Shown piece after piece: positions 1 through 39,625 of a stretch of 39,625 nt of DNA. The notes beneath the pieces are model-generated. The model was not told where the DNA came from, did not search any database, and saw only the letters and a program-made list of their open reading frames with translations. Source of the DNA: a virus. The position numbers and the translations under genes are program-made. The DNA lies in IMG/VR virus record IMGVR_UViG_3300035689_000037, positions 1 through 39,625 of that record. One strand, 5' to 3'. The stretch's first letter is position 1; the number at the start of each line of letters is the position of its first letter.

Positions 1-155
1 CCATGAGTTGTATACATAGGTCCTTGTATCGTGGAGGGAGGGTAGATACTGTAGGACCCGGACTTCTTATGTATTACGGTAAATCCTAGTCTCTCTAGTT
101 CAGAGAATACTTTCTTTACTGCTTTGGATTGATGCTGCTTAGGCATCTTGTTCAT
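1..155 (-). CDS. Small phage protein, HicA-like fold possible (3' end outside window)
   Basis: Reading minus from ATG at 155 gives 51 codons with no stop before the window edge, starting MNKMPKQHQSKAVKKVF. A good Shine-Dalgarno (AAAGGAG) sits 2 nt before the ATG. The pattern helix, then GFTVIHKKSGSYSIYPP, resembles HicA-type small dsRNA-binding/mRNA-interferase folds (short helix, G-x-x-hydrophobic strand, KxSGS turn), but the usual catalytic His is not evident in what is visible. It follows the 56-aa gene at 221-391, so the two may be co-transcribed. Family call is tentative; the coding call is firmer. Confidence 0.55.
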   Translation of the reverse strand, partial: MNKMPKQHQSKAVKKVFSELERLGFTVIHKKSGSYSIYPPSTIQGPMYTTH

Positions 156-220
156 ACTCCTTTGTATGTCAGTGTTGATAGGTGTTCCTTCCTATGGATA
201 TATTATATCATAAGTATTTG

Positions 221-391
221 TTAGTTGCGGAATTTTGGAGAGTTTTTTGGGAGATTGAGTCTGTGTACTTTGTAACAGTAGTCTGGACTGATTTCCTCGA
301 GATGACGAATGTCATAATTGGCTCCATATTGTGAGTGATATGGGCCATAGACATGAACATTGTCTGAGTCTCTCTGGACGATCACATACAT
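221..391 (-). CDS. Hypothetical 56-aa protein
   Basis: Complete ORF from ATG at 391 to TAA at 221, beginning MYVIVQRDSDNVHVYGPYHS and rich in Tyr, His and Asn. GCGAGGCG lies about 8 nt upstream as a possible ribosome site. It is one of a string of short minus-strand genes. The sequence after the gene holds an AT-rich segment with a TATAAT-like hexamer on the minus strand (about 200-207) that could drive the next gene. No family recognised; judged coding from its uninterrupted frame, its ordinary composition and its position. Confidence 0.55.
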   Translation of the reverse strand: MYVIVQRDSDNVHVYGPYHSQYGANYDIRHLEEISPDYCYKVHRLNLPKNSPKFRN

Positions 392-418
392 TGTATTTGC
401 GCCTCGCAGCTAAAAGAC

Positions 419-436
419 TATTTTAAATAAAAAGTC
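419..436 (-). repeat. AT-rich intergenic repeat, copy 1
   Basis: On the minus strand this reads close to TTTTTATTTAAAATAG followed by TCTTTT. A near copy lies at 542-559 and related copies near 1081, 3084, 3978, 4050 and 4874, always in gaps between minus-strand genes. The plus strand reads CTATTTTAAATAAAAAG. Confidence 0.55.
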
Positions 437-447
437 TTAATAGAATC

Positions 448-468
448 ATACTAACTATACGTTAGTAT
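448..468. promoter_or_regulatory. Perfect inverted repeat, operator-like
   Basis: ATACTAAC-TATAC-GTTAGTAT is a perfect 8-bp inverted repeat with a 5-nt spacer, upstream of the gene starting at 391. A second short palindrome (CTGCGA GAA TCGCAG, 478-492) lies beside it. The symmetry and position fit a repressor or activator site, but an RNA hairpin is also possible. Confidence 0.4.
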
Positions 469-502
469 ATCATACTGCTGCGAGAATCGCAGACCTAATC
501 AG

Positions 503-539
503 TTCTGGGACCCCCCCGCTTCGCGGGTCCCCCCCAGAA
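503..539. other. GC-rich stem-loop in an intergenic gap
   Basis: Outer arms TTCTGGG (503-509) and CCCAGAA (533-539) enclose an inner CCCGC-TTC-GCGGG hairpin. It lies between the terminator of the 599-886 gene and the palindrome at 448-468. No T-run follows, so it is not a standard terminator; it may be a leader structure or a transcript-end protector. Confidence 0.5.
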
Positions 540-541
540 GA

Positions 542-559
542 CTATCTTAAATAAAGAAT
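542..559 (-). repeat. AT-rich intergenic repeat, copy 2
   Basis: Minus strand ATTCTTTATTTAAGATAG followed by TCTTCT, closely matching copy 1 at 419-436. It partly overlaps the tail of the adjacent terminator. Confidence 0.55.
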
Positions 560-594
560 ACCTAGTAGCCATAGGTTATATGACTACTAGGTAT
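558..594 (-). terminator. Intrinsic terminator after the 599-886 gene
   Basis: Eleven-bp perfect stem ATACCTAGTAG (558-568) with CTACTAGGTAT (584-594), followed on the minus strand by a T-rich tail. It lies 4 nt after the stop codon. Confidence 0.7.
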
Positions 595-598
595 TTTA

Positions 599-886
599 TT
601 AGATGTTATTAGGGTGATTATCCCAGTTAACTGGTACGCCATTTTCATTCAGTTCAATTTGTTCTGGCGGGAACATTTTCTTCCAGCATTCGGGATGAAT
701 GCCAGTCATGATTTGTTCGCGCTGTTCACTATTGAGTGAAGGAAAGGCGTTTTGAATAAGAGCACCTTCATCTAACTTTTTGATGCCGGCGAAGTAGATG
801 TCCGAAGAGATCTGTAGTTCGCCTGTTTTACCACACTGCCAACACCTGGGAGTATTGATAGTGGCCATTCTGATTTCAGTTGTCAT
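599..886 (-). CDS. Conserved actinophage-type Cys-rich protein (95 aa)
   Basis: The start is ATG at 886 (MTTEIRMATINTPRCWQC); AGGAGG lies 9 nt upstream, and an upstream in-frame TTG is rejected because it would start inside that site. A CxxC pair near the N-terminus (RCWQCGKTG) and a C-terminal GIHPECW suggest a single zinc site formed by C-x2-C plus H/C. The PSLNSEQREQIMTGIHPECW pattern is one I associate with small actinophage proteins of unknown role. It overlaps the upstream gene in a TAATG junction, so the pair is probably translationally coupled, and it ends in a terminator. Confidence 0.8.
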   Translation of the reverse strand: MTTEIRMATINTPRCWQCGKTGELQISSDIYFAGIKKLDEGALIQNAFPSLNSEQREQIMTGIHPECWKKMFPPEQIELNENGVPVNWDNHPNNI

Positions 887-1050
887 TACTTCCAACCTCC
901 TGTACGAGAGTCGTAGTTCCTGAAAGATGAGCCTTCATCTGGCGAGTGTGTGAAGCAATACGGTTCATCATGATATAGGATCATGCTATCGCAGCTTTCT
1001 TGTTCGCATTGATGACGACAGTTTTCATTTTCACAAAGGTGAAATTCCAT
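886..1050 (-). CDS. Cys/His-rich small protein (54 aa)
   Basis: ORF from ATG at 1050 to TAA at 886-888, preceded by AGAAAGGAAAC. It begins MEFHLCENENCRHQCEQESC and holds five Cys and five His in 54 residues (C-x4-C-x3-C-x4-C, later YCFTHSP), a likely zinc-binding miniprotein. Its stop overlaps the start of the next gene (TAATG), indicating coupled translation. No family recognised. Confidence 0.7.
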   Translation of the reverse strand: MEFHLCENENCRHQCEQESCDSMILYHDEPYCFTHSPDEGSSFRNYDSRTGGWK

Positions 1051-1080
1051 TGTTGTAGTTTCCTTTCTGTTTTGTATGTA

Positions 1081-1380
1081 CTAAAAATAAAAGCAATAAG
1101 CTTTCCCGCAGGCTACTGCTGTCACAGTAGACATTACACATGACAGTGTGTAACATCAATCCACGGTTCCACGTTCATAGGTGTCCCTGATTTATTGTGT
1201 TACCTGCAGTACTCGGCGGAGCTTGAAGGAATCGAACCTTCCTGAAATGGCGTTGCACGAAGACATGATGTCCATAATATACAATGTAATCTAAAGATTA
1301 GACCATTGCATTATGCGTTAAACCAGATACTTGTAACCATTAGCCCCAAGGGGTGTCCGTTTTTGGTGAGAACGGACAAA
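1081..1380 (-). ncRNA. Candidate structured non-coding RNA with kissing hairpins and a T-loop hairpin
   Basis: There is no ORF across about 300 nt but a chain of strong hairpins. Hairpin CTACTG/CAGTAG (1113-1130) has loop CTGTCA; hairpin TTACACA/TGTGTAA (1134-1153) has loop TGACAG, and these 6-nt loops are perfectly complementary. GAAGG-TTCGATT-CCTTC (minus strand, about 1224-1240) looks like a tRNA T-arm. An extended hairpin spans 1273-1315 (CATAAT/ATTATG, CAATG/CATTG, TAATC/GATTA). GTCCGTT/AACGGAC (1355-1377) is adjacent to the upstream gene's stop. A weak AAAGC/GCTTT stem with a T-rich tail near 1085-1105 could end a minus transcript. A normal tRNA cannot be drawn. Confidence 0.5.
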
Positions 1381-1396
1381 CTCATCTAACTGGGGG

Positions 1397-2500
1397 TCAG
1401 AGCTTGAAATCTTCGTCAGTCAACGATTGAGCCAAGTTAGAGAATACTGGCTTGTTTTCGTTTGATGATTCTGAGCGATTAGTCCAGAAGTTTGCCTTGA
1501 TCTCTTCACCATCAGTTCCAAGAACGGTCAACTTACCGCAAGGAACATAGGTGGGATCATACACAGCCTTTTGATCTACAGTCCATTCGCCAGTGGATTC
1601 ACTACGAGTCCAACGAAGACGTGCACCACCCAGATTGCCTGCAAAAGAATTTGCCTGCTTCTGAATATGAGTTGCTTCGGTCTTTAACTGCTTGGCCATT
1701 TCCTGTAGATTTGCCGGATTTTGTGCAGACAAATTTTCAATCTCAGAAAGCTTGATACTACGAAGTTTACGCAGCTTCATGATACGAGTAAAGTTACGCC
1801 AAATGGCATCTGCTAGATCAATGAAGCCTGCTTCAGCTTGTCCATTTGTACTACGGAACATATCAGACTGATTGGGATCGGTAGTACCAATCTCAAATTC
1901 AGTTACAGGAATGTCTCGGAGCACATATGCACGCTGAATACGGTTTCTTTGTTCAGGATTGACACGCTTAGTGTCATCTGCCATAACAAGACCACGTTCG
2001 TTTAGCTTAAGAATAAATTCTTCGTATGCAGCTGCTGAGGCGCCCATCTGTTGGAAGAAGATTTGCATGTCATCCAACAAAGGCATCTTAAGGTCTTCTG
2101 TCAAAGTTTTGATAAAACTTGTACGATCAGCATCCTTGTATCCAGCTGCCTGCTTAGCAAGTTCAAACATGAAGTCTACTATGTTGATGTTTTGTCCATT
2201 GACCACAAGATCAAGATTGAAATTGACGTCTTTCATAATGCCAGTTACAATCATGTAGGTGTGACCATCTGCACGTGTTTGCTCAATAAGAGACAAACGA
2301 GTCAACTTTGCATTGCTTACGGTAAGGAGACCTGGAAATGGTCGTCCGTTAATGCTGACGGGATACTTGGTGGTCTTTCCAATCTTAATTGGAGTAGTGG
2401 AAAGAGATCCACCTTCAAAGATTTCAGGATTAGAAATGATTTCACCAAGATCGGAGAAATCTCCAATTCCTAGTTCAGCAAAGTTAATATTTGTATTCAT
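1397..2500 (-). CDS. Hypothetical 367-aa phage protein
   Basis: Single long ORF starting at ATG 2500 (MNTNINFAELGIGDF) with a weak AGAAAG upstream. A hydrophilic, helix-rich middle section (about residues 230-290, KLRKLRSIKLSEIENL) and a C-terminal part with WTNRSESSNENKP precede the ending SLTDEDFKL. The short acidic patch near the end recalls, but does not match, SSB-like tails of other proteins in this module. It is followed by the structured-RNA candidate at 1081-1380 and preceded by the CCCTTC repeat at 2561. Function not recognised. Confidence 0.8.
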   Translation of the reverse strand: MNTNINFAELGIGDFSDLGEIISNPEIFEGGSLSTTPIKIGKTTKYPVSINGRPFPGLLTVSNAKLTRLSLIEQTRADGHTYMIVTGIMKDVNFNLDLVVNGQNINIVDFMFELAKQAAGYKDADRTSFIKTLTEDLKMPLLDDMQIFFQQMGASAAAYEEFILKLNERGLVMADDTKRVNPEQRNRIQRAYVLRDIPVTEFEIGTTDPNQSDMFRSTNGQAEAGFIDLADAIWRNFTRIMKLRKLRSIKLSEIENLSAQNPANLQEMAKQLKTEATHIQKQANSFAGNLGGARLRWTRSESTGEWTVDQKAVYDPTYVPCGKLTVLGTDGEEIKANFWTNRSESSNENKPVFSNLAQSLTDEDFKL

Positions 2501-2560
2501 AATGATAAGTGTACTTTCTGTGTGTAGTTTACTGTTGTGTAATAAGGATGATTGATATCA

Positions 2561-2576
2561 CCCTTCTTTTTGGAAG
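2561..2576 (-). repeat. CCCTTCTTTTT intergenic repeat
   Basis: CCCTTCTTTTTGGAAG here; related copies occur at 3061, 3650, 4009 and four times in 4707-4799. On the minus strand it reads AAAAAGAAGGG and lies 60 nt upstream of the start at 2500. Some copies form a CCTTCT-TTTT-AGAAGG hairpin. Confidence 0.6.
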
Positions 2577-2642
2577 TAGACAAAGGTCTAGATCTTTTCT
2601 TAAAAAATTTTTTAGAATAAAAATAGACATTTGCTATCAGGG

Positions 2643-2680
2643 TTAGTGAAGTGGCTACCTTGCGATAACCACTTCACTAA
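2643..2680 (-). terminator. Stem-loop after the 2694-2843 gene
   Basis: Twelve-bp perfect stem TTAGTGAAGTGG (2643-2654) with CCACTTCACTAA (2669-2680), 14 nt after the stop codon. The downstream T-run is poor close to the stem, so termination efficiency is uncertain. Confidence 0.55.
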
Positions 2681-2693
2681 TGACTTGATTGGA

Positions 2694-2843
2694 TTACTCT
2701 GAGTCGTTTGTAGCTGCAGAACGATAACCTTCAGCCAGTTCGTTCTTCAACGTACTGAGTTTCCGTTTTGTTGCTTTGGGTGCTGCCTTGGATCCGGTCA
2801 CGACCTTACCTGCAATTTTACCCATTTTGCTTGAAATACTCAT
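2694..2843 (-). CDS. Small basic protein (49 aa)
   Basis: ORF from ATG 2843 to TAA 2694, beginning MSISSKMGKIAGKVVTGSKA, with many Lys/Arg and no acidic patch until its end. Its start overlaps the stop of the upstream gene by ATGA, which supports translation by coupling even without a strong ribosome site of its own. No family recognised; basic charge would suit nucleic-acid or membrane contact. Confidence 0.65.
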   Translation of the reverse strand: MSISSKMGKIAGKVVTGSKAAPKATKRKLSTLKNELAEGYRSAATNDSE

Positions 2844-3034
2844 GATGCTACCTTTTCTTTCTTTTCATAGTGGTTCAATATTTTCAGAAATTCTGGAGAA
2901 TGATTGAACAATGGTTTGTTGTTTTCTGCGCGCAACTCTTTAACTGCTTTTGCACCACCGGTAATTGCGCCGGCGATAGCACAGCATACAAGAATCGCTG
3001 CGTAGATCTTTATTAAATTTTTAATTAACTGCAT
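2840..3034 (-). CDS. Small single-pass membrane protein (64 aa)
   Basis: ATG at 3034 is preceded by AGAAAGGAACCC. Residues about 9-28 (IYAAILVCCAIAGAITGGAK) form a hydrophobic segment with a Gly/Ala-rich face, followed by a charged cytoplasmic-looking tail ending HYEKKEKVAS. It is coupled to the 49-aa gene by an ATGA overlap. Function unknown; small membrane proteins of this size in phages range from holin accessories to superinfection factors, and nothing here decides between them. Confidence 0.7.
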   Translation of the reverse strand: MQLIKNLIKIYAAILVCCAIAGAITGGAKAVKELRAENNKPLFNHSPEFLKILNHYEKKEKVAS

Positions 3035-3060
3035 AAGGGTTCCTTTCTGTTGGTATTACA

Positions 3061-3079
3061 CCCCTTCTTTTTAGAAGGG
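3061..3079 (-). repeat. CCCTTCTTTTTAGAAGG intergenic repeat (hairpin form)
   Basis: Reads CCCCTTCTTTTTAGAAGGG, able to fold as CCTTCT-TTTT-AGAAGG, and lies 27 nt upstream of the start at 3034. It marks one edge of the structured region 3110-3650; another copy marks the other edge at 3650. Confidence 0.6.
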
Positions 3080-3109
3080 ACAATTATAAAGAAAAAAGAA
3101 TTTTTTAGA

Positions 3110-3650
3110 AGACTATGATCTCTCCCGGGGAGCACTCTTGCGAAAAGGAGGGTAAAAACGCAAGGTGCTCAACCCGGGGGGGAGAACTTTAGAATAGCCC
3201 AGTTGATAGTGTTTACTATCTCCGACATCCTTCGGGGACTGGGTGCTCCCGGTACTCAAGTATAACTGCTTGAGATTATTTTCAGTATATACTGGCTGAT
3301 CAGGCCGAACAATATGTTCTTTGGACATCCGTATACAAGAGCCCTCTAGTTATATCTATGCCGATGTAGTCCTGAACTAGAACTGACTACACCTGTTTCC
3401 CTGTATTACGGTACCAATATGGTTACCGCAGCAGGTTCCTCCTGCATCGGAGTTCTTATATTATGACGGGATCTGCAATCATAATATAATATTCCATATA
3501 AGATTATCCAGATCTTATATCCTTATTCCGATTTATAATCGGGCCGGACGTACACTGGTATGTACGCGGAAACTCAGTTATCTCCCCAGTGTTATCTGGG
3601 GAACGCACTAGGCTTAAAACGGTTTATACTCCCCTAGTGGAGTTCACACA
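3110..3650 (-). ncRNA. Candidate large ornate structured RNA (about 540 nt)
   Basis: Gene-free stretch packed with perfect inverted repeats. Examples: a long hairpin 3121-3185 (CTCCC, GAGCAC, CTTGCG paired with matching arms); a three-way junction with closing stem CCCAGT/ACTGGG (3198-3203/3238-3243) holding GATAGT/ACTATC and CCGA/TCGG; CTCAAG/CTTGAG (3255-3274); GAACA/TGTTC (3307-3319); TGTAGTC/GACTACA (3365-3391); CGGTA/TACCG (3409-3428); TATATTATGA/TCATAATATA (3457-3488); ATATAAGAT/ATCTTATAT (3496-3520); CCGATT/AATCGG (3528-3542); CGTACA/TGTACG (3549-3566); TCCCCAG/CTGGGGA (3583-3602); CACTAGG/CCTAGTG (3606-3639). Loop ATAACTG (3262-3268) complements CAGTTAT at 3575-3581. Minus strand assumed from the neighbours. 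Size and phage context recall the ROOL and GOLLD RNA classes. Confidence 0.6.
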
Positions 3651-3662
3651 CCCTTCTTTTTA
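3650..3662 (-). repeat. CCCTTCTTTTTA intergenic repeat overlapping a stop codon
   Basis: The copy runs into the TAA stop (3660-3662) of the 3660-3956 gene, so on the minus strand AAAAAGAAGGG directly follows that gene and precedes the structured RNA candidate. Confidence 0.5.
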
Positions 3663-3956
3663 GGCGATACGTGCAATAGTGGTTTGCTTGTGTCGCCGTG
3701 ATAAGAAGTCTTTTTTGCATGTTCTTACTGCATGTTGCTTTTTATCGAAATGATCTTGTGACTTTTGACCATACTCATCAATAAAAAACCAATGCTTTGA
3801 ACCATTATATCTACAACTAATGACATATCCAACCTCTTGCTTTGCAACAAGGATCTTTTTACCATGAGTTAAGCGATAACGAGCTGTTTGATATAGATAT
3901 GCGCCGGCAAAAGTAAAACAAATGCCCAAAAGCATACCATTAATTAACATCACCAT
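3660..3956 (-). CDS. Membrane-anchored small basic protein (98 aa)
   Basis: ATG at 3956 (MVMLINGMLLGICFTFAGAY) follows AGAAAGGAAATAAG. Residues about 3-25 form one transmembrane segment; the remaining part is basic (RYRLTHGKKILVAKQ, CKKDFLSRRHKQ) and so would face the cytoplasm under the positive-inside rule. The middle, GYVISCRYNGSKHWFFIDEYG, looks like a short beta unit. No family recognised. The gene lies directly upstream of the structured RNA candidate on the minus strand, with no clear terminator between them. Confidence 0.7.
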   Translation of the reverse strand: MVMLINGMLLGICFTFAGAYLYQTARYRLTHGKKILVAKQEVGYVISCRYNGSKHWFFIDEYGQKSQDHFDKKQHAVRTCKKDFLSRRHKQTTIARIA

Positions 3957-3977
3957 GACTTATTTCCTTTCTGGTAT

Positions 3978-3996
3978 CTATAAGTAAAAAATAAAG
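3978..3996 (-). repeat. AT-rich intergenic repeat, divergent copy
   Basis: Plus strand CTATAAGTAAAAAATAAAG, related to the copies at 4050 and 4874. It lies in the leader of the 3660-3956 gene, about 20 nt before its start. Confidence 0.45.
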
Positions 3997-4008
3997 AGAG
4001 ATGATAAT

Positions 4009-4021
4009 CCCCCTTCTTTTT
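4009..4021 (-). repeat. CCCTTCTTTTTT intergenic repeat
   Basis: A copy of the CCCTTC element 53 nt upstream of the start at 3956, without the second arm of the hairpin. Confidence 0.5.
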
Positions 4022-4049
4022 TGTATGTGCTCAAAGATTAAAGAGAGCT

Positions 4050-4067
4050 CTATAAATAAAAAAGAAT
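4050..4067 (-). repeat. AT-rich intergenic repeat (CTATAAATAAAAAAGAAT)
   Basis: Near-identical to 4874-4892. The plus strand contains TATAAATA, the T4-type late promoter core, but no plus-strand gene follows. On the minus strand it gives a T-run about 20 nt past the terminator hairpin at 4086-4119. Confidence 0.55.
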
Positions 4068-4085
4068 CTTTTTATAAGAAACTTA

Positions 4086-4119
4086 GGCTGGGTACCACGA
4101 TTTCTCGTAGTACCCAACC
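4086..4119 (-). terminator. Terminator of the 4148-4648 gene
   Basis: Fifteen-bp stem (GGCTGGGTACCACGA with TCGTAGTACCCAACC, G-U pairs allowed) closed by a GAAA tetraloop on the minus strand. The T-rich run comes only after a further 15-20 nt. Confidence 0.65.
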
Positions 4120-4147
4120 TTCGTTCCTTGACCGCTGACTCTGAGGA

Positions 4148-4648
4148 TCAGAAATCCTCGAAGTCGTCACCGTCCTCGTCGTCGTCACCGATGATGGTCG
4201 GCTCGAACTCGCTGAGCGTGGTTGCCACGTTTGCACGGATGCTACCGCGCTTGGTGAACACCAACTGCTTCAACCATTCGGACAAGTTCTCATCCGTGAT
4301 GGTGATCGAGTCCGCCAACTTGCCAGCGTTTGCGCCCGACTTGATGGCTTCTGTCTTAACCATCTTCAGGTCCATCTCCCACTCGCAGTTGTTCGTGGCC
4401 TTCTTCGTGAAGTCGACCTGCTTCTCCATCTGACCCGTGATCTTGTTGAGCTTGAGTACGGGCTTGCCGTTCTCGTCGGTCAACACCTTTCCGAGCCAGA
4501 TGGCGATCTTCTCGCGGACTCCGTTAGGAGCATTGAAGAAGAGTGGACGACTCCATTCTGCACCATCCTTGCGGTTCAACACGATCTTGCTTTCTCCCGC
4601 GTTGACCCACACGCTGATGGTCTTGTTGGACTTGGTATTTTGTGCCAT
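4148..4648 (-). CDS. SSB-tail-like protein, paralogue of the 9176-9631 gene (166 aa)
   Basis: ATG at 4648 lies 7 nt after AAGGAGG. The N-terminal half (SVWVNAGESKIVLN, FFNAPNGVREKIAIWLGKV, DENGKPV) matches in order the protein at 9176-9631 (VFINAGENRVMLN, WFDVPNGAREFVVDALQK, NDKGQQV), so the two are paralogues. The C-terminus is a low-complexity acidic tail, GDDDEDGDDFEDF, ending in Phe, as in bacterial SSB tips (DDDIPF) and in T7 gp2.5-type proteins, where the tail recruits partner proteins. A role as single-stranded nucleic-acid-binding or recruiting protein is inferred only from tail and length. Confidence 0.75.
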   Translation of the reverse strand: MAQNTKSNKTISVWVNAGESKIVLNRKDGAEWSRPLFFNAPNGVREKIAIWLGKVLTDENGKPVLKLNKITGQMEKQVDFTKKATNNCEWEMDLKMVKTEAIKSGANAGKLADSITITDENLSEWLKQLVFTKRGSIRANVATTLSEFEPTIIGDDDEDGDDFEDF

Positions 4649-4706
4649 TTCGTTTCCTCCTTGATGGCAAACCTGTGTACGAGCAGGTATCTCGTTGGGA
4701 AACTCT

Positions 4707-4799
4707 CCCTTCTTTTTAGAAGGAAGTTAGTCCCTTCTTTTTAGAATGAAGAGAATCCCTTCTTTTTAGAAGGAAGTTAATCCCTTCTTTTTAGAATGA
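4707..4799 (-). repeat. Tandem duplication of CCCTTC hairpin elements (period 50 bp)
   Basis: Four CCCTTCTTTTTAGAA elements in two 50-bp units (4707-4756 and 4757-4799). In each unit the first element has a full hairpin arm (AGAAGG) and the second a broken one (AGAATGA). They sit in the long leader of the 4148-4648 gene, 60-150 nt upstream of its start. Confidence 0.75.
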
Positions 4800-4840
4800 G
4801 TGACTTTCACTACATTCTTTTCGCTAGAGGTGTATTCACA

Positions 4841-4853
4841 CCCCCCGAAGGGG
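4841..4853. other. CCCC-UUCG-GGGG hairpin in the same leader region
   Basis: On the minus strand CCCC TTCG GGGG forms a short stem with a stable UUCG tetraloop. Together with the repeats at 4707-4799 and the AT element at 4874 it fills the 316-nt gap between the genes at 4648 and 4965; I see no ORF there. Confidence 0.5.
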
Positions 4854-4873
4854 TTTAGAATGCGCCTAGCCAG

Positions 4874-4892
4874 CTATAAATAAAAAAAGACT
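4874..4892 (-). repeat. AT-rich intergenic repeat (CTATAAATAAAAAAAGAC)
   Basis: Near-identical to 4050-4067, including the TCTTATA that precedes both on the minus strand (4901-4907 here). It lies 17 nt past the terminator at 4909-4960, the same arrangement as the 4050 copy. Confidence 0.55.
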
Positions 4893-4908
4893 AATATACT
4901 ATAAGAAA

Positions 4909-4960
4909 AAGAGAAGGTCATCATCCATGTTGTCAATATGAATGATGACCTTACTCTCTT
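4909..4960 (-). terminator. Terminator of the 4965-5192 gene
   Basis: Long stem formed by AAGAGAAGGTCATCAT (4909 on) with ATGATGACCTTACTCTCTT (to 4960), followed on the minus strand by CTCTTTTTC. It begins 5 nt after the stop codon. Confidence 0.75.
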
Positions 4961-4964
4961 AGCT

Positions 4965-5192
4965 TCAGAACAACTTTGGCTGCGATGCCTTGAGGTCTTC
5001 TCGCTCTTTCTTCACTTTCTTGGCTTTCTGGATTGCGTTCCTCCGAAGCTCACACTTTGAGCAGATGAATGTCTGTCCTCTTCCCGGAATGTTTCCCAGG
5101 TAAGTCATTTCACCCGCCCAGTGAAATTCTCCACAGTAGTCGCAATCTCGGTTGTCCAAGTTGTACTTTCTGAATTTGTTTTTCTTAGGCAT
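4965..5192 (-). CDS. Zinc-finger-like basic protein (75 aa)
   Basis: ATG at 5192 follows AAGGAGGGCATT. Two CxxC pairs (CDYCGEFHW near residue 17, CSKCELRRN near residue 44) about 27 residues apart make a classical zinc-ribbon spacing; the C-terminal third is Lys-rich (KAKKVKKERED). This fits a nucleic-acid or RNA-polymerase-binding miniprotein. The leader carries the type I hairpin (5201-5230). It is the last member of the leader-bearing series on this side. Confidence 0.8.
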   Translation of the reverse strand: MPKKNKFRKYNLDNRDCDYCGEFHWAGEMTYLGNIPGRGQTFICSKCELRRNAIQKAKKVKKEREDLKASQPKLF

Positions 5193-5200
5193 AATGCCCT

Positions 5201-5230
5201 CCTTACCGTTGGCCCCGATGGCCTAGGCGA
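5201..5230 (-). promoter_or_regulatory. Type I leader hairpin of the 4965-5192 gene
   Basis: Minus strand: GCC-TA-GGCC-ATCG-GGGCC-AAC-GGT, then AAGGAGG. The inner stem is GGCC/GGCC and the outer GCC/GGT. It touches the ribosome site on one side and the terminator T-run on the other. Confidence 0.7.
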
Positions 5231-5239
5231 AAAAGGGAA

Positions 5240-5272
5240 GTCCCCTACCCACGTACTGAACGTAGGAGGGGA
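5240..5272 (-). terminator. Terminator of the 5300-5719 gene
   Basis: GTCCCC...GGGGAC stem with an inner CCTAC/GTAGG-type arm, followed on the minus strand by TTCCCTTTTT. Confidence 0.8.
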
Positions 5273-5299
5273 CAAAACCCTTTTGTGTTGCTTTTGTGA

Positions 5300-5719
5300 T
5301 CAGCTGTTGCTGATTGCCTTGAGAGGCGTGTATTCCTTTCGGCAGCTTTCGCACCGATTGGCCTTGCGTCCGATTTCCTGTCGGGTTCCCTCAAGGATTT
5401 CTTCGCACACATGCTTGCCGTTTGAGTTCCAGTAGCCAAGGCACTTGACCTGGGCTTTCCCCTGTGGGTTGAGGGGCTGAGGTGTAGTAGCAACCTTCTT
5501 CATTCCCTGGTACTTGGCAAGAGCCTCAATGATTTGCTGAGCCAGTTCGGCGTTGAATTCCAATTCGCTGTTTCGGAACTCCTGCAATTTCTTCAGGATG
5601 TTTCGCTTTTGCGTGAGGTTCAACGCTTTTTGGCCTCCTTCGAACAGCTTTTCGATCTGATCGATTAGCTCCTCTCGGGACACCTTTTTGGCCTGCGCCT
5701 TCTTTGTTGTCTTTTTCAT
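5300..5719 (-). CDS. Hypothetical protein with C-terminal zinc-ribbon-like domain (139 aa)
   Basis: ATG at 5719 follows AAGGAGAAACAGAA. The first 18 residues are Lys-rich; residues about 15-75 are predicted helical (VSREELIDQIEKLFEGG, AELAQQIIEALAKYQ); the C-terminal part has C-x11-C (CLGYWNSNGKHVC) and CESCRKEYTPL, enough to bind one zinc. No family recognised. It has its own type I leader and terminator and lies just downstream of the putative polymerase gene on the minus strand. Confidence 0.8.
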   Translation of the reverse strand: MKKTTKKAQAKKVSREELIDQIEKLFEGGQKALNLTQKRNILKKLQEFRNSELEFNAELAQQIIEALAKYQGMKKVATTPQPLNPQGKAQVKCLGYWNSNGKHVCEEILEGTRQEIGRKANRCESCRKEYTPLKAISNS

Positions 5720-5729
5720 TTCTGTTTCT

Positions 5730-5759
5730 CCTTACCGTTGGCCCCGATGGCCTAGGCAA
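5730..5759 (-). promoter_or_regulatory. Type I leader hairpin of the 5300-5719 gene
   Basis: Minus strand: TTGCC-TA-GGCC-ATCG-GGGCC-AAC-GGTAA-GGAG. Outer TTGCC/GGTAA pairs through a G-U; inner GGCC/GGCC. Nearly identical to the copy at 5201-5230. Confidence 0.75.
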
Positions 5760-5766
5760 AAAAGAA

Positions 5767-5802
5767 GAGCCTCTAACTACACTGGATGTGTAGCAGAGGC
5801 TC
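5767..5802 (-). terminator. Terminator of the 5848-8358 gene
   Basis: GAGCCTCT...AGAGGCTC stem extended by CTACAC/GTGTAG around a five-base loop, followed on the minus strand by TTCTTTTTT. Confidence 0.85.
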
Positions 5803-5847
5803 CTCTTGTGACATTCACCACATTAAGTGGCTACTTGATCCCTCTAA

Positions 5848-8358
5848 TTAGGGCTGACTGTTGGAACGAAACCAATCGTAGGTTCCATCCTGTACCCGTC
5901 GGAGAGCCCGGATATACCAATCTACCGGGTGCCGTTCGCTCTTCGTAGAGAACGAATACAGCCACTGGTCGTAATTGGATCGATGGCTCGCCTTCTTCTG
6001 GACAATTGCGCGTTGAGCGAGTAGTAAGATCATACGATCCGTATACTCTTCACCACGCTCATCGTCTTCATCAGACTCAGCCAACTTTCCGGAGAACCAA
6101 TTTACCCACGCTTCACTAGATTGCATCTTAATGATACGTCGATAATCGGAACGCACCTTGGCCAACTTAATGTTACCATTGGTGTATTCCTGGTTCGTAA
6201 AGTCAATGTTCGACAATACTTCAGGCATAACGATCTGACAATTAAGCCAATCCGTCATTTCCTTAATGTATTTACGAGCCATTGACTCCCTCTCCAGGTG
6301 AAGGGTCATCCACGAGGAATTTTCTGCCTCATCGGCTTGCCATCCCTGTTCCTCAATAATTGGCTTTGGCATTCGAGTATGGAACCAGAATGGATCCAGT
6401 TTGAAACTCAATTGCTGACCAAGATCGAGAAACACATCTGCCACCCATTGCTTGATGGCATTTGTGTCAGCCGTAGAGCCCTGACCTTGTTGGAGAACGT
6501 CAATGATGTTCTCGTTCAAGTCTACAAGATTCATGATCGGCTGATCAAGGAGTGCGTTCCAGATCATCTTCGGGATTACAGTCCCTCCAACGCCTGGCGG
6601 AAAACCCATTGCAGCGAGTCTGATTCTGGCTTCATCGGACAACGAAAACTCCGGTCCCAATTTGGGTGGATTCTTCATGGCCGGTAAAGTACCAATATTC
6701 AGTCTCTTCTCCAGCTTCGTAAATTGTGGAACGAACTTGGTTAGCTGTTCCAAATCTACCATTGGCGGTTCCTGGTCGTAGGCATGGAATACAGGTCCCA
6801 TGTCCTTGCCAACGGAAATCATTGACCACTCCCCGAAATCGTTCGGGTTGCGCATTATGATTGCCATTGTCTGGATTCGCCCATTCTTATGACGGACACG
6901 GCGAATATGAACCTTCACCGTATCATCTAAGTCTGGACCACCATGATTCTTTAAGTTAACCTCAAAGAATTTACCAGGTACCACGAAGCTGTGAGTCTGC
7001 TCGTGGTAGAAGGCATGGTTACCTTTGGGCATCTTGTACCCAAAGATTTCCAGTACCTCCTTTGTATAAACGTGAGCGGCATACGCCCACGGCACGGGAA
7101 ACCAGTGCCGATTCTTATCACGCCATACTTCACCCTTCACTTCGTGATTAAACTCATCCCGTCTATCGCCAAGCAATGACAGTGTGAGTCCTCTCACGGA
7201 CATGAACAAGAGGGTCTGACAGCTCAGTAGAGGTACACCAAGCCTATTAAGCTTAGCAACCGTTTCCTGAATCAGCTGGACCATTCCTCGGTTTTGACCG
7301 AACTTGTCCTCCTCATCTTCGTGAAGGAGTTCGTCGGCATTATCTGCCAACTTTTCCATCCACTCAGACCTCTTACCCTCTTTTAGGTCCTGGAAGAATT
7401 GCTCCAGGCTCTTCTGAAGAGTATCGAGTAACGTGGTTGAGTCATAAAGACCTTCCACACGCCGATAGATGGCATGGGTTTGATCGTCCGACTTTACAGG
7501 GATAGCCCCATATGTCGGTTCAATCGTCAACCACTGCCACCCAGAGGTGCGAACCTCAGTCTTAATGTTTGGCTCAAACGTACGAATGTCGAAACCGTTC
7601 ATCATTGACTTGGACACGATTACGGCATTACCCTTAATCAAGCCCAGTTCGCACATCATCCGGATCTGAACAACAGCGGTTTTACCACTGCGGATCGCCC
7701 AGATGTGACGAGCTCGCCAAGCACGCGAAGACGAAGTATTCGACTTCACGCACTTGATAGCCAATCCCTTGGAGATTGCGGTAGCACCGTCCACGTAGCT
7801 GTCGGGCATGCCCAACGCCTTATGGTCGATGACTTCCACTTTCAGAGCATTTTTGGCATCTCGATAGAGCCACATGCACGACAAGCGCACAAGCTCCACG
7901 AGACGCTTGCTCATCTTCTTCGAATTACCGATCAAAAGACCGATCTCCTTGAAAGAGGCAAGCCAGCCGTCATTGCCCTTAACTCGGACAACGTACTGCT
8001 CTGACGCCGTACTGAAGCGAATCACTTCGCTAGAGATTGGCGTGGGAAGTACCACGGGTCCATCCGACTTGATCACCGGCTTGACGCCCTTAAGCGCCTT
8101 CTCGTTGACCTTTCGGACTTCAACGCGGAATCGATCAGCAAAGAAGTGCATGAGGAATGCGGGGGCATAAGGCCCTCCCTCAAACTCTTCAAATACCTCA
8201 TCTCCTGAGAGGAGAGGTGCACCTGACACCAGCCGAAGCCAGCGACCTGTGCGCTTTACGATCCCGTGAAAGAAGCCCTGTCGGACATCCCTCTCGCGGG
8301 TTGCCGGAGTAGGTCCGGCGGCCTCGGTGCCCTGTTCAGGCTCCTTGTTATTGGGCAT
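5848..8358 (-). CDS. Putative single-subunit RNA polymerase, YonO/RdRp (double-psi barrel) type
   Basis: 836 aa from ATG 8358, which follows AAAGGAGGGCATC. Two regions match the two-barrel catalytic core of YonO- and eukaryotic-RdRp-like polymerases. Residues about 185-243 have DSYVDGATAIS, a basic stretch, then VQIRMMCELGLIKG, paralleling the DGxGxxS...AxQIR...KG barrel. Residues about 473-480 have GGPDLDDTV, at the place of the metal-binding DxDGD loop (SDLDGD in plant RdRps), with RNP at about 503-505 further on. YonO of phage SPbeta is a DNA-dependent RNA polymerase; this protein is shorter-motifed, and the exact DxDGD is altered to DLDD, so activity is uncertain. An own transcription enzyme would suit the repeated leader/terminator layout around it. 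Alternative: a degenerate relative or an unrelated enzyme. Confidence 0.55.
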   Translation of the reverse strand: MPNNKEPEQGTEAAGPTPATRERDVRQGFFHGIVKRTGRWLRLVSGAPLLSGDEVFEEFEGGPYAPAFLMHFFADRFRVEVRKVNEKALKGVKPVIKSDGPVVLPTPISSEVIRFSTASEQYVVRVKGNDGWLASFKEIGLLIGNSKKMSKRLVELVRLSCMWLYRDAKNALKVEVIDHKALGMPDSYVDGATAISKGLAIKCVKSNTSSSRAWRARHIWAIRSGKTAVVQIRMMCELGLIKGNAVIVSKSMMNGFDIRTFEPNIKTEVRTSGWQWLTIEPTYGAIPVKSDDQTHAIYRRVEGLYDSTTLLDTLQKSLEQFFQDLKEGKRSEWMEKLADNADELLHEDEEDKFGQNRGMVQLIQETVAKLNRLGVPLLSCQTLLFMSVRGLTLSLLGDRRDEFNHEVKGEVWRDKNRHWFPVPWAYAAHVYTKEVLEIFGYKMPKGNHAFYHEQTHSFVVPGKFFEVNLKNHGGPDLDDTVKVHIRRVRHKNGRIQTMAIIMRNPNDFGEWSMISVGKDMGPVFHAYDQEPPMVDLEQLTKFVPQFTKLEKRLNIGTLPAMKNPPKLGPEFSLSDEARIRLAAMGFPPGVGGTVIPKMIWNALLDQPIMNLVDLNENIIDVLQQGQGSTADTNAIKQWVADVFLDLGQQLSFKLDPFWFHTRMPKPIIEEQGWQADEAENSSWMTLHLERESMARKYIKEMTDWLNCQIVMPEVLSNIDFTNQEYTNGNIKLAKVRSDYRRIIKMQSSEAWVNWFSGKLAESDEDDERGEEYTDRMILLLAQRAIVQKKASHRSNYDQWLYSFSTKSERHPVDWYIRALRRVQDGTYDWFRSNSQP

Positions 8359-8368
8359 GATGCCCTCC

Positions 8369-8412
8369 TTTGCGCCCCCTATCTGAGGTAAGGCCGATGG
8401 CCTAGGCGCAAA
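8369..8412 (-). promoter_or_regulatory. Type I leader hairpin, long-armed variant, of the 5848-8358 gene
   Basis: Minus strand: TTGCGCC-TA-GGCC-ATC-GGCC, a 14-nt insertion, then GGCGCAA and AGGAGG. The outer stem grows to seven perfect pairs (TTGCGCC/GGCGCAA), so the change on one arm is matched on the other. Confidence 0.75.
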
Positions 8413-8455
8413 AAAGAAGTTTTAATTAATACTAAATAACTATACATAAGAGGAA

Positions 8456-8496
8456 AGTCCTCCCTAACTACGCTGGCTGCGTAGGTAGAGAGGACT
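8456..8496 (-). terminator. Terminator of the 8508-9062 gene
   Basis: AGTCCTC...GAGGACT stem, extended by CTACGC/GCGTAG around a short loop, followed by TTTCCTCTT. Between it and the next leader lies about 40 nt of AT-rich sequence (8413-8450), an insertion not seen in the other gaps. Confidence 0.7.
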
Positions 8497-8507
8497 AAAA
8501 CCTCCTG

Positions 8508-9062
8508 TCAGAACGGCTCGTCGTCCGTGTTCTGCGGAACTGGAATGTCCAACCCCAAGGCACGGTCCATGATCGCGTTCATCATGTCATCCAGTTCAAT
8601 CGGCAAGAAACCGATCATCACCTTCTGATTGATTAACACAGGCACTGTCTTCTGGTTCTTCAGAAGAAAGCTAATGCTGTAGTGCTTGGTGGCTTCCTTC
8701 ATCTCGTAGCTACCGTTTTCATGGTAGACACGAAACCAGTAACTGCGAGAGACGTTCATGAGAACGCGGTAACTGCCCTTGTCATCCCGCCAAACGCATG
8801 CGGTCTTGACAAGGTGAGCCTTTGGCTGGCCTTCGGTCTTGAACTTGACCGAGAAGAAGGGACGTCCCTTCTTGTCAACCTTGAACCCTGCAGTCTGCAC
8901 CCATGCTGAGGTGAGAAGGATAAAGAATGTCCAAAATGGATTGACCTTTTTGTAGGCCTTTTCCTGAATTCTGGCCTTCTTTCTGGCCTTCTTGATCTGA
9001 GCTTTCTGACGCTGGCGAATCTCTCGATACACCTGCTTGCGGGATTTTTCCTTGTTATCCAT
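8508..9062 (-). CDS. Hypothetical protein with hydrophobic segment and SSB-like C-terminal tip (184 aa)
   Basis: Start set at ATG 9062 (MDNKEKSRKQVY), 8 nt after AAAGGAG; an in-frame TTG at 9107 would begin inside the leader hairpin and is rejected. Residues 5-40 are strongly basic and helical, residues about 43-60 hydrophobic (PFWTFFILLTSAWVQTAGF), and the rest looks beta-rich (FFSVKFKTEG, YRVLMNVSRSYWFRVYH). The last residues, NTDDEPF, resemble the DDDIPF tip by which SSB recruits partners. Function unknown; the tail suggests binding to a host or phage replication protein. Confidence 0.75.
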   Translation of the reverse strand: MDNKEKSRKQVYREIRQRQKAQIKKARKKARIQEKAYKKVNPFWTFFILLTSAWVQTAGFKVDKKGRPFFSVKFKTEGQPKAHLVKTACVWRDDKGSYRVLMNVSRSYWFRVYHENGSYEMKEATKHYSISFLLKNQKTVPVLINQKVMIGFLPIELDDMMNAIMDRALGLDIPVPQNTDDEPF

Positions 9063-9077
9063 TGTTGTATTTCTCCT

Positions 9078-9107
9078 TTGCCTTCGACCCCGATGGTCTA
9101 TTGGCAA
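9078..9107 (-). promoter_or_regulatory. Type I leader hairpin of the 8508-9062 gene
   Basis: Minus strand: TTGCC-AATA-GACC-ATCG-GGGTC-GAA-GGCAA-AGGAG. Outer TTGCC/GGCAA; inner GACC/GGTC. Same class as 5730 with the inner pairs changed together. Confidence 0.8.
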
Positions 9108-9116
9108 AAAGGGGAA

Positions 9117-9149
9117 CCCCCTCCTACGCTGGTTGCGTAGAAGAGGGCA
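9117..9149 (-). terminator. Terminator of the 9176-9631 gene
   Basis: GCCCTCTTCTACGC paired with GCGTAGGAGGGGG around a five-base loop, then TTCCCCTTTTT on the minus strand. Leader plus terminator here (about 9072-9155) are repeated almost base for base at 11013-11097. Confidence 0.85.
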
Positions 9150-9175
9150 TACCCTTTCGCTAGCTTTACCGTGGA

Positions 9176-9631
9176 TCAGAAATCGAAGTCTTCGTCGATC
9201 TTCTTGATTTGAGCCAACTTCTCTTGCAGCTTTGCTCGAGCGTCGCTGATGACTGGTTCATTCTTCTCACTGATTGCGCCCTTTGGACGGACGTTTTCGG
9301 TGACCATATCTAACCATTCTTCCAAGCCATCGTCGTTGATCGTGACAGTGAAATACCACTCATTCTTGGCGTTCTTATTCAACACCATGAGGTTCGTGGG
9401 CATTTCCCAGATGATCACGTTTGAGTTCACCATGACCTGCTGACCCTTGTCGTTGACCATCATGGTCTTCTGTAGGGCGTCAACGACGAACTCGCGCGCG
9501 CCGTTAGGGACATCGAACCACAAGTTTACTTTCTTGCCCTTGTGTTCCCATTGCCCCTTGAGCGGGTTGAGCATAACACGGTTCTCTCCCGCGTTGATGA
9601 ACACGGCTCGAGTTTCGTTATTGTTTTCCAT
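9176..9631 (-). CDS. SSB-tail-like protein, paralogue of the 4148-4648 gene (151 aa)
   Basis: Start at ATG 9631 (MENNNETRAVFINAGENRVM) after AAAGGAGAAATACAACA; the longer TTG frame through the leader is rejected. The order VFINAGENRVMLN, VNLWFDVPNGAREFVVDAL, NDKGQQVMVN, FTVTINDDGLEEWLDMV parallels the 4148 protein (SITITDENLSEWLKQLV). The C-terminus KKIDEDFDF is acidic and Phe-terminated. A compact beta domain plus such a tail is the plan of T7 gp2.5 and bacterial SSB, but no OB-fold signature can be proven by eye. Confidence 0.75.
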   Translation of the reverse strand: MENNNETRAVFINAGENRVMLNPLKGQWEHKGKKVNLWFDVPNGAREFVVDALQKTMMVNDKGQQVMVNSNVIIWEMPTNLMVLNKNAKNEWYFTVTINDDGLEEWLDMVTENVRPKGAISEKNEPVISDARAKLQEKLAQIKKIDEDFDF

Positions 9632-9646
9632 TGTTGTATTTCTCCT

Positions 9647-9676
9647 TTGCCTTCGGCCCCGATGGCCTATCGGCAA
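9647..9676 (-). promoter_or_regulatory. Type I leader hairpin of the 9176-9631 gene
   Basis: Minus strand: TTGCC-GATA-GGCC-ATCG-GGGCC-GAA-GGCAA-AGGAG. The inner stem is GGCC/GGCC where the 9078 copy has GACC/GGTC: a paired change. Confidence 0.8.
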
Positions 9677-9683
9677 AAAGGAA

Positions 9684-9709
9684 GTCCCCAGGGATTTCTC
9701 CCTAGGGAC
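9684..9709 (-). terminator. Terminator of the 9743-9937 gene
   Basis: GTCCCTAGGGA and TCCCTGGGGAC form an 11-bp stem (one or two G-U) around GAAA, then TTCCTTTTT on the minus strand. Confidence 0.85.
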
Positions 9710-9742
9710 GACCTTTATGTGACTACTTAGTGGCTGAATATC

Positions 9743-9937
9743 TCAGCAATTCCACCAAAACTTGTAGTCTTCCCGGAACGCACTTGTGTTGCGGGAATAT
9801 CCATGTGTGATCCCATTGAGTTCGTCAATGAGACGCTCTCTGGGTCGGCACACGTGCCAAGGATCACACGTGCAGTCGGAGATGTGGCGGATTGCTTGGT
9901 CCGCTACCTCCTTCAAGTATTCAATGTATTCATCCAT
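9743..9937 (-). CDS. Hypothetical 64-aa protein
   Basis: Start at ATG 9937 (MDEYIEYLKEVADQAIRHIS), 6 nt after AAAGGAGGTGA, an unusually complete Shine-Dalgarno; the longer TTG frame begins inside that site. Residues 1-20 are an amphipathic acidic helix, followed by CTCDPWHVCRPRERLID with three closely spaced Cys (C-x-C-x5-C) that may bind metal. No family recognised. Confidence 0.7.
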   Translation of the reverse strand: MDEYIEYLKEVADQAIRHISDCTCDPWHVCRPRERLIDELNGITHGYSRNTSAFREDYKFWWNC

Positions 9938-9951
9938 GTTTTCACCTCCTT

Positions 9952-9990
9952 TCAAGAGAATGAGCTAGGGGCCTTTCCCCTATCCTCAAA
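9952..9990 (-). promoter_or_regulatory. Type II leader hairpin of the 9743-9937 gene
   Basis: Minus strand GAGGA-TAGGGG-AAAGG-CCCCTA-GCTC: stem TAGGGG/CCCCTA inside GAG/CTC, directly after the terminator T-run. Identical to the copy at 12962-13000. Confidence 0.65.
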
Positions 9991-9998
9991 AAAAGGAA

Positions 9999-10026
9999 GT
10001 TCCCGAGGACCGAAATCCCCGGGAAC
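9999..10026 (-). terminator. Terminator of the 10059-10595 gene
   Basis: GTTCCCGGGGA and TCCTCGGGAAC pair over 11 bp, followed by TTCCTTTTTTT on the minus strand. Exact copies recur at 13379, 14449 and 14937. Confidence 0.85.
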
Positions 10027-10058
10027 AAACCTTTTACTTACTTACGTTAAAAATTAAA

Positions 10059-10595
10059 TTAGTTTTCCAGATTTTCTAAATGACTTAAAACACGACCCAG
10101 CGCCCAATGGGAAACTTGGAAGTTCTCTTCAATTATTTCAATCCGGTTTGGGTCTTGGTCATTGGGATGAAACCCAACGCGAGACAAATCCCGTCCCGAC
10201 CAATTATTCATTTTGGAAACAAGATTAAGTGTTTCCTGACTTAAGGTGGAATAAACCGGCCCCAAATCTTCAATTAAAACCCCAAATGTCCAGTCTGTTT
10301 GTAAGACAGACGAAAGCGGCATTGGTCGTTCATTTTGTTCAAGAATGATGTCGTTGTAGCCAGCCCCCTGCTCATCATCTCCAATGAGAATGATTTGAAC
10401 AAAAGCTTGTTCTGGCATTGAAGCCACAGCAACATATCGTTGCAGACTTCCATCATCCAACTGAACACTGATTGACCTTACTTGACCGATTTCAATTGGT
10501 CCATTTGTAATTTCACGGATTTCAATTGGTCCATTTGCAATTTCAAAAGATTCAAGCAACTGCTTGACTCTTTTATATGGATTTTTATGTTTCAT
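10059..10595 (-). CDS. Hypothetical protein with internal duplication (178 aa)
   Basis: Start at ATG 10595 (MKHKNPYKRVKQLLESFEI) following AGGAGAAAACAGAAA; the TTG-initiated frame through the leader is rejected. Residues about 18-38 contain a tandem duplication, NGPIEIREI then NGPIEIGQV, reflected in a repeated ATTTCAATTGGTCCATTTG in the DNA (10490-10540). The rest alternates beta-like and helical stretches, with no recognised motif. Three TAAGTAAG units follow the stop on the minus strand (10033-10046) before the terminator. Confidence 0.75.
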   Translation of the reverse strand: MKHKNPYKRVKQLLESFEIANGPIEIREITNGPIEIGQVRSISVQLDDGSLQRYVAVASMPEQAFVQIILIGDDEQGAGYNDIILEQNERPMPLSSVLQTDWTFGVLIEDLGPVYSTLSQETLNLVSKMNNWSGRDLSRVGFHPNDQDPNRIEIIEENFQVSHWALGRVLSHLENLEN

Positions 10596-10610
10596 TTTCT
10601 GTTTTCTCCT

Positions 10611-10640
10611 TTGCCTTCGGCCCCGATGGCCTATCGGCAA
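10611..10640 (-). promoter_or_regulatory. Type I leader hairpin of the 10059-10595 gene
   Basis: Minus strand: TTGCC-GATA-GGCC-ATCG-GGGCC-GAA-GGCAA-AGGAG, identical to the 9647 copy over the hairpin. Confidence 0.8.
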
Positions 10641-10647
10641 AAGGGGA

Positions 10648-10681
10648 GTCCCCTGAACCCATACGAGAGGTTCAAGGGGAC
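10648..10681 (-). terminator. Terminator of the 10767-11003 gene
   Basis: GTCCCCTTGAACC pairs with GGTTCAGGGGAC apart from a single bulge; CTCCCCTTTT follows on the minus strand. It is about 85 nt after the stop codon, farther than usual. Confidence 0.75.
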
Positions 10682-10766
10682 ATCCTTCTTCATGGGGTGA
10701 CTACTCCCATGGATTGTCGTCGTCATCATTTTTCAGAGAGTACTACTCAAATGTTTCCGTATCGTC

Positions 10767-11003
10767 TCAGTCCCAGTCGAGGTCTAACGCGGAATTCGAA
10801 AGAATGTCGGAGGTTTGGTAGACAGGCCACATCTCTCCGTCAATTTCGTCCATGAATGCAATGTCAGACACATTCCGACCCCAAAAATCTTTGATTAACG
10901 CGTAGTACGCGTCTATATCGCGGTCGTATTCGAAAGTGAGCTGATATGGCTCGTGGTTCATGATGAGTTTGCACCATTCATCAATTCTGAACTTTTGTTT
11001 CAT
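10767..11003 (-). CDS. Hypothetical acidic protein (78 aa)
   Basis: Start at ATG 11003 (MKQKFRIDEWCKLIMNHEPY) after AGGAGAAAACAGAAA. The longer open frame to 11168 runs backwards through the leader and terminator and is rejected. The protein is rich in Asp and aromatic residues (FEYDRDIDAYYALIKDFWG) and ends ALDLDWD. The leader plus terminator upstream is an almost exact copy of the one at 9072-9155. No family recognised. Confidence 0.75.
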   Translation of the reverse strand: MKQKFRIDEWCKLIMNHEPYQLTFEYDRDIDAYYALIKDFWGRNVSDIAFMDEIDGEMWPVYQTSDILSNSALDLDWD

Positions 11004-11018
11004 TTTCTGTTTTCTCCT

Positions 11019-11048
11019 TTGCCTTCGACCCCGATGGTCTATTGGCAA
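11019..11048 (-). promoter_or_regulatory. Type I leader hairpin of the 10767-11003 gene
   Basis: Minus strand: TTGCC-AATA-GACC-ATCG-GGGTC-GAA-GGCAA-AGGAG; identical to 9078-9107. Confidence 0.8.
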
Positions 11049-11057
11049 AAAGGGGAA

Positions 11058-11089
11058 CCCCCTCCTACGCTGGTTGCGTAGAAGAGGGC
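11058..11089 (-). terminator. Terminator of the whiB-like gene
   Basis: Same hairpin as 9117-9149 (GCCCTCTTCTACGC with GCGTAGGAGGGGG), T-rich tail on the minus strand, 13 nt past the stop. Confidence 0.85.
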
Positions 11090-11101
11090 ATACCCTTTTT
11101 G

Positions 11102-11347
11102 TCAGCTTTGGACCTGGAGCCTGAGACTCCTGATCCTTCGGCGTCCCCTTTCGGTGGTCCCGCCCCAAACACCGAAGTGTTCATCATTTTGGAGGGCATG
11201 GTTGAGGCACTCCTCCTTGACTTGGCAGCCTCGGCAAATTGTTATTGCCTTGGCTTGTTTGGCCTGCCATCCTTTCTCGTTTGTGTTTGGGAAGAATATT
11301 GCGTGTTCTGTGACACCCTTACAGGCGCCTTGATCTTGCCATTTCAT
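11102..11347 (-). CDS. WhiB-family Fe-S transcriptional regulator (81 aa)
   Basis: ATG at 11347 lies 7 nt after AAAGGAGAA. The sequence has the complete Wbl signature: W3, C9, then FFPN (18-21), C38-x2-C41-x5-C47 and GVWGG (59-63), followed by a basic tail (ERGRRRIRSLR). The four Cys bind a [4Fe-4S] cluster, and GVWGG contacts region 4 of the primary sigma factor in the host family. Wbl proteins are restricted to Actinobacteria and their phages, where phage copies can repress host whiB genes or redirect transcription (known for mycobacteriophage TM4 WhiB). It has its own type I leader and terminator, like its neighbours. Confidence 0.93.
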   Translation of the reverse strand: MKWQDQGACKGVTEHAIFFPNTNEKGWQAKQAKAITICRGCQVKEECLNHALQNDEHFGVWGGTTERGRRRIRSLRLQVQS

Positions 11348-11360
11348 TTTGTTTTCTCCT

Positions 11361-11390
11361 TTGCCTTCGACCCCGATGGTCTATTGGCAA
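11361..11390 (-). promoter_or_regulatory. Type I leader hairpin of the whiB-like gene
   Basis: Minus strand: TTGCC-AATA-GACC-ATCG-GGGTC-GAA-GGCAA-AGGAG, directly abutting the ribosome site. Confidence 0.8.
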
Positions 11391-11396
11391 AAAAGA

Positions 11397-11419
11397 GACC
11401 TCCTTCCCAGAGGGAGACC
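11397..11419 (-). terminator. Terminator of the 11461-11928 gene
   Basis: GGTCTCC/GGAGGTC seven-bp stem with G-U pairs, then TCTTTTTT on the minus strand. A G-rich run (11426-11432) lies just upstream of it in the transcript. Confidence 0.65.
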
Positions 11420-11460
11420 GAAGCCCCCCCCTGGGATAGTGGATTAACGTGACTGATCGT

Positions 11461-11928
11461 CTATTTGAGACGATTGGCTTCTATGACTAACAAAATATCT
11501 GTTAATGTACGAAGCCCCTGCTCCCATAGGCCCTCTGCGATGAGAGCTGTGGGTTGAGTGCCCCTGACACCCTTACCGATCTTCATGCCGTCAGAAACGG
11601 TTTCAACCTCTTTAAAGATCAGCAGTTCGCCTGAACTAAAACTCTCTTCGTTGACTTGTGTTACCGACCAGCGGTATCCACGAGTGCGAACGTAGTAGTT
11701 CTCGTTCGGGTTCTCCCTGCTCTGCAGAAAGAACTGGGTCGGGACAAGAAAGGTGACTACATTGATGTAGTAGCCATGATCTTTGCAGATCTGGTCTACT
11801 TCACCAACGAAGAAGTCAACTTCCGTAAAGGGAGGATGAAAATCGTATCCATCCTCTTTATACTTCGGTTGAAGAGGTTGGATTTTACTCCAATTCTCCT
11901 TCCGCTCCTTTCTCTTGCGTTTTGCCAT
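11461..11928 (-). CDS. Hypothetical 155-aa protein
   Basis: ATG at 11928 (MAKRKRKERKENWSKIQ) after AAGGAGGAAACAGAAA. A very basic first 15 residues is followed by an aromatic-rich alpha/beta region (DGYDFHPPFTEVDFFVGEVDQI, TRGYRWSVTQVNEESF) and a C-terminal helix (LWEQGLRTLTDILLVIEANRLK). No recognised family. Flanked by its own leader and terminator. Confidence 0.78.
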   Translation of the reverse strand: MAKRKRKERKENWSKIQPLQPKYKEDGYDFHPPFTEVDFFVGEVDQICKDHGYYINVVTFLVPTQFFLQSRENPNENYYVRTRGYRWSVTQVNEESFSSGELLIFKEVETVSDGMKIGKGVRGTQPTALIAEGLWEQGLRTLTDILLVIEANRLK

Positions 11929-11942
11929 TTTCTGTTTCCTCC

Positions 11943-11972
11943 TTGCCTTCGACCCCGATGGTCTATTGGCAA
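11943..11972 (-). promoter_or_regulatory. Type I leader hairpin of the 11461-11928 gene
   Basis: Minus strand: TTGCC-AATA-GACC-ATCG-GGGTC-GAA-GGCAA-GGAGG. Confidence 0.8.
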
Positions 11973-11979
11973 AAAGGAA

Positions 11980-12005
11980 GTCCCCAGGGATTTCTCCCCA
12001 GGGAC
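11980..12005 (-). terminator. Terminator of the 12043-12288 gene
   Basis: GTCCCTGGGGA and TCCCTGGGGAC pair over 11 bp around a GAAA tetraloop, then TTCCTTTTT on the minus strand. Confidence 0.85.
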
Positions 12006-12008
12006 AAC

Positions 12009-12037
12009 CTTTACTTACTTACTTACTTACTTACTTA
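12009..12037 (-). repeat. TAAG tetranucleotide array after a stop codon
   Basis: On the minus strand (TAAG)n, six or more units, lies between the stop of the 12043-12288 gene and its terminator. Because the period is 4, TAA falls in all three frames. Shorter versions follow other genes at 10033, 12786 and 13411; a related TTAG/TTAAG run is at 12375-12404. Confidence 0.7.
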
Positions 12038-12042
12038 TGGAG

Positions 12043-12288
12043 TCAGCGACGAACGCGCATTCTCCACTCCCCCATACCGAGGTAAGTGTTTACCAACACA
12101 GCCTCAAACAGGGAAAAGTTATTCAGGTCCTGGACCCACAGTCTAATCTCTTGCGAGATTTCGCTTGTTGATACAGGATCATCATATCCCAGGACTTTTC
12201 CGAAGCAGTTGTGGAAGTCCAAGACATCCCCAATGTTCGGTGAAGGCTGGGAGCCAATCACCTTTCCTTCTTGAAATAACAAGGCCAT
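12043..12288 (-). CDS. Hypothetical 81-aa protein
   Basis: ATG at 12288 (MALLFQEGKVIGSQPSPNIG) with AAAGGGGCTATC upstream. The sequence includes a beta-like start, a central CFGKVLGYDDPVSTSEISQEI and a basic C-terminus EWRMRVRR. No family recognised. It has a variant leader hairpin with different bases but the same pairing scheme. Confidence 0.7.
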   Translation of the reverse strand: MALLFQEGKVIGSQPSPNIGDVLDFHNCFGKVLGYDDPVSTSEISQEIRLWVQDLNNFSLFEAVLVNTYLGMGEWRMRVRR

Positions 12289-12307
12289 GATAGCCCCTTT
12301 CTGTTAT

Positions 12308-12330
12308 GGACTGATCCGGTTGATCTATCC
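12308..12330 (-). promoter_or_regulatory. Type I leader hairpin, short variant, of the 12043-12288 gene
   Basis: Minus strand: GGAT-A-GATC-AACC-GGATC-A-GTCC. Inner GATC/GATC and outer GGAT/GTCC keep the architecture of the GACC/GGTC copies with new base pairs. Confidence 0.7.
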
Positions 12331-12341
12331 CAAAAAAAGAA

Positions 12342-12373
12342 GTTTCCCCCAAGGCAAATGCCCCAGGGGAAAC
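12342..12373 (-). terminator. Terminator of the 12405-12692 gene
   Basis: GTTTCCCCTGGGGC... paired with ...GGGGGAAAC, then TTCTTTTTTT on the minus strand. Confidence 0.8.
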
Positions 12374-12404
12374 AACTTCAACTAACTTAACTAACTTAAC
12401 TAAT

Positions 12405-12692
12405 TTACTTGCGTCGGTTTATCTGTGTAATTACTTCACAGATAAGACGCAACTTTCTTTCTACATGACGCCATTGGTTATAACGCTTTTCCAACATATT
12501 AATGCTGCCGTTGTAGTCAGCATTTTGACACATGTTGTCGTGGTAAGCTGCAGGCTCACCATACATGTCTTCCAATTGCATTACCTCCTTTCTGCAACTA
12601 GCGCAGTAACCCATTTCTCCATTAGGGAGGACGGGCAGTGTGTACTTTGCATTGCTATACTGTTTCCCACAGGAAACGCATTCGTTCTTCAC
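12405..12692 (-). CDS. Zinc-ribbon-like protein, GTG start (95 aa)
   Basis: An open frame reaches 12773 but crosses the terminator and leader, so I place the start at GTG 12692 (VKNECVSCGKQYSNAKYTLP), 5 nt after AGAAAGG. CVSC (about residues 5-8) and CASC (about 32-35) form a zinc ribbon over a short beta hairpin (YTLPVLPNGEMGYC). The C-terminal half is helical and basic (MLEKRYNQWRHVERKLRLICEVI). Probably a nucleic-acid or protein adaptor; no family recognised. Confidence 0.72.
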   Translation of the reverse strand: MKNECVSCGKQYSNAKYTLPVLPNGEMGYCASCRKEVMQLEDMYGEPAAYHDNMCQNADYNGSINMLEKRYNQWRHVERKLRLICEVITQINRRK

Positions 12693-12696
12693 GACA

Positions 12697-12736
12697 ACCT
12701 TTCTGACCCCTTCGGTTGTTCGGGGGTCTATGGTCA
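12697..12736 (-). promoter_or_regulatory. Leader hairpin, large-loop variant, of the 12405-12692 gene
   Basis: Minus strand: GACC-ATA-GACCCC-12-nt loop-GGGGTC-AGAAA-GGTT. A six-bp inner stem and a four-bp outer GACC/GGTT; the outer arm contains part of the ribosome site, so folding could hide it. Confidence 0.6.
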
Positions 12737-12744
12737 AAAAAGAA

Positions 12745-12785
12745 GTTTCCCCGAGGACCAGCATCTCTGCCAATCCCCGGGGAAC
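12745..12785 (-). terminator. Terminator of the 12809-12952 gene
   Basis: GTTCCCCGGGGA paired with TCCTCGGGGAAAC over a 16-nt loop, then TTCTTTTTT on the minus strand. Confidence 0.8.
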
Positions 12786-12808
12786 AACTCAACTACTTAC
12801 TTACTTGC

Positions 12809-12952
12809 TTATTTGCGTCGGATTTCTCCAACAACGTAAGCAATGATGCAAACAGCTATAACCGTAATGGCTACTGCAGCTGCAATTCCCATAGGTGACC
12901 AGGACACTACGTCCTGACACACCCCATCCATGCATTCATATGGTTGACCCAT
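12809..12952 (-). CDS. Small single-pass membrane protein (47 aa)
   Basis: ATG at 12952 after AAAGGGGAATATA; TAA at 12809. MGQPYECMDGVCQDVVSWSP is a short outside-type N-terminus with two Cys, residues about 21-42 are a hydrophobic helix (MGIAAAVAITVIAVCIIAYV), and GEIRRK is a positive cytoplasmic end, so N-out/C-in is expected. Its type II leader, terminator and TAAG array match those of its neighbours, which supports it as a real gene despite its length. Function unknown. Confidence 0.75.
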   Translation of the reverse strand: MGQPYECMDGVCQDVVSWSPMGIAAAVAITVIAVCIIAYVVGEIRRK

Positions 12953-12961
12953 TATATTCCC

Positions 12962-13000
12962 CTTTCAAGAGAATGAGCTAGGGGCCTTTCCCCTATCCTC
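12962..13000 (-). promoter_or_regulatory. Type II leader hairpin of the 12809-12952 gene
   Basis: TAGGGG/CCCCTA stem inside GAG/CTC, as at 9952-9990; the two copies are identical over about 38 nt, although the genes they precede are unrelated. Confidence 0.65.
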
Positions 13001-13019
13001 AAAAAAAAGGGTAGGGTCT

Positions 13020-13051
13020 CTACCCCAGGGATCCGAAGATCCCCAGGGTAG
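13020..13051 (-). terminator. Terminator of the 13138-13314 gene
   Basis: Fourteen-bp stem CTACCCTGGGGATC with GATCCCTGGGGTAG closed by a UUCG tetraloop on the minus strand; TTTTTTTT follows after a further CCCTACCC. The 86 nt between this and the stop codon show only a weak GCTACT/AGTAGC hairpin. Confidence 0.8.
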
Positions 13052-13137
13052 GGACGAGTTGCCTCCATTCTGTTCCCAGGTTAGGAGTGTTCACCCCGGC
13101 TACTCTCTTTCAAGTAGCGGCTTGTGGGACGAGGGTC

Positions 13138-13314
13138 TCAGAGAGAATCGACGCACTGCCCGTGAACGAGCGGCATGGATTCATCCCTGGTGCGGTGAAC
13201 CGTTGTTCCAAGTTCCCCTGTAGGGAGCTTGTACTGGTAATCCACCACCTCTTCTACAGTTATGTCCTGTCCGCAAAGCGAACAAACACCAACCGAGTCC
13301 CAGGTGGGAGCCAT
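13138..13314 (-). CDS. Zinc-finger-like protein (58 aa)
   Basis: Start at ATG 13314 (MAPTWDSVGVCSLCGQDITV), 6 nt after AAAGGAGGTGA; the longer frame to 13356 begins before the ribosome site. CSLC at residues 11-14 and HGQC near the C-terminus (VHGQCVDSL) make a C-x2-C...H-x2-C zinc site with a short beta unit between. No family recognised beyond the zinc-binding pattern. Confidence 0.75.
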   Translation of the reverse strand: MAPTWDSVGVCSLCGQDITVEEVVDYQYKLPTGELGTTVHRTRDESMPLVHGQCVDSL

Positions 13315-13343
13315 TATTTCACCTCCTTTCGTTGGTGAGTTGT

Positions 13344-13366
13344 GGACTGACCCCAATGGTCTATCC
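13344..13366 (-). promoter_or_regulatory. Type I leader hairpin of the 13138-13314 gene
   Basis: Minus strand: GGAT-A-GACC-ATTG-GGGTC-A-GTCC. Outer GGAT/GTCC as at 12308, inner GACC/GGTC as at 9078: the two stems vary independently. Confidence 0.75.
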
Positions 13367-13378
13367 CCAAAAAAGGGA

Positions 13379-13406
13379 GTTCCCGAGGACCGAAATCCCC
13401 GGGAAC
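13379..13406 (-). terminator. Terminator of the 13442-13705 gene
   Basis: Exact copy of the GTTCCCGGGGA/TCCTCGGGAAC hairpin at 9999, with CTCCCTTTTTT on the minus strand, after a TAAG array at 13411-13443. Confidence 0.85.
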
Positions 13407-13441
13407 AACCCTTCTACTTACTTACTTACTTATCTACTTAC

Positions 13442-13705
13442 TTAGTGAAGAGTGCTCTCTTCGTGGTAGACATCCACCACAATTGAAGTACCCTTCTTGC
13501 TGACTGTTACTTCCTGGTGCAATGACCAGACTGAGTTCCCCTCATACGCCTCATCGAAAGCCATGAAGGCCTTGATGAGCTTCTCGATTTTGACTTCTGA
13601 GAAGCCATTCGTATCAATGACATGAGTACCCTCAGGCAAAAGGATGTATTCATCCCTGCCTGTTTGACGATACACCAACGAGTTGATTATTTCTGATACT
13701 TTCAT
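13442..13705 (-). CDS. Hypothetical 87-aa protein
   Basis: ATG at 13705 (MKVSEIINSLVYRQTGRDEY), 9 nt after GGAGGT. The sequence alternates a helix, a beta turn (LLPEGTHVIDTNGFSEVK), a helix (IEKLIKAFMAFDEAYEG) and a final beta hairpin (QEVTVSKKGTSIVVDVYHEE), a plausible small alpha/beta fold. No family recognised. Confidence 0.72.
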   Translation of the reverse strand: MKVSEIINSLVYRQTGRDEYILLPEGTHVIDTNGFSEVKIEKLIKAFMAFDEAYEGNSVWSLHQEVTVSKKGTSIVVDVYHEESTLH

Positions 13706-13732
13706 AATTTGCTGACCTCCATCAGCTAGGTG

Positions 13733-13756
13733 AGATTGACCCCAATGGTCTATCCC
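13733..13756 (-). promoter_or_regulatory. Type I leader hairpin of the 13442-13705 gene
   Basis: Minus strand: GAT-A-GACC-ATTG-GGGTC-A-ATC. The outer stem is now GAT/ATC, again a compensated change against GGAT/GTCC. Confidence 0.72.
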
Positions 13757-13763
13757 AAAAAAA

Positions 13764-13802
13764 GGAGTTCCCTCCTACGCTGGATGCGTAAGAGAGAACT
13801 CC
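13764..13802 (-). terminator. Terminator of the 13833-14279 gene
   Basis: Seventeen-bp stem GGAGTTCTCTCTTACGC with GCGTAGGAGGGAACTCC around ATCCA, followed by TTTTTTT on the minus strand. Confidence 0.9.
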
Positions 13803-13832
13803 AATTCTTTTAGCTAGGCCCTGGCTTATTTA

Positions 13833-14279
13833 TTAACTTACAGTTTGAGCGCGTACAACTCGCCCAAATTGATCCTCCAACCTGTCACCTAACAAGTTGA
13901 TCTCATTTTCAGAGATCTTGTTGCTAATCGTGATCTTCGGCAAACGATTCACTTGCCATTCAACTACATAAAGGGCAGAATCAATCTGCTCAATGTCGTA
14001 GTCCAGCTGACATCCCACGTGGAATTTGTTGCCGTGATTTTCCACTCGGTCAGCTTCATTAACAATTGTCCAATCCCAGTACGAGACATTTGACATTGCA
14101 TTCCACCACTGATTGGTGGAGTTGGGCTGGTGGTGGCAATCACGACCACCCATGCGCACCGTGGTTGAGACGAGACCGTCAACAACGATCACCTCTGATG
14201 CGAGCATGGTGATGCCATTGCTCATGATGATATTTCCCAAGATCCTGAGCATCAGGATTCTGATTTGCATTTCGTTCAT
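13833..14279 (-). CDS. Hypothetical 148-aa protein
   Basis: ATG at 14279 (MNEMQIRILMLRILGNIIMS) follows TAGGAGGAATT. A hydrophobic first 25 residues, too charged for a clear signal peptide, precedes a beta-rich section (SEVIVVDGLVSTTVRMGGRDCHH) and a C-terminus with LPKITISNKISENEINLLGD. No family recognised. Its 140-nt leader is unlike the type I leaders and resembles that of the gene at 14521-14790. Confidence 0.72.
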   Translation of the reverse strand: MNEMQIRILMLRILGNIIMSNGITMLASEVIVVDGLVSTTVRMGGRDCHHQPNSTNQWWNAMSNVSYWDWTIVNEADRVENHGNKFHVGCQLDYDIEQIDSALYVVEWQVNRLPKITISNKISENEINLLGDRLEDQFGRVVRAQTVS

Positions 14280-14289
14280 AATTCCTCCT

Positions 14290-14437
14290 AGGAATCATAA
14301 TACGCTGTTAAGGCTCGCGTAGTCTCCTAGTCTTTTAAATTGCAGGTGTTCTATAGTCTGCAACGCTAACAATGTGACAAACATCGTCTGGTTTTACACT
14401 AAACAGATACCAGATTTAAGGACAGTGGCCTATCCTC
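14290..14437 (-). promoter_or_regulatory. Type III long leader of the 13833-14279 gene
   Basis: Directly after the terminator T-run the minus strand has GGATAG-GCCA-CTGTCC (hairpin), then CTGGT...ACCAG enclosing about 16 nt, then about 90 nt to AGGAGG. The same order occurs at 14800-14925. Possible minus promoter elements TTGTCA and TATAGA lie near 14380 and 14350, with spacing longer than ideal. Confidence 0.5.
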
Positions 14438-14448
14438 AAAAAAAGGAA

Positions 14449-14476
14449 GTTCCCGAGGACCGAAATCCCCGGGAAC
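14449..14476 (-). terminator. Terminator of the 14521-14790 gene
   Basis: Exact copy of the GTTCCCGGGGA/TCCTCGGGAAC hairpin with TTCCTTTTTTT, as at 9999 and 14937. Confidence 0.85.
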
Positions 14477-14520
14477 AAACCTTCTTCTTTATTAAAGAGG
14501 TGGACCATCACCTCATTGTA

Positions 14521-14790
14521 TTAAGCTTCTTCTGAGCGGAAGTAAGCTTTTACCTGTGACCAGTCAATGGTCCGGGTCCTGGCCAAGTAGGCGACGGTGA
14601 AGCCAATGGCCACCATCACCAGCATTCCCCAATTGATGATGCCAACCAGGAAGCCCAAGAGCGTCCAGGCCAGATTACTTGGGGTGGACAGTACTTCTAC
14701 TGTCAAGTTGCTGGTAGGCTCCAATACCAACAACATTGCGACAATCGCCGCAATAACCAATACAACCTTCTTATTAATGAATGAGAACAT
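14521..14790 (-). CDS. Small membrane protein, two transmembrane segments (89 aa)
   Basis: Start at ATG 14790 (MFSFINKKVVLVIAAIVAML), 6 nt after TTGGAGGAA; an upstream ATG at 14808 precedes the ribosome site and is rejected. Hydrophobic helices at about residues 8-24 and 40-70 (the second long enough for one or two passes) flank a short polar loop; the C-terminus is RTRTIDWSQVKAYFRSEEA. Size and topology would allow a holin-like or membrane-remodelling role, but no lysis gene is nearby. Confidence 0.72.
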   Translation of the reverse strand: MFSFINKKVVLVIAAIVAMLLVLEPTSNLTVEVLSTPSNLAWTLLGFLVGIINWGMLVMVAIGFTVAYLARTRTIDWSQVKAYFRSEEA

Positions 14791-14799
14791 GATTCCTCC

Positions 14800-14925
14800 A
14801 AGAAACATGCCTTTGTTCAGCTTAACGTACTGAACGTGATTATTACGTTGACTGATGTACCGGCGTCACCCGGACTGGTTTTATGCCTGCATTCTGGCTA
14901 CCAGCAAGGACAATGGCCTATCCTC
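14800..14925 (-). promoter_or_regulatory. Type III long leader of the 14521-14790 gene
   Basis: Minus strand: GGATAG-GCCA-TTGTCC hairpin, CTGGT...ACCAG stem, GCCGG-like turn, AACGT/ACGTT stem, then TTGGAGGAATC before ATG. It shares order and the AAAACCAG block with 14290-14437; the first stem differs by G-U versus G-C. Confidence 0.5.
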
Positions 14926-14936
14926 AAAAAAAGGAA

Positions 14937-14964
14937 GTTCCCGAGGACCGAAATCCCCGGGAAC
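14937..14964 (-). terminator. Terminator of the 14979-15281 gene
   Basis: Fourth exact copy of the GTTCCCGGGGA/TCCTCGGGAAC hairpin with TTCCTTTTTTT on the minus strand. Confidence 0.85.
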
Positions 14965-14978
14965 AAACCTTCTTTTAA

Positions 14979-15281
14979 CTAGCGTGCGTGGTGGACCGTA
15001 TTAGTCCAGTACCATACGCCCATTGTATAACTATATTTCATTTCTTGTTCAATCGTGATCATACGACCACGAAATTCGCGGTTAAACCACTCTGTATTTG
15101 AGCAGATGTGCCCGAACTGAACTGCATCTGTTTCACCTGCACCATAGAAGGTTGCACGTAACCACACTTCAGTGCCCGTATGGGCGCTAAACTTCCCAGT
15201 ATATGATCTACGCATGGGCAACGCGTTACCCTCACTGTCCATTGCGTACTTTCCTATAACATCACTCATACATGTAATCAT
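14979..15281 (-). CDS. Hypothetical 100-aa protein
   Basis: ATG at 15281 (MITCMSDVIGKYAMDSEGNA) lies 7 nt after AGAAAGG; an internal ATG at residue 5 is an alternative. Beta-rich and aromatic (RRSYTGKFSAHTGTEVWLRATFYG, MKYSYTMGVWYWTN), with Cys at residue 4 and in HICSNTEW. No family recognised. It is the first gene of the minus-strand module, next to the AT-rich switch region. Confidence 0.72.
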   Translation of the reverse strand: MITCMSDVIGKYAMDSEGNALPMRRSYTGKFSAHTGTEVWLRATFYGAGETDAVQFGHICSNTEWFNREFRGRMITIEQEMKYSYTMGVWYWTNTVHHAR

Positions 15282-15337
15282 TACATTTCCTTTCTGTTAA
15301 GACCCCATACCCCGGTGGGCACGTTAAAGGCCAAGTA

Positions 15338-15356
15338 CACGACATGTACTCATAAT
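15338..15356 (-). other. Hairpin in the leader of the 14979-15281 gene
   Basis: AGTACA/TGTACT six-bp stem on the minus strand, 60 nt upstream of the start, in the place of the type I hairpins but unrelated in sequence. Confidence 0.4.
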
Positions 15357-15363
15357 CCCCTCC

Positions 15364-15489
15364 CTATAAATTTTTCTTCTATTTATCCCTTATTAAACTT
15401 ATATAAAGATATATAAACACATCTATAAATTTTTCCCCTATTTTTACCTCTAATAAATCTTTACATGTTTATATAGGCTACGATATAGT
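15364..15489. promoter_or_regulatory. AT-rich divergent promoter region with direct repeats
   Basis: The 354-nt gap between divergent genes (15281 and 15636) contains two imperfect direct repeats beginning CTATAAATTTTTC at about 15364 and 15422. For the plus strand a promoter can be drawn: TTTACA (15460-15465), 18-nt spacer, TATAGT (15484-15489), about 145 nt before the ATG at 15636. Runs such as TATATAAAGATATATAAAC could supply minus-strand promoters. No ORF is seen in the gap. Confidence 0.5.
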
Positions 15490-15635
15490 GTGACAAACGC
15501 CGCAGGAAAAAATCACAAATGTTCCTATAAGAAGTTGCAACTAGATGCAAGACATGCCTATCATACGTACATGGCTAATCCAGCTATAGATACACACACC
15601 AAGCACACAATGCTTACACTTGCAAAGGAAAACAA

Positions 15636-15854
15636 ATGAGCTCACATATGGAATGTCCCACATGCGGACACGAGTTTGTCGTAGCAGAAGAACTACTAGG
15701 TTCCAACGTAAGATGTCCACACTGCTTTCAGTGGATGAATCCTTTCGGAGGACCTGTACAGTCTAACCATGAAGATTTAGACGTAGGATATTCTTCTTCT
15801 CACCAGGTTGAGATTTGGGAAGAAATGGGTTATGAAGCAGGCTACGATTACTGA
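15636..15854 (+). CDS. Zinc-ribbon protein (72 aa)
   Basis: ATG at 15636 follows AAAGGAAAACAA. CPTCGHEF (residues 7 on) and CPHCFQWM about 20 residues later give a classic MJ0042/FYDLN-type zinc ribbon (CPxCGxxF...VRCPxC), and the acidic C-terminal part (EDLDVGYSSS, EIWEEMGYEAGYDY) has no further motif. Such ribbons often serve as adaptors in transcription or assembly. It is an isolated plus-strand gene between minus-strand blocks, closed by a strong bidirectional terminator. Confidence 0.8.
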   Translation: MSSHMECPTCGHEFVVAEELLGSNVRCPHCFQWMNPFGGPVQSNHEDLDVGYSSSHQVEIWEEMGYEAGYDY

Positions 15855-15880
15855 TTATCGTTAATCTTTAGAAATAGCAA

Positions 15881-15922
15881 AAGAGGAGCGTTTCCCTACA
15901 CAAGGTAGGATTCGCTCCTCTT
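15881..15922. terminator. Bidirectional terminator between convergent genes
   Basis: AAGAGGAGCG (15881-15890) pairs with CGCTCCTCTT (15913-15922), with an inner CCTAC/GTAGG; T-runs follow on the plus strand (TTTTGTTTTT) and A-runs precede it, serving both the 15636-15854 and 15944-16225 genes. Confidence 0.88.
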
Positions 15923-15943
15923 TTGTTTTTATATCCGGCGAAA

Positions 15944-16225
15944 CTAGAATTCTTTAGGATCTATGACAATTGACGCAATGTCGTCTTCTTCTGCTATTTC
16001 ACGTAGGACATCTTCTATGTCTCTTTCAGATAGCTCAGCAATGTCGCTGACCATACTCCATTGTTCAGGAGTAAATATAGAAAATATCATCATTCCTTCA
16101 TCATTAGCGTGGACTGTAATAACGCGTTCTTCTATTACATCATTTGATTCATGAATGTAATGAGACACACCATCTTTAGATACTGACTCACTGATGATCT
16201 TTAATATTTTCTTCAAGAAGTCCAT
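15944..16225 (-). CDS. Hypothetical acidic protein (93 aa)
   Basis: ATG at 16225 (MDFLKKILKIISESVSKDGV); no strong Shine-Dalgarno is visible. An N-terminal amphipathic helix is followed by a beta section (ERVITVHANDEGMMIFSIF) and acidic helices (ELSERDIEDVLREIAEEDDIAS). No family recognised. Confidence 0.68.
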   Translation of the reverse strand: MDFLKKILKIISESVSKDGVSHYIHESNDVIEERVITVHANDEGMMIFSIFTPEQWSMVSDIAELSERDIEDVLREIAEEDDIASIVIDPKEF

Positions 16226-16312
16226 GAGTTGATAGTACTTTTTTTTTACTTAATTACACTAAGCTGTTGGGCTATTTCTAATAAGGAAACATAAACAGAC
16301 ATTTGGTATAAG

Positions 16313-16510
16313 TTATTCTTCATCTTGATTCTCCTGTGGTATTTCAAAAAAAATTTCCGAAAAATTTGAGTCGGCGGTTTCGTTCCATGAGTCACCACAA
16401 TCTCGGCATTTTACAGAAAAATAAGTACCATTTTTTTTATTTTTCATTTCTAGAACAGTAAAGTTTGGGGGATAACTACAATCAGAACATGTTGTTGGTT
16501 CGAAAGCCAT
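16313..16510 (-). CDS. Zinc-ribbon protein following recA (65 aa)
   Basis: ATG at 16510 (MAFEPTTCSDCSYPPNFTVL), 6 nt after the recA stop, so probably translated from the same message. CSDC (8-11) and CRDC (about 36-39) frame a beta hairpin (YFSVKC), the standard zinc-ribbon plan; the C-terminus is acidic (ENQDEE). It may act with the RecA protein, but only the position suggests it. Confidence 0.75.
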   Translation of the reverse strand: MAFEPTTCSDCSYPPNFTVLEMKNKKNGTYFSVKCRDCGDSWNETADSNFSEIFFEIPQENQDEE

Positions 16511-16516
16511 AATTGA

Positions 16517-17527
16517 TCACTTGATTTGTTGAATAATTTCCGGTAAAGACTTTAGCTTCTCAATAGCGTTGTCTCGCCCTTGAGCAAAGTTCTCTCCGTT
16601 ATAGTAAACCCATGCGCCCTTTTGGGTAAAGATTCCTCTGTCCATTCCAAGATTAAATAGGCAACCATACTCATCTATCCCGCGAGCATATAAGATATCA
16701 AACTCTACTATTTTCATTGGTGGCGCCATCTTATTTTTGATAATCTTGGCTTTGACTGTAACTCCCACAGAATCACCAGATTTATCTTTAATATCTTCAC
16801 GCTTACGAACATCAATACGTACAGAGGCGTAGAACTTAAGTGACATTCCTCCTGGAGTAGTTTCTGGATTACCAAACATAACTCCAATCTTATTGCGCAG
16901 TTGATTGATAAAAATGATTAAGGTGCCGTGCTGAGCAGCAAGTCCAGTAAGCTTTCTTAGGGCCTTAGCCATCATGCGTGCCTGAAGTCCCATATGTGCC
17001 TGATCCATTTCTCCATCTAACTCAGCTTTTGGAACAAGTGCGGCAACAGAGTCGATAACAATGATTCCAATGTCACCAGTTCTAATTAAAGAGTCTGCGA
17101 TGTCAAGACCTTGTTCTCCGTGATCTGGCTGAGCCAATAAAAGGTTGTCTAGGTCAATTCCAATGGCCTGCATGTACACTGGGTCCAAAGCATGCTCAGC
17201 GTCGATGTACGCGCACGTGAGGCCCATTTGCTGAGCCTTGGCGACTGTTGTTAGAGCGATAGTAGATTTACCAGATGACTCTGGTCCGAATATCTCCACC
17301 ACTCTACCTCTTGGTAGTCCTCCAATTCCAAGGGCAACATCGAGATTTGCAGCTCCAGTTGAAATTGAGTCCCAGGGCTTAACGCTTGTTGACCCAAGCT
17401 TAACGACTGATCCAGCACCGTATTTTCTTTGGAGTTGAGCTATTGCCACTTCGAGTGCCTTAGATTCCTGTTTCATCTTTGGCAAGATGACTTCTTGTTC
17501 AGAATCTTGTGCCATTTCGTTTTCCAT
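16517..17527 (-). CDS. recA: RecA recombinase, phage-encoded (336 aa)
   Basis: ATP-dependent DNA strand exchange protein for recombination and replication-fork repair. All core elements are visible: N-terminal helix to about residue 45 (LQRKYGAGSVVKLG), Walker A GPESSGKST (81-89), the catalytic Glu in DAEHAL (109-114), Walker B IIVIDS (155-160), loop L1 around 170-180 (DGEMDQAHMGLQARMM), and loop L2 with INQLRNKIGVMFGNPETTPGG (about 208-227). It is of the bacterial RecA type, not the T4 UvsX type, and ends soon after the core domain without the usual acidic tail. Start ATG at 17527 follows AAAGGAT by 10 nt; MAQDS four codons in is an alternative. Confidence 0.96.
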   Translation of the reverse strand: MENEMAQDSEQEVILPKMKQESKALEVAIAQLQRKYGAGSVVKLGSTSVKPWDSISTGAANLDVALGIGGLPRGRVVEIFGPESSGKSTIALTTVAKAQQMGLTCAYIDAEHALDPVYMQAIGIDLDNLLLAQPDHGEQGLDIADSLIRTGDIGIIVIDSVAALVPKAELDGEMDQAHMGLQARMMAKALRKLTGLAAQHGTLIIFINQLRNKIGVMFGNPETTPGGMSLKFYASVRIDVRKREDIKDKSGDSVGVTVKAKIIKNKMAPPMKIVEFDILYARGIDEYGCLFNLGMDRGIFTQKGAWVYYNGENFAQGRDNAIEKLKSLPEIIQQIK

Positions 17528-17621
17528 TTTAGTTATAATCCTTTGCGATTGTTACGTCCCGGTGAAGGACCAGCATAAATGCTATAATTGTTAACAAATA
17601 TTATATCATTTAGGAGTAGCT
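17528..17621. promoter_or_regulatory. Divergent promoter region between recA and the 53-aa gene
   Basis: AT-rich with TATAAT (17583-17588, plus), the palindrome TTGTTAACAA (17589-17598) and GCATAAATGC nearby. TTGTTA followed 17 nt on by TATGCT could serve recA on the minus strand. The palindrome may be an operator shared by both directions. Confidence 0.45.
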
Positions 17622-17783
17622 ATGAGCAAACCTCAAATAACAAATGAACAACTTAATTTAGCAATTTACTTATTACGCAAGCGAATGCATGCGCCGATAG
17701 ATCTTTTAAAGTATTGGGCTGTTGCTGGACCATGTGTAGAAGATCATCCTTCATTAGAAGATTATACCAAAGATTGTGAGTAA
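17622..17783 (+). CDS. Hypothetical 53-aa protein
   Basis: ATG at 17622, 6 nt after TAGGAGT; TAA at 17781-17783. The sequence begins MSKPQITNEQLNLAIYLLRK, with a probable helix, then PIDLLKYWAVAGPCVEDHPSLEDYTKDCE. No family recognised. It is divergent from recA and precedes the promoter region of the late operon. Confidence 0.65.
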   Translation: MSKPQITNEQLNLAIYLLRKRMHAPIDLLKYWAVAGPCVEDHPSLEDYTKDCE

Positions 17784-17799
17784 TGTGCTTGCGTGCAAC

Positions 17800-17912
17800 T
17801 TGACACGTGTGATAAGCTAGCCATGATCCCCCCTTCCCCCCTTCCCCCCTTTACTATATACTTATATATTAAGATATAATACTAATATATAAATATATAC
17901 TTATATAGGCCC
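17800..17912 (+). promoter_or_regulatory. Candidate promoter region of the late operon
   Basis: Holds a consensus-like TTGACA (17800-17805), a threefold CCCCCCTT tract (17828-17851), TATAAT at 17875-17880, the T4-late-like core TATAAATA at 17888-17895, and a direct repeat TATATACTTATATA (17855 and 17894). The next gene starts at 17924 after GAAAGG. Confidence 0.5.
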
Positions 17913-17923
17913 GAAAGGTCGTT

Positions 17924-19345
17924 ATGCAGATATATCAAATTTTTGTACCAGAATTAAACGCAAACGTAAAATTTAAAATATTGTCTACTGAAGATACCTC
18001 TGCATTTTTAGATAGTATTAAAAATAAAAAAAATAAAGATTTGCGCAAAGAAGTTCTACAATTGGTTGTATTCAATTTAAACACCGATGTGGCTTCATCA
18101 CTAGCGATATTGTCTCGCATCGCAGCAGAGCGAGCTTTAGAGGCCATCTACGCAGGATGCATCATGCTTAACCCAGGTCTAGATTTAGATTACTGGATTA
18201 ACATTGCATACTCAACAGCTCCAGTGACTCCAAGTGATCAATATCCCGAAAGCGAATACCTAGATCAAGTAAAAAAGTTTTTAAGAGAAACTAGCAAATC
18301 AAATAAAACTAAGCAAACTAAGATTGTTAGGCCTAGAAAAATGTCACGACAAAAGTTTTTAGGATTAGAAGATTATTTAAAATCTAATGTCATTGGTCAA
18401 GATCAAGCAATAGAAGAAATTGTCGCAGCGCTATCTAGATCTCAAGCTGACCTAAATGATCTCAATAAACCTTTAGGTACATTTTTATTTGCCGGATCTT
18501 CTGGAGTAGGGAAAACACACTTAGCAAACACATTGCATAAGTATTTATTCGACAGTGATGCCCCCATGGTTAGAATTGATTGTGGTGAATTTCAACATAA
18601 GCATGAGAATCAAAAATTAATTGGATCACCCCCAGGTTATGTTGGTCATGATGAAGGTGGCCAGTTAACTAATCAAATTAAAAAGAATCCATATTCAGTT
18701 GTTCTAATAGATGAAGTAGAAAAGGCACATAATGATATTTGGAATACATTCTTAAGAATTTTTGATGAAGGAATTGTTACAGATTCCAAGGGTGAATTAG
18801 TAGATTTTAAAAATACAATTATTATTATGACAACTAATCTTGGTAATGATAAAACAGTAGATAATTTAATTTCAACCGGTCCTGGCTTTAATAGGAATGT
18901 TATTTTTGAAAGAAGAACTAAAGAAATTCCAACCAGATCAATAGTTGAGAAAAATACTAATGAGGCAATTAATAAATACTTTAGACCTGAGTTTTTAAAT
19001 AGAGTGGATAAAATAGTTGTATTTAATCATTTAAGTAGAGAAGACTGTGAAAAGATTGCCGAAATAGAAATGTCGGTTATCGCAGATAAGCTTTCTAGAA
19101 AAGGAATATCCGTTTCCTATACCGATAGGGTTATAAGTGGTTTAATTGACCTGGGAATTGATACTGTCAAAGGCGCAAGAGGGATATCACAGATTAGAAG
19201 AGATGTAATCGAAACACCAATTGCTAAAACAATTGTGTATAGTAACCTTCCAAAAGGTACTATATTTCATATAGATTATTTAAATGATAATTTTGTTTTT
19301 GATTTTCAGAAACCAATTAGAAGAAGTAAATCAAAGGAACAATAA
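17924..19345 (+). CDS. ClpA/ClpB-like AAA+ ATPase with one ring domain and a novel N-terminus (473 aa)
   Basis: ATP-driven protein unfoldase/remodeller. Residues about 150-470 match the second AAA+ domain of Clp/Hsp100: VIGQDQAIEEI (156-166), Walker A GSSGVGKT (191-198), pore loop GYVG (238-241), Walker B VVLIDE (259-264), sensor TTN (303-305), FRPEFLNR with the arginine finger (353-360) and a KGARGI sensor-2 (about 416). No ClpP-binding IGF-type loop is obvious. The first 140 residues (KFKILSTEDTSAFLDSI, LRKEVLQLVVF) are not a Clp N-domain and may be a substrate adaptor; they loosely recall small phage tail-assembly proteins. As first gene of the virion operon it is probably an assembly or disassembly machine. 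Confidence 0.9.
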   Translation: MQIYQIFVPELNANVKFKILSTEDTSAFLDSIKNKKNKDLRKEVLQLVVFNLNTDVASSLAILSRIAAERALEAIYAGCIMLNPGLDLDYWINIAYSTAPVTPSDQYPESEYLDQVKKFLRETSKSNKTKQTKIVRPRKMSRQKFLGLEDYLKSNVIGQDQAIEEIVAALSRSQADLNDLNKPLGTFLFAGSSGVGKTHLANTLHKYLFDSDAPMVRIDCGEFQHKHENQKLIGSPPGYVGHDEGGQLTNQIKKNPYSVVLIDEVEKAHNDIWNTFLRIFDEGIVTDSKGELVDFKNTIIIMTTNLGNDKTVDNLISTGPGFNRNVIFERRTKEIPTRSIVEKNTNEAINKYFRPEFLNRVDKIVVFNHLSREDCEKIAEIEMSVIADKLSRKGISVSYTDRVISGLIDLGIDTVKGARGISQIRRDVIETPIAKTIVYSNLPKGTIFHIDYLNDNFVFDFQKPIRRSKSKEQ

Positions 19346-19347
19346 AA

Positions 19348-19566
19348 ATGATAAATCCAATGAAAGCAGCAAGAGACGCAAAGTTAACCTCAAAAATGGT
19401 TGCCGGAGGCAAAAGGGTTGGAAGCTATGCGATGGCCCATAAAGGTAGATCAATAGTCGCCGGATCAGCGGCATTAGGTGGCATTGGCTACATGGGTAGA
19501 GGTAGGTCTGGCAGAGGTGTAGACAAGATGCCCGGTGGCAGACCAACTGGAATTTACAAGTACTAA
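19348..19566 (+). CDS. Small basic Gly-rich protein (72 aa)
   Basis: Starts 3 nt after the ATPase stop (MINPMKAARDAKLTSKMVAG). It has many Lys/Arg/Gly and a short hydrophobic stretch (SIVAGSAALGGIGYMG), with RGRSGRGVDKMPGGRP after it. Likely a minor virion protein or DNA/membrane-contacting peptide by composition and position; no family recognised. Confidence 0.7.
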   Translation: MINPMKAARDAKLTSKMVAGGKRVGSYAMAHKGRSIVAGSAALGGIGYMGRGRSGRGVDKMPGGRPTGIYKY

Positions 19567-19583
19567 TAAGGTAGGTTGATTTA

Positions 19584-19898
19584 ATGTTTGGCAAATATGG
19601 AGCAAAAGGCATGATGGCCTCACTAGGGCAAATGGTTTCTAGTCCATCTAAAATAAAATCACATGTCCTTTCAAATAGAAGTGCGTATGGAATAGCGGGA
19701 AAAGGGGCATCTAAAAAAGATGCAGCAAAAGCTTTTCAATCCGCCTATCAAACAAGAGCTAGACAAGTTGGTAGACGTGCTGCAGTTGCAGCGCCACTTG
19801 TTGCAGCGCCATTTGCTATGAGACCAAACGCTAATGAATCTAGAACTTCATATAGAGGTCCAACGCAAACAGGTAGAGGTATAGGAAGATTCTCATAA
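19584..19898 (+). CDS. Small basic Ala/Gly-rich protein (104 aa)
   Basis: ATG at 19584 after AAGGTAGGTTGATTTA. It is related in style to its neighbour, with basic helix-forming segments (SKKDAAKAFQSAYQTRARQVGRRA), a short hydrophobic patch (AVAAPLVAAPFAM) and a Gly/Arg tail (RGPTQTGRGIGRFS). Probably a small virion component; no family recognised. Confidence 0.7.
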   Translation: MFGKYGAKGMMASLGQMVSSPSKIKSHVLSNRSAYGIAGKGASKKDAAKAFQSAYQTRARQVGRRAAVAAPLVAAPFAMRPNANESRTSYRGPTQTGRGIGRFS

Positions 19899-19921
19899 AC
19901 TTATGAAAGATGTGATATGTA

Positions 19922-20335
19922 ATGGAAGATTGGAAAAAATATATAGATTCAAATGGAGATTTTCAATTAGCTAATTTTTTATACAAAAGTGTAAATGAAT
20001 TGATGAAACACTCTTTGGATATGGGAACTTTATTATCAAGTGATCCACAGAAATTGCGAGCCTATAAAGAGCAGACAAAAAAGCTATTTAAATCAAAATG
20101 GTTCGATATTGCACAGAGCTTAGAATTTTTTGACATCATAGAAAAATGCGTGTGTCACTCAGAGCAACAAGAACAGTACTGCGACATATGCAAAGGTGCT
20201 CGTTATAGAGTCTGCTCATATCTAACAGCAGATGAGGTTAAAGAAGTTGGAATTTTTTACGGCGCACAACGCAACACGGAATTGGCAGACAAACTTCAAA
20301 AAGGTTTAATGAAAGTTTTGGATGAACTGTCCTAG
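19922..20335 (+). CDS. Hypothetical helical protein with Cys cluster (137 aa)
   Basis: ATG at 19922 (MEDWKKYIDSNGDFQLANFL). Helical N-terminal half, then CVCHSEQQEQYCDICKGARYRVCS, five Cys in about 25 residues that could bind zinc, then a C-terminal helix. The stop overlaps the start of the 56-aa gene at 20322, so translation is coupled. Confidence 0.78.
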   Translation: MEDWKKYIDSNGDFQLANFLYKSVNELMKHSLDMGTLLSSDPQKLRAYKEQTKKLFKSKWFDIAQSLEFFDIIEKCVCHSEQQEQYCDICKGARYRVCSYLTADEVKEVGIFYGAQRNTELADKLQKGLMKVLDELS

Positions 20336-20492
20336 ATGTGATAAGCAAACAGAAATAGTCAGTGAATATTTTGACTTTAAACTGGATTGTTTATGCAGAG
20401 ACAACTACTGCTCCTATTGCAAAAGTGTTACAATACAAAAGTTTTATTCCGACAGCTCCTACAGTACCGAATGGATAGATTTAAATGACTAA
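20322..20492 (+). CDS. Zinc-ribbon miniprotein (56 aa) overlapping both neighbours
   Basis: ATG at 20322 overlaps the upstream gene by 14 nt, and its TAA (20490-20492) overlaps the start of the next gene at 20485 by 8 nt. MNCPRCDKQTEIVSEYFDF has CPRC at residues 3-6, then CLC and CSYC about 20-30 residues on, a compact zinc ribbon. It is easily missed because of its length, but fits the tight overlap style of this operon and leaves no gap between 20335 and 20485. Confidence 0.75.
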   Translation: MNCPRCDKQTEIVSEYFDFKLDCLCRDNYCSYCKSVTIQKFYSDSSYSTEWIDLND

Positions 20493-21204
20493 TATTGAAA
20501 AAACAAAATTTTTAAAAGAATTTGAGTCACTAAGACCAGATTTATTTTTTCCAGAAAGCTGGTCCACAGAACAAAGGGAACAAGCAGTTAATTTAATAAG
20601 GCCACAAAAAACTAGAACGTCTATGTTTTCATCAATTCCCATGAATTGCGAAGGCTCTAAATGTATATTTGCTTCGACATGTCCTTTGTATCAGGAAAAT
20701 TTAGCGCCAAGAGGAAATCCATGTCCAATTGAAATGTCAATTGTTGCACAATTTACAACAGAATATATGGAGCAGTTGGATGTTCACCCAGATAATCTAG
20801 TTGAAGTTTCTATGGTTAGAGATCTTGTTGATCAAGAAGTTCAATACATACGTAAAACTAAACTGCTGGCTAAGGAACATTTTGTTCAAGAAAATATTAT
20901 TGGAATTGACAAAGATGGAAATCCTATTCTTAAAAAAGAACTGCACTTAGCTGTTGAATTAGAGGATAAGCTTCATAAAAGAAGAAAAGATTTAAGAAAT
21001 CAACTACTAGCAACTCGAGAAGCAAAAGCAAAAGTTGGACAAACTCAACTTGATACCGCGCAAGCAATATCAGATATTATTCATAAAGTTCAGTCTATAG
21101 AAATTGAAAGAGAAAAGCTTATTAAAAAGAAGCTTGGAACCTACGATAAAGATGATTATATAGAAATTATCGACACAGAGGAAGAGATAGTGGATAATGG
21201 CTAG
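20485..21204 (+). CDS. Hypothetical protein with four-Cys motif and coiled coil (239 aa)
   Basis: ATG at 20485. Residues about 54-82 contain C-x4-C-x5-C and a later C (CEGSKCIFASTCPL, then GNPCPIE), likely a metal site. Residues about 120-225 form charged helices (ELEDKLHKRRKDLRNQLLATREAKAK, VQSIEIEREKLIKKKL) consistent with a coiled coil. Position a few genes ahead of terL and the helical build would allow a small-terminase or assembly role, but I cannot show a DNA-binding motif. Confidence 0.75.
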   Translation: MTNIEKTKFLKEFESLRPDLFFPESWSTEQREQAVNLIRPQKTRTSMFSSIPMNCEGSKCIFASTCPLYQENLAPRGNPCPIEMSIVAQFTTEYMEQLDVHPDNLVEVSMVRDLVDQEVQYIRKTKLLAKEHFVQENIIGIDKDGNPILKKELHLAVELEDKLHKRRKDLRNQLLATREAKAKVGQTQLDTAQAISDIIHKVQSIEIEREKLIKKKLGTYDKDDYIEIIDTEEEIVDNG

Positions 21205-24200
21205 TAATAGGCAAAGGCTAATAAATGCACTGCAGACGCAGGGTCTAATTACTGCAAAAGGTGGACTTAAAGCTTTTGAAAAACCTGGTCCTAAAATCAA
21301 TTTGTTTTTCCAACAAGGGTCAATAGCTCATAAAGATTTAGTTGATATTTTTGGAGCACCTGAAGATTTTCTAAATAGAATGTCAGATTGGCAAAAAAAA
21401 GCAGAACAAGCAATGGCTACCCAATTAAGAGTTAGAGGAAATCAAAATGTAAATGCAAGGCTTCTTGCAAGAAGAAGCTCTATGAATTTAAATATGTTTA
21501 ATAAAAAAACTGCGGATGAACTATATGAAAGCTATGTAAATGACGTATTGAGAATACCTCAACTCTTGAAAAAAGTTGGAGCTCCAGCTGTAGAATTACC
21601 ATCAGGTAACTTGTATAGAAGCGCCTTTAAATTCATGGTAGAACAAACTGGTCCATATCATCCAGCTAGAGAAATTCTAAATTCAATGATAATAAACTTT
21701 AATCCAAGTAGAGTTGGAATGAAATCAATTAATATTTCTAGATCAAATATTCTAACTCATAAAACCCTAAAAAGAATGTTTGAAGAATCTGCACAAAAAC
21801 CATCAGGAAATATTTTTGGATCCCTTTCAGCTGGTCAAAAAATAATTACTTTTGACGTTGAAACAACTGGAGTTTTTGAAGGATCTCAAGTTAGATCAAT
21901 GTCAGCCTCTATGATGACAGTAGACGCAAGTGGTAAATTAGTTGCGCCAGACTCTAGTCAAACTAGAAACTTATTTATGGCATCAAAACAGTTATCAGGT
22001 ATGACTGTATCTGACACTAATAACGGTCTAGTAAGTATGAATAAATTTTTAGCACAAATAGAAAATGATGGAAAAACATCTATTGATATGGCTGATGGTG
22101 GAAAAAAATTTTTAGATGAAGCAGAAAAATTCATACAAGAGCTATTGTCTGCAGACAGGCTAGTCGCACATAACGCATCATTCGACATAACAAAAATGAC
22201 AGAGACAATAGAGGCACAAAGTGCCTTTGGATCACACAAAGGTGTTCAATCTGCACTTAATCAATTGTATAGAAAAATAGATAAAGGAAACTATTTAGTC
22301 GATACATTAGGTGAAGCAAGAAGCTATCTGCAGAATCAAGTAGAACAGATAATACAAAGTTCTACAGCTACAAATGTAATACAGAAATCAAATCAATATG
22401 TTACATCTTTATACTCGCAAGAGATTTTATCCACAGTACATAAGGGTGGATCAGCTGCATACGCTAGCGTAGAAAATATCGCATTAAATACAAATTTATT
22501 TGAATTAATAGAAAATGAAGGAAAAGCAGCTGAATTATTCAAGGATATTCAAAAAGGTTCTCACGTAGCAAAAGTTGACACATTACTGCAGTCATATATA
22601 GCTAAATATATACATGAAGATAAATTAAAAATATCTCAATTAGCCCAAGAGCCTATTAATGATTTTGGTAGATTTGCTAGAGCTAAAATATTTCAGTCTC
22701 AAGCAATTACCCCAACAACAACAATCGCTGATGTACAGCATATGTCTGATACTGTCTTTAAAAATGTTGATCCAAAAAAAGTTACACTTAGCATTAGCGA
22801 TCAGCTAGCAAATAAATATTCTGGCAAAGTTGGTCCAGGCATACTTTCATACATATCACAACCTACAGATCTTGAAACTACAATGATGCCTTCTCAAAAA
22901 TTCCAAGGTGAGGGATATTATCTCTTAAATAATATCAATCAAACTGGACAACAAGCAGCTAATCAATTCACATTTACAAAAGTTGGAGATTCAGAAGCTT
23001 CTTCTATGATTGAAGATGTATTAAGAATGGCTAGATCTGGAGATCAAGGCGCAGTAACACCAATAAATATTGGTGGCGTAGTACAGAAAATTAATTTAGA
23101 AGCGTCATCCATAATTGGTACAGGATGGAATTATTCTCAAGCTTCAGCGGTAAATGAACTTGAACACATCGGTGCATTAAAAATTGGTAAGGCAACTAAG
23201 GCAACGGACATGCAGATAATAGATGCATTTTCTAGTGTATTTAAAGAGTTAGGTTCTGGTCTAGATCCTGTAGATCAAATGCGCTATGCAGCTGGTCAAG
23301 ATGTCTTAGGCTCTCCATTTGAAGCCGGAATGGCTAATTATGGATTAGACGTAGCTAAAGGAATAGCTAAAAACTTTGCTGCAATAGGCGATCCATTCGC
23401 ATATATGTCAATGACTGATAGAGTATTTTCAAGCGTTGCTGCAGAAGCAACTACTGGTATAGCAAAAGCTGCGAACATTGCTGGAGCTAGAGCGGGATAC
23501 GAATTGTCAGACATCGCTTTTACGGCTACGCCAAAATTAACTTCTGCTCTTGGTATTCAGGTTTATGAAGCTTCTCAAACTGCAAGAATATTAGACTTTG
23601 GTGTAGAAGAAACTAATATATCAAAGATGCAACTACCAAAATTAATAGCAGAACAAGCTCTAGAAAGGGTAAGTTCTGCTATGGGTATAACTACAGATGG
23701 AATGGAAGTCAGTTTATCTTTTGCCGATACACAAAAAAATGGCCTAGTCGCGAACGTAGTATGGGATGCTAATAGTCAATTAGGTAAAGATGGTTCTAAA
23801 AGATTGGCAGAAGAAATATTTAATATTATGTCAGATGGAGACGAAGTTGCGTCCATAATGGATAAAGATTTGCAAGATCTTGATCAGTCAGTAAGAACTC
23901 AGGTAACTGGTCTATCAAGAATAGCTAGTGAAGGTGGAATAAAAAAACAAGAAGCTCTTGAGGCAATAGAAAGATCACTTCTTGATGAAGGTGGGGGGTT
24001 AATTATTGGCGGCGCCAGGGGAGAAGCAGCACAAGCTCTAGAGGCAGGATTACAAAGAACTGGAATGGAAACCGGAACCGACGTATTCTTACAAGAAAGA
24101 AAAGGCACAGTACTAAAATCTGGACTTCAAGAAGACTTTTTTGCAGTAGGACCTCAAGTAAGTAAGAAAACTACTAGTGCAGTTGATTCTGCAAAGACGG

Positions 24201-24694
24201 CAGCAGCACAGGCTACTCGAGTAGTGACAGATCCAAATGGCAAACAAACATCTAACGCCATACAAGTAGCTAATATTTTAACGGAAAAAATAAATGAGTC
24301 TCCGGGCAATAAAAGACTTTTAATTGGAAGATTAAACCGAGCAAAAGCCGGAAAAGAAGCAAATAAAATGCTTGACTTTTATAATTTTCACAAACCAAAA
24401 GTTGGTATAGCTTTAGCTGGATTAGCATTAACTGGAATTGGTTACTATATATCTAAGAAGCATAGAGAAAGACAATTATACGACGAAACTCTTCAATCTC
24501 AACCAACAGAGGCTGCTCGTCAATATGATTCAAATATGGAATCAAAAATGGCGCCACCAAAAATGAGTTTAAACTCACTTCGAAGAGATCCATTATCAAC
24601 AGCTGGAGTTGTTGGAAATTTAGATAGAGCAAAAATAGGACACACAAGAATGGGATCAAGAAAAGACAATCACCTATTTAGAGGAGCCATGTAA
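21197..24694 (+). CDS. Large protein with embedded DEDDh exonuclease and C-terminal membrane helix (1165 aa)
   Basis: Residues about 215-470 contain a complete DnaQ-type 3'-5' exonuclease: ExoI FDVETTG (219-225; D220, E222), ExoII HNASFD (325-330; D330) and ExoIII HVAKVD (456-461; H456, D461), so all five DEDDh residues are present. The flanks (1-210 and 480-1080) match nothing I recognise; they are helical and Ser/Ala/Gln-rich, like a virion scaffold or internal protein. Near the C-terminus (about 1080-1100, VGIALAGLALTGIGYYI) lies one hydrophobic helix followed by KKHRER. Overlaps the previous gene by 8 nt. Lying between assembly genes and terL, it may be carried in the virion and injected; that is inference. 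Confidence 0.82.
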   Translation: MASNRQRLINALQTQGLITAKGGLKAFEKPGPKINLFFQQGSIAHKDLVDIFGAPEDFLNRMSDWQKKAEQAMATQLRVRGNQNVNARLLARRSSMNLNMFNKKTADELYESYVNDVLRIPQLLKKVGAPAVELPSGNLYRSAFKFMVEQTGPYHPAREILNSMIINFNPSRVGMKSINISRSNILTHKTLKRMFEESAQKPSGNIFGSLSAGQKIITFDVETTGVFEGSQVRSMSASMMTVDASGKLVAPDSSQTRNLFMASKQLSGMTVSDTNNGLVSMNKFLAQIENDGKTSIDMADGGKKFLDEAEKFIQELLSADRLVAHNASFDITKMTETIEAQSAFGSHKGVQSALNQLYRKIDKGNYLVDTLGEARSYLQNQVEQIIQSSTATNVIQKSNQYVTSLYSQEILSTVHKGGSAAYASVENIALNTNLFELIENEGKAAELFKDIQKGSHVAKVDTLLQSYIAKYIHEDKLKISQLAQEPINDFGRFARAKIFQSQAITPTTTIADVQHMSDTVFKNVDPKKVTLSISDQLANKYSGKVGPGILSYISQPTDLETTMMPSQKFQGEGYYLLNNINQTGQQAANQFTFTKVGDSEASSMIEDVLRMARSGDQGAVTPINIGGVVQKINLEASSIIGTGWNYSQASAVNELEHIGALKIGKATKATDMQIIDAFSSVFKELGSGLDPVDQMRYAAGQDVLGSPFEAGMANYGLDVAKGIAKNFAAIGDPFAYMSMTDRVFSSVAAEATTGIAKAANIAGARAGYELSDIAFTATPKLTSALGIQVYEASQTARILDFGVEETNISKMQLPKLIAEQALERVSSAMGITTDGMEVSLSFADTQKNGLVANVVWDANSQLGKDGSKRLAEEIFNIMSDGDEVASIMDKDLQDLDQSVRTQVTGLSRIASEGGIKKQEALEAIERSLLDEGGGLIIGGARGEAAQALEAGLQRTGMETGTDVFLQERKGTVLKSGLQEDFFAVGPQVSKKTTSAVDSAKTAAAQATRVVTDPNGKQTSNAIQVANILTEKINESPGNKRLLIGRLNRAKAGKEANKMLDFYNFHKPKVGIALAGLALTGIGYYISKKHRERQLYDETLQSQPTEAARQYDSNMESKMAPPKMSLNSLRRDPLSTAGVVGNLDRAKIGHTRMGSRKDNHLFRGAM

Positions 24695-25314
24695 TGCCAC
24701 TGTTAAAGTATGGAAAAAAAGCAATTAAATCTACCGGACAGTTTATGGGTAGGAGAGCAGCTAATTTTGGAAACAGCACTACAGGAGCAGCTGCAGTAAT
24801 GATAGGCGCTGGAGTACTAGGCATGGCAAATGCAGCAGGGCCTGAAGCCGTGGATTTTGCAATGGAAGGCGCATTTGGCGACGAAAATGCAGATAGATAT
24901 TTTACAGGAATGGATTTATCTGCAAGGACTTTAGTTGGACAAGCTACTGGAGGAATTCTTGGTAGTGCAATTCAAAGTACTGATCCTTTACAAAATTATA
25001 TGATTAATCCAGTAGCTCCAAGTCCAATGGCATCTGGTATTGGCGGTTCTCTAACTGGAGCGCTTTTGGGTGGAGCAATAGGTGGTGCTAAAAAGGGATT
25101 TAAAGGTGGAGCTTTAGGTGCAACATTAGGCATGTTAGCTGGAGGCATAGCTGGTGGATCTTCTGCTGCAGCAGCACCATTAGGTTACATGAGACAAAAC
25201 AGAGAGTTTTTTAGTCAGTCACCATATTCTCCCCTAGGTAATACACAGGCATCAGCATTAAATGCAACTGGCGACATAGTGCTAGGAATGCATAATTCAA
25301 GAAGAGGATACTAA
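24694..25314 (+). CDS. Gly/Ala-rich protein with hydrophobic segments (206 aa)
   Basis: ATG at 24694 overlaps the previous stop (TAATG). Hydrophobic glycine-rich stretches (AAVMIGAGVLGMANAAG; GIGGSLTGALLGGAIGGAKKG; GALGATLGMLAGGIAGGSSAAAAPLG) with GxxxG spacing resemble glycine-zipper membrane segments of phage ejection and pore-forming proteins. Together with its two neighbours it forms a set of membrane-prone virion proteins. No family recognised. Confidence 0.78.
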   Translation: MPLLKYGKKAIKSTGQFMGRRAANFGNSTTGAAAVMIGAGVLGMANAAGPEAVDFAMEGAFGDENADRYFTGMDLSARTLVGQATGGILGSAIQSTDPLQNYMINPVAPSPMASGIGGSLTGALLGGAIGGAKKGFKGGALGATLGMLAGGIAGGSSAAAAPLGYMRQNREFFSQSPYSPLGNTQASALNATGDIVLGMHNSRRGY

Positions 25315-26999
25315 TGGCTGAATTGAGATCAGATATATTTCAAGCTACAACAGGAGTAGCTGGAATAGAAGACAGAGATGTTGCACTAGCTTCTAGAATG
25401 GTGGATCAAAGTCCAGGCATAATAGGCGCTGCTGGATATATGAATTATCGCGGTGCAAATACTCTGATTAAGGGTGGAAGATATGATTTTCTTGACCCTA
25501 ACGTTGGAGGAAGGGCTGGTAGACGTGCTGCAAGACTGCAAAGTAAATTCAGAGTTTTTGATAGTTCTTCACAACTAGTTGCACCATCAGCAGGAAACTA
25601 CGTAGGTGGATATAATCAAAAGAGAGGTCTACTTAGAAGATCAACTCAGAATACAAGGTTAATGAGAAGAGCTGAAGCTAAATCTGCTGCAGCTGCAGTT
25701 GGTGGCTTTGGAGGAAGTTTAACCGGTTCAAGCAATTTTCAATTTCGTGGTACACGAGTAAACTATTTAACAGCTAACCCTAAAGCATTAGGTAGATATC
25801 ATTCAGCTTCTGCCTTTGCAGATCAAAGTGCTGGAGCATATAGTCCATTTGCATTAGCTACCATGGTAGGTAGGACAGAAAGAGCAAAAACATTTTTTAC
25901 TAAAAGATTTGGTCTTGATCAATTAGTTAAGGGCACTACTCCAGAATCTATATTAGCTTCAAATCAGTCAATATTTGGTCCAGGCTTAATGTCATTTATT
26001 TCTGCTGGAAGAAAGGCAGATGTATTGGAAACAAAGGCTCTTAAAGGTAGTAAGAGAGCAATGAGAAAATTAGCAACAATGGATAAGACTATTGAATCTT
26101 TATCTCAGATAAATAATCCAGCGTTTCACGCAAGTAGAATTTCATATGGGGGAACCTCCGGTCTGACATATAACCAAGCATTAAATATGACGAACTTGGA
26201 AAGAGGCGGCCTCGGCGCACAGGCATATTTTGATCAAAATAAATTTAGAGTAACTCCAATGGGAAGTGCGTATAACGAAGCTGCCGCTAGTAGAATGATG
26301 ATTGGTGGAGGGGCAGCAGACCAAGTTGGCATAAGAGGCAATATGATGGCATCATCAATGGCTGGTGCTGGAACAAGGTATGCTGCAGGATATTTCCGCG
26401 GAGCTCTAGGTAAATCTATGCTTATGAGAGATGCTAGTGGAGCAGTACTTAATAGGGTAGGCTATCAGGCAGCAGTTGCTGAGGGAGCATTAGTAAAAGG
26501 TTTGTTTGGTGAAGCCTTAGCTGGATCTCAAGCTGCTATTCACACATTCGGTGCCGGACTAGAACAGGCTGGTATTAAAGTTGGTTCAAAAGCTGGAGCT
26601 GAAGCAGCGGAAGTAGCTCTAGAAAAAGGTGTTTTTAAAACATTAGGTAAAAAAGGCGTTATGCAAGCAGCTAAAACTAAAGCAGGCGCAAAGGTATTGG
26701 GCGCGAGGGCTTTAGGTATGGCACTACCTGGCATAAACCTTGTTATGATGGCTTCTCTAGTTTACGACTTAGGTCAGGTGGCTGGTGAAGTAATAAAGAG
26801 TGGAATTAATTTAGCAAAAGACGCTAATAAATCTCTGCAGGGTAGCATAAATAAACCATTATTTGGAATGGGATACAGAGATACTGAAGCTGCAGCAACC
26901 TCTAGGGCAAGAGGTGTCATGGCAATCCAAAACTCTAGACTGAATGCAAGAAGTATGCTAGGATCAGAAGCTGCAATGATGGCAGCACACTATGGGTGA
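25314..26999 (+). CDS. Gly/Ala/Arg-rich virion-type protein with membrane segment (561 aa)
   Basis: Overlaps the previous gene by 1 nt (TAATG; MAELRSDIFQATTGVAGIED). Basic, Gly/Ala/Ser-rich along its length, with hydrophobic stretches in the C-terminal quarter (LGMALPGINLVMMASLVYDLG). It may be an internal or ejected head protein, or a minor tail protein; there is no coiled-coil tape-measure pattern. Ends overlapping the terL start. Confidence 0.78.
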   Translation: MAELRSDIFQATTGVAGIEDRDVALASRMVDQSPGIIGAAGYMNYRGANTLIKGGRYDFLDPNVGGRAGRRAARLQSKFRVFDSSSQLVAPSAGNYVGGYNQKRGLLRRSTQNTRLMRRAEAKSAAAAVGGFGGSLTGSSNFQFRGTRVNYLTANPKALGRYHSASAFADQSAGAYSPFALATMVGRTERAKTFFTKRFGLDQLVKGTTPESILASNQSIFGPGLMSFISAGRKADVLETKALKGSKRAMRKLATMDKTIESLSQINNPAFHASRISYGGTSGLTYNQALNMTNLERGGLGAQAYFDQNKFRVTPMGSAYNEAAASRMMIGGGAADQVGIRGNMMASSMAGAGTRYAAGYFRGALGKSMLMRDASGAVLNRVGYQAAVAEGALVKGLFGEALAGSQAAIHTFGAGLEQAGIKVGSKAGAEAAEVALEKGVFKTLGKKGVMQAAKTKAGAKVLGARALGMALPGINLVMMASLVYDLGQVAGEVIKSGINLAKDANKSLQGSINKPLFGMGYRDTEAAATSRARGVMAIQNSRLNARSMLGSEAAMMAAHYG

Positions 27000-27001
27000 T
27001 T

Positions 27002-28849
27002 ATGGGAATTTATAGTAGAACTCAAGAATTTAGAAAAGCACTGGAAGTCCTTCCGAGAGAAGATCTTTTAGAGATAATTCGCGCCCAAGATCCAGATCTA
27101 ATTAAACAAATAAATAGAATTGAATGGGTTTTTGAAAATAAACTTTCTCATCTTAACTGGAACGATGGAACACCAGTTATAGAAAGGAAAATGTCTAATA
27201 AAGAATTAGCACTTTTAGTTGATGAACCATTTGAAATAGATCAAGACCTTCTTGCTGCTGGAATTGGCGCAGAACAACAAAGACAGCTTCATATTGCCAA
27301 AGATGTAGTTGTTTGGGCTAAACAATTTTTACAAGCTGATTTAAGAGTATATCAAATATTAATTTTACGTGATCCATCATTAAGAAAAGTTCTAAGAGCT
27401 GGTCGTCGTCTAGGTAAAACATTTAGTCTAGCAGTTCAGCTGCTGCATTATAGTTACACTAGAAAAGATGGTAGATCATTAGTTATTGCGCCAATGAAAA
27501 CCCAAGTAGAATTAATTTATCAAGAGATACTAAGAATAGCTTCTAAAAATGAAGTCGTTATGAATTCTATAACTAGAAAAATTACCAGTCCACAGTTTAT
27601 GATTCAATTTACTAATGGATCAACTATTAGATTCTTCACTTCAGGAATGCGAAGTGGTGGCAAGTCAGACGTAGCTCGTGGTCAAGAAGCTCATTTAATT
27701 ATTCTTGACGAAATGGACTACATGCACGCAGATGACCTAGATGCCCTTTATGCAATGTTGCAAAAAACCGCTGAAGATCAACCGGATAAGGTTTTGATTG
27801 GAGCGTCTACGCCAACAGGCAGAAGAGAAAGATTTTGGGAATGGTGCAATAGTAAAAGATTTAAAGAGTTTTGGTTTCCATCATACTGTAATCCATTCTT
27901 TAGTAAAGAGCAAGAAGAAGAATTTAGGGAGCAGTATTCAAGTTCTGGCTATAGACATGAAATTGAGGCAGATTGGGGAGAAGATTCTGAAGGCGTATAT
28001 CCAAGAAAATTTATTGATAAAGCTTTTATATCTCCATCTTGGACATACTCTCCAGAATTAACTTCAGCAAGATCTTTTCATACAATAGGTGTTGACTGGG
28101 ATAAATATGGAGCGGGAACAAATATAGTTGTTCTTGAAGTTTGTTCAGATAATTATGAAGATGAAAGATTTAGAGATAAAGTAAGACTTTGTTATCGTGA
28201 GGAAATAGATAAATCTGAATACACTTTGACTAAAGCAGTAGATAGAATTATTGAATTAAATCAAATATTTAATCCTAAGCATATTTATGTTGACAGAGGT
28301 TATGGAGAAGTTCAAGTAGAACTTTTACGTAAGCATGGAGTAGAAAATCCTTCTTCAAAACTTAAAGAAAGAGTAAAAGGAATTGGCTTTGGTGAAAGCA
28401 TAGAGGTAAGAGATCCTTATACAAAGTTAATGATTAAAAAAGAAATAAAACCATATATGGTTGACAATCTTAGACAATTTCTTGAAAGAGAACAAGTACT
28501 TTTTTCTGAACATGATGAAGAAATGTATCTACAATTAATATCATATGTAGTTATAAGAATGACCTCTACTGGAAGACCAGTATTTGAGGCTGGTGGTTCA
28601 GCTGTCGATCACGCACACGACGCACTAATGCTAGCTTTATTAGCAATAACTCAAAATTATGGAGAGTTTGCCAAGATAAGCTCTGTTACAAAAGTAGAAA
28701 CATTTTCTAATGATTTCTTTATACCAAAAAATAGTAAAGAAGATGAAGAATCTTCAAAATCATATCTATCTGGTAGAGTAGCTGCTATGAGTAGTAGAAG
28801 ATCTGCCAAAAAATCTAGTACTAATAGTATTAATCGCAGGATGTTTTAA
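27002..28849 (+). CDS. terL: Terminase large subunit
   Basis: DNA-packaging motor: ATPase that drives DNA into the procapsid and nuclease that cuts concatemers. N-terminal ATPase: Walker A GRRLGKT (about 134-140), Walker B LIILDE (about 232-237) followed by MDYM, coupling motif GASTPTG (about 265-271). C-terminal RNase H-like nuclease: GVDWDKYG with the first Asp, IYVDRGYG with the second, and DHAHDALMLALLA at the end with the third. ATG 27002 is chosen; an in-frame GTG at 26996, overlapping the previous stop, is possible. No adjacent small terminase is evident. Confidence 0.95.
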   Translation: MGIYSRTQEFRKALEVLPREDLLEIIRAQDPDLIKQINRIEWVFENKLSHLNWNDGTPVIERKMSNKELALLVDEPFEIDQDLLAAGIGAEQQRQLHIAKDVVVWAKQFLQADLRVYQILILRDPSLRKVLRAGRRLGKTFSLAVQLLHYSYTRKDGRSLVIAPMKTQVELIYQEILRIASKNEVVMNSITRKITSPQFMIQFTNGSTIRFFTSGMRSGGKSDVARGQEAHLIILDEMDYMHADDLDALYAMLQKTAEDQPDKVLIGASTPTGRRERFWEWCNSKRFKEFWFPSYCNPFFSKEQEEEFREQYSSSGYRHEIEADWGEDSEGVYPRKFIDKAFISPSWTYSPELTSARSFHTIGVDWDKYGAGTNIVVLEVCSDNYEDERFRDKVRLCYREEIDKSEYTLTKAVDRIIELNQIFNPKHIYVDRGYGEVQVELLRKHGVENPSSKLKERVKGIGFGESIEVRDPYTKLMIKKEIKPYMVDNLRQFLEREQVLFSEHDEEMYLQLISYVVIRMTSTGRPVFEAGGSAVDHAHDALMLALLAITQNYGEFAKISSVTKVETFSNDFFIPKNSKEDEESSKSYLSGRVAAMSSRRSAKKSSTNSINRRMF

Positions 28850-28857
28850 GGATTACT

Positions 28858-30615
28858 ATGACTGATATGTCAAATATAAACACAAAAGAATTGTATGGCG
28901 ATTATAAATTCGCTGACCCAATTTATACTCAACCAACAAATGAGGCATCTAATAACAGCAGCTCTTTTGGAAGAGTACCAACTGGATCATCTGGAGCTAT
29001 ACAAGAAGTATATTCGATTCCACTTTCATACGTTCGAGAAAGTGTCAGCTCTACAGAATTAGCTATTTTTGAATTAAAATTAAATATAGAAAGAAATATT
29101 TTAAGAAAAATTTTTGTAGACCCCTACTTTGATAGCGATCTAGAGCAAGTTCATTTCAAAGTATGGCAAGAGGCATGCAAGTATTTAAATCTACCAGAAA
29201 AACCAAACAATATTTCGATACCAGTTATTGAAGAAGATCAAATATATAAAATACTTCCAATATTTGATTCAGATCCAGAAAAAAGCAAAAGAGCAACTGA
29301 CGAAGATAATCTAGAAGATTTTCCAACTATTATTGATGATACAAATTTAGAAGATTTTCCAACAATTGTTGACGACTTAGTATACAAGTCTTCTATTCCA
29401 AATTATATATGTTTTGATCAATATATTTTTGCAGAAAGATATAAATCTACTGTATGTAGAAAGTTTATATATGAATTTGAGGAAGCAATAGCTCAGCAAA
29501 CATTCTCATATATATATCAATTTAGAAAAATATTAAACACATTATTAAATGAATTATCATACATTAGGGAGTCATTGGCAAGTGATTTTGGAGAGGATTA
29601 CGAAAACGATGCACAAAAACAAATCGCATTACACTATGAAGCGTGGGCAAAAACGGCCCTACACTATTCGGGCAGGATTCAGAAAACCTTCTTATCAAGC
29701 TCAGGAGAAATTCCAACAGCCGAATTGGATAAAATCTCTCAAAAACAAGCCGCTGAATTCCAAGCTTTTTTTGCGATTAGATTAAATGCTATTAATAAAG
29801 AAGTAAATGACCTTATTGATACATCATATAGAGAATCTTTTGATCAAGCAGAAAGTTTCTATAAAAGATTTATTCACGCATCGTTGACAGTATTTAATCA
29901 GATATCTAACCCATTAGAGTTTGATTATTTATATGAAAAATTTCTACCAAGAGAATCTGTGCTTGTGTCAGAATTAATTGTTGCAACAAATTCTATTAAA
30001 GGAAACTTTACATCAGTACACGCAGATGTCATAGAAAGATTCAGTCTCTTAAATAGAAGAATAGATGCAGCTTTTACATTAATCCACGAAAAAAGAAAGT
30101 ATGCAAACTATATAGCGCAACTAGCAAATATTGCAGTTAAAAAGAAAAAAGTTTTAAAAGATGTGACAAAAGATAGATATAGTGAATTATTTAAATCAAT
30201 CATAATTAATGATAATAGAAATAACAACTTTACATCCAATCATTCTGAATTACATGGACTTTTGAATGATGATCATCCACAATATCTATTAAGAGATGGT
30301 GGAATAATAATTGGAAATATTGATGTTATAGATGGGGTAAGGATTGATGGCGTAGATATCAGCACCCATGCACATAATGGAGCAGATGGATCACAACGTA
30401 TAAAGTCAACAGATATTGATTATGATACAGTAAGAAATTCCTACTCTAGCTCATCTAGGACTGTTATTAAACCAATTTCTGTAACTATTGATGGATTTCA
30501 ATCTGATATAATTAATGGGAGAGTTCCTGTTTGTGACGTGATTGTTTCAATAGAAATTGATGATTTGGCTGTTGGAAACTATGAATATGAAATAATATAT
30601 ACGGAAATTGATTAA
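28858..30615 (+). CDS. Virion structural protein, fibre/baseplate-associated type (585 aa)
   Basis: ATG at 28858 after AAGGATT. The middle (residues about 200-440) is long helical (FEEAIAQQTFSYIYQFRKILN, NRRIDAAFTLIHEKRKYANY). Residues about 460-490 carry SELHGLLNDDHPQYLLRDGG, the H-x-x-L-x-x-L-x-D-D-H-x-Q-Y motif found in many phage fibre and appendage proteins, followed by a beta-type end. A short tandem repeat, NLEDFPTI(I/V)DD, occurs at about 150-175. Probably an adaptor linking the tail or neck to fibres. Confidence 0.72.
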   Translation: MTDMSNINTKELYGDYKFADPIYTQPTNEASNNSSSFGRVPTGSSGAIQEVYSIPLSYVRESVSSTELAIFELKLNIERNILRKIFVDPYFDSDLEQVHFKVWQEACKYLNLPEKPNNISIPVIEEDQIYKILPIFDSDPEKSKRATDEDNLEDFPTIIDDTNLEDFPTIVDDLVYKSSIPNYICFDQYIFAERYKSTVCRKFIYEFEEAIAQQTFSYIYQFRKILNTLLNELSYIRESLASDFGEDYENDAQKQIALHYEAWAKTALHYSGRIQKTFLSSSGEIPTAELDKISQKQAAEFQAFFAIRLNAINKEVNDLIDTSYRESFDQAESFYKRFIHASLTVFNQISNPLEFDYLYEKFLPRESVLVSELIVATNSIKGNFTSVHADVIERFSLLNRRIDAAFTLIHEKRKYANYIAQLANIAVKKKKVLKDVTKDRYSELFKSIIINDNRNNNFTSNHSELHGLLNDDHPQYLLRDGGIIIGNIDVIDGVRIDGVDISTHAHNGADGSQRIKSTDIDYDTVRNSYSSSSRTVIKPISVTIDGFQSDIINGRVPVCDVIVSIEIDDLAVGNYEYEIIYTEID

Positions 30616-30616
30616 T

Positions 30617-31555
30617 ATGACTTGGTTTAAATATTTAAAATCTTCTGAAATAACTAACTCTTCTATTGAAAATATTAACTATAAATATCCATATCTAAAA
30701 AGAGCTATAAAAAATTTTAAACCCCTAGATACAATACTATCTGGGACATGGGCTTTTATTAGTGTTCAGGATTTGGAAATAAATAAATATTTAAATTCTT
30801 CTTTAGAAAATGTAGTAGATGAATCTTCTTACTTAGTTGTTTATGAAAGTACAACAAATGAAAATGATTTTAAACCAGTTAAAAGTATTATTTATAATAA
30901 TATATTATATTTTCAAATAGCGGAACAACACGAATCTGGAGTAAATGTAGTAAAACAGTACGCAATGTACTATAAAACTCCAGGTTTAAGATATATTAAA
31001 TCTATAAATAATGGAAGTAAAACATCGTACCAATTAACTACAGAATCTCTAGGTGAATATCATTGTAGTTATTCGCAAGTAGATTTATCATCTTTTGATG
31101 TAAATCTTAGTTCAAATTCTTTCTATAACTTTTCTTTTAATTCAGAATGGGAAAATGGAGTTTCTAAAAACTCTTCATCTTTTTTAACATTAACATTTAC
31201 TGGTCCAAATATATATATTTATGGTGATAAAGGTTCTAATTTTGGAAAATTTAAATTAAGAATCTTTTCCCTACAAGGACAAAACTCAGAGGGTCCAACT
31301 TTAGTTCAAGACTGGCAAGTTATAGATTGCTACTCAAGCAATAACCTATCAAATCAAATTTTATTTCAAAAAAATAATTTAGAATTAAGAGACTATAATT
31401 TAGAATTGCAAGTATTAGATGATAAGAATATTTTGTCATCTAACAATATAGTTAAAATAAATTCATATTCATTTACATATAATTTATACTTAGAAACAGA
31501 TACGGAACAAATAACAGAAAATACTTCATTTGTCGTTTTTGGCGGAGTTAGATAA
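30617..31555 (+). CDS. Hypothetical virion protein, probable tail-associated (312 aa)
   Basis: Start at ATG 30617, 1 nt after the previous stop, preferred over an in-frame TTG at 30608. Asn/Ser/Tyr-rich, beta-rich sequence throughout (SFLTLTFTGPNIYIYGDKGSNFGKF), typical of phage surface or tail proteins. Stop overlaps the next start (TAATG). No family recognised. Confidence 0.72.
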   Translation: MTWFKYLKSSEITNSSIENINYKYPYLKRAIKNFKPLDTILSGTWAFISVQDLEINKYLNSSLENVVDESSYLVVYESTTNENDFKPVKSIIYNNILYFQIAEQHESGVNVVKQYAMYYKTPGLRYIKSINNGSKTSYQLTTESLGEYHCSYSQVDLSSFDVNLSSNSFYNFSFNSEWENGVSKNSSSFLTLTFTGPNIYIYGDKGSNFGKFKLRIFSLQGQNSEGPTLVQDWQVIDCYSSNNLSNQILFQKNNLELRDYNLELQVLDDKNILSSNNIVKINSYSFTYNLYLETDTEQITENTSFVVFGGVR

Positions 31556-33183
31556 TGGTTATATTAAAAAATAAATTAGAAAACTTAAAACCGGGTAGAC
31601 AATATCTATTAAGTGTAAGATCTAAGAACGCAGATCTCAATGTGCTATCTGGCTATACGGATACGATTAGATTTGAAGTTCCAGCAGATTCAACTATACC
31701 AGACGCATTAACAAGTCTTAAAATATATTCTGGATTAGAGAATGTAATGTTTGTCTTTGATTACAGTGAAAATCTAGATATAGATGGATATGAATATCAA
31801 TTATATGAAAATGAAGACATGTCTGATGAGGATGGTCCACTAACAGGTTTTGCAGACGCCAATGTCTTTACCGTACGTGTTACTAACTTAAGGTTAGAAG
31901 AAGATGGTGAAGGTTTATGGCCATATTGGGGTAGAGTTAGGGCTATTGATACTTCAGGAAATGTTGGTCCATGGACTCCATTGACTGAGACTGACCCGCA
32001 TACACCTTTAATCGATAATCAGTATATTGGATCTTTAACCGTTTCAAAATTAACTGCTGGTACAATTGGGGCTCATACTATCAATCTTAATGGAGCAAAC
32101 TCTATTATTCAATCAACCACTTATCTAGACACTTCAGGTACACAAGGTTGGCAGATTAGAGGAGATGGTCATTTTAGTTTAGGTGGGCCAAATGGAATTA
32201 CTTACGATAATGAAAGTATAACAATTGGATCTGATGTTCAGGTCCAAGCAAACTTAGCTGCAGATAGTATTAGTGTGGGTTCAGGCGGAAACCTGTTAAA
32301 TATTAATGGCGCCATCAATTCTGGTGCAGGTGGAATGACACTGGGCTCTGGAGGATTCAACTATTGGTACACCAACGGACAGTTCAGAACTGGAAATGCA
32401 ACTAATTTTGTTTCATGGAATGGTACAGCTCTATCTATAAGAGGGACTTTGCAGTTTGCAGATGGAACAACTCCTGGGACATTTGATAATGGTGATGCAA
32501 TTACTGGTGGATCAATTGCAGGACTAACTATAAGTCCTACAAAAATGTATATTGGAACAGGAACTTTTAATAATGCGAACACAGCATTTTATGTTGACAA
32601 CGCTGGTCAATTTTCATTAAAAGATCAATTGAGTTGGAATGGAAATACTTTAACTATTGGCGGCAATGCAGCAACAAGTTTAATTACTGGCGGACAAGTA
32701 AACTCTAACGTAACTGCAATTAGTGGTGGAGTCATTACTACTGGAACAATTAATCTAGGTGTTGTAAATGTTCAGACTGGATCGAGTGGAGCAAGATTAC
32801 AAATAAATTCAACAGGAATAAAAGCATATAATTCTTCAGGTACCAATACTGTTTCAATAGGATCAGATGGCATAGCATCTTTTACCGGAACAATAACTGC
32901 AGCATCGGGCACACTAGGTGGATGGAATATAGGAATTGTAGATCAGAATGGGAGTGGTGCATTAAGTGGAGCTTTATACAATGGTTCTGGATCTTCTTTG
33001 AGCGCAATTGCACCTGGTGGTTGGGCATGGTTTTCTTCAAGGATTATAACCCCACTTATAGGTGGTTATGGTTCAGGAACTTCAAGTTCAGGTGGAGGAT
33101 TGCAATCTATGTTTATAAGAAATATCCAGTATGGTGGCGGTAGACCAAACGGTGGTGCCATTGGTGACATATATCTATCGTAG
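31555..33183 (+). CDS. Tail fibre/receptor-binding-type protein with FN3-like N-terminus (542 aa)
   Basis: Residues 1-150 look like a fibronectin type III domain (RQYLLSVRSKNADLNVLSGYTD, PYWGRVRAIDTSGNVGPWTPL). From about 155 the sequence becomes Gly/Thr/Asn-rich with beta-helix-like periodicity (GQIRGDGHFSLGGPNG-type segments, TGGQVNSN, ISGGVITTGTINLGVV), the pattern of trimeric phage fibres, ending in a glycine-rich tip (GGYGSGTSSSGGG). Likely a host-contacting fibre. Confidence 0.8.
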   Translation: MVILKNKLENLKPGRQYLLSVRSKNADLNVLSGYTDTIRFEVPADSTIPDALTSLKIYSGLENVMFVFDYSENLDIDGYEYQLYENEDMSDEDGPLTGFADANVFTVRVTNLRLEEDGEGLWPYWGRVRAIDTSGNVGPWTPLTETDPHTPLIDNQYIGSLTVSKLTAGTIGAHTINLNGANSIIQSTTYLDTSGTQGWQIRGDGHFSLGGPNGITYDNESITIGSDVQVQANLAADSISVGSGGNLLNINGAINSGAGGMTLGSGGFNYWYTNGQFRTGNATNFVSWNGTALSIRGTLQFADGTTPGTFDNGDAITGGSIAGLTISPTKMYIGTGTFNNANTAFYVDNAGQFSLKDQLSWNGNTLTIGGNAATSLITGGQVNSNVTAISGGVITTGTINLGVVNVQTGSSGARLQINSTGIKAYNSSGTNTVSIGSDGIASFTGTITAASGTLGGWNIGIVDQNGSGALSGALYNGSGSSLSAIAPGGWAWFSSRIITPLIGGYGSGTSSSGGGLQSMFIRNIQYGGGRPNGGAIGDIYLS

Positions 33184-33191
33184 GATTTATT

Positions 33192-35078
33192 ATGACTATA
33201 CAAATTAAAACAGGCGCTGGAGCTAATGATTGGTCAACTGTAACTAATCCACAAATTAAAACAGGTGCAGGAGCAAATGATTGGGTTAATGTTAATAAAG
33301 GCGAAATTAAAACAGGTGCAGGAGCAAATGATTGGACTACATTTTATCAAAGATTTAGTGGAGCAACTAATCCAACTATAACTTCATCCTCTAAAACATT
33401 TACCTCAGTAACAGTAAGAGTTCAAACTTCAAATCCAGAAAGAAAAAGAGTAATTGTTTACAGGGGTACTGATTTAGGAACAGTGCAAGCTTTTCCCCTC
33501 GCAGAAAATTCACCGACTAGTAGTAGCATCGATCAAACATTTACTTTTTCAGGACTAACAGATAATACATCTTACACTTTCTATTGTTATACAAATTTTT
33601 ACGCAGAAGATGGAACATTTATAGAAAGCAGTGAAACTGTTAGTGTAACTGTAACAACATCAGCTTATACAATTACAACTCCAACTACTCCCACAAATAC
33701 TAGTAGAGGCCAAAATGCACTTAACTTTGAAGCAACATCAAATGCAAACTATAGCACTAATGCAAGCACTACTTATATTGAATTTGAATTAGAGGCATTA
33801 GACATATTTAGTACTTGGTATTATGTCGCAAGTGAAAATAGTACTAATTTAACAGCAAATGATAGCGATCAAGCTAAGCAGGTAACATTTGCAAATCTTA
33901 CATCGGGCACAACATATCGATGTAGGGCAAGAACAGTATATTCTACAATTAGTAAAAATTCAGGTTGGAGTGCGTACTCCACAAATATAACAACTTTAAA
34001 AACAGTGGTAAAAAGTACTGGTTTTGTTTCCTCTAATAATACTGATCATCTTTCATCTGGTGTAATAATAGCTAGTTCTGAATTCACACCAGATTGGCCA
34101 AAATCAAACGCATCAAATAACAACTTTGATGATCAATGGTTATCCTATCCTTGGGCATCAATAACTAATGACTCAGAAGCAAGAACAGTAGTAAACGCAG
34201 CACGAGGGCTTGGTGTATTGGTGGTAACTCCAACTACAGCCTTTACTGGTGGAGTAGCAGATGAAGCACAGCTAAGTGGAGTTACGAATGTAAGATATAC
34301 TTCAGTAAGAGTTTGGACTAGAAATACAAGTTTTGGAAGAGCTGTAACTTTGTACTTTCTATCAGATGTTCCATTTGGAGCTGGTACTACAGTTACATTA
34401 AGCGGTTTTAGCGGTTTAAATATAGATGGATCTAGGACTATAGGTGGAGTTGATACATATTCTCCAGAACCAGGTGTTATTTTTTATAGAAAAACATTTT
34501 TTTTAAGTACCGCAGTTCTAACAGGAAACGAAGCTAATCCAACTATTTTCCTTAATGCATACGCGCAGATTGGTTCATTTAGTACAAATAAAACAAAACA
34601 AGCACCTTTTTCTGTTACAACAAACTCTGATGGAAATATTACAAATATTGCGTTCTCAGATTCTGGAACTGCATTTCCAAATGCAAGACTAGTTAATGGT
34701 ACATTAACTAGATATTATAAAACTTATACCCCAAAAGGCGCTGGATCAGAAACTTTAAATGTTTTATTTCAGCCAAAAAGTACCTACACAAATTCAAGAA
34801 TGATTAGTGGATCAAATCATTTAAGAATTAAAAATGGAGGTCAGGCTAGAACAATTACTGCATCAATAAATGGAACAAGTTTGGGTTCACTAGCATTCAC
34901 CGCTGACGAGACAAAAGATTTTTCAATACCAAGTCAAATTACCCCCTTATACGACGCTTACCTAGGGCAAAGTTATTTTAATGTGGCCTTATCAGTTCCA
35001 AGAATTGCAACAGCTTATGGTTATTATGCAACGATATATGAAGTTCAAATTTCTTATAGTCACAATGTTTTAGAGTAA
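33192..35078 (+). CDS. Tail adhesin-type protein with FN3-like domains and a triple N-terminal repeat (628 aa)
   Basis: ATG at 33192 after AGGATTTATT. The N-terminus has three copies of (Q/E)IKTGAGANDW separated by 8-9 residues (positions about 3-48). Two FN3-like domains follow (about 55-160 and 165-270, with TFSGLTDNTSYTFYCYTN and FANLTSGTTYRCRARTVYS). The rest is Thr/Ser/Asn-rich beta structure. The N-terminal repeats probably form a docking element, the rest a surface adhesin. Confidence 0.8.
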   Translation: MTIQIKTGAGANDWSTVTNPQIKTGAGANDWVNVNKGEIKTGAGANDWTTFYQRFSGATNPTITSSSKTFTSVTVRVQTSNPERKRVIVYRGTDLGTVQAFPLAENSPTSSSIDQTFTFSGLTDNTSYTFYCYTNFYAEDGTFIESSETVSVTVTTSAYTITTPTTPTNTSRGQNALNFEATSNANYSTNASTTYIEFELEALDIFSTWYYVASENSTNLTANDSDQAKQVTFANLTSGTTYRCRARTVYSTISKNSGWSAYSTNITTLKTVVKSTGFVSSNNTDHLSSGVIIASSEFTPDWPKSNASNNNFDDQWLSYPWASITNDSEARTVVNAARGLGVLVVTPTTAFTGGVADEAQLSGVTNVRYTSVRVWTRNTSFGRAVTLYFLSDVPFGAGTTVTLSGFSGLNIDGSRTIGGVDTYSPEPGVIFYRKTFFLSTAVLTGNEANPTIFLNAYAQIGSFSTNKTKQAPFSVTTNSDGNITNIAFSDSGTAFPNARLVNGTLTRYYKTYTPKGAGSETLNVLFQPKSTYTNSRMISGSNHLRIKNGGQARTITASINGTSLGSLAFTADETKDFSIPSQITPLYDAYLGQSYFNVALSVPRIATAYGYYATIYEVQISYSHNVLE

Positions 35079-35081
35079 AAT

Positions 35082-35630
35082 ATGAGATATATAAAAATAT
35101 TATCAAAACCATTATATGATTATGTTCTTGAAAATTGGGAACAACTGTTATTAGAAGTTATGGATATATCTCCATTTTTTTCCGAAACAGATAAACAGAC
35201 AAACTATATATATTTTTTTGCGTATATTAATCAAAATACTCCATTAAATCTTTTAAGTGAAAATTATAAAAAAGCAACACAAATACAAGAACTATCTTAC
35301 AAAGAAGTTAAAGAAGCTATCGAAAGTACGTCTTGGATATATCGCTGTAGGAAGAATGTAAGTGGAAAGATAAATATTTACCAAAAGAAAAATGTAAAGA
35401 ATAATATATACACCGATCCAAGGAATAAACCATATGATTCATGGATATGGAATTCTATCGAAAATAAGTGGCAAGCACCAATACCTCATCCAATTCAACC
35501 AGAAACTAAATTTGTTTGGGATAAAATATCTAAAAAATGGATAAAAAATAAAAAATATTATTTATATTCCTGGAATGAGCAAAAAAAAATATGGCAATTT
35601 GTTGATGATAAAGTAAATCAGATGCTATAA
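35082..35630 (+). CDS. Hypothetical protein with C-terminal Trp-repeat (182 aa)
   Basis: ATG at 35082. The N-terminal 100 residues are helical. The C-terminal part has a threefold aromatic repeat: DSWIWNSIENKWQAPIPHP, FVWDKISKKWIK and YSWNEQKKIWQFV, in which W-x-(6-8)-W units recur. Similar SWIWN...WEAPxPxP ends occur in virion-linked proteins of large marine phages. Role unknown; probably virion-associated. Confidence 0.72.
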   Translation: MRYIKILSKPLYDYVLENWEQLLLEVMDISPFFSETDKQTNYIYFFAYINQNTPLNLLSENYKKATQIQELSYKEVKEAIESTSWIYRCRKNVSGKINIYQKKNVKNNIYTDPRNKPYDSWIWNSIENKWQAPIPHPIQPETKFVWDKISKKWIKNKKYYLYSWNEQKKIWQFVDDKVNQML

Positions 35631-35641
35631 TGTATAAATAG
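35626..35641 (+). promoter_or_regulatory. Possible internal late promoter
   Basis: TATAAT directly followed by TATAAATAG (35626-35641), about 15 nt before the ATG at 35656, partly inside the preceding stop region. The T4-late-like core TATAAATA also lies before the first gene of the operon. Low specificity in AT-rich DNA. Confidence 0.3.
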
Positions 35642-35655
35642 AAAAGAGTAAAAAT

Positions 35656-35850
35656 ATGAATGATTTAGATGTAAATATTTTAGTTCAAACCTTTAATGAA
35701 AGATTAGCTTCACTTATAACAGAAGTTGTTATAAAAGAAGCTACAATTAAACAATTAAAAGGTGAAATGGAAAAAATGATGGAAGTCGTTAGAGCTACAA
35801 AACAAAATAAAAAGCAAGAAGATAAAAAACAATTAGATAATTTTGAATGA
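35656..35850 (+). CDS. Small coiled-coil protein (64 aa)
   Basis: ATG at 35656 (MNDLDVNILVQTFNERLASL). Heptad-like helix across most of its length (VVIKEATIKQLKGEMEKMMEVV), then a charged KQNKKQEDKKQ tail. Similar in plan to the 37763-38068 protein. Possibly a scaffold or assembly factor, from position before portal; not proven. Confidence 0.7.
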   Translation: MNDLDVNILVQTFNERLASLITEVVIKEATIKQLKGEMEKMMEVVRATKQNKKQEDKKQLDNFE

Positions 35851-35860
35851 GGTAAATAAA

Positions 35861-36064
35861 ATGTCAGAAGAAACAATAGAAGAAACTAAAGCAACTGTTC
35901 CAGTAGAAGCTAAAGAATTTGTAATTGAAATTAAAATTTCAGACGCTAATCTTCAATATAGAAGTGATTTTAATGAAGCAGAAACAGTATTTTGGCTGGA
36001 GTCAGTAAAAGACTTAGTTATTAAGAACGCCTTTGAAAAGGGCAACTTACAGCAAAACAACTAG
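35861..36064 (+). CDS. Hypothetical acidic protein (67 aa)
   Basis: Start at ATG 35861 (MSEETIEETKATVPVEAKEF), 6 nt after TGAGGT; an upstream TTG frame is rejected. An acidic N-terminus is followed by a beta-alpha unit (FVIEIKISDANLQYRSDFNEAETVFWLESVKDL). No family recognised; adjacent to portal. Confidence 0.68.
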   Translation: MSEETIEETKATVPVEAKEFVIEIKISDANLQYRSDFNEAETVFWLESVKDLVIKNAFEKGNLQQNN

Positions 36065-36122
36065 TTATAAAAACTGGCTAAATTAAGTACTATTTTGTTA
36101 GACTTTTTAATTTGGAGAAAAA

Positions 36123-37763
36123 ATGGCCGTATTAGACTTTTTGCCGTTCAGGCAAATAAATCAATCCTCTAACAATGTTGTAGCTAAGGCTCTTGATTCT
36201 GAGGAGATTAAATCCATAAGCAAGGTAATGAAAGTTGCTGCGTTAGCACTTGGTTTTCAGGGTACTACATATTATTACAATACAAGAGCAACTTTTGAAC
36301 CTGCACCTTATGACTTTGATCGTATTATGCAGGCATCCGATACCGACTCCTATGTTAAACAAGCTTTATTTAAATACAAGGAACTCTTTTGGAAAGAGGG
36401 CTGGAAAATTGCTGGAGAGAATCCAGAGGCTGTAGCATATCTCTATGAAAGAATAGATTTTATGGAAATGGCAATGAAAAGGCCATTTTTAGATTTCTTA
36501 ACTGAAATATCAGACCAGCTATTTAAATACGCAAATGCCTTCATAGTTAAGGCTAGGGGTGATATTTCTGACTATTTTCCACGAACATTAAACTCAATGA
36601 ATGGTGGTCAGCCTGTTGTTGGATATTATTTAATTCCAACTGAACAAGTTAGAATTTTAAGAGACAAGTTTAATAGGCCAAAGTCTTATCAGCAAGCAAC
36701 AGATCCGCTAACCTATTCACCAACTGAAAGAGATCCAGTTTGGACAGCTGACAGAGTAGTGCACATGCACATTGATAGAAAAACTGGTCGAGCTTTTGGT
36801 ACACCATTTTTAAGCTCAGTACTTGATGATATTATAGCTTTACGACAAATGGAAGAAGATATTCAAAATCTTGTTCATAGAGAATTATTTCCATTGTATA
36901 AATATAAAATTGGTACACCAGAACAACCAGCTGAACCAGATGAAATTGATAAAGCTGCTAGTGAGATAGAAAATATGCGAGCAGAAGGTGGCCTAATAAT
37001 TCCGCATAGACATGATATTGACGTTGTTAATTCCGGTAATGCGGGACTAGATGCGTCAAAGTACTTGGAGCACTTTAAAGAGAGAGTTGCAGTTGGTTTA
37101 GGTGTAGCCCCACATCATTTAGGAATGATGATGAACGGCGGCAATAGATCTGTTACAGATCGTTTAGATACAGCCTTATACGATAAGATAAAGCAGTATC
37201 AAAAACTCTTTGCAGAAATGGTAAGAGTTAATATATTCAACGAATTATTGCTTGAGGGTGGTTTCGACCCAATAACTAATCCAATGGAAGATGGAATATC
37301 TGATAGATGTTATTTTAAATTTAACGAGATAGACGTCGATACTCAAGTTAAAAAAGAAACTCATATAATTCAAAAATATGTAAATAATATAATTGGACTT
37401 ACTGAGGCTAGAATTGAATTGGGTATAGATCCAGAATATGAAATTGACGACTTCTTTGCTAGCATACAGGCTGATGTCCAAATGGATATAGCAAAAAATC
37501 AAGCAGATATAGTAGCTAAATCTCAAATGAAAGATGTTGTAAAAGATGGTGATAAGCAAGCACCTGCCGCACAAGGACAAAGAAATCTAAAAAGTAATAG
37601 ACGTGGGGTTGGTAATGCAACACGTCCAGCAAATCAGCAGGGGAGAAATAATTCTCCAAATATTAGAAGATCAGATCTAGAATCTCTATCTGTAATTGAA
37701 AATCTTTTAGAAAAGGACTATAATATAGTCTACATTGATGAAAAGAAGGAAAGCGATAAATAA
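36123..37763 (+). CDS. Portal protein (546 aa)
   Basis: Forms the dodecameric vertex through which DNA passes. ATG at 36123 lies 5 nt after GGAGAA. Portal features in order: N-terminal region with DTDSYVKQALFKYKELFWKEG (clip/wing entry), DQLFKYANAFIVKARGD (about 140-155), GYYLIPTEQVRILRD, HMHIDRKTGRAFGTPFLSSVLDDI (about 215-240), a helix LRQMEEDIQNLVHRELFPLYKYK, and GLGVAPHHLGMMMNGGNRSVTDR (about 325-350). The tail is Gln/Asn/Arg-rich and disordered (about 470-530). It is overlapped by the next gene and belongs with the head protease downstream. Confidence 0.9.
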   Translation: MAVLDFLPFRQINQSSNNVVAKALDSEEIKSISKVMKVAALALGFQGTTYYYNTRATFEPAPYDFDRIMQASDTDSYVKQALFKYKELFWKEGWKIAGENPEAVAYLYERIDFMEMAMKRPFLDFLTEISDQLFKYANAFIVKARGDISDYFPRTLNSMNGGQPVVGYYLIPTEQVRILRDKFNRPKSYQQATDPLTYSPTERDPVWTADRVVHMHIDRKTGRAFGTPFLSSVLDDIIALRQMEEDIQNLVHRELFPLYKYKIGTPEQPAEPDEIDKAASEIENMRAEGGLIIPHRHDIDVVNSGNAGLDASKYLEHFKERVAVGLGVAPHHLGMMMNGGNRSVTDRLDTALYDKIKQYQKLFAEMVRVNIFNELLLEGGFDPITNPMEDGISDRCYFKFNEIDVDTQVKKETHIIQKYVNNIIGLTEARIELGIDPEYEIDDFFASIQADVQMDIAKNQADIVAKSQMKDVVKDGDKQAPAAQGQRNLKSNRRGVGNATRPANQQGRNNSPNIRRSDLESLSVIENLLEKDYNIVYIDEKKESDK

Positions 37764-38068
37764 TGTCTTTTGATATTGAAATTACCACTGAGGCCCTAAA
37801 GTCTTATGCTAGAACAGATGATGCAGTAGAAGCATTTAATATGACCGTAGCAAATGGTCAGACAAGACTATCTTTACAAGTTTTAGTTGACATTGTCAAT
37901 ACTTTAGTTGAAAAAATAGAAGAGTTAGAATGTAGAATAGAAGAACTTTCTCCAGTTAAAGTTGAACCCACTTTGACAGTTTCTAAAGAACAAGTTGATA
38001 TAGATTTGGAGACTAAGCAGGAAATAAAAGTAACCAAAGAAAAGACTGAAGATAAAGTAAAGGTATGA
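37763..38068 (+). CDS. Small coiled-coil protein after portal (101 aa)
   Basis: ATG at 37763 overlaps the portal stop (TAATG). Helical start, then VDIVNTLVEKIEELECRIEELS, a short leucine heptad coiled coil, then a Lys/Glu/Val-rich tail (KQEIKVTKEKTEDKVKV). It overlaps the next gene by 4 nt (ATGA). Possibly a scaffold or portal-associated assembly factor. Confidence 0.72.
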   Translation: MSFDIEITTEALKSYARTDDAVEAFNMTVANGQTRLSLQVLVDIVNTLVEKIEELECRIEELSPVKVEPTLTVSKEQVDIDLETKQEIKVTKEKTEDKVKV

Positions 38069-38832
38069 AATTAATTATTGGTTGTCCAATCTATAAAAGA
38101 GATTGGATATTGAATCACTGGATTAAATGTGTTAAGAGTCAATCAGTTTCGACTGAAGAGATTGGCTTTATCTTTGAAACTTCATCAAGTGATGATAAAA
38201 CACTAAGTATTTTAGATACTTGGAGAAAATATGATAAAAGTATAGCTCATTTTGAGATAGTTATTAGAGATGATACTCCTCATTTTGAACATCAAAATAA
38301 TGGACGACAGTGGACAATTTCAAAATATGAAAATATGTCAAAACTTAGAAATCATATTTTGGATAGAGTTACAGAAATAGAACCAGAATATTATTTCAGT
38401 TTAGACTCTGATATTTTAATAGAAAATCCCAACACATTAGAATTATTAATAGCGCACATAAAACAAGGCGCCGATGCTGTTAGTCCATTAATGTTTATGA
38501 CACCAATGGGCAAACAGTTTCCAAGCGTTATGACTTGGAGAGACGATGTGCCAGGAAAAGCTTATAGAAAAGAACATTACCCACTCGGTACGTACTTTCA
38601 ATCTGATATTATTATGGCAGCAAAAATGATGAGTAAAAATGTTTATAAAAATGTGAGATATAATATTCATGAACAGGGCGAAGATGTTGGTTGGTCATTA
38701 AATTGTAAGCAGAAAAATTATAATTTATTTTCCGCCTCATACCTGTATGCCCCTCATATAATGTCGCCAATTATGTATTCAGATTTTTTAAAAAATGGAG
38801 ACAATAGATTAAAGGAGTATGAATTAGTATAA
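38065..38832 (+). CDS. Glycosyltransferase-like protein, GT-A fold (255 aa)
   Basis: Start ATGA overlap with the previous gene. MKLIIGCPIYKRDWILNHWI is a typical GT-A first strand/helix, followed by SSSDDKTLSILD, then MSKLRNHILD (about 91-100) and FSLDSDILIENPNTLELLIAH, with the metal-binding DSD (about 114-116). The order RN(H)xxL...(L)DxD-I recalls Anp1/Mnn9-type and GT2-like transferases. Substrate unknown. Encoded between portal and head protease, it most likely glycosylates a virion protein, though host-surface modification is possible. Confidence 0.78.
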   Translation: MKLIIGCPIYKRDWILNHWIKCVKSQSVSTEEIGFIFETSSSDDKTLSILDTWRKYDKSIAHFEIVIRDDTPHFEHQNNGRQWTISKYENMSKLRNHILDRVTEIEPEYYFSLDSDILIENPNTLELLIAHIKQGADAVSPLMFMTPMGKQFPSVMTWRDDVPGKAYRKEHYPLGTYFQSDIIMAAKMMSKNVYKNVRYNIHEQGEDVGWSLNCKQKNYNLFSASYLYAPHIMSPIMYSDFLKNGDNRLKEYELV

Positions 38833-38927
38833 AACTATTTAAGGTTTGATAAATTCATATAAATTTGTTCAATGTCATAAAAATAAACTTACTATTAAAA
38901 GAGAATTACTTTATAAAGGAAAACAAA

Positions 38928-39625
38928 ATGTCTTTTGATTTTGTAGAAAACTTTACAATCCAAATGCCCGATTTCAGTAAAATGGACTTAAATTTTTCTG
39001 AATCCTTTAATTCCAAACATGGTCTGATCATTGAAGTGGCAGCAATACATGAGGGATTAACTTCTAATTACAACAACTATTCAGCTGAAGAGTTAGAGAA
39101 GGCGCTGCAGTCTTGGGTTGAGCCATATCCAAAGCCAATTATATTAAATCATGATATGAACACTGAGCCAATGGGTCGTGTTATCGCTGCAAAGATGGAT
39201 AAGGAAAATGATGGATCGATGTATGTACGTTTGCAAATCGCAATAACAGATCCAGTCGCTGCACAAAAAGTTTTAGATAAAAGATATCTAACAGGATCTG
39301 TTGGTGGTAGAGCTGGCAAAGCGGTCTGTTCAATAACAGGAAATGATCTAGCTCGCGAAGATGCATCCGGAAGACCACAGCCTGCAAAGTTTAAACGGGG
39401 TCAAGTTTACAAAGGCAAATTAGCATATATCGATATGCAAGACATCTCCTTTAAAGAATATTCTTTCGTAAACCAACCAGCAGATCAAAAATCTGGAGTT
39501 CGTACGACTAAGGTTGGTTCTGGTTCTGCTGAAGTAAGTAATTCTGATAATTGGGTCGCTAAAAGTTCTGCGTTTGTTTTAAGTATGGATAATGAAGATA
39601 TATTTTCAATTACTGAAAATAAATC
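38928..39625 (+). CDS. Head maturation protease (prohead protease), 3' end outside window
   Basis: ATG at 38928, 8 nt after AAAGGA; open to the window edge (232 codons). The sequence HGLIIEVAAIHEGLTSNYNN is followed by PKPIILNHDMNTEPMGRVIAAK with a candidate catalytic His (H75), and YLTGSVGGRAGKAVCSITG with a candidate catalytic Ser (S124), the His...Ser arrangement of phage prohead serine proteases. LNHD-x-PMGRV and TGSVGG match XkdF/U35-like patterns. It cleaves scaffold and head proteins during capsid maturation, consistent with the portal upstream. The third catalytic residue is not assigned. Confidence 0.8.
   Translation, partial: MSFDFVENFTIQMPDFSKMDLNFSESFNSKHGLIIEVAAIHEGLTSNYNNYSAEELEKALQSWVEPYPKPIILNHDMNTEPMGRVIAAKMDKENDGSMYVRLQIAITDPVAAQKVLDKRYLTGSVGGRAGKAVCSITGNDLAREDASGRPQPAKFKRGQVYKGKLAYIDMQDISFKEYSFVNQPADQKSGVRTTKVGSGSAEVSNSDNWVAKSSAFVLSMDNEDIFSITENK

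Follow-up and report, generated by a model that had tools for sequence, protein, structure and literature searches.

A covarying family of RNA leaders in large uncultured phages is tied to a predicted new branch of single-chain phage RNA polymerases

Unrelated genes of a phage genome fragment are preceded by a real, covarying, multi-copy family of RNA leaders, which is larger than first noted. The window, i.e. the whole stretch of DNA analysed (39,625 nucleotides of virus record IMGVR_UViG_3300035689_000037), carries 17 of them. The family is tied to what structure modelling indicates is a new branch of single-chain two-barrel phage RNA polymerases, with a mechanism that we infer.

Folding and reading of the gaps showed that each minus-strand gene from 14790 down to 5192 has a leader hairpin, always located between the T-run and the Shine-Dalgarno (SD) sequence. 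The gaps follow one layout, with an intrinsic terminator first, then the pyrimidine tract, a spacer of five bases, TAG, a hairpin in two parts and finally the SD. The preliminary description had proposed a multi-copy leader before at least twelve genes; this is borne out with a real count of 17, including five copies absent from its list (14925-14906, 14437-14418, 13000-12975, 12735-12696 and 9987-9962, minus strand). For motif GACCCCGATGGTCTA, at most three mismatches being allowed, 11 matches were found versus 0.41 expected. The features are as follows.

15290..15410, minus strand: array-start region, heading the array and conserved in relatives
14906..14932, minus strand: leader 1, T7 and hairpin, GAGGATAG variant; gene start 14790
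14418..14444, minus strand: leader 2, T7 and hairpin; gene start 14279
13764..13802, minus strand: example of an intrinsic terminator closing a cassette, from the terminator scan
13732..13763, minus strand: leader 3, T7 and hairpin; gene start 13705
13344..13374, minus strand: leader 4, T6; outer GGAT/GTCC, inner GACC/GGTC; gene start 13314
12975..13008, minus strand: leader 5, T8; outer GAG/CTC, inner GGGG/CCCC; gene start 12952
12696..12741, minus strand: leader 6, T6; long inner stem GACCCC/GGGGTC; gene start 12692 (GTG, zinc-finger-like)
12308..12338, minus strand: leader 7, T7; inner GATC/GATC; gene start 12288
11945..11975, minus strand: leader 8, T5; outer GCC/GGC, inner GACC/GGTC; gene start 11928
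11363..11394, minus strand: leader 9; whiB-like gene, start 11347
11021..11051, minus strand: leader 10; gene start 11003
10613..10642, minus strand: leader 11, inner GGCC/GGCC; gene start 10595
9962..9994, minus strand: leader 12, outer GAG/CTC, inner GGGG/CCCC; gene start 9937
9649..9679, minus strand: leader 13, inner GGCC/GGCC; gene start 9631
9080..9110, minus strand: leader 14; gene start 9062
8372..8415, minus strand: leader 15, T6; GCGCC/GGCGC; without adjacent terminator; RNA polymerase gene downstream
5848..8358, minus strand: 836-aa single-chain two-barrel (double-psi beta-barrel) RNA polymerase homologue, by fold match
5734..5763, minus strand: leader 16; gene start 5719
5196..5234, minus strand: leader 17; gene start 5192

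A hairpin wedged between a terminator T-run and the SD was correctly described for the minus-strand gaps, but the copy at 8409 has no directly adjacent terminator, its T6 being kept. The loop AUYG is not the universal core that it was taken for, as AAAGG, AACCG, ACAA, CACCC and others are also found. That the genes served are unrelated is right among those that can be annotated (WhiB, E 5e-21; a zinc-finger-like protein; the RNA polymerase); most are without a family. The array's first gene (start 15281) lacks a leader and sits after the array-start region, which is probably the main control region. In relatives, this region is found in L010 (3340-3500), L014 (2120-2250), L019 (4660-4790) and L104 (4620-4760); its motifs are AAATTTATAGGG...TTTAACGTGCCCACC... 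in the window and AAATAGGGGAAAATTTATAGGG ... TTTAACGNGCCCACC ... across the family. A second repeated motif, AAAAAGAAGGG, precedes genes of the next cluster (window 2600-4800, minus strand) and also follows T-runs in relatives, often as TACAAAAAAGAAGGG; it is possibly another leader class. Further down, at about 1210-1345 (minus strand), AGGAAGGTTCGATTCCTTCAAGCTCCG resembles the 3' half of a tRNA, and a GGGGCTA start lies some 100 bases upstream of it; ARAGORN called no tRNA at this site.

The window is only a fragment; across the polymerase gene it is identical to a 67-kb record, and relatives reach 202-210 kb. At the DNA level, its first half gave no match in the GenBank phage collection. 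Among named phages, Moorella MTATph1, Bacillus KLEB27-3 and Acinetobacter ME3 come closest by large terminase, and the encoded WhiB protein (E 5e-21) suggests that the host is actinobacterial. At least 12 more contigs, all from one phage family and up to ~210 kb long, show the same gap architecture, and the leader-carrying phages are a group of very large, uncultured bacterial viruses. Collection by T-run, motif and ORF yielded 120 candidates in 13 contigs; five false ones were dropped and 106 distinct leaders were obtained. Leader sequences are lineage-specific (GAGGATAG, GCCAATAG, GCGAATAG, ATGGGTAG, ATGGATAG and ATGRCTAG), with a layout that is constant across all: tract, about five bases, TAG, inner hairpin, closing arm and SD. 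A covariance model from 16 copies, run on 311 kb of related records as the preliminary description had proposed, gave 47 matches at E<=0.5, all in arrays and none elsewhere. Some gaps also hold hairpins with a conserved CCTATACATATTATTATAA loop and changing closing stems (CACCA/TGGTG, AACC/GGTT, GGTGA/TCACC), located as follows.

G005 30097: CCTATACATATTATTATAA-loop hairpin
G006 33839: CCTATACATATTATTATAA-loop hairpin
G007 123736 and 121899: CCTATACATATTATTATAA-loop hairpins
G008 63748: CCTATACATATTATTATAA-loop hairpin

Pairing was examined with shuffles, register slides and a comparison of own versus swapped arm pairing. The arm changes had been described as compensated, and they are: in 16 aligned copies, covariation was 0.394 versus 0.195 after shuffling (0/500), 14 cells were changed on both sides versus 2.8 (0/500), and the signal collapsed upon a one-column register slide. 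The own-versus-swapped comparison was added because these 16 copies are related. The 5' outer arm pairs better with its own 3' side than with those of other copies (z 6.2 over all swaps; for swaps within a genome, 4.5 with Watson-Crick pairs only and 5.9 with G-U included), and a control arm taken 24-32 bases upstream gave z about 0. With redundancy cut at 60% identity, 38 leaders were kept and z was still 5.8. For the inner stem, z was 4.2 in the window-type lineages and 3.4-5.1 in other lineages. Compensatory changes are thus present in both stems in a single register, and a later-found contig adds the outer stems UCGGGU/ACCCGA, CAGGU/ACCUA and UGGGU/ACCCA.

These data also agree with the earlier proposal of an RNA structure rather than a fixed DNA site. 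Since G-U pairs raise the own-versus-swapped signal and A-C pairs lower it, it is as sense RNA that the structure is read. Folding is better for the sense than for the antisense strand in 79/96 leaders, compared with 278/431 random pieces. The outermost arm covaries, which makes the refuting case of the preliminary description, transcription starting 3' of the hairpin from a DNA promoter, less likely. A leader peptide or leaderless AUG start, considered for the ATGGGTAG copies, some of which read MGSLxxxKSC..., was rejected because sister copies swap AUGGGU for UCGGGU or CAGGU with compensated partners and because window copies have no ATG at that place. The leader had been described as unlike known elements, and Rfam 15 indeed gave no gathering-score match over any leader. 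A self-cleaving ribozyme was rejected on the same Rfam result, the one Pistol site being separate. This Pistol ribozyme lies downstream of a small gene at window positions 3576-3643 (minus strand; 45.4 bits, gathering 34.5) and is found in 3/14 records, the window and two others of the family (72.4 and 65.5 bits).

By sequence, the best-conserved part of the leader is the pyrimidine tract with its five-base spacer and TAG, not the hairpin. Across the 106 leaders, sequence conservation is limited to -12..+8 around the tract end and further out it is mainly pairing that is kept; TAG stands exactly at +5 after the tract in 89/106. In 80% of leaders, versus 47% of random 50-mers, no more than 2 nt separate the tract from the first paired base of the lowest-energy hairpin. 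The block could be a promoter or a cleavage site. Upstream of it, terminators abound. Terminator-like sites number 35 versus 10.9 in shuffles, the scan lists a terminator directly upstream of 13/17 window leaders, and family-wide a strong hairpin (-7 kcal/mol or better) is located directly 5' of the tract in 94/106. Several of the remaining 12, among them L016 7002, L018 5496 and first-in-array copies, are clearly terminator-less; because they keep T6-T8, the tract is part of the leader as well as of the terminator. In window 12000-13480 (minus strand), TAAG tetranucleotide runs immediately follow stop codons and place stops in all frames before terminators. Host-type promoter-like sites are not enriched (7 versus 11.3 expected), for which reason a host sigma-70 promoter in the gaps was rejected; on the minus strand of the 5193-13760 gaps no host-type promoter was found. 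With strong terminators and no enrichment of host-type promoters, the genes must either have starts of their own or be served by a polymerase insensitive to terminators. An attenuator based on alternative terminator-leader pairing was rejected (z near 0).

The 836-aa protein encoded within the array matched no family in Pfam or PHROG. Its structure was modelled from a 14-sequence alignment (mean pLDDT 80, pTM 0.76), and the ten best PDB matches of the model are all single-chain two-barrel RNA polymerases, among them QDE-1 on top (E 1.7e-6), maize RDR2 and the Thermus-phage proteins gp62, gp64 and gp96 (P74 gp62 at 3e-3). The superpositions are loose (TM 0.2-0.4), so that they support the fold class and not the details. 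The motif GGxDxDD, residues 473-479, is invariant and one residue shorter than the canonical DxDGD. The model supports a two-barrel RNA polymerase by fold, with predicted activity only, and the family would be a new branch of single-chain two-barrel phage enzymes. A contig found through the leader pattern alone encodes a 953-aa remote homologue (GGADFDD; hmmsearch E 5e-38), its gene lying directly behind a leader copy. Further scans of IMG/VR with the leader pattern matched only known polymerase-encoding contigs and one 35-kb fragment (G015), in which leaders are present and the polymerase was not found. Searches for a phage sigma factor and a beta' subunit found none; no T7-type polymerase was found either, an absence that is weak since no control genome gave a match either.

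The hairpin that abuts the tract and the rigid conserved block at the same place are best explained by a 5' end made there. We infer this end, its maker and its effect on stability or translation, and see the chances of the resulting model as evenly balanced. Each cassette would consist of a leader, a gene and an intrinsic terminator. The leader would be a cis-acting RNA element made of a tract shared with the U-tail of the previous terminator, a five-base spacer, TAG and a stem-loop in two parts, which starts 0-3 bases past the tract and ends before the SD. A new mRNA 5' end would most likely arise at the pyrimidine tract or immediately 3' of it, and every cassette would then give a separate message, bounded 5' by the leader hairpin and 3' by the terminator hairpin. 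The leader hairpin, which looks like a built-in expression tag, as the preliminary description had proposed, would protect against 5'-end-dependent decay and leave the ribosome-binding site accessible, and the outcome would be uniform, coordinated expression of small exchangeable genes. The tract/N5/TAG block would be the part that is recognized, either as a promoter for the phage two-barrel RNA polymerase or as a cleavage site. In a more specific and only tentative version, the block and the covarying hairpin would be the terminator-embedded start site of the new polymerase family, one tract serving both termination and initiation and up to about 20 genes in a row giving separate hairpin-capped messages. 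The polymerase motif counts against the explanation by a local 5' end, being DxDD and not DxDGD, with catalysis putative, and so does the 35-kb fragment G015, with its leaders and no polymerase found.

The same block could be a promoter of the phage polymerase and nothing else, possibly recognized as a DNA hairpin in the manner of N4, the RNA hairpin being incidental. The rigid 20-bp block, the lack of host-type promoter enrichment and the polymerase gene within the array would fit, and polymerases of the same fold in phage P23-45 use short dedicated promoter motifs (PMC10770324). However, the gain in covariation from G-U and not from A-C pairs and the better folding of the sense strand are RNA features that argue against such a promoter, and a sister lineage possesses the polymerase but lacks the block. 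We regard this reading as improbable.

This sister lineage has the same polymerase, at 36% identity. Its gaps contain no pyrimidine tract and hardly any terminators, which counts against a 5' end made at the tract and implies that not every such polymerase needs the tract. Instead, the gaps of L100, L103 and L107 hold an H-type pseudoknot, [CGAC]CU[GGGY]AY[GUCG]UUAAACU[RCCC]. Both of its stems show compensatory changes (94% of cells paired, covariation at 0/500). The pseudoknot is absent from Rfam. It also occurs in about two dozen other IMG/VR contigs, and near matches are found in over 100 GenBank phage records, mostly of Staphylococcus phages. Where Staphylococcus and Lactobacillus records were examined, it stands immediately 5' of the scaffold-position and capsid genes, inside the head-gene operon. 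In Cellulosimicrobium phage DS1, a Pistol ribozyme (66 bits) lies about 340 bases before the DS1 pseudoknot. Copies are located as follows.

L100 1821, 2344, 2681, 3077, 3405 and 4337: pseudoknots
L103 2143 and 2479: pseudoknots
L143 about 1500: pseudoknot
L145 about 1500: pseudoknot

Because the pseudoknot favours a per-gene function at the RNA level, we give real weight to a translational regulon, while considering it rather unlikely. Here, the array would be one long transcript whose hairpins are operators or ribosome-recruiting structures bound by a phage or host protein, as with the targets of T4 RegA and gp32. The single conserved region at the array head fits one long transcript reading through the terminators as well as it fits separate 5' ends. 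The SD lies inside a second hairpin in some leaders, the sister lineage keeps structured leaders before each gene without tract or clear terminators, and a near-identical pseudoknot stands in the Staphylococcus/Lactobacillus head-gene operon. Such a regulon nevertheless leaves unexplained the precise abutment of hairpin and tract, the top conservation of the tract and the strong intergenic terminators.

Another reading is an antitermination relay, in which the nascent hairpin, like the put RNA of HK022, makes the polymerase read through the next terminator. A terminator does lie downstream of the leader in every cassette, and in some relatives a leader is also first in the array, directly after the array-start region. 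One copy would nonetheless be enough for processive antitermination, the sister lineage keeps structured leaders though its gaps hold hardly any terminators, and alternative pairing between terminator and leader is absent, which makes a relay very unlikely. It is just as doubtful that the near-identical terminator-leader stretches serve mainly as homology for gene shuffling, like the PeSL elements of T4-type phages. The small unrelated array genes do differ between relatives and each is flanked by similar composite elements. However, covarying, sequence-divergent stems are not what homologous recombination needs, and shuffling accounts for the spread of the elements, not for selection on pairing.

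If each hairpin marks a separate message, these phages would have solved gene exchange by means of self-contained expression cassettes, and their leaders would directly mark the start or cleavage sites that go with a new RNA polymerase family. To our knowledge, few or no promoters are known for the YonO, P23-45 and crAss-like polymerases. Even as plain translational leaders, they form a covarying RNA family that Rfam lacks, with 17 copies within a single stretch of 10 kb. With the sister-lineage pseudoknot also standing upstream of capsid genes in Staphylococcus and Lactobacillus phages, the general question of per-gene RNA leaders in phages can be put to the test in laboratory phages.

Several known systems share part of this anatomy. 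The PeSL (promoter-early stem-loop) elements of T4-type phages, cited in PMC4503421, were reportedly described by Arbiol (2010) and Comeau (2014). They are composite intergenic elements with a terminator stem-loop. In both systems the terminator stem-loop is repeated between small variable genes; however, PeSL has host-type early promoters, which are not enriched in the array (7 versus 11.3 expected), and the array adds a second, covarying hairpin with the pyrimidine tract and TAG. The SAS/ESAS elements of cluster K mycobacteriophages are likewise present in many copies (11-19 per genome), near the start codons of non-structural genes, SAS being a fixed 13-bp GGGATAGGAGCCC that contains the SD and the ESAS arms not supporting RNA pairing (PMC3203893). 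In contrast, the array stems covary and lie 5' of the SD, and a search for GGGATAGGAGCCC with up to two mismatches gave no match. The put RNA of HK022 is also a phage leader next to terminators, with two stem-loops and one site per operon, whereas the array has one leader per gene. For N4-type promoters the polymerase binds an extruded DNA hairpin, against which the RNA-type G-U signature of the array argues. The predicted fold of the 836-aa protein resembles that of the crAss-like phi14:2 gp66, a two-barrel phage RNA polymerase. It is likewise shared with the single-chain double-psi beta-barrel polymerases YonO (PMC5467207) and P23-45 gp64/gp96 (PMC10770324). The 836-aa family differs from all of these in its divergence, with no Pfam/PHROG match and DxDD instead of DxDGD. 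Finally, class III mRNAs of T7 carry a 5'-end hairpin before the SD and are made by the phage polymerase. The T7 polymerase is unrelated and the array arms, unlike the T7 hairpins, covary between copies, but the hairpin before the SD is common to both and the geometry of the array would fit such a 5'-terminal hairpin.
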